Shown: in pieces, positions 1 through 46,928 of the stretch | How positions within the stretch are numbered: position 1 is the stretch's first letter | Layout of the letters: every line of letters begins with the position of its first letter | Source of the DNA: Hyphomicrobiales bacterium | Lineage (GTDB): Bacteria > Pseudomonadota > Alphaproteobacteria > Rhizobiales > Beijerinckiaceae | NCBI GenBank assembly: GCA_028290705.1 | Contig: JAQGJH010000035.1 | Span: forward strand, 1 to 46,928 | Length of the DNA stretch: 46,928 nt | Direction: 5' to 3' | The notes under the pieces: generated by a model | Told to the model about the DNA's origin: nothing | Seen by the model: the letters and a program-made list of their open reading frames with translations, nothing else | Database searches by the model: none | Translations under genes and position numbers: made by a program

Positions 1-876
1 TCGCGCGTGACCGGTTCCGGTCCCCACGGACGTATCGTCGAGCGTGACGTCAAGGCCGCGATCTCGGGTGGCTCGGCTGGCGCTGCGGCTCCGGCTGCGG
101 CTCCCGCCTCCGCACGCGCGGCTGCGCCGGCCGCCATGTCGGACGAAACGATCAAGAAGTTCTTCGAGCCCGGCTCGTTCGAGGAAGTGCCGCACGATTC
201 GATGCGCAAGACGATCGCGCGCCGTCTCGTCGAGGCGAAGTCGACGATTCCGCATTTCTACCTGACGGTGGATTGCGAACTCGACACGCTGATGGCCGCC
301 CGCGAGGCGATCAACGCTGGCGCGCCAAAGGACAAGGACGGCAAGCCCGCCTACAAGGTTTCGGTCAACGACTTCGTCATCAAGGCTCTGGCGGTCGCGC
401 TGCAGCGGGTGCCGGATGCCAATGTGACCTGGACCGAAGGCACGATGCTGAAGCACAAGCATTCGGACATCGGCGTCGCGGTCTCGATCCCGGGCGGACT
501 CATCACACCGGTGATCCGCAAGGCCGAAACCAAGGGGCTGGCGACCATCGCCAACGAGATGAAGGACTATGCCTCGCGGGCCCGCGCCCGCAAGCTGAAG
601 CCCGAGGAATATCAGGGCGGTTCGTCCGCCGTCTCGAACCTCGGCATGTTCGGCATCAAGAACTTCTCGGCCGTCATCAACCCGCCGCATGCGACGATCC
701 TTGCGGTCGGCGTGGGCGAGCAGCGCGTCATCGTGAAGAAGGGCGCGCCCGCGGTCGCCACCCTGATGAGCGTGACGCTGTCGACCGACCATCGCGCGGT
801 GGACGGTGCGCTCGCGGCGGAACTGATCTCGGCCTTCAAGTCGCTGATCGAAAATCCAATGGGGATGCTGGTCTAA
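1..876 (+). CDS. pdhC: Pyruvate dehydrogenase E2, dihydrolipoamide acetyltransferase (5' truncated by window)
   Basis: C-terminal part of the E2 core that transfers the acetyl group from lipoamide to CoA. The reading frame is open from base 1, so the lipoyl domain lies outside the window. The first residues (TGSGPHGRIVERDV) are the end of the E3/E1-binding domain. An Ala/Pro-rich linker follows (about residues 22-45), then the catalytic domain. The acyltransferase signature DHRAVDG near the C-terminus carries the catalytic His and Asp. The lpdA gene follows about 150 bp downstream and lipA, which makes the lipoyl cofactor, is also close, so this is a functional group. The sequence after the linker (EPGSFEEVPHDSMRK) looks like alphaproteobacterial PdhC rather than the 2-oxoglutarate E2 (SucB). 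That choice is from family knowledge. Confidence 0.93.
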   Translation, partial: SRVTGSGPHGRIVERDVKAAISGGSAGAAAPAAAPASARAAAPAAMSDETIKKFFEPGSFEEVPHDSMRKTIARRLVEAKSTIPHFYLTVDCELDTLMAAREAINAGAPKDKDGKPAYKVSVNDFVIKALAVALQRVPDANVTWTEGTMLKHKHSDIGVAVSIPGGLITPVIRKAETKGLATIANEMKDYASRARARKLKPEEYQGGSSAVSNLGMFGIKNFSAVINPPHATILAVGVGEQRVIVKKGAPAVATLMSVTLSTDHRAVDGALAAELISAFKSLIENPMGMLV

Positions 877-893
877 GACCAGCCAATCACGCA

Positions 894-982
894 CCGTCAT
901 TGCGAGCGAAGCGAAGCAATCCAGAAAGCCATCCGCGAGGCCAAGATGGATTGCTTCGTCGCTTCGCTCCTCGCAATGACGG
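894..982. repeat. REP-like imperfect palindrome between pdhC and lpdA
   Basis: Two arms face each other: 894-923 (begins CCGTCATTGCGAG, ends GCAATCCA) and 947-982 (begins TGGATTGC, ends CAATGACGG). The right arm has about six extra bases compared with the left, and the arms are separated by 23 nt. The RNA would fold into a long hairpin between the two cistrons. The CGTCATTGCGAG...GCAATCCA type is a familiar dispersed extragenic repeat in Bradyrhizobium/Rhodopseudomonas-like genomes (from memory, not searched). No second copy was seen in this window. Confidence 0.85.
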
Positions 983-1022
983 CTCACTATGTCGCCCGCG
1001 GTTGCGCCCGGAGTTTTGATCC

Positions 1023-2462
1023 ATGACCACCTACGACGTTCTCATCATCGGCTCGGGTCCCGGCGGCTATGTCACGGCTATCCGGTCGGCGCAGCTCGGG
1101 TTCAAGACGGCCATCGTCGAGCGCGAGCATCTGGGCGGGATCTGCCTCAACTGGGGCTGTATTCCCACGAAGGCGCTGCTGCGTTCGGCCGAGATCTACC
1201 ATTACGCCACCCATGCGGAGGCCTACGGGCTGAAGATCGAGGGCAAGGTGACGTTCGATCCAGCGGCGGTGGTGAAGCGGTCTCGCGGCGTGTCGGCGCA
1301 GCTCAACGGCGGCGTCGGCTTCCTGCTCAAGAAGAACAAGGTCGACGTCATCTGGGGCGAGGCGACCATCGACAAGGCCGGGCAGGTGACGGTCGCGCCG
1401 ACGAAAAAGGCCATCGTCCAGCCGCAGAACCCAATTCCCAAGGGCGTTCTGGGCGAGGGCGTCTACCAGGCCAAGAACATCATCGTGGCGACCGGCGCGC
1501 GTCCGCGCGTGCTGCCGGGGATCGAGCCGGACGGCAAGCTGATCTGGACCTATTTCGAAGCCATGGTGCCGCCGACTTTCCCGAAATCGCTCATCGTGAT
1601 GGGGTCGGGCGCCATCGGGATCGAGTTCGCGAGCTTCTACAAGACGATGGGCGTCGACGTGACGGTCGTCGAAGTGCTGCCGCAGATCCTGCCCGTGGAA
1701 GATGCCGAGATCGCGGCGCTGGCGCGCAAGCGCTTCGAAAAGCAGGGCATCAAGGTCCTGACCTCGACCAAGGTCACCAAGGTCGTGAAGGGTGCGAATT
1801 CCGTCACCTGCACGATCGAAGACGACAAGGGCAAGTCGTCGCAGATCGAGGCCGAGCGGCTGATCTCGGCGGTGGGCGTCGTCTGCAACACGGAAAATCT
1901 CGGGCTGGAGAAGCTCGGCGTGAAGATGGACCGCGGCGCGATCGTGACCGACGGGTTGGGCCGCACCAACGTGCCGGGCGTGTTCGCCATCGGCGACGTG
2001 GCCGGGCCGCCGATGCTCGCCCACAAGGCGGAGCATGAAGGCGTGATCTGCGTCGAGGGCATCAAGGGCCTGCATCCGCACCCGATGGAAAAGACGATGA
2101 TTCCGGGTTGCACCTATTGCCATCCGCAGGTCGCCAGCGTCGGCCTGACGGAGGCGAAGGCGAAGGAGCAGGGGCTCTCGGTCAAGGTCGGGCGCTTCCC
2201 GTTCGTGGGCAACGGCAAGGCCATCGCGCTTGGCGAACCCGAGGGACTGGTCAAGACGATCTTCGATGCGAAGAGCGGCAAGCTGCTCGGCGCGCATATG
2301 ATCGGCGCGGAAGTGACCGAACTCATCCAGGGCTATGTCGTGGCGATGAACTGCGAGACCACCGAGGAAGAGCTGATCCACGCGGTCTTCCCGCATCCGA
2401 CGCTCTCTGAAATGATGCACGAGAGCGTTCTCGACGCCTACGGCCGCGTGATTCACTCATAG
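1023..2462 (+). CDS. lpdA: Dihydrolipoamide dehydrogenase (E3)
   Basis: A 479-residue flavoprotein that reoxidises dihydrolipoamide with NAD+ in the pyruvate dehydrogenase complex. The N-terminal FAD site is IIGSGPGGY (about 8-16). The redox disulfide is in GICLNWGCIPTK (Cys41 and Cys46). The NAD-binding Rossmann motif is near residue 190 (GSGAIGIEF). The second FAD motif is AIGDVAG. The C-terminal catalytic pair is in PHPTLSE (His458, Glu463). Length is normal for the family. Its position just after pdhC indicates the pyruvate dehydrogenase E3. A REP palindrome separates the two genes. Confidence 0.97.
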   Translation: MTTYDVLIIGSGPGGYVTAIRSAQLGFKTAIVEREHLGGICLNWGCIPTKALLRSAEIYHYATHAEAYGLKIEGKVTFDPAAVVKRSRGVSAQLNGGVGFLLKKNKVDVIWGEATIDKAGQVTVAPTKKAIVQPQNPIPKGVLGEGVYQAKNIIVATGARPRVLPGIEPDGKLIWTYFEAMVPPTFPKSLIVMGSGAIGIEFASFYKTMGVDVTVVEVLPQILPVEDAEIAALARKRFEKQGIKVLTSTKVTKVVKGANSVTCTIEDDKGKSSQIEAERLISAVGVVCNTENLGLEKLGVKMDRGAIVTDGLGRTNVPGVFAIGDVAGPPMLAHKAEHEGVICVEGIKGLHPHPMEKTMIPGCTYCHPQVASVGLTEAKAKEQGLSVKVGRFPFVGNGKAIALGEPEGLVKTIFDAKSGKLLGAHMIGAEVTELIQGYVVAMNCETTEEELIHAVFPHPTLSEMMHESVLDAYGRVIHS

Positions 2463-2543
2463 CGTCCGGAGGATCGGTTTCGAGCGCTCGTTGAAATTGC
2501 ACCCGTGGGACACGATCTTCGGGTCCAGCGAAGGGGAAGCACG

Positions 2544-2843
2544 ATGGATCAACCAATGGGCGTGATGGGCACTCCGGGCGTCGGCTTCTTCATGCTGCTG
2601 CTCATCGGCGCACTGGCAGGCTGGATCGCCGAGCGAGTCACGCGCTCCGATCATGGCCTCCTGACCAACATCATCGTGGGTATTGCCGGGTCCTTCATCG
2701 GCTCTAAGCTGGCCGATGCGCTCGACGTTCGGGTGAGCGGCTTCTGGGGGCATCTCGTGGCCGCCGCTGTCGGGGCCATTCTGCTGCTTTGGGTGTGGCG
2801 CGCGATCCGGGGACGCCGGGACGACCGGACGATCAACCGCTAG
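2544..2843 (+). CDS. GlsB/YeaQ/YmgE-family small membrane protein
   Basis: A 99-residue integral membrane protein. The ATG at 2544 is chosen because AAGGGGAAG lies at proper distance upstream; an in-frame start 39 bases earlier has no such site. Three hydrophobic segments are visible (about 12-30, 40-60 and 70-90), with glycine-rich patches (GVGFFMLLLIGALAGW, IVGIAGSFIGS) typical of the transglycosylase-associated family. The biochemical role of this family is unknown; it is often stress induced. It ends with a basic tail (RAIRGRRDDR), expected in the cytoplasm. It lies between lpdA and lipA in the same direction and may be cotranscribed. Confidence 0.85.
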   Translation: MDQPMGVMGTPGVGFFMLLLIGALAGWIAERVTRSDHGLLTNIIVGIAGSFIGSKLADALDVRVSGFWGHLVAAAVGAILLLWVWRAIRGRRDDRTINR

Positions 2844-2938
2844 CCGCCCTGCATGCGGCACATGGCCGGGCGGCGCGGGCGCGGGTTGGCGCGCGCGCCG
2901 TTTAGCCGTAAACCAGACGCGCAGGCGAGAGAAACGAC

Positions 2939-3925
2939 ATGGCACTGGTGCTCGATCTACTGAACGACGATCCGCGCAAGAAGCGCGCAGCCGCCGGCGA
3001 CGCTCCGCGTCACCCGGAAAAGGTTCATCGTCCCGATCAGCCTGTGCTGCGGAAGCCCGACTGGATCCGCGTCAAGGCGCCTGGCTCGCCGAAATGGGCA
3101 GAGACCCACAAGATCGTCAAGGAGAACGGCCTCGTCACGGTTTGCGAGGAAGCGGGCTGTCCGAACATTGGCGAGTGCTGGGAGAAGAAGCACGCCACCT
3201 TCATGATCATGGGCGACACCTGCACCCGCGCCTGTGCGTTCTGCAACGTCAAGACCGGCATGCCCGGCGCCCTGGACGCGCAGGAGCCGCAGCACATTGC
3301 GGAGGCGGTGGCCAAGCTCGGGCTGTCGCACGTGGTCATCACCTCGGTCGACCGGGACGATCTCGCCGATGGGGGCGCGGAGCATTTCGCGCTGGTGATC
3401 CGGGCCATCCGTGCGCTCTCGCCCCAAACCACGATCGAGATTTTGACGCCGGACTTTCTGCGGAAAGAAGGAGCGCTCGAAGTGGTCGTGGCGGCGCGGC
3501 CCGACGTGTTCAATCATAATCTCGAGACGGTGCCGTCCAAATATCTGACGGTCCGGCCCGGCGCGCGCTATTTCCATTCCATCCGCCTGCTGCAGCGCGT
3601 GAAGGAGTTGGACGCCACGATCTTCACCAAATCCGGAATCATGGTCGGCCTCGGCGAAGAGCGGCACGAGGTGCTGCAATTGATGGATGACTTGCGGTCC
3701 GCCGACGTCGACTTTCTGACCATCGGCCAGTATCTGCAGCCGACCCGCAAGCATCATCCGGTGCTGCGCTTCGTCACGCCCGAGGAATTCAAATCCTTCG
3801 AGAGCGTTGCGCGCGCCAAGGGGTTTCTGCTTGCATCCGCTTCGCCGCTCACGCGTTCCTCCCACCATGCGGGAGAAGATTTCGCCCGGCTCAAGGCGGC
3901 CAGAGCGGCCAAGAACAAGGGCTGA
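2939..3925 (+). CDS. lipA: Lipoyl synthase
   Basis: A 328-residue radical SAM enzyme that inserts two sulfurs into the octanoyl chain on E2 and H-protein domains. The auxiliary [4Fe-4S] ligands are Cys69, Cys74 and Cys80 ([12 protein letters not shown]). The radical SAM cluster is CTRACAFC (Cys95, Cys99, Cys102). The C-terminal [10 protein letters not shown] is the conserved RSSY/H motif, whose Ser ligates the auxiliary cluster. GAGAGAAACG precedes the ATG. Its place next to pdhC and lpdA fits its supply of lipoate to the E2 encoded here. Confidence 0.97.
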
Positions 3926-3982
3926 GGAGCAGTCTCTCAGGCTGTTCCGCAGGCCTTCCCGGAAGGTCGAGGAGGCAGTCGC

Positions 3983-4576
3983 ATGTACCACCCGCGCCGG
4001 ATCGAACTGGAGCCGCCGCGCCGCGTGATGATCATCGGCAGCCCGGGGTCAGACAAGACCAGCCTCGGAAAGATTCTCGCGGACCGACTGGCGCTCCCTT
4101 TCTTCGAGTTGCAGCGCGAATATTGGAAGCCCGGCTGGGTTCGGCCGGAGGCCAATGCCTGGGCGCGCCGGGTGAGCGAACTGGCGGCCGGCGACGAGTG
4201 GGTCATCAGCGGCACGTTCCCTTCGACGATGGACCTGCGCGTGCTGCGGGCGGACTGGATCGTCTGGATCGACATTTCGGGCATCGTCTGCATTTCGCGC
4301 AAGTTGCGGCAGATGCTGGGGCGTGTGCCTGGTCAGTCGGACGAGGTCGCCCCCGGCTGTCCGCGCCGCGTTGATCTTCGGCTGCTGCGGTTCACCTGGA
4401 CGTTCCCCACCATGGTGGCCCCGGGGATCGCCGCCATGATCGCGCGGGAGCGTCGCAATCGCTCCATCTTCATCCTCCGGTCGCAAGCGGATCGGGAGGA
4501 GTTCCTGTCGCGCGTTCCGACCCTCGGGGGTCTCGGCCGCGACGACGCCACAGGCGGGTCGCCTCCGGAAAGCTGA
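3983..4576 (+). CDS. P-loop kinase-like protein (FlaR/adenylate-kinase-like)
   Basis: A 197-residue protein of the small P-loop kinase group annotated as 'topology modulation protein FlaR'. Seen: a beta strand and P-loop VMIIGSPGSDKTS (residues 15-27), a lid/substrate pattern LPFFELQREYWKPGW, and ISGTF. The actual substrate of this family is not known. The P-loop is odd: the usual GxxGxGK[ST] glycine just before the lysine is Asp24. A GGAGG lies seven bases before the ATG. It sits between lipA and ratA with the same direction, probably read through from lipA. The acidic residue in the phosphate-binding loop could impair nucleotide binding. Confidence 0.7.
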   Translation: MYHPRRIELEPPRRVMIIGSPGSDKTSLGKILADRLALPFFELQREYWKPGWVRPEANAWARRVSELAAGDEWVISGTFPSTMDLRVLRADWIVWIDISGIVCISRKLRQMLGRVPGQSDEVAPGCPRRVDLRLLRFTWTFPTMVAPGIAAMIARERRNRSIFILRSQADREEFLSRVPTLGGLGRDDATGGSPPES

Positions 4577-4644
4577 TTTTCCGGGGACGGCTTTCCCTGC
4601 CGCCTCACCATGCTAAGACAGCCCCGGCTGAAACGGGATCATCC

Positions 4645-5100
4645 ATGCCTTCGTTCAATACCTCGCGTCACGTCCACCACTCCGCGCCCAAAATGTTCGA
4701 CCTCGTGGCGGACGTTGAATCCTATCCGGAGTTCCTGCCTCTGTGCCGCGGCCTGCGGGTGCGGCGTCGTGTCGAAAGCGGCGAAGGGATTCAGGTGGTG
4801 GTCGCCGAGATGGAGGTTGGCTACAAGGCGATCCGAGAGACGTTCACGAGCCGCGTCACCCTCGACCGGCCACGCTTGAAGATCCTCGTCGAATATGTGG
4901 ACGGGCCGTTCAGTCACCTCGAGAACCGCTGGACGTTTCGCGATGCGGGGGACGGCACGTCGCATGTCGATTTCGCCATCAGCTACGAGTTCCGCTCGCG
5001 GACCCTCGGCTTGCTGATGGGCGCCATGTTCGACACGGCCTTCCGCAAGTTCGCCGAGGCCTTCGAGGCCCGTGCGGATCAGGTTTACGGGACGTCCTGA
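4645..5100 (+). CDS. ratA: RatA / coenzyme Q-binding Coq10-like START-domain protein
   Basis: A 151-residue single-domain SRPBCC/START protein. The N-terminal sequence SRHVHHSAPKMFDLVADVESYPEFLPLCRG is the hallmark of the Coq10/RatA family. Mitochondrial Coq10 binds ubiquinone and supports respiration. The E. coli homologue was described as a ribosome-association toxin, RatA. In alphaproteobacteria the quinone-related role is more likely; that is inference. It is the last gene of the left + strand group and converges on the binding-protein gene at 5104, with only three bases between the stop codons. Confidence 0.9.
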   Translation: MPSFNTSRHVHHSAPKMFDLVADVESYPEFLPLCRGLRVRRRVESGEGIQVVVAEMEVGYKAIRETFTSRVTLDRPRLKILVEYVDGPFSHLENRWTFRDAGDGTSHVDFAISYEFRSRTLGLLMGAMFDTAFRKFAEAFEARADQVYGTS

Positions 5101-5103
5101 GCC

Positions 5104-6144
5104 TCAGCGCGGCCTGAAGATTTCATTGAAGATCCGAACCCATTTCTTCTCGTCTTCGGCATCCAGCAGTTTGGTCACGACCTTTGCCTTCAGCACCGGC
5201 TCGAGAACTCCGGGCGGATTGGTGGTGACGTCCGAGCGCGTCGGCAAACGTCCGAATTTCGAGAGAAATTGTTGGGCCTCGCGGCTCAGGATGAAGTTCT
5301 GCGCGAGTTTCGCGGCATTGGGATGCGGGGCTTTGGCGTTGATGGCCGACTGGCCGAAGAAGAGCGTCACCGGTTCGACGACCCAATAGTCGGTCGGCGA
5401 ATTGGCCAGTTTCACGTTCATCGTCAGATTGAGGTAATTGTTCAGGGCGACGAGATATTCTCCACCGCCGACGGCGCGCGCGATGGCGAGATGGCCGTCG
5501 AGTACGACGGGCTTCAGCTTGGTGACGATCTCGCCCAGAATCTCGCGTGCGCGCTTCTCGCCATAATGGTCGAAGATTGCTGCAAGCCAGGGCGTATCGG
5601 TGTTGTCGATGACAACGCGGCCGGCCCATTCGGTGCGCTTGGCAAAATCTTCGAGCCGTGCGGGCAGGTCCTCCCGCTTCACGAACTTGGTGTTGTAGGC
5701 GGGGGTGTTGTAGTTGGCATAGACGCCGTACCAGCGCTTGCCGGGATCGCGGGCGCCTTCGATGAGGTTGCGGGCTTCTGCGGGCTCATGGGGCAGGAGA
5801 AAGTCCTGCGGAAATTTCTGCAGGTTCGCCGTCTGTGCGATGTCCCAGGCGCGCTGTCCGGCGCGCGCCTCGATGACCACGCGGCTGAGGATCTGGACGT
5901 CGGAGGCGCGGACGTAGAGCACCTTCAGCCCGGTGGCTTCCTCGAACATCTTCCACAATGGCAGGCCTTCCTGCTCATTGGTAGTCGAGTAGACGACAAC
6001 CGTGCCTTCCGGCTTCGCGGCGGCGAGGAGTTCGGGATCGAGCCAGGATGGCTTTTCCGCCTGTGCTGCTGCGGACCAGTTGCCGAACATCATGGCGCTG
6101 GCGAGCGCGCACATCGTCATGCGCCGCGAGATACGGATCTGCAT
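5104..6144 (-). CDS. ABC-type extracellular solute-binding protein (family 1, iron-type)
   Basis: A 346-residue periplasmic binding protein. The start at 6144 is set by GGAGG seven bases upstream; an in-frame extension further upstream lacks a ribosome site. The signal peptide has a basic N-region (MQIRISRRMTM), a hydrophobic core and cleavage near AAAQA. The mature part starts PEGTVVVYSTTNEQEG, typical of Fe3+/AfuA-like family-1 proteins (strand followed by a ligand loop). The ligand cannot be told from sequence. No ABC permease or ATPase gene is adjacent, so it is an orphan. The next gene upstream on the same strand is an MFS transporter. Confidence 0.85.
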   Translation of the reverse strand: MQIRISRRMTMCALASAMMFGNWSAAAQAEKPSWLDPELLAAAKPEGTVVVYSTTNEQEGLPLWKMFEEATGLKVLYVRASDVQILSRVVIEARAGQRAWDIAQTANLQKFPQDFLLPHEPAEARNLIEGARDPGKRWYGVYANYNTPAYNTKFVKREDLPARLEDFAKRTEWAGRVVIDNTDTPWLAAIFDHYGEKRAREILGEIVTKLKPVVLDGHLAIARAVGGGEYLVALNNYLNLTMNVKLANSPTDYWVVEPVTLFFGQSAINAKAPHPNAAKLAQNFILSREAQQFLSKFGRLPTRSDVTTNPPGVLEPVLKAKVVTKLLDAEDEKKWVRIFNEIFRPR

Positions 6145-6238
6145 GTCATCCTCCCTGATCTCACCCATGGCGGGTTGCGCCTCTTGCGGACGCATTCGAG
6201 ATTCGTAGTCGCGCGTCGAAGTCTTGTCCACACGCGGA

Positions 6239-7459
6239 TCAGGCCGGCAGGCGCGTCCGCAACTGGAAAGATGCCCAAAGGCCGCAGGCCGCGGCGGCGA
6301 AGATCACGATCGGCACTGCGGGCCAGCCGAACCCATGAACGACGAAACCGGCGGCGATCGGACCGACGAATTGTCCGACGTTGCTCGTCTGCTGGATCAG
6401 CCCGATGGTCGGCGTGACGAGTTCCGGCGCAACGATGCGTGGGACGGCGGCGAAGATCGATCCCGGTGCGAGCCCTGCTATTCCCAGCGCCAGCCCGGTC
6501 AGGATCGCGACCCAGCCGGCCGGAAGCCCCGCGGAATAGATCAGCGGCGCCGTCACTGCATAGGCCCCAAAGGCGATCGCCATGCTGGCCCAGAGGGGAA
6601 ACGACAGGCGCGAAAGAATGCCGGCCGCGATGTTGCCGATGGCGTTGGCGAAGACGCTGGCGGCGGTCAGCAAGCTGGCGCTGGCGATGGACAGGCCAAG
6701 CGCGCCGACGAGAATGACGGGCAGGAAGCCCGCCAGGATGAAGTACTGCACGGCGTAGACGCCGAAGACGAGCGCGAGCAGGCGGCTGTTGCGGTCCCCC
6801 AGCACGAGGCGCGCCACGCGAAGAAAATCACCCTGGCTGGACGCTGTGCTCTTCGTTGCCGCTGGGAGGATCATCATGGCAGCCAAGGCATAGAGCAGTG
6901 CGACCGCGGACTGAGAAAGCCAAAGGGCGCGCCACCCGAAAGTCGGCAAGACCGGTCCGAGCAGCAGCATCAGGGCGGTGCCGGTGGGCATGAAGCAGCC
7001 CCACATGCCGATGAACAGGAGGCGGTCTTTTCCGCGCACGACGGTGTTCAGCAGGTCGGGGATGACGACGACGACTCCGAGGAAACCAACTCCCTCGAGG
7101 ATGCGGGACGCGATGAGAAGGGCGGGTCCTTCGGCAGCTGCGCCCAAGAGGCTGCCGGCCGACATGACGATCATGCCGAGCACGAGCGAGCGCCGCGCAC
7201 CCATGCGCCGCGCCACCAGCCCGGTCCCCATTCCGAGCGTCGCACCGAGGGTCGCGAAGGTCGCGATGATCAGAGAAACGACGTCGATGCCGAGCGCCAT
7301 CTCGCTTTGAAGAAGCGGCATGGCCACGATGGCCTTGCCGAGTTGCGCCGAGGAAATGATGCCGCCGAGCAGCAGGAACAGCGCCAAGGGTCTGTGTCGG
7401 GATGGGCCGCTTGTCTCTTCCGGGGCCGGATGGATCCGGCCAGTGCTTGCGTCCTGCAT
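6239..7459 (-). CDS. Major facilitator superfamily transporter
   Basis: A 406-residue polytopic protein with about 12 hydrophobic segments. The ATG at 7459 has AGGA six bases upstream. The loop between segments 2 and 3 reads GLVARRMGARRSLVLG, the G-x-x-x-[DE]-[RK]-x-G-[RK]-[RK]-like signature A of MFS drug/metabolite transporters, here without the acidic residue. The substrate is unknown. It is transcribed in the same direction as the binding protein at 5104 with under 100 bp between them, but the two are not known to work together. Confidence 0.85.
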   Translation of the reverse strand: MQDASTGRIHPAPEETSGPSRHRPLALFLLLGGIISSAQLGKAIVAMPLLQSEMALGIDVVSLIIATFATLGATLGMGTGLVARRMGARRSLVLGMIVMSAGSLLGAAAEGPALLIASRILEGVGFLGVVVVIPDLLNTVVRGKDRLLFIGMWGCFMPTGTALMLLLGPVLPTFGWRALWLSQSAVALLYALAAMMILPAATKSTASSQGDFLRVARLVLGDRNSRLLALVFGVYAVQYFILAGFLPVILVGALGLSIASASLLTAASVFANAIGNIAAGILSRLSFPLWASMAIAFGAYAVTAPLIYSAGLPAGWVAILTGLALGIAGLAPGSIFAAVPRIVAPELVTPTIGLIQQTSNVGQFVGPIAAGFVVHGFGWPAVPIVIFAAAACGLWASFQLRTRLPA

Positions 7460-7540
7460 ATGTGGTCCTGCCGCCGCAGCTTCAGCGCCGCGCCAGCTCT
7501 TGGTAAACGCGAGATGCGCGGGACGCCAGCGTCGCGGCGT

Positions 7541-7615
7541 TCAGCGCAGGCCGAAGAAGCTCAGCACAGCCAGAACCACGACGACGAGACCGACGATATA
7601 GATAATGCCATTCAT
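7541..7615 (-). CDS. 24-residue single-pass membrane peptide
   Basis: A very small gene: the product begins MNGIIYIVGLVVVV and ends SFFGLR, essentially one transmembrane helix with a C-terminal arginine. Two ATGs are in frame, at 7621 and 7615. AAGGAG is one base before the first and seven before the second, so the second (7615) is the likely start. The strong ribosome site and the clean hydrophobic frame argue for real translation. I recall similar mini-proteins in Hyphomicrobiales genomes, but no function is known. It lies alone between the MFS gene and the glucan gene, on the same strand as both. Confidence 0.7.
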   Translation of the reverse strand: MNGIIYIVGLVVVVLAVLSFFGLR

Positions 7616-7696
7616 GTTCATACTCCTTGTAAGTTGCTGATGATCTCGAACGCCTAGACCGTGGCCGGGTTCCTGTAGAGTTGGGATCCTGCCGAG

Positions 7697-9307
7697 CTAG
7701 GTCGCGGCGCGTGTCCAGCGATGCAGCCAGGTCTCGCTGAAGGGGTGGTCGCCGCGCATGAGCCGCGCGGTGAATTCAGCGGTCACGCCAGGTTCGGCAC
7801 GCGCGATGAACATGGCCCGGATGCCCGGTCCATTGGGATTCCAGCGCAGGCGCGCGCCCGTCGCTTCGCCGCGGCTCGATTCGACCACCAGGTCGAACTG
7901 GTCGAGAGCCTTCTCCCAATAGTCGATGTCATGCGACGTGAAGTCGATGACGTACAGCCTTGATCCGCTGGGCGGTCCGCCATTGGCCCGCGCGAGGTCG
8001 CTGATCAGCGTTCGGCTTGCTGTGGCGAGTGCGTGAATTTCGGAGCCGTCCGTCATGGCCTCAATGCGATAGCGCCACGTCGTCGGCTTCAGTGGTTCGA
8101 GAGGCGACGCAGGCCGAAAGCATGCGACGATGTTGTCCTGAGTCTCGGTTGCGGTCGTGAGTTCGGAAAGCTGAACGGCTCCTGCGCTCCATTCGCCCTG
8201 CGGGACGACCCAGTAGGACGGGCGCAACTCGTAGGTGGCTTCGAGATCCTGGTATTGATCGAAATCTCGATTGCGCTGCAGGAGGCCGAAGCCCTTCGGC
8301 TGATCGACAGGATAAAGCGAGAGCTCGTTGTCGAGCGGGTTGCGGAGCGGCCTCCAGGTGAATTCATCGCCCGACCGCATCATCAGGCCGTCAGAATCAT
8401 GGACTTCCGCGCGGAACAGGTCGGCCTCACGGGGTCCGCTCGCCCCGGTGTAATACATCGACGTCAGAGGTGCGACGCCGGCAGTGGTCACGGTGCGCCG
8501 CGCCAGAACGGTCGCGGTGACATCAATCGCCGTGTGGACGCCGGGATGCACCGAAAAGGCGAAAGCGCCCGCAACGGAAGGACTGTCGAGCAGGCCCATG
8601 ACGTTGAGGTGGTTCTGATCTGCGGGGCCATCCTCGATCCAGAATTCGCGGAAGAAAGGAAACTCCTCCTCCTGCATCGGAACGCCCGCGTTGATTGCGA
8701 ACGCGCGCGCAGAGAGTCCGTAGCGCTGATCACGTCCGAGAAAGCGGAAGTAGCTCGCGCCCAGAAACACGATCAATTCGTCGAAAACATCCGGACGGTT
8801 GAGCGGTGTGCGGATGCGGAAACCGGCGAATCCCAAGGTATCGGGCTGCGGCGCCAGGACGAGATCGTCGAAGTCGAAGTCTTCGTGGCGGTAGGGAAGA
8901 GGTGTGGGCTCGCCATTCCGCAGAAGATTGATTCCGACACGACGCACGAAGAGGTTGCCGCGGTGGAAAAGATCGAGCTGGAACTTGCCACCCGTCAGAG
9001 ACTTGCGGGCCTCTTCCTTGAAGCGGATCTTGCGATAATCGTCATAGTCCAGAGCGGCCAGCTCGGGCCATTCCGCATCATGCGCGTCATCGAACGGCGT
9101 CTCGGCCAAGGCACGCGCCCGGTCGACCACGTCTTCGAAGCGAAAGTTACGGGTCGGCTTCTCACCGGCGGGTTGCGCGACGGCCGTCGTGTTCCAGCTT
9201 GAACCGGCAATGAGGCCAGCCCCTCCCCAGACGCTGGCGGCGCTGACGAGTTGCCGGCGCGACCACGTGCTCGTTGAATCGGTGATGTGTTTCGTCAGCT
9301 GACGCAA
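7697..9307 (-). CDS. Periplasmic glucan biosynthesis protein, MdoG/OpgD family
   Basis: A 536-residue protein of the OpgG/OpgD family, which acts in the periplasm on the backbone or branching of osmoregulated periplasmic glucans. Near the N-terminus SRRQLV (residues 16-21) followed by a hydrophobic stretch is a twin-arginine (Tat) signal, as in OpgD. The mature part has the family features FRFEDVVDRARALA and YRKIRFK, and ends with the expected Ig-like domain. The start is TTG at 9307 with GAGG upstream; no ATG is available before the signal. No glucosyltransferase OpgH is adjacent, which is unusual since opgGH are often paired. Confidence 0.88.
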   Translation of the reverse strand: MRQLTKHITDSTSTWSRRQLVSAASVWGGAGLIAGSSWNTTAVAQPAGEKPTRNFRFEDVVDRARALAETPFDDAHDAEWPELAALDYDDYRKIRFKEEARKSLTGGKFQLDLFHRGNLFVRRVGINLLRNGEPTPLPYRHEDFDFDDLVLAPQPDTLGFAGFRIRTPLNRPDVFDELIVFLGASYFRFLGRDQRYGLSARAFAINAGVPMQEEEFPFFREFWIEDGPADQNHLNVMGLLDSPSVAGAFAFSVHPGVHTAIDVTATVLARRTVTTAGVAPLTSMYYTGASGPREADLFRAEVHDSDGLMMRSGDEFTWRPLRNPLDNELSLYPVDQPKGFGLLQRNRDFDQYQDLEATYELRPSYWVVPQGEWSAGAVQLSELTTATETQDNIVACFRPASPLEPLKPTTWRYRIEAMTDGSEIHALATASRTLISDLARANGGPPSGSRLYVIDFTSHDIDYWEKALDQFDLVVESSRGEATGARLRWNPNGPGIRAMFIARAEPGVTAEFTARLMRGDHPFSETWLHRWTRAAT

Positions 9308-9382
9308 TTCCGGCCTCGCTCGTTGCGAAAGGGGAACGGGCGTGAGCGCTACCGAGTTCCGGCAAAGCTGGATTTTTGTGGA

Positions 9383-10333
9383 TCAGCTCCGATCCAGTGT
9401 CCGGCCTTCCAGCCGACGCAATCCATTGTGGATGTCAACGGCGGCAATCTCGGCATGCGCCATTGCGACGCCGATCTGATTGAGGCCGGTCACGATGTCG
9501 CCGGCGGCGTAGCAGTGTTCGATGGACGTGCGTTGGTGGGCGTCCGTGACGATCCGGCCGTCCTGCGTGAGATCAATGCCCAGTCCGCGCGCCAGATCGT
9601 TTTGCGGCTCGATCCCGAGAGCCGAATAGAGTGTGTCGACGCGGAGCGTCGCGCCGTCCGCGAAAGTCAGCAGAGCACCCGCGGCCTCCGGGTCGAGGGA
9701 TACAACCGGCTGTTGAATCGTGCGGATCCCGGTTTCGGCGATCCTGTCGCGAGAATCCTCCGGCAGCGCGAGAGCTTCTCCGACGGACACCAAAGTGATG
9801 TCGTCGGAATATCCGCGCATGAAAAGGGCCTCGCCTGCTGCCGCACGGCCGTTGCCGATGATCGCAATGGATTTTCCCCGTGCCTCGTAGCCATCGCAGA
9901 TGGGGCACTGTCGCAGCAGCCCATCTCGCATCGCCTCTCGCATGCCCTCGAGCGGGGGTACGCGGTCGACCACTCCCATGGCGAGCAGGAGGCGTCGTGC
10001 GCGGATCGTCCTGCCGCGCATTCTGGCGACGAAGATTCCGTCGGCATCGCGCTCCAGGCTCTCGACGCGCATGCTTTCACGACGTACGCCGAACTGTGTC
10101 GCCTGCTCGCCGAGACGCGCAAGAAGCTCTCGTCCGCCGATGCCGTGCGGAAAGCCTGGATGATTGTGCGACTTGGGAATCCAGGTTGCGCGACTATCAC
10201 CCGCGTCGACGACGACGATGTCGCGCAGAAAGCGTGCGAGGTAGATGGCCGCGGTAAGGCCTGCCGGGCCGCCACCGACGATGAGACAATCCTTGAGGTG
10301 TCGATCTTCGGATTCGAGCGTGGCGGGACTCAT
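9383..10333 (-). CDS. Thioredoxin-reductase-like NAD(P)/FAD oxidoreductase
   Basis: A 316-residue two-dinucleotide-binding flavoprotein. The start at 10333 has AGGAG five bases upstream; an in-frame ATG at 10396 does not. FAD is bound by [12 protein letters not shown] (about 18-29). The redox pair is in CPICDG (Cys143, Cys146). The NADPH Rossmann motif [12 protein letters not shown] begins near 158. The FAD-binding AAGDI is near the C-terminus. Length and order match thioredoxin reductase, but the CPIC active site and the divergence suggest a TrxR-like enzyme of unknown partner rather than the housekeeping TrxB. It is divergent from the small secreted protein gene at 10442. Confidence 0.85.
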
Positions 10334-10441
10334 GGAAACTCCTGATGGCGCGGTTGCGGTGCTGCTGACCGGGCGCACGGGAACGAAGTCGGCCATGCAG
10401 GGTTGCCGGTCGTCATGACTTGGTTACAAAAGGACACACGA

Positions 10442-10723
10442 ATGATGCGGACCATCGCCCTTACCAGCACAGTCCTGGCCAGCGTGGCCCTTTCGACTTT
10501 CGGGCTCGGCATTGCCGGCGCGGCCGCGCAGATGTCGGCGCCACAGTCCCAGGGGGCCGATTCGACATCCGCTGGCCCAGACACGACCGGCACCGGCCAA
10601 AAGGCGCCCGTTTCAGGGACCCGCAGCGATTCATCTACTTCTTCGGGCGCGAAGGAGAGCGCAGTCAAGCGGATGAACGTGGACCCGCCGAACAAGTCGG
10701 GGACCAAGCCTGCGGATAAATGA
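10442..10723 (+). CDS. Small secreted Ser/Thr/Lys-rich protein
   Basis: A 93-residue exported protein with no recognised domain. The start at 10442 has AAGGA eight bases upstream; an in-frame ATG at 10403 does not. The N-terminus is a Sec signal peptide (MMRTIALTSTVLASVALSTFG...) with likely cleavage after GAAAQ. The mature part is short, low complexity and hydrophilic (repeated S, T, G, K, P; SDSSTSSGAKES) and has no cysteine, so it should be unfolded in the periplasm. Similar short proteins are common in Bradyrhizobium-like genomes without assigned function. It is divergent from the TrxR-like gene and shares its promoter region. Confidence 0.7.
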   Translation: MMRTIALTSTVLASVALSTFGLGIAGAAAQMSAPQSQGADSTSAGPDTTGTGQKAPVSGTRSDSSTSSGAKESAVKRMNVDPPNKSGTKPADK

Positions 10724-10825
10724 CTGGACCGCGGCGCCGCGGCGGCTGAGGTTCCGCTCGGGCTTCGCTTGAGCTAGCATTGCATTTCGCAATGCGGCAA
10801 CCAAAGCGCGGCCTGAGGATTGTCG

Positions 10826-12226
10826 GTGACCAGAACGCACCATTGGAAGTCCAGAATGAAGCGCCCACGTCGTGAAGACGTCTACACCCTAGGCGCTCTT
10901 GGATTGGCGCTTCTCGCCATCCTGGCTTTCGGCATCTTCTGGTATTTCACCCGGCCCACGCAATTGCGTGTCGCCGTCGCGCCTCGCGACAGTGTCGAGG
11001 AAAAGCTCATCAGCGCCTTCGCGGGCGCCTTGCGCGACACGCAGAAGAACATCGGACTTCGCACTGAGGTTTTCGAGGATCTTAAGCAGACGGCAGAAGC
11101 GCTTCAGTCCGGCCGGACGCAACTCGCCATCGTCCGTCCCGACGTCGAACTTCCGAGCAATGGGTTGACGCTCGCGATTTTGCGCGAGGAGGCGCTCATC
11201 TTCGCCACTCCGACATCACGCAAAATCACGGACATTGCCGACCTTTCGGGCCAGAAGCTCGGACTGGTGGACGCGCGTGAGGCGGATCGGGCGCTGATCG
11301 AACGAGTCCTGGCGCGCTACGAACTCGGCGAGAACGATATCGAATATGTCGAGTTGACGGCGGCGGAAATGCCTGCGGCGGTTTCAAGCGGCAAGGTGGA
11401 TGCCATCGCCTTCGTGGCCGCGGCCGTGAGTTCCGAAGCCGGCGCCGTGATGCGTTCGCTCGCCAAGGCCGCCGGGAACGACATCACGATCTTGCCGGTG
11501 GAAGAAGCCGAGGCCATGAGCCTGCGGTATCCGGCGCTCACGAAGGTCACCATCCCGGCGGGAGCCTTCGGCGGGCGACCCAAGCAACCCTCCGAGGAAC
11601 TGACGACCATCGGTGTCTCGTATCGCCTGATGGCGGCATCGACGCTCGACCGAGGGCCGGCATCAGTGCTGACCGAAAATCTCTTCAGTATGCGCTCGCG
11701 GATCAGCCAGGCGACCGCGACCGTCAATCTGATGAAGGCGCCCGAGATCGACAGCGCCACGAGCGCGGCCCTGCCAAATCATCCGGGCGCAGTTGATTAC
11801 TTCAACCGCGAACAATTGACCTTCATGGATCGCTACGGCGATTGGCTGTGGTTCGCGCTCTTCGCCGGCGGCGGCTTTACCTCGGTGTTCGCCTGGATCG
11901 GTCAATTCTTCGCACGCAAGAAACGAGAGAAGGTCGATCGCGTTCTGGAAGGTCTGGGTCATCTCCTGTCGCGCGCGCGGAAAGCCTCGAATTATGACGA
12001 GCTCGAGCAATTGTCCTTGGAAGTCGACGTCCTCGTGCGGCAATCGATCCGCTTCACGCGACGTGGCCTCACCAACGTGCGCACCATTCAGGTGCTGATG
12101 CTGGCGATCGACTCGACGCGTAACGCAATCGCCGACAGGCGGCGGCTGCTGGACATTCGATCCCGCCAGGGAGGCCCGAATGTGGTGGCAGAAATGCCAG
12201 ACCTCTCTGGAGGCGCAGTCATATGA
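10826..12226 (+). CDS. TAXI-family TRAP-type solute-binding protein, membrane anchored
   Basis: A 466-residue protein. The N-terminal transmembrane helix is at about 20-40 (ALGLALLAILAFGIFWYF). It is followed by a TAXI-type periplasmic binding domain (LRVAVAPRDSVEEKLISAFAG..., SGKVDAIAFV). A second transmembrane helix lies near 340-365 (DWLWFALFAGGGFTSVFAWI). After it comes a basic, probably cytoplasmic coiled tail of about 100 residues (FARKKREKVDRVLEGL). Classic TAXI proteins are soluble, so the double anchor is unusual. The GTG at 10826 has GAGG seven bases upstream; an ATG at 10856 is also possible. Its stop overlaps the next gene by four bases (ATGA), so the two are coupled. Confidence 0.8.
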   Translation: MTRTHHWKSRMKRPRREDVYTLGALGLALLAILAFGIFWYFTRPTQLRVAVAPRDSVEEKLISAFAGALRDTQKNIGLRTEVFEDLKQTAEALQSGRTQLAIVRPDVELPSNGLTLAILREEALIFATPTSRKITDIADLSGQKLGLVDAREADRALIERVLARYELGENDIEYVELTAAEMPAAVSSGKVDAIAFVAAAVSSEAGAVMRSLAKAAGNDITILPVEEAEAMSLRYPALTKVTIPAGAFGGRPKQPSEELTTIGVSYRLMAASTLDRGPASVLTENLFSMRSRISQATATVNLMKAPEIDSATSAALPNHPGAVDYFNREQLTFMDRYGDWLWFALFAGGGFTSVFAWIGQFFARKKREKVDRVLEGLGHLLSRARKASNYDELEQLSLEVDVLVRQSIRFTRRGLTNVRTIQVLMLAIDSTRNAIADRRRLLDIRSRQGGPNVVAEMPDLSGGAVI

Positions 12227-12786
12227 TCGGCCTGGACGACCTTCTCGGAATTGGACGTGACGGCGCAGACATCAGTGTCCTGCAGATGGGGCTTCGCGCA
12301 GTCGTCATCTACTCGGTCACGGTGGTGATCATCCGCCTCGGCCGCAAGCGGTTTCGGGGACGCGCCACGGCGTTCGATATCGTGTTGGGGATCATGATCG
12401 GCTCGGTTGCGAGCCGGGCGATCACCGGCGACGCACCCATGGTGCCGGCGATGTTCGCCACAGGCGTTCTGGTCGGGCTGCATTATCTGCTGTCGGTCTT
12501 GACGATCCGCTGGGAGGCGCTGGGAGCCGCGCTCAAAGGGCAGCCGGTGCCGCTGGTGCGCGACGGCGTGATGGATGTCGAGAACCTGCGCAAGACACAC
12601 ATCAGCGAGGACGATCTGCGCGAGGAGCTGCGCTGCAAGGGCATTCGCGATCTGCGCGAAGTCGGCCTCGCAAGTCTCGAAGGCAGCGGATCCATCAGCG
12701 TGCTTCGCAAATCGAACAAGACGAAGGTGGTGGAAATTCCGATCACCGAAGGAATTCAGGTCGTGCGGGTCGAAATCGCCCAATAG
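12223..12786 (+). CDS. DUF421 membrane protein (YetF-like)
   Basis: A 187-residue protein. Three N-terminal transmembrane segments (about 25-45, 50-70, 75-95) are followed by a small cytoplasmic DUF421 domain (about 100-187) with the typical EDDLREELRCKGIRDLREV segment. DUF421/YetF proteins are widespread and not biochemically characterised. GGAGG lies upstream of the ATG. It overlaps the TAXI-type gene by four bases, so the two proteins are probably made together and may form one membrane unit. treZ follows about 50 bp downstream. Confidence 0.85.
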   Translation: MIGLDDLLGIGRDGADISVLQMGLRAVVIYSVTVVIIRLGRKRFRGRATAFDIVLGIMIGSVASRAITGDAPMVPAMFATGVLVGLHYLLSVLTIRWEALGAALKGQPVPLVRDGVMDVENLRKTHISEDDLREELRCKGIRDLREVGLASLEGSGSISVLRKSNKTKVVEIPITEGIQVVRVEIAQ

Positions 12787-12833
12787 TCGGTCATGGCCGG
12801 GCCTTTGGTCGCGCCACATCAAAGGCAGCACGC

Positions 12834-14693
12834 ATGAATCAGAGAGCTTTTCCGGTTGGCGCGGAGATCGTCGGCTCCGGGGTTTCGTTCCGGGTTTTTG
12901 CGGATTCATCGAAACACGTCGACCTTTGCCTTGCGGGCCGTGACCGGATTCCGATGGTGGCTGAAGGCGACGGATACTTCTCCATTCTCGTCCCGGACCT
13001 CGAGGCCGGCGCCCGATATCGGTATCGGCTCGATGGAGGGCAGTTGCTGCCCGATCCGGCATCGCGCTTTCAGCCGGACGGACCACATGGCGACTCGGCG
13101 CTGGTCGATGCTTCGGCTTTTGCATGGACCGATGGGGCGTGGGAAGGGTGCCGGATCGACGGGCAGGTCATCTACGAGATGCACGTCGGCACTTTCACGC
13201 CGGAGGGCACCTGGGCGGCCGCCATGACCAAGCTGCCGCATCTGGCGGAGACAGGCATCACGCTCATCGAGATGATGCCCGTGTCGTGTTTCCCGGGCGC
13301 CTTCGGGTGGGGCTACGATGGCGTCCTGTTGTTCGCGCCGGTCGCGAACTATGGAGCGCCAGACGACCTCCGCCGGTTCATCGATGCGGCGCATGCCCTG
13401 GGGATCGGCGTCATTCACGACGTGGTCTATAATCACCTCGGGCCGGACGGTAATTATCTTGCGTTCTTCTCGAAGAACTACGTGACGGAGCGCTACACGA
13501 ACGATTGGGGCGCCGCTCTCAACTTCGACGGCGAGGGCGCCTTGCCGATGCGCGAGTACGTCGTAGCCAATGCACGTTACTGGATCGAAGAGTTTCACTT
13601 CGACGGATTGCGGCTCGACGCGACGCAGAGCATCCATGATGCATCCAGCGATCATGTGATCGCCGAAGTGGTTCGCGTCGCACGTCAGGCGGCTCGGCCG
13701 CGGAACATCGTGATCGTGGGCGAGAACGAACCACAGGATGCGCGACTGGTGCGTCCACCGAGCGCCGGAGGTTACGGCCTCGATGCCTTGTGGAACGACG
13801 ACTTTCACCATTCGGCCGTCGTGGCCGCGACAGGCCGCAACCCGGCCTATTACAACGATCATGCGGGTCTGCCGCAGGAGTTCATCTCTGCCGCAAAGCA
13901 CGGCTTTCTGTTCCAGGGCCAAGTGTACGAGCATCAAGCAGCCCGGCGTGGGCAGCCGGCTCTCGATCTCACTCCCGACAAATACGTCCTGTTCACCGAA
14001 AACCACGATCAGGTGGCCAATTCCGCGACGGGGCGTCGGCTGCACATGCTGACCTCACCCGGTCGGGCGCGGGCGCTTTCCGCCATGCTGCTTCTCATGC
14101 CGGGGACGCCGATGCTGTTCCAGGGGCAGGAGTTCGGCTCGACAGCTCCGTTCTTCTACTTCGCGGATCATCGGGGCGAACTCGCCGACATGGTGGCGTC
14201 CGGCAGGGTCCTGTTTTTGCAGCAGTTCGAATCCATGACGTCAGACGACATGAAGAAGAGGCTGCCACGACCGGATCATCAGGCAACCTTCGATGCATGC
14301 AAGCTCGACTGGTCCGAGGCCGCGCCGGATGGCCAAACGTTGGCGATGACGCGAAGCTGCCTGGCGCTTCGCAGGGGCGACGGCGTGCTCAACGGATCAC
14401 GGCGCATCGGAGTGGATGGTTCGGTGTTGGCCGAGGAAGCATTTTACCTCAGGTATTTTGCTGAAGACGGCAGGGATCGTCTGCTGTTCTTCAATCTGGG
14501 CCGCGACGTCCGACGCGGAAGCATTCCGGACCCCCTGGTGGCCCCGCCAGCCGGATGCGTCTGGCGCTCGATATGGTCGAGCGAGAACCCTCGTTTTGGC
14601 GGCAGCGGCGAGGCTCCGGTCGAGAGCGACGACGGTTGGCTGGTGCCCGGACAGTCGGCCGTGGTCTTGGCTGCGGTCTTGCGCGATCAGTAG
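12834..14693 (+). CDS. treZ: Malto-oligosyltrehalose trehalohydrolase
   Basis: A 619-residue GH13 enzyme that releases trehalose from maltooligosyl-trehalose. An N-terminal CBM48-like domain (about 1-95) is followed by the (beta/alpha)8 barrel. Conserved regions are DVVYNHLGP (about 196-204), GLRLDATQSI with nucleophile Asp262, GENEP with acid/base Glu297, and ENHDQ with Asp392. The motif NWG/NYG-type contacts and the C-terminal beta domain are present. Length is normal for TreZ. The partner TreY, which makes maltooligosyl-trehalose, is not in the window. The gene follows the TAXI-DUF421 pair in the same direction. Its stop overlaps that of the convergent TctC gene by seven bases. Confidence 0.93.
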   Translation: MNQRAFPVGAEIVGSGVSFRVFADSSKHVDLCLAGRDRIPMVAEGDGYFSILVPDLEAGARYRYRLDGGQLLPDPASRFQPDGPHGDSALVDASAFAWTDGAWEGCRIDGQVIYEMHVGTFTPEGTWAAAMTKLPHLAETGITLIEMMPVSCFPGAFGWGYDGVLLFAPVANYGAPDDLRRFIDAAHALGIGVIHDVVYNHLGPDGNYLAFFSKNYVTERYTNDWGAALNFDGEGALPMREYVVANARYWIEEFHFDGLRLDATQSIHDASSDHVIAEVVRVARQAARPRNIVIVGENEPQDARLVRPPSAGGYGLDALWNDDFHHSAVVAATGRNPAYYNDHAGLPQEFISAAKHGFLFQGQVYEHQAARRGQPALDLTPDKYVLFTENHDQVANSATGRRLHMLTSPGRARALSAMLLLMPGTPMLFQGQEFGSTAPFFYFADHRGELADMVASGRVLFLQQFESMTSDDMKKRLPRPDHQATFDACKLDWSEAAPDGQTLAMTRSCLALRRGDGVLNGSRRIGVDGSVLAEEAFYLRYFAEDGRDRLLFFNLGRDVRRGSIPDPLVAPPAGCVWRSIWSSENPRFGGSGEAPVESDDGWLVPGQSAVVLAAVLRDQ

Positions 14694-15715
14694 AACTTCT
14701 CGGTGATGACGTGCTTGATCTCGCGAATTCGTTCCGCGCCCAGCGAGCCGTCGAGTGAACGTCTGACCAGCCCCTCGATCTCAGAAGGTTCGCCGTAGAG
14801 CGCTGGTTGCTGCATCTTGCTGAACTCGGCGAGCGCTTCGGGATCGTTGAGGATCTTCCGCGTGACGTCGCGCAGATAGGCCAGCCGCTGGGCGTCCGTC
14901 TCCGGCGGAACGACGAGCAGTCGCCCGATCTTGCGGAGATCTTCGCGGAAGTCGAGCCACCAGGCGGCTTCGTCGTCGAGCTTGATCGCCTCGAAGATCG
15001 TCGGAACCTCGGGCATGATCGTCGATTTCTCCCGCGCCGTGACGACCAGCGGACGCAATTGGTCACCCTGCGAGTAGCGGCTGGCCGAATCTTCGACCAG
15101 CACGGTGCCGTCGACCTCGCCATTGATGGCCGCCATGGAGAAGTCGCGCGACGACTTGTAGCCGATCATGATCTTGCAGCTCAGCTTCAAGGCGTGGCAC
15201 AGGACCGCCGCCGTGTCGGATGCTCCGTCTGTCTTTCCATTCGCCCCGATGAAGATCTGCTTTTTGGCGGCGGCAAAATCCGCGATGGTCTTGTAGGGAC
15301 CCTTGGGATTGACGATCAGGACACGCGGCGCGGTGTTGACACGCGCGACGATGGGAAACTTCGTCAGATCGAAACGCACTCCGGGCTCGTCGGTCAACTT
15401 GGCCAGAACCGCGCCTTCGCCAGGCGCAAGCATGATCGTCAAACCATCGGGCGGCGAGGTCCACACGTGGTTCATCGCCGTGAGCATGCCGGCGCCGGGC
15501 CGCGCCTCGACAATGACGGTGGCGCCCAGCGCCTTGGCGAGCCAGGGCTGGAGCATGCGGGAATAGAGATCGTAGCCGCTTCCCGCATTGCCGCCGTTGA
15601 CGAGGCGGACCGTCTTGCCTTTGTAGAATTCGGCAGGGGTCTCGGCGCGCGCGGCCGCAGAAGCCACAAGGGCGAAGCTCAAAACAATGGCGGAAATGCT
15701 TGCCGTCCGGCGCAT
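14687..15715 (-). CDS. TctC-family tripartite tricarboxylate transporter binding protein (copy 1)
   Basis: A 342-residue periplasmic binding protein of the Bug/TctC family. It has a Sec signal peptide (MRRTASISAIVLSFALVASAAARA). The mature N-terminus AEFYKGKTVRLVNGGNAGSGYDLYSRML and the following VEARPGAGM are family hallmarks; the second is the ligand-binding loop. No TctA or TctB membrane gene is nearby, so it is an orphan, which is usual for this greatly expanded family. The ligand is unknown, probably a carboxylate. Its last seven bases overlap the 3' end of treZ. A second, related gene lies at 17438-18469. Confidence 0.9.
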   Translation of the reverse strand: MRRTASISAIVLSFALVASAAARAETPAEFYKGKTVRLVNGGNAGSGYDLYSRMLQPWLAKALGATVIVEARPGAGMLTAMNHVWTSPPDGLTIMLAPGEGAVLAKLTDEPGVRFDLTKFPIVARVNTAPRVLIVNPKGPYKTIADFAAAKKQIFIGANGKTDGASDTAAVLCHALKLSCKIMIGYKSSRDFSMAAINGEVDGTVLVEDSASRYSQGDQLRPLVVTAREKSTIMPEVPTIFEAIKLDDEAAWWLDFREDLRKIGRLLVVPPETDAQRLAYLRDVTRKILNDPEALAEFSKMQQPALYGEPSEIEGLVRRSLDGSLGAERIREIKHVITEKFY

Positions 15716-15819
15716 GTTTCTCTCCCCAGAGTGGACGCTTGCGTCACCAGGGCCTTTGCGGCCTCTCGTTTCATCAGGCTAGTCCGCGCGTGCGCCCGCC
15801 GCAAGCGCGCCGAGGCGGC

Positions 15820-17019
15820 TCAAAGGACCGAGGGTGAGAAGCCGGCCGATACCAGTGCCGCCAGAACGGTTTCGGCGTGGTGAGCGTCGCGGGCCTCGAA
15901 GACGACGTCCACCGTCGCCTCATTGGCGGCGAGCGCGAGCCACGTGCGCTGATGCTGCACTTCGATGATGTTGCCGCCGGCTTCCGCTACGGCTGTGGCG
16001 ACGCGTGCCAGCAGGCCGGGGCGGTCGGCCAGGGGGATGCGAACCGTGACGATGCGTTTCTCTCGCACCAGTTCCCGCATCAGCACCGAGGAGAGGAGGC
16101 GAGCGTCGATGTTACCGCCTGAAAGGACGAGCCCGACACGCTTGCCGTGGAACCGTCCCGGGTGGGCGATGACCGCCGCGAGCGCGGCCGCGCCGGCGCC
16201 CTCCGCCACCGTCTTTTCGACATTCAGGAAGAGCGCCACGGCCTTTTCGATGGACCATTCGGGCGCCAGCAGAATGTCGTCGACATGTCTGCGGATGATC
16301 GCCGCGGTGATTTCGCCCGGTTGCTTGACGGCGATGCCGTCCGCGATGGTGGCGAGACCATCGGTCTGCGTTCCGTCTTTCAGGATGGCGCACATCGCCG
16401 GATGCGATGCGGCTTGAACGCCTATCACTTCGATGCCCGGCTTCAATGCTTTTAAGGCAACGGCCATGCCGGCGATGAGACCGCCGCCGCCGACCGGCGC
16501 CACGACGGCATCCAGGTCCGGGCGGACGTCGAGCATTTCGAGCGCGACCGTGCCTTGTCCAGCTATGACGAGCGCGTCGTCGTACGGGTGAACGAAGGTC
16601 ATGCCGCGCCTGGTGGCGAGCGCGCGGGCTTGTTCCTGCGCCTCGGCCAGCGTGTCTCCGATCAGCAGCACTTCCGCGCCATGCGCGCGCGTGTTCTCGA
16701 TCTTGGTCAGCGCGGTCGCGCGGGGCATGACGATGAGTGCAGGGATGCCGAGGCGGTGAGCATGAAAGGCGACGCCCTGTGCGTGGTTGCCGGCCGACAT
16801 GGCGGCGACCCCATGGCGGCGCTCCGCTTCGGACAGAACGGACAGACGGTTCAGCGCGCCACGTTCCTTGAACGAGGCCGTGAATTGAAGATTCTCGAAC
16901 TTGACGTAGATTTCCGCGCCCGTGATGCGGGACAGAACGCGCGCTTCCAGGAAGGGCGTCACCAGCAGGTGGCCCGCAATGCGGATTCGGGCTGCTTCGA
17001 TGTCCGCAAGGTCGATCAT
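15820..17019 (-). CDS. Threonine ammonia-lyase (PLP dependent, ACT domain)
   Basis: A 399-residue enzyme that deaminates threonine to 2-oxobutanoate. The start at 17019 has GGGAG close upstream; a longer in-frame extension is unlikely. The PLP lysine is in TASFKERGALN (about residue 53). The tetraglycine phosphate-binding loop is PVGGGGL. The C-terminal part (from about 325, VTVRIPLADRPGLLARVATAVAEAGGNIIEV) is an ACT domain, giving allosteric control. This matches the ACT-bearing IlvA/TdcB-type short form found in alphaproteobacteria. It could be biosynthetic or catabolic. It lies between two orphan TctC genes and is divergent from a small ORF. Confidence 0.92.
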   Translation of the reverse strand: MIDLADIEAARIRIAGHLLVTPFLEARVLSRITGAEIYVKFENLQFTASFKERGALNRLSVLSEAERRHGVAAMSAGNHAQGVAFHAHRLGIPALIVMPRATALTKIENTRAHGAEVLLIGDTLAEAQEQARALATRRGMTFVHPYDDALVIAGQGTVALEMLDVRPDLDAVVAPVGGGGLIAGMAVALKALKPGIEVIGVQAASHPAMCAILKDGTQTDGLATIADGIAVKQPGEITAAIIRRHVDDILLAPEWSIEKAVALFLNVEKTVAEGAGAAALAAVIAHPGRFHGKRVGLVLSGGNIDARLLSSVLMRELVREKRIVTVRIPLADRPGLLARVATAVAEAGGNIIEVQHQRTWLALAANEATVDVVFEARDAHHAETVLAALVSAGFSPSVL

Positions 17020-17129
17020 CCGCTCTCCCGTGAGTGTTCGGCAGAACATGGTCCCGTCCACGTCTTCACACAAGGTGCGGAGCTTTCGGGTCGCATAGGC
17101 GTTGATCGGACAACTGCGCGAGGTGCCGC

Positions 17130-17393
17130 ATGAGCGAAAAATACGCCAATCCGCTGGTCCGCGTTCTCGCTCGCTGGGGGCTGACCGAGGCCGCGCCCCC
17201 AGAGCTTCAGCCGCAAGAGGATCAGGCGATCCTGCAGGCGTTGGGCGCCGCCGTCATCGCCCGCTGGGCAGACCTGCCGCGGGACGTTCAGCGTTCGTTG
17301 TTCGATGCGGCCGTCCACGGCGGGCGGCCGGATCGGGAAGCCATCGCGGTGTTTCTGCACGACCACCACAGGAACACCCAAAAAGCGCGCTGA
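17130..17393 (+). CDS. Small conserved-type hypothetical protein
   Basis: An 87-residue soluble protein; I do not recognise the family. It has no signal peptide or membrane segment. The sequence is predicted mostly helical, with segments such as LVRVLARWGL, AILQALGAAVIARWADLPRDVQRSLFDAAV and REAIAVFLHDHH, and three consecutive histidine-type residues near the end. GAGG lies seven bases before the ATG. It is divergently transcribed from threonine ammonia-lyase (about 110 bp between starts) and convergent with the second TctC gene (44 bp between stops). Confidence 0.6.
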   Translation: MSEKYANPLVRVLARWGLTEAAPPELQPQEDQAILQALGAAVIARWADLPRDVQRSLFDAAVHGGRPDREAIAVFLHDHHRNTQKAR

Positions 17394-17437
17394 CGATCGG
17401 TTCGGGTTGCCGGCCGCCGCGCTCTTTGATCTACCGG

Positions 17438-18469
17438 TCAGCGGTTCTTGAAAATTACGCTGCGCAGGTGGGACTTTTGTTCCGGCGTGATGCCGCTGAG
17501 CACCTTACGGGTGATTTCCAGCGCCTTTTCGGGGGACTGATACTCGATCATGCGCTGCGTCTTCGCGCCTTCAGCGATCAGATCCGGATTGGACAGGGCG
17601 CGTTTGACGGCGTCCCGCAGGAACGTCAGGCGATCTGCGGGAGTGCCCGGAGTCGTGATGAGGATGCGGCCGAGGTCGTTCAAATTGGCGCGGAAGTCGA
17701 GCCACCATTCCTGATCGGCCGTGAGCTTCGTCTGCTCGAAAATGGTCGGTACGTCGGGCAGCAGTGCGGAGCGCTCGCGACCCATGGAGGCGAGCGCCAC
17801 GGCCTGGCCAGCCTTGACGTAATTGGCTGCGGAACTGTCCGACAGATACAGGCCGTCCATTTCCCCGCGCTCCATCGCGAGAGCGATGTCGCCGCTGCTC
17901 TTGTAGCCGAGCACGATCTGGCATTCGAGTTTCAGCACTTCGCAGGTGACTGCCGCGCCATCGGCGGGGCCATCGCTCGGGCCCGTACCTCCCCAGCGGA
18001 TCTTGCGGCCGGGCAGGCGGGCGTCCGCCACCGTCTTCATGCCGGTGTGCTTGCCGACGAGCCACATCCAGGGATAGGCGCTGACGACTCCGAGGTGGTC
18101 AGCCTTGGTGAGGTCGTAGCGGATGTTGTCCTGCTCGAGCAATTGGCCCAGAGCCGCAGGCGTCCCGTTGACGATCAGCAGGCGCAGGCCGTCGGCCTGG
18201 CCCGCGAACATCTGGTTCAGGGCCAGCAGGCCACCCGCGCCCGGCTGGTTTTCGACGATCACGGTCGCGTCGAGTTCTTTCGACAGGTACGGAGCGATCA
18301 TGCGAGCATAGGCATCGAAGCCGCCGCCGACACCAAGCCCGACGACGAAACGAACTGTCTTGCCCTTGTAGAACGAAGCCGCGTCCTGCGCTCTGGCGGT
18401 CGCCGTCACGGCGAGGCCCATCAGCGCCGCGACCGAAAAGGCGCGCACCACACCCTTCAAACCCATCAT
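17438..18469 (-). CDS. TctC-family tripartite tricarboxylate transporter binding protein (copy 2)
   Basis: A 343-residue periplasmic binding protein. The ATG at 18469 has GGGAG eight bases upstream; a GTG at 18478 is also in frame. It has a Sec signal peptide with cleavage near ATARAQ, and the family start ASFYKGKTVRFVVGLGVGGGFDAYARM, then VENQPGAGGLLALN. It resembles copy 1 in both the N-terminal motif and the C-terminal layout (TPGTPADRLTFLRDAVKRAL versus PPETDAQRLAYLRDVTRKIL), so the two are paralogues. No membrane partners TctA/TctB are nearby. The ligand is unknown. Confidence 0.9.
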   Translation of the reverse strand: MMGLKGVVRAFSVAALMGLAVTATARAQDAASFYKGKTVRFVVGLGVGGGFDAYARMIAPYLSKELDATVIVENQPGAGGLLALNQMFAGQADGLRLLIVNGTPAALGQLLEQDNIRYDLTKADHLGVVSAYPWMWLVGKHTGMKTVADARLPGRKIRWGGTGPSDGPADGAAVTCEVLKLECQIVLGYKSSGDIALAMERGEMDGLYLSDSSAANYVKAGQAVALASMGRERSALLPDVPTIFEQTKLTADQEWWLDFRANLNDLGRILITTPGTPADRLTFLRDAVKRALSNPDLIAEGAKTQRMIEYQSPEKALEITRKVLSGITPEQKSHLRSVIFKNR

Positions 18470-18585
18470 GTCGTTCACTCCCGATGCGCTCTTTTCATCG
18501 TGAGGACGATGGGTCCGTCGTGGCGCATCCGACGGAGTGCGGCCAATCTACTTTTTCGACGCGGGAGCGGCAATGCCCCCACGCG

Positions 18586-19647
18586 TCAGTCAAAACCCCC
18601 GCGCGCGCGCTTCGGGTCCAGCACCTTGTCCTTGTTGAGACCTCGCTCCTGCTGAACCCTAGGGGACGAACCCGCCGGCGGCACCCCGAGCCGCATCCGC
18701 CACTCACGCCATTTCAACTTGGCGTCGGCCAGCTTATGGCCGGGCGCGGCACGATCGAAAGCGCGCCACTCACCGGGTTTGACTGTGCCTTTGGCGGCGA
18801 CGTGACGCATGACCGCGTCGCCCCACGAGTCGAAGCTGCTGACAAACGCATCTTCCTCGACGGCGTGTTCGGATTGATTGCGGCTGTAGGGCAGGCCGAC
18901 ACCCGTGGCGGCATGTGCCCAGAGCGTGTCAGGAACTTCGATGCCGCTGTAGCGACATTGCCAGACGAGTGGCGCATAGGTCTGTCGCATTTCCTCGAAG
19001 GGCTCTGCCGAAGGATCGAACCAGGCATTTCGATCCAGAATTTTCGGGCGGCCTTCCGCATCCATCTCGTCGGCGCCTCCGTCCGAGTAACAGAAGAAGG
19101 CGGCGGTGCGACCCTCGAGATGGTTCCGGCTCAAGCTGCGCCATTCCGGCGAGGCCTCGAGCGCCATCGCCATCTCGGGGTCCTTATGGTCGATGAGATC
19201 TTCACGCGGATTACCGCCGCTCATGCAGACGAGCCGGTCGAAGAACAGTTTCATGTTGCTGGTCGGCGCGTACCAGTTGACGGGCGCCACGAACATCCAG
19301 GCGTCTGCGAGATCCAGCCGGGCATAAAGATCGAGGTCCCACATCAGGTCCGGTTCGTCCTTGTTGGCCTTCTCGTAACAATTGCAGGGCCAGACGCAGA
19401 GCGACATCGCGGTCGAGACGCAGGCGTTACAGCTCTGGATGCGGGCTCGCCCGAAGACGTTGCCGAGATCCTCGAAGTCGATTTCCCAATCCTCTGGCAG
19501 GCGGTCGGCGAGGCGGAGAGAAAGCCAGCGAGCTTTCGAGTCGACGCCGGGACAATTGTACTGCCGCCGGTCCGAGCCTGCGACGATGAGGACACGCAAG
19601 GGACGCTGATCATGCGGCAGGCGGCCGTTGTCATCATTGGGTCGCAT
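18586..19647 (-). CDS. Flavodoxin-like / NADPH-dependent FMN reductase-type protein, cysteine rich
   Basis: A 353-residue protein with a flavodoxin-type fold. The start at 19647 has AAGGA upstream. The N-terminal strand RVLIVAGSDRRQ (about 19-30) gives the phosphate-binding loop, followed by FEDLG and APVNWYAPTSNMKLFFDRL (the flavin-contact region). A cysteine cluster, CNACVSTAMSLCVWPCNC (about 74-91), lies where iron-sulfur flavoproteins bind a [4Fe-4S] cluster, so it may carry one; this is inference. A C-terminal extension of about 150 residues is unusual for the family. Physiological partner and substrate are unknown. No redox gene is adjacent. Confidence 0.75.
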   Translation of the reverse strand: MRPNDDNGRLPHDQRPLRVLIVAGSDRRQYNCPGVDSKARWLSLRLADRLPEDWEIDFEDLGNVFGRARIQSCNACVSTAMSLCVWPCNCYEKANKDEPDLMWDLDLYARLDLADAWMFVAPVNWYAPTSNMKLFFDRLVCMSGGNPREDLIDHKDPEMAMALEASPEWRSLSRNHLEGRTAAFFCYSDGGADEMDAEGRPKILDRNAWFDPSAEPFEEMRQTYAPLVWQCRYSGIEVPDTLWAHAATGVGLPYSRNQSEHAVEEDAFVSSFDSWGDAVMRHVAAKGTVKPGEWRAFDRAAPGHKLADAKLKWREWRMRLGVPPAGSSPRVQQERGLNKDKVLDPKRARGGFD

Positions 19648-20111
19648 GATACGTTCCTTGTCGTGCCGGAGTGCCCGCAACCGGGTGTCACGCAAGGCGA
19701 AACGTGGAACGCGGGCGCGGCGTTCCGAGGCTTTGCCTACACGGTTTCGCGCGTAGAATTTCGCCGTCGATCGTGCTCCCTGCGCCGAAAGAGAGACATT
19801 GTTAAGCCTGCCGGATTACTTCTTGGACGTGAGCCTCAAGGAGTTGGCCGTGCTGATTTGGTGGGTACAGGGAACGGGTGTGCGTCACCCTTGTAACAGT
19901 CTCGAGGGTGCACTCTGGATGGTGTCTGCCGTCCGTGCGTGGGATCCCGATGCGTCGTTGTGTTGCGCCTATGCGGCGCTGGCTTCTGGCGAAGACGAAG
20001 CCACGTCGGACTGATCTATGGGAGCGTCGGAGGCTGCGCCTCGACCCTCCAAAAATAATCCGGGCGGCTCTTGTGCGCGGGAAGGGCTTTCCTTAAGTTC
20101 TTGAAATCGAT

Positions 20112-20142
20112 CTTGGCCTCATAGGCCAAGCACCCGTGGGTG
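20112..20142 (+). promoter_or_regulatory. Two adjacent hairpins in the cold-shock mRNA leader
   Basis: CTTGGCCT and AGGCCAAG (20112-20119, 20123-20130) form a perfect 8-bp stem with a three-base loop. It is followed immediately by CACC-CGTG-GGTG (20131-20142), a 4-bp stem with a four-base loop (five pairs if the loop closes further). They lie about 90-120 bases before the cold-shock start codon. Long structured leaders that regulate translation with temperature are known for csp genes. The link here is inference; the first hairpin could also be a terminator-like element of unknown origin. Confidence 0.5.
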
Positions 20143-20179
20143 CCTGCTGAATACACATCCATTGACGATCGATACCGAG

Positions 20180-20199
20180 CGGTTCGCTCGCGCGAACCG
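20180..20199 (+). promoter_or_regulatory. Hairpin just upstream of the cold-shock ribosome binding site
   Basis: CGGTTCGC (20180-20187) pairs perfectly with GCGAACCG (20192-20199), leaving a TCGC loop. The hairpin ends about 20 bases before AAGGACG, the ribosome site of the gene starting at 20231. It could keep the site open or closed depending on temperature. Its presence in the transcript depends on where transcription starts, which I cannot see. Confidence 0.5.
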
Positions 20200-20230
20200 A
20201 TGACTGCGCTTATCTAGAAGGACGTCTCCC

Positions 20231-20443
20231 ATGGCTACGGGAACTGTAAAATGGTTCGACGCAACGAAGGGCTACGGATTTATCCAGCCTGACCAGGGTG
20301 GCAAGGACGTATTCGTCCACGTTTCCGCCGTCGAGCAAGCTGGCCTGCGTGGCCTCAACGAGGGCCAGAAGGTCAATTACGAGGTCGTCTCCGACCGTCG
20401 GACTGGCAAGTCTTCTGCTGGCAATCTCAGCGTCGCTGGCTGA
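20231..20443 (+). CDS. cspA: Cold-shock domain protein
   Basis: A 70-residue CspA-type RNA/ssDNA-binding protein with a single OB fold. RNP1 is KGYGFI (about 13-18) and RNP2 is VFVHVS (about 27-32), with the usual aromatic surface residues (W9, F10, F17, F28, H30). The start MATGTVKWFDATKGYGF is canonical. It acts as an RNA chaperone in the cytoplasm. AAGGACG precedes the ATG. The transcript is monocistronic: hairpins lie upstream and a strong intrinsic terminator begins 57 bases after the stop. Alphaproteobacteria have several csp genes; which paralogue this is cannot be told. Confidence 0.95.
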   Translation: MATGTVKWFDATKGYGFIQPDQGGKDVFVHVSAVEQAGLRGLNEGQKVNYEVVSDRRTGKSSAGNLSVAG

Positions 20444-20805
20444 TCTGCACCAATCGGAGCGCTTGCGGCCCGTCGGCTGCACCCGTCGTCTGGTTTCCGA
20501 GGGTCCCTGACAAGGGGCCCTTTTTATTTGCCTCCAGTTTGGCGCCCCAAGGCTCGGCAACGCGGGCCGGTTCGAATCGAATTCTCCACGACCCATGCAG
20601 CCAATCGCCGACTGGTTCGTTGCAGCCTGCGCGTCCTGCGCCAAAAGGAACCAAGGCGTCCTGCGGGCGTTATTGGTGCGAGGCGGGCGCAGGTCTCGCC
20701 GCAGCGCAGATTTCTCACACATTGACTTCTCGCCGTGAGTGGCGGGCGCGTTCGTTCGCGCATCGAGGTCGTGTGTCGATTGGTGGGCCGGGGATGGAGA
20801 CGGAT
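20444..20805. other. Intergenic region after the cold-shock gene
   Basis: 362 bases between the cold-shock gene and the small gene at 20806. It contains the terminator at 20501-20526. The rest (20527-20805) has only reading frames without ribosome sites and no recognised product. A GGTTCGAATC at 20569-20578 resembles a tRNA T-loop, but no tRNA arms surround it. Confidence 0.55.
20501..20526 (+). terminator. Rho-independent terminator of the cold-shock gene
   Basis: GGGTCCCT (20501-20508) pairs with AGGGGCCC (20513-20520; one G-U pair), giving an 8-bp stem with a GACA loop. TTTTTA follows directly, with T 20521-20525. It sits 57 bases after the stop of the cold-shock gene on the same strand. 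Confidence 0.92.
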
Positions 20806-21045
20806 ATGAAGAAGAAGATCTTGGACCGACAATCACTGGAAAAAGTCTGCCTGGAGACGCTTCGCAGCGCGCCCGGCTACGAGACGCTGGAGCGCATCGA
20901 GGTCAGGTCCATTCCGCGCGATCGTCACGACCGCACGTGGCAGTTGGCCCGCGTCCACCCCGACCATAGCGTCGGCCGCAAGTGGGCGCCGCTGAAGATG
21001 AAGCTGACCGAGCTTCAGGAAACCTTTGATCTCGTCGAAGCCTGA
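20806..21045 (+). CDS. Small hypothetical protein
   Basis: A 79-residue soluble protein, not recognised. The ATG at 20806 is preceded by GGAG at six bases, which settles this start against the in-frame ATG at 20794 and a much longer frame. The product begins MKKKILDRQSLEKVCLETL and contains YETLERIEVRSIPRDRHDRTWQL and KWAPLKMKLTELQETFDLVEA. It has no membrane segment and no cysteine apart from one (Cys15). The mixed helix/strand pattern suggests a compact fold. It is convergent with the amidase gene 24 bases downstream. Confidence 0.65.
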   Translation: MKKKILDRQSLEKVCLETLRSAPGYETLERIEVRSIPRDRHDRTWQLARVHPDHSVGRKWAPLKMKLTELQETFDLVEA

Positions 21046-21069
21046 ACTGGCAGACTGGCAGCGGCGTCC

Positions 21070-22410
21070 TCAGGCCAGACAGGCCTCGACACCCGCCGCG
21101 ATGGCGAAGAGATCGTTGTCGCGGTTCCCCGGGAGTGAGAGCATCAACCCGGAAGGCGCCTGCGGCGGGCGCGACATCGGAACCGATATCGAGCACCCGT
21201 CGAGCATGTTGATCACGGCGGGATTGCGCAGGATCAGCATGTTGAGCCGCGCAAAATCCGTGTCCGCGTCGAACGCGCTGATTGGCGGCGGCACAACCGG
21301 AACCGTCGGATAGGCGAGCACGTCATAGTCGCGCATGTGGTGCTCGAACTTTGCGATCAAGGCTGCGCGCGTGCGCATGAGATCGATGTAATCCGCAGCA
21401 GTTTGCTCATGACCACGCTCGATGCGCACGAGAACGCGTGAATCGTAGAGATCCGCATGGGCCTCGATCAACTTGCGATGGGTCGCAAGCGCTTCCGGCG
21501 CGGCAAAGCCGCCGCGCGCATTGGCTTTCGGAATGGCGTCGATTTCCGGGAAGGCTGCGTGTTCGATGATGGCTCCCGCTTCCGCCAGACGCTTCAAGGC
21601 AACTTCGAACGCGCGCGCGACGTCGGCGTCGAGATCTTCCATCACGTAGGAGTTGGGAACCGCGATCCGCAGGCCGCGGGCCGCACGCGCGATCAGTGGC
21701 TCATGCTGGCTTCGCGCCAGCACAGCGTCGACGGCGGAACAACAGGCGACGCTGCGACCGATCGGTCCGATCGAGTCGAGGGTCGTCGAAAGCGAGAATG
21801 CACCGGTGAGCGGGATGCGTCGGGCAGTAGGCTTGTAGCCGACGAGCCCGTTGAAGGCGGCGGGGATCCGGCACGAACCGCCGGTATCGGTGCCGAGCGA
21901 CACATGGGCCATGCCGTCTGTCAGGGCGATGGCTGCACCCGAGGAGGATCCGCCCGGAACCCGGTTCTTGTCACGCTGCCAACTACCGCGCGGCGTACCG
22001 AAATGCGGATTGATGCCGACGCCCGAAAAAGCAAATTCGGTCATGTTGGTGCGGCCGATGACGATGAAGCCGACCTGCCGCAGGCGCGTGACCGTGACGG
22101 CGTCCGAGGTCGCGGGCTCAGCCTCCTCGAGCACCTTTGATCCTGCGCGGGTGACTTCACCCTCAAGGTCGAAGAGATCCTTGATGGAGACCGGAATGCC
22201 CGCGTAGCGGCTTGGCGCCGCGCCTGCGCCTCGCAAGGCGTCCATGGCGCGCGCGGAGGCCCGCGCGCTTTCCCGATTTACGTTGAGGAACACGCGCTCG
22301 CCTTCGCCGCCGCTCTCATCGATGCGCGCGAGACAGGCGTCCACCAGCGCTTCGCTGGTGGTACGGCCTTCGGCCAGATCGGCCGCCAGTGCTTCGAGGG
22401 TCGGACCCAT
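21070..22410 (-). CDS. Amidase signature enzyme (amidase 1; last gene of the operon)
   Basis: A 446-residue amidase-signature hydrolase. The ATG at 22410 has GGAGG six bases upstream; an in-frame ATG at 22428 is less well placed. The catalytic Lys is in PVSIKDLFD, with the cis-Ser and nucleophile Ser in GGSSSGAAIAL and TDTGGSCRIPA. The family cleaves amides, including GatA, AtzE and carbamoyl hydrolases. The start and the Gly/Ser motifs are intact, so it should be active. The substrate is unknown. It is the distal gene of the predicted catabolic operon, 25 bases after the cupin stop, and probably acts on a nitrogen-containing intermediate. Confidence 0.88.
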   Translation of the reverse strand: MGPTLEALAADLAEGRTTSEALVDACLARIDESGGEGERVFLNVNRESARASARAMDALRGAGAAPSRYAGIPVSIKDLFDLEGEVTRAGSKVLEEAEPATSDAVTVTRLRQVGFIVIGRTNMTEFAFSGVGINPHFGTPRGSWQRDKNRVPGGSSSGAAIALTDGMAHVSLGTDTGGSCRIPAAFNGLVGYKPTARRIPLTGAFSLSTTLDSIGPIGRSVACCSAVDAVLARSQHEPLIARAARGLRIAVPNSYVMEDLDADVARAFEVALKRLAEAGAIIEHAAFPEIDAIPKANARGGFAAPEALATHRKLIEAHADLYDSRVLVRIERGHEQTAADYIDLMRTRAALIAKFEHHMRDYDVLAYPTVPVVPPPISAFDADTDFARLNMLILRNPAVINMLDGCSISVPMSRPPQAPSGLMLSLPGNRDNDLFAIAAGVEACLA

Positions 22411-22435
22411 GTTCACCTCCGCTGACATGCTACGC

Positions 22436-22816
22436 TCAGGCCGGGTCGAAATAGTGGATTTCGAGCAGCAGGCAGCCATTGTCGGAGCGGAACGGGCCGT
22501 GGAAGGCGCCGGGCGGACGACAGGCATAGGTGAACGGCTGGAACGATTCTCCGCCCTTGCCCTGTTCGTCGTTTCCGACCGTCAGGTCGCCGGTCACGAG
22601 GAATACCTCTTCCCAATATTCATGCACGAAGGGCTTGGTGGTGTACGTGCCGGGGATGAACTTCAGCAGTCGCGTGCGGCTGCCCTTGCGGTTCTCCTCG
22701 TCGAGTGCGCCGGACAGAATTTTCTGCTGGATGCCTGCCGGATAGCCGGCCGGCACTTCCCAGCCGGTGTTCATGTCGAGCGTATGAAATTCGTCGTGCA
22801 GCTTGTTGATCGCCAT
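22436..22816 (-). CDS. Cupin-domain protein
   Basis: A 126-residue single-domain cupin. The ATG at 22816 has GGAG eight bases upstream. A beta-rich core contains FVHEYWEEVFLVTGDLTV (about 62-79), with a His-xxxx-Glu-type first cupin motif and the following GD turn, and a second motif PPGAFHGPF with a His. These are the expected metal ligands, though the first motif is not perfectly canonical. Its partner enzymes are a UbiD decarboxylase upstream and an amidase downstream. It could be a ring-cleaving dioxygenase, an isomerase or a cofactor-binding protein; the sequence alone does not decide. Confidence 0.78.
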   Translation of the reverse strand: MAINKLHDEFHTLDMNTGWEVPAGYPAGIQQKILSGALDEENRKGSRTRLLKFIPGTYTTKPFVHEYWEEVFLVTGDLTVGNDEQGKGGESFQPFTYACRPPGAFHGPFRSDNGCLLLEIHYFDPA

Positions 22817-22851
22817 GATCGCGACTCCTGTGTTTCAAAACCTGACGTGGC

Positions 22852-24531
22852 TTACTTTTCGTCGGCCCTCGGCACCGGATCGTTCATCGCGACATCCGAG
22901 CGGCGGCCGCGAATGAGTTCGTCCGAGAATTCGAAATATTCGCTGCGGGACGCCATTTCCGCCTGTCGCGCAAGATTGTCCGGCCAGACGCCGAGATCGT
23001 AGCCGTGCCACGGCGTTTCCGGCTTCAGTTCAGGTAGTCCGAGCCGCTCCCAGATTTCCTTGGCTTTTTCCATGAACTCGCGCTTCGGCAGCGCGACTGG
23101 CGCGTAGTCGCCCTTCAGCAATGCGTTGATGAGAACGGACGCGCTCTCGCCATTGTCGCGCGGCCCACGGGGGCCGTGGCCGGCATCCTTGCGGTCGAGC
23201 ATCTTGAGATCATGCTGCGGCTGGCAGCGATAGGACATGGCCCAGAGCAGGGCGTCGGCGTTTTCCGGATCGATGTCCTCGTCGATCGCGATCACCCATT
23301 TGCCCGCGAAGCGATGCAGGGTCGATGCCGCATAGAGCGCGCGCCAGACCTCCGTCTCGAGCACGCCGCGCTCGAACACGATGGCGATCACCGCGTAGAG
23401 GCTCGTCAAAGGCTCGTGCATCGAGACACGCTTGACGCCCTTGATGCCCAGCGCATTGCGCAGATGGTTGAGATAGACGGGCTCCATCGCGGCCTTGCGG
23501 ATGACGCTCGACTCGCTCGGCGTCACCTGGCTGATGAAGGACGGAATGATGGTGTTCTTGCGCCGCGTGATCGCAGTCACGTCCATGAAGGCGTTGTATT
23601 CCTGCAGATTGACGTAGCCATGCGACTCGCCGAAGGGCGCTTCCGGCTCGAGGAACTGCGTGTCGATGAAGCCTTCGATGACGATCTCGGCCTGGGCCGG
23701 CACCATCAGATCCACCGTCCTGGCCTTGACGACGTCGATGGGAGCGCCCGCAAGTCCGCCCGCGACGGCCATTTCGTCGATTCCTTCGGCGAGCTTCTGC
23801 ACGGACGTGTAGGAGACGGCCGGCGGGCAGCCGAGCACGACGGCGCAGGGCATGGGCTTGCCCATCTTCTTGTATTTCAGCCAATGCGCGTAAATGCCGG
23901 CGCGCAGTTCGACCGAGGGATTCATGCCGAGACGACGCGGCGATTTGAGCTGACCGCGATAGTTTCCGATGTTCTGGACGCCGGTGTCGGGGTCCTTGGT
24001 GATGTAATGGCCGGCCGACAAATAGGGTGCGTTGTCCCAGCCGGGAGTCGAGATCGGCACCGGAATGCCGTCGAGCGCGGCGCCATCGGCATCGAGGGCG
24101 TCGCCCTCCGTGACGATCTCCTGACAGGACGCGTTTTCGACGACGCGCGGTTCGATGGGGTTGGCGATGGCGTTGATCCAGGTCTCGCCGATCTTCTCCA
24201 GCGGCTTTCCGAAGCCGGTGCGATAGACGTCGGGAGTTGCCGCGAGACCGGCCACGAGCACCGCGGTATCGTATTTCCGGCCCTTGCTGTCGGTGGGGTT
24301 CGTGAAAAGAAACGCCTTGCGATCGCGTTCCGCAATGCCGCCGCGATATTGCCAGCGCACCAGCGGATGCATTTCCGTGTCCTTGTTGATCGGCTCGTCG
24401 ACGACGATCAGAAGGCCTCGGCGCGCCAGCTCCAGCACGTGCGCGTGAAGGTCGGGGTAGGCGGTCCTTGCGCCGGCTTCATCGACGAAGCGCCCGAGAG
24501 AAGCCGGCAAGGGATGAACCTGGTCCTGCAT
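22852..24531 (-). CDS. UbiD-family decarboxylase
   Basis: A 559-residue protein of the UbiD/FDC family, which (de)carboxylates aromatic or unsaturated acids using prenylated FMN. The prFMN contact region is NIGNYRGQLKSP (Arg192). The catalytic acid pair is EAPFGE (Glu297 and Glu302), matching the Glu277/Glu282 arrangement of Fdc1. DIDPENADALLWAM is the C-terminal metal/flavin-site loop of the family. Length fits. No UbiX-type prenyltransferase gene is in the window, so prFMN must come from elsewhere. The start is preceded by AAAGG and an A8 tract (minus-strand copy of 24531-24538). The ribosome site overlaps the stop region of the upstream amidase gene, so the two are likely coupled. Confidence 0.9.
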   Translation of the reverse strand: MQDQVHPLPASLGRFVDEAGARTAYPDLHAHVLELARRGLLIVVDEPINKDTEMHPLVRWQYRGGIAERDRKAFLFTNPTDSKGRKYDTAVLVAGLAATPDVYRTGFGKPLEKIGETWINAIANPIEPRVVENASCQEIVTEGDALDADGAALDGIPVPISTPGWDNAPYLSAGHYITKDPDTGVQNIGNYRGQLKSPRRLGMNPSVELRAGIYAHWLKYKKMGKPMPCAVVLGCPPAVSYTSVQKLAEGIDEMAVAGGLAGAPIDVVKARTVDLMVPAQAEIVIEGFIDTQFLEPEAPFGESHGYVNLQEYNAFMDVTAITRRKNTIIPSFISQVTPSESSVIRKAAMEPVYLNHLRNALGIKGVKRVSMHEPLTSLYAVIAIVFERGVLETEVWRALYAASTLHRFAGKWVIAIDEDIDPENADALLWAMSYRCQPQHDLKMLDRKDAGHGPRGPRDNGESASVLINALLKGDYAPVALPKREFMEKAKEIWERLGLPELKPETPWHGYDLGVWPDNLARQAEMASRSEYFEFSDELIRGRRSDVAMNDPVPRADEK

Positions 24532-24543
24532 TTTTTTTGGCCT

Positions 24544-25902
24544 TTACGCGACGTTCTGGTTGGCGGGAGCGATGATTTCGACGATGGCTGCCGAGAGAGC
24601 AAAGAGCGCGGCGTCCTCGTCGCGATAGCCCATGACCTGGACACCGAGCGGCAATTGACCGACGCGCAGCAGCGGCAGGGACAGGGCCGGAACTCCGAGC
24701 AGTGAAGACGGCACGGCGAAGACCGGATTGCCGGTCGCCTCGATGCCGACCGGAGCGGCATCCGGCGCCGAGAGCGTGATGCAGGCGTCTGCAACTTCCG
24801 TGATCCGCGCATGAATGGCGCGAATTTCGTCGCGACGCGCGATGTCACGGCGGTAATCCTCGACGTTCATGGCCTCGGCTTCGCGCAGGCGGTCGATCAT
24901 GCCCTGGCTCAGCTTTGAGGCGTCGCGGTCGACGTAAGTGTTGAGCGGCCAGCGCGACTCCCACGCGTTGATGCGGCGGGTCAGCGGCAGCACTTCGGGC
25001 ATCAGGTTTTCGAGCGCCGCAACGGCCGTGTCGTCGTGACGCGTGACGATCTTGATGCCTGCGGCCCGAAGATCGTCGAGCACGCGCGACATCGCGTCCC
25101 GTGCGGCCGGTGCGGCGACGTCCCATCCCTCGGTTTCGAGAAAGGCCAGGGACGCAGGTATTTTCGAGTCGGGCATGACGGGCGGGCCGATGATGCCCGG
25201 CATGCCTGGGTCGCCGCTGGCGCGCACCACGATTTCGCGCGCAATCTGCCACGTGTCTTCGAGCGTCGCGGCGAGAACGCCCTGGCAGCTCTGGCTCATG
25301 TAGTCGTGGCTGCCACCGCGATTGATGCCGCCCAGCGAGGGCTTGTAGCCGACGCAGCCGCAATAGCTGGCAGGCCGCAGGATCGAGCCGACGACCTGTG
25401 TGCCCAGTGCGCCCGCGAGCATGCCCGATCCGACGGCTGCTGCGGATCCGCTGCTGGAGCCGCCTGGCGTGCGCGTGAGATCGTGCGGATTGCGCGTCGG
25501 TCCCGGACGGGTGGCGGCGAATTCGGTCGTCACAGTCTTGGCGACGATGATGGCTCCGGCTTCACGGAGTGCGTGCACCGACGCTGAATCGTGACCCGGG
25601 CTATAGCCGTCGAACAATGGCGAGCCCATGCCGGTCGGCATGTCGGCCGTCTCGATCACGTCCTTGATGCCGATCGGCATTCCATCGATGGGCGACAAGG
25701 GCGCGCCTTCATGCCAGCGCTGCGTCGAAGCGTCTGCGGCGGCGCGTGCGGCGTCGAGATCGATCGCCGTGAAGGCTTTCACCTCCGGGTCGCGCGCCTC
25801 GATCTCGTCGATGCAGCGTTCGAGAAAGTCGCGCGGCGTGTCCTTGCCCGAGGCGAAGTCGCCGAGAGCGCGCGCAAAGGATCGCGGGTGAGGGCGGTTC
25901 AT
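24544..25902 (-). CDS. Amidase signature enzyme (amidase 2)
   Basis: A 452-residue amidase-signature protein. The catalytic Lys is in PIGIKDVIE, the Ser-rich motif is GGSSSGSAAAVGSG, and the nucleophile region is GTQVVGSILRPASYCG. The latter departs from the usual TDTGGSIRIPA, but the Gly-Ser pair is kept. It is a distant paralogue of the amidase at 21070; both sit in the same operon. Its start ATG (25900-25902) overlaps the stop of the FAD monooxygenase gene by four bases. The substrate is unknown, presumably an amide of the pathway intermediate. Confidence 0.88.
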   Translation of the reverse strand: MNRPHPRSFARALGDFASGKDTPRDFLERCIDEIEARDPEVKAFTAIDLDAARAAADASTQRWHEGAPLSPIDGMPIGIKDVIETADMPTGMGSPLFDGYSPGHDSASVHALREAGAIIVAKTVTTEFAATRPGPTRNPHDLTRTPGGSSSGSAAAVGSGMLAGALGTQVVGSILRPASYCGCVGYKPSLGGINRGGSHDYMSQSCQGVLAATLEDTWQIAREIVVRASGDPGMPGIIGPPVMPDSKIPASLAFLETEGWDVAAPAARDAMSRVLDDLRAAGIKIVTRHDDTAVAALENLMPEVLPLTRRINAWESRWPLNTYVDRDASKLSQGMIDRLREAEAMNVEDYRRDIARRDEIRAIHARITEVADACITLSAPDAAPVGIEATGNPVFAVPSSLLGVPALSLPLLRVGQLPLGVQVMGYRDEDAALFALSAAIVEIIAPANQNVA

Positions 25903-27128
25903 GCCGCGGCCTCTTCCAGTGTGATCGAAGCGGCGCGCGACTGCATGGAGAGCATCGAACTGCGCAGCAGATATTGCCGCGCCTTGACGGGATCGGCTGC
26001 GGTCTGCGCCAGTTCGGCCAAGGTCGCCTTCCGGGCCACCGGCTCCTTCGTCTCGAGCTGCTTCTTGTTGGCGATGGACTGCGCCTGGACGAACTCGATC
26101 GAGACTGTGCGACGTTGCAGCGAGTAGAGATCGAGCAGACTGTCGGGCGCGCCGGCCAAGACCTGCACGAGCTTTTCGGACAGGTTGGCAGCGTCCTGAA
26201 GGCCGCCGTTCAGACCCATGCCGCCGATGGAATTATTGACGTGCGCCGAGTCTCCCGCGAGCATCACGCGGCCCTTCCGGAAGGTGGCGGCGACGCGCTG
26301 GTGCGTGGTGTAGAGATTGCGGTGAACGATGTCGTAGGGCTGCGATCCCGGAAAGAATTTCTGCAATCGCGCCTGCACCGCTTCGTCGCTCATGATCTCG
26401 GCTTCGCTGGCGTTCGGGTCCGTCGGGAACACCGTGCGCCAGAGGCCCGGAGGTCCGTCGGCCGCCACCTTGAAGCAATTGCACCATTCGTCCGGATCGG
26501 CGAAATAGCTGCGGTAGCAGTAGCCGAGATGGGCGTTGAAGTCGAAGGGCGTGGTCAGCACCAGGAAGCGTTCGGCCCAGGTAAATCCCTCGAACGGGAT
26601 GCCGGCCTGCTTGCGCACGGTGCTGCGGCCGCCGTCGGCGCCGATGAGATAGGAGCCCGTGTGCTTCTGTTCGCCGCTCTTGGTGCGGACCGTCACCGTC
26701 ACCTCGTGGTCGGTCTGATCGACGGCCACGACCTCGTGCCCGAACATGATCTCGACGTTGGGCATGTCGACGAGGCGCTTCATGATGATGTGGGCGGTCT
26801 TGAATTGCTCGCACTGGATGACGAACGGATATTTCGTGTCGTTGGCCAGGAGTGCGAGATCAAATTCCGCCACGAGTTGTCCGGACGGGCGATCCCAGAA
26901 CTGGAAGATCGGCGCGGTCAGGCCCTGCTGCGCCATGTCCTCGACGAGACCGGCCAGGCCCAGAACTTCGAGCGTCGCGGGATGCGTGGTGGCGGCGCGG
27001 GGATCGTCCTGCAGTTCGTCGTTGATGTCGAAAAGGCGCACGGGAACGCCCTGGCGGCCCAGCAGGAGGGCGCAGAACAGGCCCACGGGGCCGCCGCCGG
27101 AGATCAACACTCGCTGGTTGGTCTTCAT
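25899..27128 (-). CDS. FAD-dependent monooxygenase (UbiH/PHBH-type hydroxylase)
   Basis: A 409-residue flavoprotein hydroxylase. The second of two in-frame ATGs (27128, with GAGAGG nine bases upstream) is chosen over 27137. FAD is bound by LISGGGPVGL (about 8-17), the NAD(P)H/FAD DG motif is IGADGGRST, and the GD motif is LAGDSAHVNNSIGGMGLNGG. The closest matches in memory are 3-(3-hydroxyphenyl)propionate- and pentachlorophenol-type hydroxylases. It would add oxygen to an aromatic ring. It is followed by the amidase with a four-base overlap and preceded by the GntR gene, so it is inside the catabolic operon. Confidence 0.9.
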   Translation of the reverse strand: MKTNQRVLISGGGPVGLFCALLLGRQGVPVRLFDINDELQDDPRAATTHPATLEVLGLAGLVEDMAQQGLTAPIFQFWDRPSGQLVAEFDLALLANDTKYPFVIQCEQFKTAHIIMKRLVDMPNVEIMFGHEVVAVDQTDHEVTVTVRTKSGEQKHTGSYLIGADGGRSTVRKQAGIPFEGFTWAERFLVLTTPFDFNAHLGYCYRSYFADPDEWCNCFKVAADGPPGLWRTVFPTDPNASEAEIMSDEAVQARLQKFFPGSQPYDIVHRNLYTTHQRVAATFRKGRVMLAGDSAHVNNSIGGMGLNGGLQDAANLSEKLVQVLAGAPDSLLDLYSLQRRTVSIEFVQAQSIANKKQLETKEPVARKATLAELAQTAADPVKARQYLLRSSMLSMQSRAASITLEEAAA

Positions 27129-27170
27129 GGTCTTCATCCTCTCAAAACGGCGGCGCATCGGCGCGCGGAA

Positions 27171-27899
27171 TTACATGTTGTGCGTCAGGTTCTCGCGGAA
27201 AGCTTCGATATGGGCGCGCATCGCCTGTTCGGCGCCGTCCGGATCACGCGCCCGGATCGCCGACAGAATGGCTTCGTGTTGCGCCTGCACGCTTTCGTGG
27301 TGACCCGCCTTGTTCAGCGAGATGAACCAGAAGCGCAGCGAGCGGTCGTGCAGCTTGGCGAGCCAGTCCCCCAGAACTGCGTTCTTGGACGCGCGTGCGA
27401 GGACCCAGTGAAACTCGCGGTCGAGCTTCATCAACTGCTCGCTGTTGCGGGCCTCGATCCATTGCGCGGCGCGGGCGAGGATGTCGCTGAGGTGAGCGAT
27501 CTCGTCGGCGTCGGCACGGTCCGCCGCGAGGCGAACGCAATAGCCTTCGTTCAGGAGCCGCACCTCGACGATCTGCATGATCTCGTCGAGGCTGACGGGC
27601 TTCACGATCACTCCCTTGCGGGGAATGACGTCCAACATACCTTCCAGCATCAGCCGATCGATCGCCTGATGTACCGGCGTGCGGCCGATCCCGAGGGTGG
27701 CCGAGACGAAGGCTTCGTTGATGTATTCGCCCGGCTTGAACGCGCAGGTGATGATGCGGTGCTTGATCGCCTCATAGGCGGCATCGCGCAGCGATTGCGG
27801 CTCCGGCATCGAGATCACGCGCGCCGAGTAGCCACTGGAACCAGGCTCCTGTGGCGTCGTCACGCGATGAGTCTGACGCAAGGCCGCTTCGTCTGTCAC
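27171..27899 (-). CDS. GntR-family transcriptional regulator (FCD/FadR subfamily)
   Basis: A 242-residue regulator. An N-terminal winged helix-turn-helix (about 36-100, SLRDAAYEAIKHRIITCAFKPGEYINEAFVSATLGIGRTPVHQAIDRLMLEGML) is followed by an all-helical FCD effector domain (about 105-235, MQIVEVRLLNEGYCVRLAA, LDREFHWVLA). The conserved metal-binding Asp and His are present (LDREFH, QAQHEAI, MRAHIEAF). The start is GTG at 27899, in a GTGA overlap with the DUF2848 gene. It is the second gene of the operon and probably controls it in response to a pathway acid. A perfect palindrome at 28613-28626 is a candidate operator. Confidence 0.92.
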   Translation of the reverse strand: MTDEAALRQTHRVTTPQEPGSSGYSARVISMPEPQSLRDAAYEAIKHRIITCAFKPGEYINEAFVSATLGIGRTPVHQAIDRLMLEGMLDVIPRKGVIVKPVSLDEIMQIVEVRLLNEGYCVRLAADRADADEIAHLSDILARAAQWIEARNSEQLMKLDREFHWVLARASKNAVLGDWLAKLHDRSLRFWFISLNKAGHHESVQAQHEAILSAIRARDPDGAEQAMRAHIEAFRENLTHNM

Positions 27900-28594
27900 C
27901 CGAGCACCGGAAGCTTTTCGAGCTCGTAGCCATGCCGGATGGTGCGGCCGAGAACCGGGTCTTCCATCTCGAACTCGAAAACATCCGCCGGGCGAATGCC
28001 GCCCTTAGCGGCAAACGTTCCGCACAGCATGATCGTGCCGGTTTCCAGCGACTTTTTGCCGTCGTAGCCTTCGATCAGAACGGCTGGGTCGAGCATCGCG
28101 TTGACGGCGCCCTCCTGGTAAAGCACGCGCGCGCCGTTCTCGAAAATGAAGGAGCGGAGGATGATCTTGTCCCAGTGGCCGGCGACGTCCGCGAAACGCC
28201 AGACCTCGGGCGCCATCGGCTTTTCGCACATCTGCTTGGAGACCGTGACGTTGTAGGTCTCGACCTGGCGATCGGTATGGTCCGAGCCGACGCCCACCCA
28301 CAGGTCACCGTTCCATTGCGCCATGATGAATTCGACTTCACCGCTCGAGGCCGTGCCGGTCGTCTGGACTTTCGTGTCGGTCGTCACTCGGGCGGCCGAG
28401 ACGCGATAATAGACGGGAGTGGAGGCGGGGCGTGCCACACCCAGTTCTTCCAGTTCCTTGATGTGTTTCTCGAGCGCGACACGGTCGCGGCCGGTCCAGC
28501 CTGCCACCACGCATTGTTGCACCTGCACGTCGTGCATTTCGGTGCGGCCGTCAGAGACGCTCCCGGTGTGGAACTTGATCTGCATGATCGACAT
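27896..28594 (-). CDS. DUF2848-family protein (fumarylacetoacetase-like fold), first gene of the catabolic operon
   Basis: A 232-residue protein I recognise as DUF2848. Hallmarks are AGWTGRDRVALEKHI, PVYYRVSAARV, GEVEFI and WVGVGSDHTDR (about 100-110), then TYNVTVSKQMC and DKIILRS. DUF2848 proteins are related to fumarylacetoacetate hydrolases, which cleave acylpyruvates or act as isomerases or decarboxylases on them. The exact activity is not known. Its start is at 28594, with a second in-frame ATG at 28585. It is the first gene, so it is the most upstream protein of the operon. The stop overlaps the GntR gene by four bases. Confidence 0.85.
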   Translation of the reverse strand: MSIMQIKFHTGSVSDGRTEMHDVQVQQCVVAGWTGRDRVALEKHIKELEELGVARPASTPVYYRVSAARVTTDTKVQTTGTASSGEVEFIMAQWNGDLWVGVGSDHTDRQVETYNVTVSKQMCEKPMAPEVWRFADVAGHWDKIILRSFIFENGARVLYQEGAVNAMLDPAVLIEGYDGKKSLETGTIMLCGTFAAKGGIRPADVFEFEMEDPVLGRTIRHGYELEKLPVLG

Positions 28595-28612
28595 GACCCC
28601 CGCTCTGCAACT

Positions 28613-28626
28613 TGTGAAATTTCACA
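28613..28626. promoter_or_regulatory. Perfect 14-bp palindrome, candidate operator of the catabolic operon
   Basis: TGTGAAATTTCACA reads the same on both strands. It lies 19-32 bases upstream of the DUF2848 start at 28594. A TATATT (minus strand, 28634-28629) is a plausible -10 box, which would place the palindrome at and just after the transcription start. It therefore suits a repressor. FCD-type GntR regulators bind short palindromes, so the GntR protein of the operon is the likely ligand (inference). Note that TGTGA-N4-TCACA is also similar in half-sites to Crp/Fnr-type boxes, although the spacing differs from Crp. Confidence 0.65.
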
Positions 28627-28647
28627 GTAATATATCGCCGGGTCGAG

Positions 28648-30846
28648 TCAATCGCCTGCCGGATCACGATTTTCGTCCAGGCGATCATAGAAGCCTGAGT
28701 AGCCCTCGCCGAGAGGATGGAGTCTGGCGGCGGCCCTGGAGTCGAGGTCACCCTTCAGGGCGCGGCGGTGCAGTTCGACGAATTGACCGAAGGACTCGTC
28801 GTGCGATCCTGATCGGCCATGCAGGGCCCAGGCGCGGACTTTTTCCGACTTTCCGCGCAGGGCGAGGTCGCCGAGATCGACGAAGTCAAAGCCGCGCGCA
28901 GCCCGCGCCGTCGCGTCCGATACGATGATCGCAAGGCCCAGGGTTTTAGTGGCCGCCTCGAGCCGTGCCGCGGTGTTCACGTGGTCGCCCACGGCGGAGT
29001 AATCGAAGCGCTGCTCCGATCCCATGTTGCCGACAAAGGCTTCGCCCGTGTCGATGCCGATGCCGATCGAGACGCGAGGCGGATTGTCCTTGCGGCCTTG
29101 GGCGGCGGCCGACAGACGCGCATCTATGCTGGGAATTGCCTCGACCATGGAAAGGGCGGCCGCGCAGGCGTGGGTGGCGTGGTCGACGTCGTCGAGCGGC
29201 GCATTCCAGAATGCCATCAACCCGTCGCCGACGAATTTGTCGATCGTTCCGTTGTGCGACAGGACGGCAGCGGTGAGAGGCGTGTGAAGCGCGTTGAGGA
29301 ATGACACGACGCTTTCAGCATCGAGCCTTTCGGCGTGTGCCGTGAAATCGCGCGCGTCGCAAAACAGGATGGTGAGTTCGCGTGCTTCGCCTCCGAGTTT
29401 CAACTGGCTGGGGTCTGCCGCGAGGCGGTCGACCACGGCGGGCGCGAGATAGCGTGAGAATGCGTCGCGCACCTGGCGGCGGTCGCTTTCGGTCCGCCTG
29501 AACATGCGGAGGGTCACGGCCCCGAATGTCGCGAGCGCCGTCAACCCCGGCGTGAGTGGATCGAACAACAGGTCGCCGCGTGTGAAAGCGAGCCACGAGG
29601 CGACGAACAGACCCGCCAGAGCAATGGCGGTGACGGATGCTGCTCCGGCCGGGCGCAGCCGGGCTGCGGCCATGCCGGTCAACAGCGCAAGCGCGATCAG
29701 GACGAGCGCCTCCAGTCCCTCGGCATAGTCGAGTCGCGTCAGCCGCGATCCGGTGACCACGTGCTCGATGGTCTCGGCGTGAATCTCGACGCCCGGCACC
29801 GCCGTGTCGATCGGCGTCGAGCGCAGATCCGACAGCGCCGCCGCGCTGGCGCCCACGAAGAGAATGCGGTCGCGGATCTCATCGAGAGGCAGGTCGCCTT
29901 CTATGATCCTCCATGCCGGGATGAAGCGCGCTGGTTGATGGCCGGCGAAGCGAACCCGGACCGTTCCGTCACGTTGCGTGGCGATCTCGGCCTCGCCGAT
30001 CTTCGCTTCCAGAATGGCGCTGCGGCTCGAAAAGGAGGTTTCGCCGGATGCGCGCGTCGACTTGAGCACGATGGTATCGAGCCCTTGCGCGACCCGCAGC
30101 GCTTCGGCGTCGAGCGACGGCAGGAGCGTGCGCGTATCGCCCGTGGCGAGCGCGAAGACGAGCGGCACGTTGCGCACGATCAGATCGCGATCGGGCAGGT
30201 AATTGATGGCGCCGAGGCCGCGTGCCTCCGCGGCCAGCGCCGGCAGCGGCAGAATGGCTCGCGGAAAAGCCGGGAGGGCAGGGGCGGCCCGGTCGCCGAG
30301 TTCCACGAAGCCGCTTTTTGACGAGACGCCGGTGAAAGGCGAGGGTTGCGTGGTCAAGGCCAGCGCGAGAACGACCGGCGCGTTCGCAATGGCGGCCGCG
30401 AAAGGATCTGGGCTTCTCGTTCCGAGCTTCTTCGCCAGCGCGTCCCGCTCCGGCGATGGCGGCAGCCTTTCGAGGAGACGTTCCGGGGCGAAGCGGTCTT
30501 CCTCGGCGAAGAGAATGTCGAAGACGATGGCGGCCGGCGCGGCTGCGGCTAGCTTGCTCGTCAGTTGCGCGATCGTATCGCGCGGCCAGGGCCATTGCCC
30601 GTAGCGCGCGAGGCTCGCGTCGTCGATGTCGATGATGCGGACGGGAAGGTTTGGGTTCCAGGGGCGTGGGGAGAGGCGCTGATAATGATCGAAGAGCAGG
30701 CTGCGGATCTGCGCGACCGGAGCCGTGTCGCCGAGCGTCAGCAGCAGGCCGAGCACAATGGGCGCGAGGAGCGTGAGAGCGTCGCCGAAGCGGCCTCGCC
30801 GAGCCGCTGGCGCCGGCGAAGAGAGCTTGGCGCGCTCGCGCATCAT
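28648..30846 (-). CDS. CHASE2-domain adenylate/guanylate cyclase
   Basis: A 732-residue membrane cyclase. An N-terminal transmembrane helix (about 24-40) is followed by a periplasmic CHASE2 sensor (about 45-365), three transmembrane helices (about 375-445) and a class III cyclase domain (about 485-675). Metal-binding aspartates are Asp497 (LFCDARDFT) and Asp541 (KFVGDG). Substrate and transition-state residues are in SAVGDHVNTAARLE (Asn624, Arg628). It should make cAMP in response to an extracellular signal. A four-base overlap with the end of xthA (ATG 30844-30846 on the - strand) couples the two genes. In-frame sequence further upstream is antisense or shifted relative to xthA and not part of the protein. 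Confidence 0.93.
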   Translation of the reverse strand: MMRERAKLSSPAPAARRGRFGDALTLLAPIVLGLLLTLGDTAPVAQIRSLLFDHYQRLSPRPWNPNLPVRIIDIDDASLARYGQWPWPRDTIAQLTSKLAAAAPAAIVFDILFAEEDRFAPERLLERLPPSPERDALAKKLGTRSPDPFAAAIANAPVVLALALTTQPSPFTGVSSKSGFVELGDRAAPALPAFPRAILPLPALAAEARGLGAINYLPDRDLIVRNVPLVFALATGDTRTLLPSLDAEALRVAQGLDTIVLKSTRASGETSFSSRSAILEAKIGEAEIATQRDGTVRVRFAGHQPARFIPAWRIIEGDLPLDEIRDRILFVGASAAALSDLRSTPIDTAVPGVEIHAETIEHVVTGSRLTRLDYAEGLEALVLIALALLTGMAAARLRPAGAASVTAIALAGLFVASWLAFTRGDLLFDPLTPGLTALATFGAVTLRMFRRTESDRRQVRDAFSRYLAPAVVDRLAADPSQLKLGGEARELTILFCDARDFTAHAERLDAESVVSFLNALHTPLTAAVLSHNGTIDKFVGDGLMAFWNAPLDDVDHATHACAAALSMVEAIPSIDARLSAAAQGRKDNPPRVSIGIGIDTGEAFVGNMGSEQRFDYSAVGDHVNTAARLEAATKTLGLAIIVSDATARAARGFDFVDLGDLALRGKSEKVRAWALHGRSGSHDESFGQFVELHRRALKGDLDSRAAARLHPLGEGYSGFYDRLDENRDPAGD

Positions 30847-31619
30847 GCCAGGTCGATGCGGATGGGGACGTGGTCGGAGGGTTTTTCGCGTGCCCTCATC
30901 TGCTTGTCGATCGTGACGTTCCGCAGGCGGTCGGCCGCCTGCGGCGAAAGCAGCAAGTGGTCGATGCGAATGCCGAGGTTCTTCTGCCACGCGCCGGCCT
31001 GATAGTCCCAGAACGTGTAGACGCCCGCCTCGTCGCTGACGGCGCGCAGCGCATCGGTGAAACCAAGGTTGAGCAGGCTGTGAAAGCGCTCGCGTGTCTG
31101 CGGCAGGAACAGCGCGTCCTTTGCCCATGCGGCGGGATCGTAGGCGTCACGCGGGCCTGGGATGACGTTGTAATCGCCGGCCAGCACGAGGGGCTCTTCG
31201 AGCTTGATGAGTTCGCGTGCATGGGCGGTGAGGCGCTCCATCCATGCGAGCTTGTAGTCGTATTTTTCCGTGCCGACGGGATTGCCGTTGGGCAGGTAGA
31301 TGGACGCCACGCGCAGCACGCCGCCATTGTAAGGCACCGTCGCTTCGATGTAGCGCGACTGCGTGTCCTCGTCGTTGCCTGGAAGGCCGACACGGGTTTC
31401 CAACGGCAGTTTCGACAGGATGGCGACGCCGTTGAAGCCCTTCTGTCCGTGGACCGCCACATTATAGCCAGCGCTTTCGACCTCCAGCCGCGGGAAGGCG
31501 TCGTCCGTGCATTTCAGTTCCTGCAGGCACAGCACATCGGGTTCGGCCTCCTTGAGGTAGGCCAGAAGATGCTCCAGCCTTTGCCGAACCGAATTGACGT
31601 TCCATGTCGAAATGCGCAC
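30843..31619 (-). CDS. xthA: Exodeoxyribonuclease III
   Basis: A 258-residue AP endonuclease and 3'-5' exonuclease for base-excision repair. The start is GTG at 31619. Conserved regions are STWNVNSVRQR (Asn7 region), LCLQELKC (metal-binding Glu), YLPNGN, GDYNVIP (Asp and Asn), TFWDYQ and the C-terminal SDHVPI with the catalytic Asp-His. Length fits ExoIII. The gene lies between an acyltransferase and the cyclase, transcribed in the same direction as the cyclase, with which it overlaps by four bases. Confidence 0.95.
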   Translation of the reverse strand: MRISTWNVNSVRQRLEHLLAYLKEAEPDVLCLQELKCTDDAFPRLEVESAGYNVAVHGQKGFNGVAILSKLPLETRVGLPGNDEDTQSRYIEATVPYNGGVLRVASIYLPNGNPVGTEKYDYKLAWMERLTAHARELIKLEEPLVLAGDYNVIPGPRDAYDPAAWAKDALFLPQTRERFHSLLNLGFTDALRAVSDEAGVYTFWDYQAGAWQKNLGIRIDHLLLSPQAADRLRNVTIDKQMRAREKPSDHVPIRIDLA

Positions 31620-31675
31620 GTGCGTTCCATCTCCACTTCAAGGCTGCCGCCACCTTAGCACGAGCGGCCTGCCGG

Positions 31676-32527
31676 TCAGCCCCAGCGCTTGTGACCCCAC
31701 ATCCACTGCTCGGGCCGCTCGCGAATGGATGTCTCGAACATGGCCTGCATGTTGGCCGTCGTGGCGGCAATGTCCGCGTCGCGATCGCCGGTTCGTTGCA
31801 CATCGACGGGACGCACGGCGATGCGGAAGCGGACACCGGGCTCACGCACCACCTGGGCGGCAAACAGAGCCTTGTTCTGGGTGACGGCAATGAGCGCGGG
31901 GAACGGGGTCGAAGGGGCCGGGCGACCGAAGAAAGGCACTTTGACGCCGCGCGTTTCGCGCAGATCCGCCATCAGGGACAAGGCGCCGCCGTTCTTGACG
32001 TGGCGCAGCATGGTGAGCGCGGTAGAAGGGTGCTTGGGGTAGAGACCCGCAGGATAGAGCGGCTCGCGCAAGCGCTTGGCCATCTCGTCCACGTAGGGAT
32101 TCTTGATTTTCTGGTAGATGCCCGCCGTGCTGTAGCCGAGGCGGGCCAGAACCACGACGGCGATCTCCCAATTGCCCTGATGGGCCCCGCAGGCGATGAA
32201 CCCATGGGTTTTGGCAAACATGTTCCGGACCTCGTCCTCGTCCTCGATGACGATCCGGTCGGAATGCAGCAACTCCGTCAGGTGGAAGGATTCGGCGAAA
32301 ACGCGTCCGAGGGTCTCCCACATCGCGCGGGCGATGCGTTGGCGTTCGGCGAGGGGCATGTCGGGATAGGCCAGCGCCAGATGATGAAGTGCCCGCCGGT
32401 GCCGCTTCAGGAGCGGCGCTATCCAGCGCCAGAGGGCTCCGCTGAGCCGAGAGGCCGTTTCGAGCGGCAGGGCCGTCGCCAGAGCGGCCACCAGGCGGAA
32501 CAAGAGAAATTCGAAGCGATACCGCAA
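31676..32527 (-). CDS. LpxL/HtrB-type lipid A acyltransferase
   Basis: A 283-residue inner-membrane acyltransferase of the lauroyl-transferase family (LpxL, LpxM, LpxJ-type). The catalytic HX4E motif is HQGNWE (about residue 135), after the typical AFAESFH/HGFIACGAHQGNWEIAVV context. A hydrophobic N-terminus (FLLFRLVAALATAL) anchors it in the membrane. The start is TTG at 32527 with GGA upstream. The acyl chain is unknown; alphaproteobacterial lipid A carries very long chain fatty acids, and this enzyme may add a normal chain. It ends 57 bases before the xthA start region on the same strand. It probably belongs to envelope biogenesis rather than to xthA. Confidence 0.87.
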   Translation of the reverse strand: MRYRFEFLLFRLVAALATALPLETASRLSGALWRWIAPLLKRHRRALHHLALAYPDMPLAERQRIARAMWETLGRVFAESFHLTELLHSDRIVIEDEDEVRNMFAKTHGFIACGAHQGNWEIAVVVLARLGYSTAGIYQKIKNPYVDEMAKRLREPLYPAGLYPKHPSTALTMLRHVKNGGALSLMADLRETRGVKVPFFGRPAPSTPFPALIAVTQNKALFAAQVVREPGVRFRIAVRPVDVQRTGDRDADIAATTANMQAMFETSIRERPEQWMWGHKRWG

Positions 32528-32735
32528 AGTTCGTCCAGCCGCGCGCGAGTGCCAACGCCGCAGCGGGCGCGGCTCAAGGCCTGTCTTGTGAGCCCACGAA
32601 GCCGAAAGTCAAGCGGGCCGGGCGGCGTCCCGGTTGCACTGCGAAAGATCATCCACAGACAGTTTTCAGGCTTACCGAGCCCATAATTGATACACAATTG
32701 TTAACCATGTTAGACCTTGCGCACGCTGGTTATTC

Positions 32736-33836
32736 TTGAATTCGCGTTCGTTCGACTGGAGTTTTCACCTGTCTTCCAATCACGGCTTTCGACGTCAAAT
32801 CATTCTTCGCGGTTCAGGCGTCTGGCGCAGGGCAACCTGCCTCTCGCTGATGGTGCTTGCCGGAGTCCTCTCGGCGGGAGCCGCTTCGGCGCAGTTCTTT
32901 GCGCCGGCCAATCGAGACGCGCCGCCGCCCGAACCGGCGGCTCCGCAATTCGAGGTTCAGGATCTTGCGCCGCCGGAAGACGTCGGGACAGCGGGACGTA
33001 CGGCAACACCGCCGGCCAAGCCGCGCGTGCGAACCGCGCGTTTCCCGCGGTTGGGGCCGGTCCCCATGCCGCGTCCATGGGGCGATCGCGACGCCTTTAC
33101 GCCTGATCCAGCCGAACTCGCGTTGGCGCAATCCCAGAATGGCGATGTCCCTTCGGTCCCGAGTGCTTCGGTCGAGGTGACCGGCGTGAGTGCGGAGCCG
33201 GCTGAACCGGTCGAGGTTGCGAAAGCGTCTCAGCCGCCGGCAGTCGAACCTTCCGTGCAGGCGGAATCCCAGCAGGGGCCGGCAGGAACCCCGCCGGTGG
33301 ACGCCATTGCCGCGGCCCCTTTGCCTGAGCCGCCCAAGTCTTTGGACGTCGCGACCCCTCCGGCGCCCGAACCTCCTTCCGAGCCTGCGCCATCGCTCGC
33401 GCCCCGGAACAATCAGGTCGCGGCGCTCGAGCCTGCGCCCATGGTCCACTCTCCCGAGCTGTCGCCGACCACTCAACGGCCGGAAACCCCGAACGAGAGT
33501 GTTGCGCCGGAGGCCCGGACCGGCAGAGACGCCTATTCGCTGGTGCTCGTCGTTCGGCCGGACGTGTCGGACGTCAGCGACCTCCGGGGTCGGCGGATTG
33601 CGCTGCGTGGCGTGACGGCACGCGACGCTGACGTGAGTCTGGCAGTTCGCAGCGCGATCCAGGGACCGTTCATTGCCGTGCCTGGAACACGCGACAGCGA
33701 CATCAAGCGATTGATCCAGGGCGAGGTGGACGCCATCGTGGTCGGCCTCGGTCCGACGCTCTCCGAGGAAGACGTGAAGAGCGCATCGGTGGGATCCTTC
33801 AGGGCGCTGCAGGTGCCTCTGCGGATGCATCCATGA
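32736..33836 (+). CDS. Secreted Pro/Glu/Ala-rich protein with a C-terminal binding-protein-like lobe
   Basis: A protein of up to 366 residues; I do not recognise it as a named family. The N-terminus has a Sec signal (hydrophobic 34-50, cleavage near residue 52, ASAQFF). Residues 55-260 are low complexity, rich in Pro, Ala, Glu and Val (many PP, PEP and EPA units) and probably extended in the periplasm or cell wall. The C-terminal part (from about 265, YSLVLVVRPDVSDVSDLRGRRIALRGV ... LIQGEVDAIVVGL) looks like one lobe of a periplasmic binding protein, similar to that in the TAXI-type protein at 10826. The start is uncertain: TTG 32736 has no clear ribosome site. It opens the envelope/EPS region. 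Confidence 0.55.
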   Translation: MNSRSFDWSFHLSSNHGFRRQIILRGSGVWRRATCLSLMVLAGVLSAGAASAQFFAPANRDAPPPEPAAPQFEVQDLAPPEDVGTAGRTATPPAKPRVRTARFPRLGPVPMPRPWGDRDAFTPDPAELALAQSQNGDVPSVPSASVEVTGVSAEPAEPVEVAKASQPPAVEPSVQAESQQGPAGTPPVDAIAAAPLPEPPKSLDVATPPAPEPPSEPAPSLAPRNNQVAALEPAPMVHSPELSPTTQRPETPNESVAPEARTGRDAYSLVLVVRPDVSDVSDLRGRRIALRGVTARDADVSLAVRSAIQGPFIAVPGTRDSDIKRLIQGEVDAIVVGLGPTLSEEDVKSASVGSFRALQVPLRMHP

Positions 33837-33940
33837 GTCCGTGCTTTACCATGGATCATCAGCACCGTTTGTAGAGCCGTCCGATTGGCGTAGGTTTGGT
33901 CCGGGCGCCGTGACCTGCGCGAGGGACTGGACGTTCAACG

Positions 33941-34975
33941 ATGTTTCCCCGTCAAGACCTGTATCAATTTGCGATGTCATCCCTCGGCCGCATCGCAGAT
34001 CTTCTGCACATGCGGGGACAGGCAATTTTTTGTCTGCACTCGGTGACCGATGAGCGCACGAAGGTCTTGCCTCACGGCCGCATGTCTGTGACGGCCCACT
34101 TCCTCGCGGAACTCATTACTAGTCTTAAAGAATGCGGCATTGCCTGTGTTTCGCTTGGCGAGGCGATTGAGCGCCTGCAGCGGCGCGACCAAGCGCCTTT
34201 TGTCTCATTCACCTTCGATGATGGATATCGGGACAATTACGAGGTCGCGTTTCCGGTATTCAAGCGGCACGGTGTGCCGTTCGCCATCTTCCTGGCCACA
34301 GGACTGCTTGATCGAACCTCTCCCATGTGGTGGCACTTGCTCGAACATGTCGTGCAAAGCAACCAGCACGTCGACTTCGGCGGAGTGCGCTACCCGTCGC
34401 ATGATCCGGTCACGAAAGGCCGGACATACGATACGCTGGACGCTCGGTTTCGCGCTCTTCCGACGGAGGACAAGGCAGCTGCGTCGACGGAGTTATGGAA
34501 GTCGAATCCGTCTGGACTTATGCACGAGCATGTTTCTGAATTTGCCCTAGACTGGAGAATGGTACGCGAAATGTCGGAAAGTGGGCTCGTTACTTTCGGA
34601 GGTCATACCGTTTCGCATCCAGTACTTGCCCGCGTGCCCGGCAATGACCTGAAGGACGAAATAAGCCAGTGTCATGCCCGAATTTTGGAGGAGACACGCG
34701 TCGCTCCTCGGTTTTTCGCTTATCCGTTCGGACAGCCGGACGAAGTCGGGGACGATGCGCCGCGAGTCGTCATGGATTCAGGCTATGACTTCGGGTTCAC
34801 GACTTGCAGTCGTCCGATAGCGCCGTGCGACCTCGAGACACCCGCGGAGCTGCCACGGATCATGCTGGTGAAAAAGTCACAGAGCGCCGTCATCGCAAGG
34901 GCGTACATCTCAGGTTTGCCTTTTCGGTTGAAACGCAGCATGAGATTGTTAAGGGGTTCTAAGGGTAATCCATAA
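33941..34975 (+). CDS. Polysaccharide deacetylase (NodB-homology) family protein
   Basis: A 344-residue carbohydrate esterase 4-type protein. The metal-dependent core is present: TFDDGY (Asp93, Asp94), GGHTVSHP (two His ligands) and AYPFG. It would remove acetyl groups from a polysaccharide or its precursor. A signal peptide is absent, so the protein is probably cytoplasmic or membrane-associated, acting on lipid-linked sugars. The ribosome site is weak (GAGG about 16 bases upstream), so the start is less certain. Base composition is visibly lower in GC than its neighbours. It opens the EPS cluster in the + direction, with a GT2 gene following. Confidence 0.82.
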   Translation: MFPRQDLYQFAMSSLGRIADLLHMRGQAIFCLHSVTDERTKVLPHGRMSVTAHFLAELITSLKECGIACVSLGEAIERLQRRDQAPFVSFTFDDGYRDNYEVAFPVFKRHGVPFAIFLATGLLDRTSPMWWHLLEHVVQSNQHVDFGGVRYPSHDPVTKGRTYDTLDARFRALPTEDKAAASTELWKSNPSGLMHEHVSEFALDWRMVREMSESGLVTFGGHTVSHPVLARVPGNDLKDEISQCHARILEETRVAPRFFAYPFGQPDEVGDDAPRVVMDSGYDFGFTTCSRPIAPCDLETPAELPRIMLVKKSQSAVIARAYISGLPFRLKRSMRLLRGSKGNP

Positions 34976-35056
34976 TAAGTATCGCACAAGCTTCTATGCC
35001 GAGCCTTGAGTACATCGACAGTCTAGCTTGAGCGTATCAGGGGAGGGGTGGGGGAT

Positions 35057-35935
35057 ATGCGGTTCAGCCTGGTCGTGGCGACGCTCGGACGTCCGGAACT
35101 TGACCGGCTGTTGAAGAGCCTCGCGGAGCAGGTTTATCGCGATTTCGAAGTCCTCATCGTGGACCAGGGTCCTGGCGACGAGGTTCGCGCCCTTGTGGAG
35201 AGATACTCCAGCGTTTTTCCCATCAAGTACTTGCGCAGCGCGCTCGGCCTTTCACGCGCCCGCAACGTCGGGGTGGCGGCAGCCCAGGGTGAAATCCTGG
35301 CCTTCCCGGATGACGATGCCTGGTACGGCGTTGATCAACTCGAAGCGGTCGACGGATTGTTCAGAGAAAACGCAGGGCTTTTCGGCGTCACCGGACGATG
35401 CACGGATCTGTCCGGCAAGCTTTCGGCCGGCGGGATCCGGCGGCGGGGCGGAGCGATCACTCGCGAGAATGTCTGGCATAGCGGCGTTTCCGCCTCCATG
35501 TTCCTGCGTAGAGAGATTTTCGAGATGGTCGGAAATTTCGATGAGGATCTGGGACTTGGGAGCAGCGGGCCGTTTCAGTCCGGAGAAGAAACGGATCTGA
35601 TGCTGCGCGCGGCGGCGAAAGGCCTTCCGCTGATCTTCGCGCCGCAGATCTGCGTCTATCATCCTTCTTTGCCAGCTCCGGACGTTCCCGGGATCATTGA
35701 GAAAAACTGGCGCTATGCCCTCGGGATGGGGCGGGTCCTGCGTAAGCATGACGAAGGCTTCGTCAGCATGGCGGGCTGGATGGTTCGCTCTCTGACAGGC
35801 GCGTTGGTGGCAGGCTTGTTGCTCAACTCCGCGCACGCGCGTCTCCGGCTTGGTCGAGCGCACGGCGTGTACATCGGATGGCGCAGCAAAGGCGATGAAA
35901 AGTCGCTGCAGGCGCCCAGCTGGCTGCGCAGCTGA
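35057..35935 (+). CDS. Glycosyltransferase family 2
   Basis: A 292-residue GT-A enzyme. The start at 35057 has GGGAGGGG upstream; the GTG at 35048 is not needed. N-terminal FSLVVATLGRPELDRLLKSLAEQ binds the nucleotide sugar. AFPDDDAWYG carries the DxD-type metal site (about residue 88), and the third conserved region is the EE/TD-type GEETDLMLRAA. It adds a sugar to the EPS repeat unit. The acceptor and donor cannot be told. It follows the deacetylase gene by 81 bases and is probably in the same transcript. The C-terminus has no transmembrane helix. Confidence 0.88.
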   Translation: MRFSLVVATLGRPELDRLLKSLAEQVYRDFEVLIVDQGPGDEVRALVERYSSVFPIKYLRSALGLSRARNVGVAAAQGEILAFPDDDAWYGVDQLEAVDGLFRENAGLFGVTGRCTDLSGKLSAGGIRRRGGAITRENVWHSGVSASMFLRREIFEMVGNFDEDLGLGSSGPFQSGEETDLMLRAAAKGLPLIFAPQICVYHPSLPAPDVPGIIEKNWRYALGMGRVLRKHDEGFVSMAGWMVRSLTGALVAGLLLNSAHARLRLGRAHGVYIGWRSKGDEKSLQAPSWLRS

Positions 35936-35946
35936 GCTGAAACCCG

Positions 35947-36825
35947 CTACAGTTCCAGCACTTTTCCCGGATTGACGATCCCGCGCGCGATGTCGGCGAG
36001 GCCGAGCATATTGCCAACCAGGCGTCCGCGTCGGTCGACATAGCTTTCCGGGAAAGGCAACCGCGCAACGTTGGCCGCAAGATTCCGGACCATGCTCATC
36101 AGGGCGTTCGGCCAGGGATATGTGCCCTTTCGTGCAAGGTAGACCGGGTTGGAGATCTGCGAGTAACCAAACTTGCGACCCGAGATCCTGGCGCCCTTGG
36201 TGCCCAGATGAACTCCGCGAGCTGCCTCCAGCCGCACCATGCGGCCATGTCGGCCTGCACGTCGCATCACGTCGATATCCTCGTACCAGGCGTACAGCGG
36301 CAAGGCTTCGTCGAAATGAATGCCGTTCTCCCGCAGAACGGACATCCGGAACGCCATGTTGCACCCATATCCGTGCGGGATATCGACGATCCTCGAAGTC
36401 TCGGCCGGCGGCAAGCTCGTGAGCATGTCACGGCCTTCGTCAAACGGGATGCCCGGTGTCTTGATCCCGTCCGCCAGCACCCGCCCGGTGGCACAAGCCA
36501 AATCCGGATGGGCCTGGAACGCGGCCTCGAAGATCGACAGAAAGTCGGCTGCCATGAGGAAATCGTCGTCCAGAAAAAGGATGACGTCGCAGTCGGCCAC
36601 CGCGAGGATCTTGTTTCTCTGGCGGGTCAGGCCGGCCTCGCTGTTCAACAGCGTAAGATCGGTGCGCGGTTCGATCCCGGCATAATCTTCCGGTCCCACG
36701 CCGCAGATGAAGATGGCGTCGGGCTGGCGGGACTGCCGGAACACGTCTTCGACCGTCTTGCGGAGAAGCTCCGCGCGGCCCTTCGTGGCGATGCCTATGG
36801 CTAAGCGCATGTGTGCAACGTCCAT
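35947..36825 (-). CDS. Glycosyltransferase family 2 (paralogue A)
   Basis: A 292-residue GT2 protein. The start is either 36825 or 36810 (ATG before RLAIGIATKG); neither has a strong ribosome site. LFLDDDF is the DxD metal site, and YAWYEDIDVMRRAGRHG is the acceptor or catalytic region. The C-terminal half contains SGRKFGYSQISNPVYL (about 226-241), shared almost exactly with the gene at 39823. It probably adds one sugar of the repeat unit. It lies on the - strand, convergent with the GT2 gene at 35057 (11 bases between stops) and downstream of the sugar transferase. Confidence 0.82.
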   Translation of the reverse strand: MDVAHMRLAIGIATKGRAELLRKTVEDVFRQSRQPDAIFICGVGPEDYAGIEPRTDLTLLNSEAGLTRQRNKILAVADCDVILFLDDDFLMAADFLSIFEAAFQAHPDLACATGRVLADGIKTPGIPFDEGRDMLTSLPPAETSRIVDIPHGYGCNMAFRMSVLRENGIHFDEALPLYAWYEDIDVMRRAGRHGRMVRLEAARGVHLGTKGARISGRKFGYSQISNPVYLARKGTYPWPNALMSMVRNLAANVARLPFPESYVDRRGRLVGNMLGLADIARGIVNPGKVLEL

Positions 36826-36982
36826 TCGCTGAACCGTCGACGTCGCGCCCTCGTCACGGAGGCGCTCGTCTCGACGCTGAGCTTTGGCGGCCTTCGATGA
36901 TGAGTTCGGAGTTCCGCTCGTGGTCCGGAAGCGAAAGGCCGGCCGCATCCGCGCCGCGACCGGTTCCAGCAATCCGCCAGGC

Positions 36983-37654
36983 TCAGTAGACGCCGCGCGC
37001 CTTGATCACCGCGGGAATGGTGAGCACCAGGATGGCGAGATCCTTCGTGAATGACCAGTTCGTCACGTATTCCCGATCGAGTGCAACGCGCTGATCATAG
37101 CCGGTATCGTTGCGGCCGCTGATCTGCCACCGGCCGGTGAGGCCGGGGCGGGCGCGGCTATATTCCGTGAAGGCGTTGCCGTAACGAACGATTTCGTCTT
37201 CCACGATCGGGCGGGGACCCACGAAGCTCATGTCACCCGCAATGATGTTGAAGAGTTGCGGGAGCTCGTCGAGGCTCGTCTTGCGCAGGATCCGGCCGAG
37301 CCGCGTCACGCGCGGGTCCACGGCCAACTTGCGGTTCTTTGTCCATTCCTCGAGTGCAGCCGGGTTCTCGGCAAGATGGCGCTTCAGCACCTCGTCGCCG
37401 TTCGTCACCATAGACCGAAACTTGAAGCAGCCGAACTTGCGGCCGCCCTTGCCGATCCGCTGATGGCGGATGGTCACGGGTCCCCCATCCGTCGCGAGAA
37501 TGAGAAGGCTGAGAAGAATGAGCAACGGCGCAACCACGATCGCGGCGGCGACACTGGCGAAAAGGTCGAACGCGCGCTTGGCGAAGCCTCCGATCGCGGG
37601 TTCGCTCTCGTGGCCAATCAGCGGCGCATAGTCGGTCGTGTCATGGATCGTCAC
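36983..37654 (-). CDS. Bacterial sugar transferase (ExoY/WbaP type)
   Basis: A 223-residue initiating phosphoglycosyl transferase that links the first sugar phosphate to undecaprenyl phosphate. It has a hydrophobic N-terminal helix (AAAIVVAPLLILLSLLILAT), the cytosolic catalytic core with GCFKFRSMV, the Asp-Glu pair in LRKTSLDELPQLFN, and GPRPIVEDEI and RPGLTGRWQISGR near the C-terminus. Length is typical for the short ExoY type. The start is GTG at 37654 with GGGG upstream. It is the first step of EPS synthesis, upstream of the GT2 gene at 35947. Its 540-bp upstream region carries regulatory motifs, including a CtrA-type box. Confidence 0.93.
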   Translation of the reverse strand: MTIHDTTDYAPLIGHESEPAIGGFAKRAFDLFASVAAAIVVAPLLILLSLLILATDGGPVTIRHQRIGKGGRKFGCFKFRSMVTNGDEVLKRHLAENPAALEEWTKNRKLAVDPRVTRLGRILRKTSLDELPQLFNIIAGDMSFVGPRPIVEDEIVRYGNAFTEYSRARPGLTGRWQISGRNDTGYDQRVALDREYVTNWSFTKDLAILVLTIPAVIKARGVY

Positions 37655-37789
37655 AGGTCAACCCCACAAATTCGGACAGATCCTGGTAGCTGGAACCGAG
37701 CTTTTCGCTCTTTTCCCCTGCCTTCTGGCTTAGGGGCATCCTTGGTGCGCTGCGACAATCCCATACCTCCAAACAGAAATCAACGTGAT

Positions 37790-37804
37790 TTAACAAAATT
37801 TTAA
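37790..37804. promoter_or_regulatory. TTAA-N7-TTAA, candidate CtrA box
   Basis: TTAACAAAATTTTAA is a full match to the TTAA-N7-TTAA consensus bound by the cell-cycle regulator CtrA of alphaproteobacteria. It lies 136-150 bases upstream of the sugar transferase start. Such a match is rare by chance in this GC-rich sequence. That CtrA binds here is inference. Confidence 0.5.
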
Positions 37805-37872
37805 CACGAGTTTAGCCGTTTTCTTTCATGTTCAGCAAGATGGTTAAACCCGTTAACTTTACGATCCCGGGT

Positions 37873-37894
37873 TAGTTCCACGATTTCGGAACTA
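37873..37894. promoter_or_regulatory. 7-bp inverted repeat with 8-bp spacer
   Basis: TAGTTCC (37873-37879) and GGAACTA (37888-37894) are exact inverted copies separated by eight bases. It is about 220-240 bases upstream of the sugar transferase start. It may be an operator for an unknown regulator; no regulator gene is adjacent. Confidence 0.4.
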
Positions 37895-37949
37895 CACGGA
37901 TCCGTGAACACTTCACTCATCTTGGCTGCTGTGAAGGTAAGGTGCCTGT

Positions 37950-37979
37950 GCTGATGGTCGCATGATGCGAATCATCAGC
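37950..37979. repeat. Nested palindrome
   Basis: An inner repeat TCGCAT-G-ATGCGA (37958-37970) is perfect and is flanked by GCTGATG (37950-37956) and CATCAGC (37973-37979), also inverted copies. The whole can form a two-part hairpin of about 30 bases. A separate hairpin, AACACCA-TACT-TGGTGTT (37986-38003), follows at once and is succeeded by TT. The function is unknown: operator, or RNA hairpin in the EPS leader. Confidence 0.45.
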
Positions 37980-38096
37980 TTCATCAACACCATACTTGGT
38001 GTTTTCCCTCCCTGAGGAAGGGTCGGCGACAATTGGTGGCGCTGTTGCATTCATGCGCCACGACATGCGACGCGTCGAAGCAGACCGCCAACGCCG

Positions 38097-38127
38097 AAGC
38101 GCCCCTCTGCGGGGCAGAGAGGCGCTT
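38097..38127 (-). terminator. Long hairpin downstream of the co-polymerase gene
   Basis: AAGCGCC (38097-38103) pairs with GGCGCTT (38121-38127). The stem continues inward with C105-C110 against G114-G119, has one C/A mismatch and a GGG loop, about 13 pairs in all. It begins about 68 bases after the stop of the gene at 38195 (leftward). There is no T tract after it on the - strand, so it may be a stability or Rho-associated element instead of a classic intrinsic terminator. Confidence 0.5.
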
Positions 38128-38194
38128 GAAGCAGATGGGCGTCCAGTGGAAGCTGGCGGCTGGCCAGGTCTCGCTGGAGCTGCGCGTCGTTAAC

Positions 38195-39799
38195 CTAGAT
38201 GGCGGCCTTCTGGCGCTCTTTGTTGATCACCGTTCCGATGACGGTCGCCTTGGCGTGTTCAAGCTGATCGATGGCCTGAGCAACTTCATCCACTGAGGTC
38301 GACCCGGATTCGACGACGACGATCAGACCTTCGAGCAGTGGCGCCAGCGCGATGGCGTCGTTGGACTCCGACAGGGATGGCAGATCGACGATGACGATGC
38401 TCGAACGACTGAATTCCTCCAGCAACCTGCGCATGGTTTGCGAGCCGAAGAAAAGGAAGGGTTGGGCTTTCTTGCCATGCGGCAGCGCCGGAAGAAATTT
38501 CAGCGAGGAGCCGATTTCGACCAGTTCCGGCGGAGCCGTTACGGCTTGCTGGGCGAGTTCGGAGAGTCCGACCTTGGATCCCTGGGCGAGCAGGCGGGTC
38601 AGTTCGGCGGACTTCAGGTCGGCGTCGATCAACACGACCGACGCGCCGGAGGCCGCCAACGTGTGCGCCAGATTGGCGGCGATCATGGTTGCGCCTTCGC
38701 CGGTCGTCGACGAGAGGACCCCGATCGTCCGGGGGGCCGATTGACTGTGGTTCAAGACCACGTTGCGGATCGTGCGAAAACTCTCGGCGAATTTGCTGAG
38801 CGGCTTCAAAGTCGCAAGCTCGAGGGCAGCCGGACGTTTGCCGCTGTACCTCATCTTCATCCCGCGGACATAAGGGATCGAGCCGAGGCACCGGGTGGCG
38901 ATGCGCTCGACCATGTCGTCTTCGGTCCATACGCGGCGATCGAGCAGGCGGCCAACGACGACGGCGGCAATGCCCGTCACCAGTGCGAACGACATGGCGA
39001 AGATCATCAGCAAGGTCGTCTTGGGAAACGACTTGCCGGTCGGGGGCGTCGCGGTGTTTAGAACGCGCACGTCGGCGGCCGGGAAGGCGGCATCGGGCGC
39101 GACGCCGGTGCGCATGGCCGTCAGCGCGGCCTGCTGCTGGTTGCGCATGTCTTCGATGCGGCTTTGCAGCCAGTCGCCGGTCCGGCGCATTTCGATGAGC
39201 TTGGAGCTCACCTGGTCGTAGAGATAGGCTGCCACCACCGCATTGGTGAGCCGGGCCGATTGTTCCGGCGTCGAGGCGCGGACGCTGATTTCAAGGACCA
39301 GCGACTGGCCCATGCGCCGCACATTGATGCGCTCGGCGAAGGTTTCCACGGGCAGGCTCGGCGGCTTTTCGACTTCGTCGACGAGGATGTCCTTGATCAT
39401 CGCGATGATGCCGCGCCTCGGCGCAGTCAGGTCCGGATCGGCTGCGAGATCCATTTCCTTGATGACGCCATTCAGCACCCGTCCAGATTTGATGATTTGG
39501 GTTTGGCTCTCGATCTGTGGCGTATCGAGATTCTGCTGGACCTGATTGACGTCGCTCTGCGTCAGAAACGCCGGCCGCCGGGGTTCTAGAATGATCAGCG
39601 AGGTCGCGGCATATTCCGCAGGAGTCACGACGATATAGGCGGCGCAAAGCACGAGGCAGAAGACCACCCAGGCAATCAGCGCCTTGAAGCGCCGGCGAAT
39701 GGCCTCGATCGCCAGATCGAGCGCGCTACGGCTCCGCCCGCGAAGGGCGTCCTGCCCATCCATGCCGGGCTCGTCCTGCGGCAGATCACGATACAGCAT
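38195..39799 (-). CDS. Wzz/BY-kinase-type polysaccharide co-polymerase (GumC/ExoP-like) with a degenerate kinase site
   Basis: A 534-residue inner-membrane protein that controls EPS chain length and export. Two transmembrane helices (about 40-59 and 262-284) flank a periplasmic Wzz domain (60-260). The cytoplasmic ATPase/tyrosine-kinase domain follows (about 340-534). The Walker A region is SSTTGEGATMIAAN (about 363-376): the usual lysine is Ala370. Walker A' is VLIDADL (about 389-395) and Walker B VIVDLPSL (about 469-476). The C-terminus VINKERQKAAI has no tyrosine cluster. It should still bind as a co-polymerase, but kinase activity is doubtful. It is 24 bases from the GT2 gene at 39823. 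Confidence 0.9.
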   Translation of the reverse strand: MLYRDLPQDEPGMDGQDALRGRSRSALDLAIEAIRRRFKALIAWVVFCLVLCAAYIVVTPAEYAATSLIILEPRRPAFLTQSDVNQVQQNLDTPQIESQTQIIKSGRVLNGVIKEMDLAADPDLTAPRRGIIAMIKDILVDEVEKPPSLPVETFAERINVRRMGQSLVLEISVRASTPEQSARLTNAVVAAYLYDQVSSKLIEMRRTGDWLQSRIEDMRNQQQAALTAMRTGVAPDAAFPAADVRVLNTATPPTGKSFPKTTLLMIFAMSFALVTGIAAVVVGRLLDRRVWTEDDMVERIATRCLGSIPYVRGMKMRYSGKRPAALELATLKPLSKFAESFRTIRNVVLNHSQSAPRTIGVLSSTTGEGATMIAANLAHTLAASGASVVLIDADLKSAELTRLLAQGSKVGLSELAQQAVTAPPELVEIGSSLKFLPALPHGKKAQPFLFFGSQTMRRLLEEFSRSSIVIVDLPSLSESNDAIALAPLLEGLIVVVESGSTSVDEVAQAIDQLEHAKATVIGTVINKERQKAAI

Positions 39800-39822
39800 G
39801 GTTCAGCTCCGATCGCCGAGTG

Positions 39823-40716
39823 TTAGATGTCCACGACGCGTTCGGGAGTGATTTTCCCGCGAAGCACGTCGTTGATTCCAAGTATGTTCCCGATCAGGCG
39901 CCCGTATCGGTCGACGAATTTCTCCGGAAACGGCGCTTTGACGAGATTGCTGGCGATGTTCTTCGATACGTGACCGAACGCGGTCAAGGTATCCATGTTT
40001 CCCTTACGCCACAGGTAAACTGGATTGCTGATCTGCGAATATCCAAATTTTCGGCCTGAAACGCGACCAGCCTTCACACCCATGTGAACACCCAGGGCGG
40101 TGGACAGCTTCGCGACGCGGCCGCGCCGCGCGACCTGCGATCCGAAATCCCGATCCTCTTGCCAGCCGTAAAGAACGAGCCGCTCGTCAAAGGACAGACC
40201 TTCGATGGCCGTGCGCCGAAACGCCATGTTGCATCCGTAAGGGCTGTAGGGCGAGTGAAGGCGCGGTTGCGGGGGCAGGTGAGCGGAGTCGACGATCGAC
40301 ACGGCCTCATCGAACGAAAGTCCCTGAGTCGAAATGCCGTCCGCCAGGACATGGCCCGTCAGTCCAGCTACATCTGGATGAGCGTTGAAGGTCTCGACGA
40401 CCTGTTGAATCCACGTGTCGTGCGCAACGAAGTCGTCGTCGAAGAAGATGACCACATCGGCCTTGTCGGGAAGCGCCCGCAGGGCGGCGTTCCTTTGCCG
40501 CGTCAATCCCAGGTCGCTTTCCACGATCATGACATTGGTGCGCGTGGCGGCATCCCCGGCGTCCTGGAGGTCGGCGCACGAGATCAGAATGACGTCTGGA
40601 GCATGGGTCTGACGGTCCAGCCGCGCGATGACCCTGTTCAGGACGTCGGCGCGCCCGCGCGTCGCAAAAGCGACGGCCACGGAGCCGCAAGGGCTGGTTT
40701 GGCGCGACTCAGTCAA
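39823..40716 (-). CDS. Glycosyltransferase family 2 (paralogue B)
   Basis: A 297-residue GT2 protein. The start is taken as TTG at 40716: GGAGG (minus strand, 40726-40722) is five bases before it. A longer frame from GTG at 40773 is open but lacks a ribosome site. The DxD site is FFDDDF (about residue 95). The C-terminal half carries SGRKFGYSQISNPVYL, the same motif as the gene at 35947, and the ends are similar too (FVDRYGRLIGNILGI versus YVDRRGRLVGNMLGL), so the two are paralogues. They flank the sugar transferase and the co-polymerase. The sugar and acceptor are unknown. Confidence 0.8.
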   Translation of the reverse strand: MTESRQTSPCGSVAVAFATRGRADVLNRVIARLDRQTHAPDVILISCADLQDAGDAATRTNVMIVESDLGLTRQRNAALRALPDKADVVIFFDDDFVAHDTWIQQVVETFNAHPDVAGLTGHVLADGISTQGLSFDEAVSIVDSAHLPPQPRLHSPYSPYGCNMAFRRTAIEGLSFDERLVLYGWQEDRDFGSQVARRGRVAKLSTALGVHMGVKAGRVSGRKFGYSQISNPVYLWRKGNMDTLTAFGHVSKNIASNLVKAPFPEKFVDRYGRLIGNILGINDVLRGKITPERVVDI

Positions 40717-40851
40717 CAATGCCTCCGGAACCCACTCTTGCGGGTTGTTGCACAATCTTGCACGAGGGCACACGGCTTGTTGGTTAGCAAATGCCGCTTC
40801 CTGTTGAGACGGTAAACAGAATCAGGGGGATCTTACAGCATTCAGCCACGC

Positions 40852-42288
40852 CTAACCTCCCGTGGCCGGGGTGAGGCCCGGCTGCAGGTCGTTCGGCCGG
40901 ACCCGTCGTCTTTGCTTGACCGCCGCCGGGGTGAGCGCGGTGGCGCGCGTTGCCGCGACGGCAATGCCCGCCATGGTGAAAAACAGCAGCCCAAGGTCGA
41001 TGAGGGCGCCTGAAATGGTCGATGTGAGCAGCATGCCGACGCATCCTGTCTGGGCTGCCGCCTGGATCGTCGCCTCGCGCGATTCCCTGACGCGAACCCG
41101 CGTGGTCAGGACCTGGTAGATGAACACGAAGTAAGCCAGTCCTCCGATCACACCCAGGTTGGACATGACGGCGATGATGAAGCTGGATGCCCGGACGCTG
41201 CCGATTCCGGCGCCCAGGCCGTACGTGTCGATGAAGTTCTGGATGGCGAACACGTTCCAGGCCGTCCGCTCGATCCCGGAGGCCGTGGTGGCCTTCTTGA
41301 GCACCATCATGTCGATGAAATTGAAGAGGACGCTGGAAACCGAGGGCGTGAGGAGGATGACTGCAAGTCCGAGAACGCCCACCAGGGGCGTCATGATGAC
41401 GAACATCAGCGTCGTCCCGTTTGCCTGCTTGTTCAAGACTCTTCCGGTTGACGTCATCAGCAGGAAGCAAAGGATCACCGGCAGGGCGACGTAGGCGGTC
41501 GATGATGTCGAAAAGACCAGCAGGGCCATCGAGACGATGGCCACCGGCAAGGTAATGGCGGGTGCGACGCCGCCGAGCCAGAGCCTCGCCGAATAGCCGA
41601 GCGCCGCGATGCTCGCGTAGGAAAAGGCCGAGGTCTCGGTGAACGATCCGACGATGCGCTTCAGTCCGTCGATCTCGGTGTCGAGGTGAAGCTGGTATGT
41701 CGAGTTCCTGATGAAATCCAGGAGGAAGCCGGTTCCGGTCAGGTAGGTCCCAAGATCGAGAAAGGCGAAGACGATGTTCAGAATGCAGTATGCCAGAAGG
41801 GCGCGGGCCGCGATGTGGAAGTTCCTGTAGCTCCGCGCGTAGGTATAGCTGACGATGAAGCAGACCAGATTGCCGATGAAATAGACCGACTGGGTGATAT
41901 TTCCCGAGGTCGGACCGAGGGGAATGGGCCGGGTTGCGAACCCGAATTCGGTCACCCCGATGGCATTGACGTAGGTTTCGCCGGCGAAGAGTCTCGGCAG
42001 GAAGAAGGCGCCGAAAACGCCGTATCCGACCGCCGCCGCAAGCCACCAGGCTTCCCGAGGAACCTCGAAACTGCGCGACCGGGAGGATTGGGTCAGGAAA
42101 CCCAAGGTGAGGAAGCCGAGCATCAGATGCGCGGGCTGAATATTGGCGCCGCCCATGAAGGTGAGAATAATTGCCGCGGACGAGCCGAGCAACGTCGAGA
42201 CAATAAACGCGCAGAAGGCGAACATCGGGCTCTGAAACGCTGTCAATCCGACAGCAAAGGCAATGAGTCCGATGAACTGTAATTCCAT
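40852..42288 (-). CDS. Polytopic membrane protein, O-antigen ligase/Wzy polymerase-like
   Basis: A 478-residue integral membrane protein with about 10-12 hydrophobic segments. The ATG at 42288 has GGGACAGGA upstream; a GTG at 42306 does not. It has a long periplasmic loop between helices (about 190-250) that includes conserved-looking charged and aromatic residues (LHLDTEIDGLKRIVGSFTETSAFSYAS). This layout is typical of Wzy polymerases and O-antigen ligases, which are poorly conserved. In an EPS locus with an initiating transferase and a Wzz-type protein, the polymerase is the better guess. It lies 135 bases upstream of the GT2 gene at 39823. Confidence 0.75.
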   Translation of the reverse strand: MELQFIGLIAFAVGLTAFQSPMFAFCAFIVSTLLGSSAAIILTFMGGANIQPAHLMLGFLTLGFLTQSSRSRSFEVPREAWWLAAAVGYGVFGAFFLPRLFAGETYVNAIGVTEFGFATRPIPLGPTSGNITQSVYFIGNLVCFIVSYTYARSYRNFHIAARALLAYCILNIVFAFLDLGTYLTGTGFLLDFIRNSTYQLHLDTEIDGLKRIVGSFTETSAFSYASIAALGYSARLWLGGVAPAITLPVAIVSMALLVFSTSSTAYVALPVILCFLLMTSTGRVLNKQANGTTLMFVIMTPLVGVLGLAVILLTPSVSSVLFNFIDMMVLKKATTASGIERTAWNVFAIQNFIDTYGLGAGIGSVRASSFIIAVMSNLGVIGGLAYFVFIYQVLTTRVRVRESREATIQAAAQTGCVGMLLTSTISGALIDLGLLFFTMAGIAVAATRATALTPAAVKQRRRVRPNDLQPGLTPATGG

Positions 42289-42528
42289 GATCCTGTCCCG
42301 AAGCACCGTCAGACGGTCGACGGAGCAGCGAAGAACCAGTTGCCCGATTTCGTCAAGTCATACGCGTTGCAAGGCTTAAGAAGCTTTCCGCGGGGGAGGG
42401 CGGCTCGCCGGGGCCTTCGAGGGTGGCCGGGCTTCCCACCGGCGCGGCGCCAGCCTACACAGGATCGTCGCTTCAGCATGCACCGAGTCGGGGGCCGCAC
42501 GGCCGGCTCTTCCTCAAGAAATCCGCCG

Positions 42529-43467
42529 ATGTCACCCCGCTGCTGTATCTGCTTCCTGACTGACGAAAAGTACCTCCTGCCGACCCTGCTGGCGGCCATG
42601 CAGGCGAGGCGTCACACGTCTGCGAACGTGGCGGACGTCGCCGTTTTCTTCGTCCACGGCGGCGCGGTTCCGGACCGCTTCAGGTCCTATTTTGCCGATG
42701 TCTCCGTCGAGTTCATCGCGGTCGAGCGTCGATGCACCGGCGCCATGCCGATCCATGCGGCCCGCCTGTTCCTGGATGAGATACTGGACGCCCGATATTC
42801 CGAGATCCTGTATCTGGACGCCGACGTCCAGGTGACGGCCTCGCTGAATGAACTCGCCGGGGCCGTAGCACCCGATGGAAAGTTTCTCGCCGCCCCGGAC
42901 CCATTCGTGATCTGCCGAGACTGGACGTCAGCGCAGGCGCAAGGCCTGAGGCGATATTATGAGGGCATCGGACTGGCCCAGGAACAGCTTCAGAACTACT
43001 TCAACTCCGGGGTCATCCGGGCTTCCCGGATCGTATGGAGAGAGATTGCCATCGCGGCCCGCAAACTGATCAACGCGCGCGGTGAGCCTTTCCGGTTCGC
43101 CGACCAGGACGCTCTCAATCTCGTGGCTGCGGGCTGCTGCATGCCCTTGTCGTACAGGTGGAACTATCCCGCATTTTTCCGGGGATTCATGCCGCCTGAT
43201 ACGATCGAGCCGCGGATCGAACATTTCATGTCCGATCCCAGGCCGTGGTTTGGCCCGTTCCGTCCGTGGGGTTGGCGCGCCTACACCCCCTATGTCGATC
43301 TCGTCGCGAAACATCCCGAATTGGCCCCCTTGATGCGGGCGTCGCTCTTCACCCACGCCAGATATGCTTTGCAGCAGGAGTATAAGGGCTGGACGGAACG
43401 GCGGGCGTGGGGACGCCCCGCCGTGCTTGCCCGCATTGCCGAGATGGAGAAGCGCGCGTTCCTTTGA
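42529..43467 (+). CDS. Glycosyltransferase family 8-type protein
   Basis: A 312-residue protein resembling GT8 (galactosyl/glucosyltransferases of lipopolysaccharide). YLDADVQVTASLNEL contains the DxD metal motif (about residue 92), and NYFNSGVI (about 158-165) is the conserved GT8 substrate loop. Start 42529 (MSPRCCICFLTDEKYLL) is chosen because the sequence before it is low complexity and Arg-rich; the ribosome site is weak, so it is not certain. It is divergent from the polymerase-like gene, with 240 bases between the starts. It converges on the hydrolase gene 30 bases away. Confidence 0.78.
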   Translation: MSPRCCICFLTDEKYLLPTLLAAMQARRHTSANVADVAVFFVHGGAVPDRFRSYFADVSVEFIAVERRCTGAMPIHAARLFLDEILDARYSEILYLDADVQVTASLNELAGAVAPDGKFLAAPDPFVICRDWTSAQAQGLRRYYEGIGLAQEQLQNYFNSGVIRASRIVWREIAIAARKLINARGEPFRFADQDALNLVAAGCCMPLSYRWNYPAFFRGFMPPDTIEPRIEHFMSDPRPWFGPFRPWGWRAYTPYVDLVAKHPELAPLMRASLFTHARYALQQEYKGWTERRAWGRPAVLARIAEMEKRAFL

Positions 43468-43497
43468 TTGGTCCGCGCAACTCCGCCACCCACCGCG

Positions 43498-44886
43498 TCA
43501 GGGATTGATCGTCAGGACCAGAGGATGGTCGCTCAGCGTCAGCGGAAGCGATGAGACTTTCTCGTGCGTTTGGATGGTGTCGACGCCTCGCGTTGGATTG
43601 GAAACCCGGATGGACGCGACAGGAGACGCAAAGTTCAGCGTGACCTTGTCTTCGCCCTGGAGACGCTCACCCCAGAGCACGAGCTGGAACGCGCCGTTGC
43701 TGTGCTGAAGCAGCATGTCATGGACGGTTTTCGGCTGGTTCGCGATGCTGTAATCGAGCTGCCCCGCCTTGGCCAGGGTCCCGGTATCAGCCAGGATCGT
43801 CGTCAGGTTATGCAGGTAAACGGCAGCTTTTCGTGGCGTGTAGTCGGGCCGGAAGAAGCCGTAGGTCTGGTTTCCCTGCTCGTCGGTCCGGTCCCTGAGG
43901 AGATATACCGAGGTGTAGCTGTACCCCCGCTTGAACTGCGCAAGGTAGAGGTTCATCAAATGCAGCGCCTGCAGGTCCTCGGTCACCGGACCGCTGATGG
44001 AGACGCCGGTTTCCGTCGTCACGCGGGGCAGGGTCTTGAGTTGTTCTTCGGTATATCCCTTGAAACGGCGCGCCCAGGTGACCCCGAAATTTCCATAAAG
44101 GCCGTCGACCTTTGAGGCCGAAGACGGATCGGCTGCGTCCCATGTCTTGTTGTCACCGGGATTGGGCGACCCTGGGTGGTAGACATAATTGTGCACGTTC
44201 GCGTAATCGGCGTAACGCGTGCCATCAGGCATCAAGGTCCCGGCGCCCGGCGGGATGGTGAGAAACTGAAGCCCGACGTTGTCGTACTGCGCGCCTGGTT
44301 CCGAGATGGACCAGACGGGGTAACGCGCGAGAACTGGGTCGGCCTTGACGGCCGCGTACATGTCGCGCTGCAGCTTCGCCACGGGCATCCAGCTCATGTT
44401 TCGCCAACCACCTTTCTCGCCCTGGTAGGTGACGCCCCAGTTATTGGGCTCGTTGTTGCCTTCGATGGCCAGCAGTGCGCCGGCTTCAGCCAGGATCTTG
44501 CCGGTGGCAACCAGTTTGGCGACATCCACCCCTCCGCTGACCAGCCCCCAGCTGAGCTTCACCCCGGTCGCGCGGTGCAATTCCAGAAACGTCCGCATGT
44601 TGGTCGGACCGTCATCGGTCAGTCCCTCGATGCCGGCGCGCACCCAGCGGAAACCGCCGTAGCGGACCATCTGGATGGTTCGCTCGAGCGGTTGGCCGCG
44701 ATCCGGGAAGGTCGATACGATCCCGATGCTGTTGAGGAAATCCTGAGTAGGGGTCGCTGTCACCGGTGCGGCAGACGCGCCGCCGGGCCAGAAAGGCAGG
44801 CTCAACATCGCGCAGAGCGAGAGCCGGCTGACGGCGCGAATAAGCTGCGACTTGGTGATCAGCGTCCCGTTGTTCATTCGGTGCAT
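43498..44886 (-). CDS. Secreted glycoside hydrolase of clan GH-A type
   Basis: A 462-residue exported protein. The signal peptide follows a basic start (about residues 11-40, cleavage near GASAAPV). The (beta/alpha)8 barrel shows the two catalytic glutamates: GNNEPN (Glu146, acid/base with the preceding Asn) and TTETG (Glu292, nucleophile). The closest group in memory is GH39/GH5-like proteins found in polysaccharide loci. It could trim or depolymerise the polymer made here. Two close ATGs (44886 and 44877) compete; AGAGG precedes both, two and eleven bases away. It is convergent with the GT8 gene and follows the GT4 gene in the same direction. Confidence 0.78.
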   Translation of the reverse strand: MHRMNNGTLITKSQLIRAVSRLSLCAMLSLPFWPGGASAAPVTATPTQDFLNSIGIVSTFPDRGQPLERTIQMVRYGGFRWVRAGIEGLTDDGPTNMRTFLELHRATGVKLSWGLVSGGVDVAKLVATGKILAEAGALLAIEGNNEPNNWGVTYQGEKGGWRNMSWMPVAKLQRDMYAAVKADPVLARYPVWSISEPGAQYDNVGLQFLTIPPGAGTLMPDGTRYADYANVHNYVYHPGSPNPGDNKTWDAADPSSASKVDGLYGNFGVTWARRFKGYTEEQLKTLPRVTTETGVSISGPVTEDLQALHLMNLYLAQFKRGYSYTSVYLLRDRTDEQGNQTYGFFRPDYTPRKAAVYLHNLTTILADTGTLAKAGQLDYSIANQPKTVHDMLLQHSNGAFQLVLWGERLQGEDKVTLNFASPVASIRVSNPTRGVDTIQTHEKVSSLPLTLSDHPLVLTINP

Positions 44887-45056
44887 TTCCTCTGTCGTGG
44901 CGGTGGAGGATTGGATCGCGTCCGGCATCGGGCACGCGCCCGTATTGCGGACCAACGCGGAAAGCGCGCGATAGTCACATAGGATGTCCGCAAAGCCCTT
45001 TGATCACAAGGCTCTGGAGATGGCTCACCGTGAGACTGAGGTTCCCGGTTGAACGG

Positions 45057-46223
45057 TTACGCTGTCGCCGAGGCTCGCAGGGAGTCCGCGAGACGACGAT
45101 AGAGGGCTCTGGAATCATACTGCGATCGGATCGTGGCTTCGGCTGCGGAGCCCAGCCGAGGCCCGCTTGTCCACGCATTCGTGATCGCGGCCGCCAGGGC
45201 ATCGACATCGCCGACCGGCGCCAGACACCCGTTCACGCCGTCCGTCACGAGTTCCTCAAAGGTCGGGATGCGGCTCAAGACCACGGGAGCGCCGCAAGCC
45301 ATGGCTTCGAGGGCGGCGATAGCGACCGCTTCATTGTCGGACGGCATGGCGAAGACGCCGCACGTCTGCAGAAACCCGCGAACGTCGTTGCGCCCGACGA
45401 AGCCCCTGAAGCGAATCCTGGCGGCGACACCATTCTTGTGAGCCAGGGCCTCCAGCATGTCCCTGTCGGGGCCGGTCCCGACGATGTCGAGGGTCCAGTC
45501 CTCGGGCAGTCGCGTCAAGGCGTGGATGAGATCGGACGTTCGCTTCTGCTTGTTGGTCAGGCGGGCAACCGTCAGGATGGTCTTCTCTCTCTCAGCCCCG
45601 GGATCGGGATAGAAGGTGGCCAGGTCGCATCCGTTCGGCTGTAACTCGGCGTGGCCGCCAAACGTCTCGATCAACCGACACTCTGCTTGCGTCTGGCCAT
45701 AGCAAACTTTGGCGCGTCGGAGCGCCGCGGACTTGAAACCAAGATACGCTCGCTCCGCCACGCCGCCGTGATTGGCGCCCGCTACCGGGATTCCGATCCG
45801 ATGGACGATGTGATCGAAGCGCCCGCTCCAATATTCCTGAATGTACAGCAGGTCGATCTTGTCGGCCTCGAGGGCCTGCGACAGCGAGTCCATGAAGGCG
45901 TGTGCGTTGATGCGCTCGTCGGCGTAGCCGGTGAAGCGCGTCTGGCGACCCAATTGCTTCGGCAGTTTCTGGTCAAGAAGCCAATACCACTTGGCGAGCG
46001 GGAGGAAGCGGACCGAAATGCCTTCCGGAGTTTCGTAGAGGCCGCCTTCATGCAGGGAAGGAATATAGATGATGGGGACGAGACCATTTTCCTGGAGGCC
46101 TTTGGCATAATACCAATGCCAGTCGTTCCGATAGCTCTCCAGATAGCTCTCGCGCGTCTGCTTCAGCACCCGGCCGAAGAACGCCTCGAACGAGCTACAG
46201 CTCAGCAGCATCGCCACCTTCAT
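45057..46223 (-). CDS. Glycosyltransferase family 4
   Basis: A 388-residue GT-B enzyme. The start at 46223 has AAGGA seven bases upstream; an earlier in-frame ATG at 46268 does not. The N-terminal domain binds the acceptor (VAMLLSCSSFEAFFG). The C-terminal domain binds the nucleotide sugar, with TILTVARLTNKQKRTSDLI (about 220-238), then the E-x7-E motif EAVAIAALEAMACGAPVV (about 322-339). The donor cannot be told. It is divergent from the GT2 gene at 46622, with a 398-base shared intergenic region carrying two palindromes. The hydrolase gene at 43498-44886 follows it on the same strand. Confidence 0.9.
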   Translation of the reverse strand: MKVAMLLSCSSFEAFFGRVLKQTRESYLESYRNDWHWYYAKGLQENGLVPIIYIPSLHEGGLYETPEGISVRFLPLAKWYWLLDQKLPKQLGRQTRFTGYADERINAHAFMDSLSQALEADKIDLLYIQEYWSGRFDHIVHRIGIPVAGANHGGVAERAYLGFKSAALRRAKVCYGQTQAECRLIETFGGHAELQPNGCDLATFYPDPGAEREKTILTVARLTNKQKRTSDLIHALTRLPEDWTLDIVGTGPDRDMLEALAHKNGVAARIRFRGFVGRNDVRGFLQTCGVFAMPSDNEAVAIAALEAMACGAPVVLSRIPTFEELVTDGVNGCLAPVGDVDALAAAITNAWTSGPRLGSAAEATIRSQYDSRALYRRLADSLRASATA

Positions 46224-46293
46224 CGAAACGTCCTTCTGTATCCCGCTGCCGTGTACCGACCCGTTCACGCGTCGTGGCGAGCATAAACAGCGA

Positions 46294-46308
46294 ATTTTAT
46301 TATAAAAT
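46294..46308. promoter_or_regulatory. AT-rich perfect palindrome in the divergent EPS promoter region
   Basis: ATTTTAT-T-ATAAAAT is a perfect 7+1+7 inverted repeat, 71-85 bases upstream of the GT4 start at 46223. It is followed by a further A/T-rich run (TACTTTTAGCTTAA). It could be a promoter/operator for the GT4 gene or a bent-DNA site (H-NS/MucR-type regulators). Regulator not identified. Confidence 0.45.
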
Positions 46309-46449
46309 CAGCAATGTACTTTTAGCTTAACGCTCCAGACAGGCGGTTGTGCCCGGTCGCATCGAGACGGGCCCACGGGCCCGGCTGTGCGACGCCATGC
46401 AAACACAATGCCGTGGCGGGACGCCAAATGTGATCATGCCGGCGACGCC

Positions 46450-46468
46450 TTAGGTGGGAAACACCTAA
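46450..46468. promoter_or_regulatory. Inverted repeat upstream of the GT2 gene
   Basis: TTAGGTG (46450-46456) and CACCTAA (46462-46468) are exact inverted copies separated by GGAAA. It lies about 155 bases upstream of the GT2 start at 46622. It could be an operator or a hairpin in the leader. No terminator T tract follows. Confidence 0.45.
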
Positions 46469-46621
46469 TGATTTCAGCGTCATGGTTGATAGGTAAGGTT
46501 GCCAACTGGGTTATGAGAATTTTCAAGGTTCACGGAGCGTATTGTGTAAAGTGCCCGGGAGGGATTCCAAGATATCGCGGTCGTCCGAGTGGCGTGACGA
46601 CGACCTGAGAGGCAGTGGCGT

Positions 46622-46928
46622 ATGCAAGCTCCGTTCATCACGGTGATCATTCCCAACTTCAATTACGAAGCCTATGTCGGCGAGTGCGTGCAGAGCGTTC
46701 TGTCGCAGGACTACTCGCATTTTGAAGTGATCGTCGTGGACGACGGGTCGAGAGACGGCTCCTGGGACGTCATTCAGAGCTTCGGCAGCCGCATCAAGGC
46801 ACTACGTGTGGAAAACGGCGGCGCTCTACGGGCCTGCCTGGCCGCGACCGACATCGCGCGCGGAGACTACATTTACATCCTGGATTCGGATGATCGCCTG
46901 AGCACCACCCGGGCGCTCAGTCAGATCG
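46622..46928 (+). CDS. Glycosyltransferase family 2 (3' truncated by window)
   Basis: The first 102 codons of a GT2 protein that runs off the right edge. The start ATG at 46622 has GAGAGG nine bases upstream. The N-terminus TVIIPNFNYEAYVGECVQSVLSQDY and IVVDDGSRDGS (about 40-50) are the GT2 nucleotide-binding motifs, and ILDSDDRL (about 90-97) is the metal-binding DxD region. It is divergent from the GT4 gene at 45057. It indicates that the EPS locus continues to the right. Confidence 0.9.
   Translation, partial: MQAPFITVIIPNFNYEAYVGECVQSVLSQDYSHFEVIVVDDGSRDGSWDVIQSFGSRIKALRVENGGALRACLAATDIARGDYIYILDSDDRLSTTRALSQI

Follow-up and report, generated by a model that had tools for sequence, protein, structure and literature searches.

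A probable catabolic operon joining UbiD, hydroxylase, amidase and cupin genes to DUF2848, a protein predicted to have the fumarylacetoacetate-hydrolase fold

Several described systems share parts of the gene set analysed here. The HpaBC-HpaD-HpaG system for 4-hydroxyphenylacetate resembles it in having an FAH-fold (fumarylacetoacetate-hydrolase) enzyme and, as at most related loci that carry the cupin, a MarR-type regulator and a two-component hydroxylase whose Pfam families are the same. However, the HpaB-type protein of the cupin loci scores 328.6 against an equivalog cut-off of 480.2, no HpaD-type gene is annotated in three inspected plasmid loci, and the operon of the window (the whole stretch of 46,928 nucleotides that was analysed) is without HpaBC. 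The nicotine pyrrolidine and nicotinate maleamate pathway (HspB, NicX, NicD, NicF, NicE) includes a hydroxylase related to ours, and amide hydrolysis is plausible here as well; but Pfam searches of the seven operon proteins revealed no isochorismatase-type (NicF) or Asp/Glu-racemase-type (NicE) protein and no other ring-cleavage oxygenase (NicX), and to our knowledge neither a cupin nor DUF2848 belongs to that pathway. PnpA, which we take to be p-nitrophenol monooxygenase, is the closest solved structure to the hydroxylase (305 bits with a profile), but we know of no PNP operon with UbiD, amidase or DUF2848 genes as neighbours. The lum system of Nocardioides for riboflavin/lumichrome catabolism also has amidases, an FAH protein and, after ring cleavage, a cupin, LumY, which acts on ring-opened acids; it is driven, however, by P450, xanthine oxidase, Rieske and extradiol dioxygenases, and UbiD is not named in the accessible part of that source (PMC12746152). 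In Fusarium verticillioides, FAH, FAD-binding, cupin and UbiD genes within FVEG_03387-03405 are all raised on 2-benzoxazolinone; the likeness is one of gene class, and this cluster is fungal, with other genes interspersed and many of the genes non-responding (PMC10512309). A bacterial operon of the same make-up was not found in the open-access literature among the matches listed, which agrees with a sequence-only reading of this DNA that had not recognised the combination as a known pathway.

Seven frames, all on the minus strand and open throughout, span positions 28594-21070 of the window. The row begins with the DUF2848 protein (PF11010, 282 bits; 232 aa; 27896..28594) and a GntR/FCD regulator (PF00392 and PF07729; 242 aa; 27171..27899), followed by a single-component FAD aromatic hydroxylase (FMO) resembling PnpA and HspB (PF01494, 206 bits; 419 aa; 25899..27158) and by AmdA (PF01425, 226 bits; 452 aa; 24544..25902). 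Next come a UbiD-family decarboxylase of the prFMN type (PF01977, 177.5 bits; 559 aa; 22852..24531), a small single-domain cupin (126 aa; 22436..22816), which reaches 25.7 bits for Cupin_7 against a cut-off of 27, and AmdB of the PRK07056 subfamily (PF01425, 253 bits; 21070..22410). Judged by their sequences, AmdA and AmdB are amidase-signature hydrolases, the former with a visible GGSSSG motif and the latter matching NF005460 at 641.8 bits (cut-off 447). Stop and start codons overlap by four bases between DUF2848 and GntR (27896-27899) and between FMO and AmdA (25899-25902). The gap from GntR to FMO is 12 bases to the first ATG, or 42 if the ATG at 27128 is used, and those from AmdA to UbiD and from UbiD to the cupin are 12 and 35 bases. 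The mechanical frame of AmdB begins at 22527, within the cupin gene; since GGAGG lies directly before an ATG at 22410, and residue 38 is where the best family match starts, the true start is probably at 22410, 25 bases from the cupin stop. Gene order, both overlaps and the remaining gaps of about 12-42 bases had been read in the same way from the letters alone, and the open frames, Pfam domains and coordinates bear them out; the end at 21070 also holds, but not 28626 as a gene start, as the first start codon of DUF2848 lies at 28594. A scan for terminator-like sites gave no sign of a break in the operon: six sites were found against 5.8 in shuffled sequence, and the only one on the operon strand lies inside UbiD. 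The Pfam domains support the earlier assignment of a hydroxylase, a UbiD-type decarboxylase and two amidase-signature proteins to a catabolic set, and a catabolic operon is the probable interpretation.

Of 114 confirmed relatives, 80 were kept. A sister MAG (L067) carries all seven genes in the same order, with protein identities of 83-95% and dN/dS values of 0.055-0.117 for the seven genes, indicating purifying selection; the row is therefore beyond chance. The same order, which had been proposed as something to seek in other genomes, is thus present in a relative, and tblastn matched all seven genes in 6 of 82 FMO-anchored loci, although in one of these (L072) the match to UbiD covers just 65 residues. 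UbiD was matched in 26 and AmdA in 32 of these 82 loci. The tblastn and cupin-locus counts comprise matches at or above the identity thresholds, and the co-occurrence test kept the 65 of 83 loci that were not shorter than 11 kb. One locus (L091), being on the same contig as another (L021), was left out of that test, of the clustering and of the tblastn counts, but was counted in the survey of gene rows. In some relatives, such as L138, a block of ABC-transporter genes some 3.7 kb long, with an NMT1-type binding protein, stands between UbiD and the cupin, so that the lack of a dedicated transporter, noted in the earlier reading, is not a feature of the pathway.

A second sample was anchored on the cupin alone and consisted of the best 32 of 52 cupin matches. 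DUF2848 was present at 28 of these 32 loci and AmdB at 17, while UbiD and AmdA were found in the window only. An HpaB-type oxygenase was present at 23 loci, a reductase at 20 and a MarR-type regulator at 19; the PnpA/HspB-like FMO occurred at two, and the two hydroxylase types never occurred together. Four loci (L218, L231, L236, L239) are short contigs, so gene absences there carry little weight. Cupin and DUF2848 are thus a portable pair, often accompanied by AmdB, and form the more constant part of the gene row, whereas UbiD, AmdA and the PnpA/HspB-like hydroxylase are optional members. The claim that the seven genes make up one operon therefore stands for the row, but not for an indivisible unit. 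The pair also occurs in other company: in Bradyrhizobium sp. 187 the order is FMO-DUF2848-cupin, with an FMO 43% identical to ours, and on a Vibrio plasmid DUF2848 and cupin follow an aminotransferase in a stretch with no annotated hydroxylase. Among 13 plasmid records with the cupin, an HpaB-type gene lies beside it in nine, by coordinates. Five of the 13 were inspected, and the three of them with the HpaB-type gene each carry an amidase, DUF2848 and an ABC transporter as well. Cupin and DUF2848 are also found in Caballeronia sp. NK8, and genes of this kind in an isolate, Rhizobium sp. P32RR-XVIII (L097).

DUF2848, present in 83 of 397 genomes sampled from the order of the window, is a word absent from the main text of the open-access papers searched. 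Its AlphaFold model (pLDDT 93.9, pTM 0.90) is confidently predicted to have the FAH fold: each of the 13 Foldseek matches with E<=0.001 is to a chain of the FAH superfamily (best E 3.0e-11, query TM-scores of 0.49-0.65), and three of the four proteins behind them (Cg1458, 2q1a and HpcG) presumably belong to that superfamily. E86, E88, D105, D108, K120 and Q160 are identical in 34 of 34 sequences; in E86-x-E88...D105/D108 the spacing to the aspartate is shorter than is usual for the FAH metal site. A profile search against the PDB lent the fold weak support, with five sub-threshold matches, four of them FAH proteins and the best an alpha-amylase (E 0.03). Given the predicted fold, DUF2848 is likely to hydrolyse, decarboxylate or hydrate a ring-opened acid, in support of the earlier guess of a hydrolase or decarboxylase acting on such a compound.

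The gene set probably degrades a ring-shaped acid or amide. We infer every reaction, the order of the steps and the substrate, which is probably a hydroxylated N-containing aromatic, with a pyridine carboxylic acid or its amide as a favoured example. AmdA would convert the amide to the free acid, UbiD with prFMN would decarboxylate the hydroxylated (hetero)aromatic acid, and the FAD hydroxylase would introduce or exchange a substituent, leaving the ring dihydroxylated. Opening this ring would fall to the cupin, acting as a dioxygenase of the Fe(II) type; AmdB would hydrolyse the amide so formed, and DUF2848, as an FAH-type metal enzyme, would hydrolyse or decarboxylate the ring-opened acid to central metabolites, under control of the GntR/FCD regulator. 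Tentatively, and at slightly less than an even chance, we favour the reading that amidase, UbiD and hydroxylase make up an exchangeable upper pathway, which feeds a conserved lower pathway of cupin, DUF2848 and amidase by these steps. To a further reading we give the same chance: that a lower pathway undescribed so far, in which a small cupin of unusual metal motif works with an FAH-fold DUF2848, is common to at least three upper pathways: an HpaBC-type one, a PnpA/HspB-like one with or without prFMN decarboxylation, and one with an aminotransferase in Vibrio. The amide may not be central, because AmdB was not found at 15 of the 32 loci with the cupin, although some of these 15 lie on short contigs. 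If the lower-pathway reading is true, DUF2848 would gain its first function; its fold, its cupin partner and the interchangeable hydroxylases make it a testable lower-pathway enzyme, and suggest that several proteobacterial lineages use a further aromatic nutrient. Counted in favour of the proposed operon were the domains, the kinship of the hydroxylase to PnpA and HspB, the predicted DUF2848 fold, the gene content of the cupin-anchored and plasmid loci, the Bradyrhizobium row, the transporter genes of relatives, purifying selection on all seven genes, and the fungal gene classes raised on 2-benzoxazolinone. Counted against the proposal were F63 in the cupin, the LumY analogy, the gaps in AmdB, the minority of FMO loci with UbiD or AmdA, the alpha-amylase as top profile match of DUF2848, a plasmid locus without the pair (L245), and the Vibrio pair without an annotated hydroxylase.

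The role of the cupin is where the strongest alternative arises. Ring-cleavage cupins of the gentisate/homogentisate type carry an HxH...E...H motif. In the cupin of the window (AlphaFold pLDDT 93.1), H65, E69, E70 and H106 are identical in 32 of 32 sequences, and position 63, where the first histidine would stand, is phenylalanine in all 32; of the motif, H65, E69 and H106 remain. The cupin might not be an oxygenase, the ring being opened by the FAD enzyme itself or by an amidase that hydrolyses a hydroxylation product of lactam type, with cupin and DUF2848 acting as hydratase or isomerase and as hydrolase on the open chain, a scenario that we regard as rather unlikely. The nearest folds are TM1459 as well as KdgF, RemF and DddK, and acetylacetone dioxygenase (3bal) ranks 30th; the operon holds two amidases; and a variant row in relatives combines FMO with AA_synth and amidohydrolase genes but lacks DUF2848 and cupin. 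The lum system likewise pairs a cupin acting on ring-opened acids with an FAH protein, LumV (PMC12746152). Yet the cupin loci at which AmdB was not found would need another ring opener.

The hydroxylase bears on the nature of the ring. Its best solved relatives are PnpA (262 bits) and HspB (184 bits; 227 with the profile), and its GxGxxG, DG and GD motifs lie in invariant columns (G21-G26, G173-D175 and G302-D303, A1 numbering). A benzenoid substrate, that is, a phenolic or aminophenolic amide from which the amidases remove a side chain or N-acyl group before a gentisate/homogentisate-like sequence, would suit PnpA, presumably acting on a phenol, and the HpaB-type relatives, by name 4-hydroxyphenylacetate and chlorophenol monooxygenases; gentisate-type pathways, moreover, follow the order hydroxylase-cupin-FAH. 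The gene classes raised by 2-benzoxazolinone in Fusarium fit the same idea (PMC10512309). HspB, however, is by its name a hydroxypyridine monooxygenase, acting on a pyridine, and we consider a benzenoid substrate improbable. The transporter of the relatives also argues against it, NMT1-type binding proteins being a type associated with heteroaromatic solutes.

UbiD exceeds the cut-off for PF20696 (45.7 against 24.2 bits) and falls below that for PF20695 (23.1 against 24.3). Its R192, E282 and E286, which we assume to be the catalytic set, are invariant in four aligned sequences and align with the same residues of 6h6x. This nearest solved structure (6h6x/6h6v), which we take to be the furandicarboxylate enzyme HmfF, together with PA0254 among the matches, could hint at a five-membered N-heterocycle such as pyrrole-2-carboxylate, decarboxylated by UbiD or attacked directly by the hydroxylase, and a two-component pyrrole-2-carboxylate monooxygenase exists. 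The similarity is low, however (135 and 101 bits, with 559 residues in the query), and the pyrrole-2-carboxylate literature held no such operon by title among the matches listed, which leaves this substrate very improbable. No PF02441 (UbiX) gene was matched in the MAG of the window, and the sequence-only reading had likewise seen no UbiX and suggested that the pathway may need genes elsewhere. Its absence is not a feature of the pathway: all eight related genomes carry PF02441 genes, seven of them two. The open frames measure 197-327 and 418-463 residues, and size alone is the basis for taking them as UbiX and CoaBC. As the MAG is 73.9% complete and five of five congeners have two such genes, the missing UbiX is uninformative.

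Although the same enzyme classes are also found in biosynthesis, a biosynthetic or detoxifying cluster in place of a growth pathway is scarcely credible, given that Pfam shows no assembly-line, ligase or transfer domain in the seven proteins, that relatives carry ABC-type uptake genes and that the regulator is of the GntR/FCD type.

An Asp/Glu-racemase-family gene beside FMO in some relatives was considered as a maleate isomerase and rejected; the one member tested, L080, is without the cysteines of 2xed, 2xec and 4fq5, presumably catalytic, in the alignments. A Rhizobium plasmid locus chosen by HpaB (L245) has a reductase, a 55% match to the HpaB-type oxygenase and one of 39% to the amidase, yet neither cupin nor DUF2848. 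In the clustering, 3 of 60 cupin loci (L110, L115, L125) had both hydroxylase types; by tblastn none of the three has the reductase, and only L110 has an HpaB-type match of at least 40% (40%). A swap of the hydroxylase in one clean event was not adopted, as the F/H hydroxylase label takes four changes on the DUF2848 tree and five on the cupin tree, of which the starred branches of these quick trees force only one to three.

The seven genes run along the - strand from 28594 to 21070, in the order claimed by the sequence-only reading (DUF2848, a GntR regulator, the FAD-dependent aromatic hydroxylase FMO, the amidase-signature protein AmdA, UbiD, a cupin and a second amidase-signature protein, AmdB), and domain searches bore out each family, the cupin alone scoring slightly under its Pfam cut-off (25.7 bits against 27). 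Two stop/start overlaps of 4 bases each and remaining gaps of 12 to 42 bases were also confirmed. AmdB probably starts at 22410, because GGAGG precedes the ATG there, 25 bases past the cupin stop. A consensus scan gave no excess of terminator-like sites in the operon region (6 observed, 5.8 expected), with one of the six on the operon's own strand. The same gene order, sought in other genomes, was found complete and identical in a sister Beijerinckiaceae MAG (L067), whose FMO is 94% identical to that of the window; about 15 kb of DNA, all seven genes included, is collinear at 81% identity, and dN/dS ranges from 0.055 to 0.117 across the seven genes. The seven-gene set is real and under selection. 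Downstream of the operon (17438-19695, - strand) are genes for a binding protein of TctC type and a member of the FMN_red family, and both also stand beside the operon in L067 (90% and 84%).

The best-supported picture, whose steps and substrate we infer, is that of an exchangeable upper pathway joined to a conserved lower one. AmdA, UbiD and FMO would constitute the upper pathway and feed the cupin, AmdB and DUF2848, the whole being under the control of the GntR/FCD regulator. When the cupin alone was used as query, so that loci were chosen independently of the hydroxylase, 397 genomes of the order gave 52 hits in 45 genomes. The 32 strong ones (E of 3.7e-54 or below) were all analysed: DUF2848 was present at 28 of these loci, the HpaB-type oxygenase of the alternative two-component hydroxylase at 23, its reductase at 20, MarR at 19, AmdB at 17 and GntR at 14. 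The PnpA/HspB-like hydroxylase occurred at two (the window and L240). Only the window has UbiD and AmdA, and at none of the 32 loci do the two hydroxylase types occur together. Since DUF2848 is found in 83 of the 397 genomes, mostly as one copy, its adjacency to the cupin is very unlikely to be due to chance, and the two genes form a portable pair.

An FMO alignment scan of named genomes confirmed 114 relatives, 80 of which were retained; with L021-L023 added and the duplicate L091 removed, 82 distinct loci resulted, the window excluded. Counts by tblastn, which are lower bounds as many contigs are short, were 39 for DUF2848, 41 for the cupin, 34 for both, 32 for AmdA, 28 for GntR, 26 for UbiD and 20 for AmdB; the HpaB-type oxygenase (at least 40% identity) was matched once and its reductase never. 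All seven genes were matched at six loci, including L072, where the UbiD match covers 65 residues only (4889-5083, between AmdA and the following gene) and the gene looks decayed.

Among 13 plasmid records with the cupin, two of them from Variovorax (45%), an HpaB-type gene adjoins it in nine. The three of these nine that were inspected gene by gene (Caballeronia sp. NK8, Thioclava and Roseateles) all carry DUF2848, the reductase and an amidase as well, together with an ABC transporter of branched-chain type, with some differences in gene order and strand; Bradyrhizobium sp. 187 has FMO-DUF2848-cupin. The Vibrio maritimus plasmid L244 encodes an MFS transporter, a class I/II aminotransferase, DUF2848 and the cupin in a row (2838-6354); the row adjoins IS elements, and the 12-kb stretch around it carries no annotated hydroxylase. 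Some loci, however, count against a tidy exchange. The Rhizobium sp. ACO-34A plasmid locus L245 matches the HpaB-type oxygenase (55%), reductase and amidase, and lacks both cupin and DUF2848; clustering placed both hydroxylase types at 3 of 60 cupin loci, and quick trees gave only one to three firm changes of hydroxylase type. Genes beside these in L245 carry the annotations pyridoxal 4-dehydrogenase and polysaccharide deacetylase.

The absence of a dedicated transporter, as first read, did not hold for relatives. In L138 and L077, FMO-AmdA-UbiD and cupin-AmdB are separated by genes for, in this order, a binding protein of NMT1 type, an ATPase, a permease and another NMT1-type protein. This block lies between 4412 and 8133 in L138, whereas UbiD and cupin are 35 bases apart in the window, whose operon matches this row of genes except that the transporter block is absent. 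The second NMT1/THI5-type protein, encoded between permease and cupin (L073-L078, L138 and others) and not found in the window's operon, seemingly lacks a signal peptide; a conserved motif starts within 15 residues of the N-terminus in 25 of the 37 members of its cluster, and instead of serving as a binding protein it may act as an enzyme in the cytosol. The reported lack of UbiX stands insofar as the window's genome (73.9% complete) contains no PF02441 match; yet CoaBC, another carrier of this domain, is absent as well, which is consistent with an incomplete MAG. PF02441 genes occur in all eight related genomes; in seven there is a shorter and a longer copy, labelled UbiX and CoaBC by size; the eighth (G203) has the long gene only, and UbiD was not seen at its FMO locus.

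The DUF2848 model (mean pLDDT 93.9, pTM 0.90, from 34 sequences) matched 13 PDB chains at E<=0.001, all of the fumarylacetoacetate hydrolase (FAH) superfamily and from four proteins: Cg1458, 2-keto-3-deoxy-D-arabinonate dehydratase and HpcG, which we take to belong there, and yeast ynq8, the only one so named in the search output. The five hits of a sequence profile search were all sub-threshold; an alpha-amylase ranked first, and the other four are FAH proteins. E86, E88, D105, D108, K120 and Q160 are identical in all 34 sequences. Enzymes with the FAH fold act on keto acids by hydrolysis, decarboxylation or hydration, which would suit DUF2848 to a late step, after the acid's ring has been opened. 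The cupin model is confident (pLDDT 93.1). TM1459, acetylacetone dioxygenase, KdgF, RemF and DddK are among the structures near it, so the fold alone fits an oxygenase or a hydratase/isomerase; H65, E69, E70, H106, E119 and H121 are invariant in 32 cupins, all of which have F at the first His position of the usual HxH motif.

The nearest solved structures to FMO are PnpA and then HspB, and that to UbiD is 6h6x/6h6v, at low similarity; R192, E282 and E286 are kept in all four aligned UbiD sequences. The window's genome holds two more UbiDs of the same clade (60% and 49% identical) and three more hydroxylases (41-47%), one of which contains two in-frame TGA, on contigs C67, C139, C146, C94 and C107.

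The substrate might be N-heteroaromatic, as originally guessed, and a phenolic or aminophenolic amide is possible too. A lead for the latter, by likeness of gene classes, is a fungal cluster in which FAH, FAD-binding, cupin and UbiD genes are reported to be raised on 2-benzoxazolinone (PMC10512309). The enzyme classes are already known. Among the matches listed in open-access text, no bacterial operon of such make-up is described, as the first reading had supposed. The way the genes are combined, the portable pairing of cupin and DUF2848, and the assignment of DUF2848, a name absent from the main text of that literature, to the FAH superfamily appear undescribed; structure databases may already hold the FAH assignment.

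Other neighbourhoods of the hydroxylase family combine AA_synth (PF06684) and an amidohydrolase, often with a DUF4286 protein and an aldehyde dehydrogenase (L057 of Mariluticola, L147 of Agrobacterium vitis pAt, L118, L119, L121, L130 and L023); the amidohydrolase was seen at none of 30 loci with DUF2848 vs 8 of 35 without it. An Asp/Glu-racemase-family gene, its L080 protein not matching the maleate isomerase cysteines when aligned, lies near the hydroxylase in L080, L084, L087, L099, L122-L124 and L144, where a second hydroxylase is often present too, as is an isochorismatase-family gene at some of these loci.
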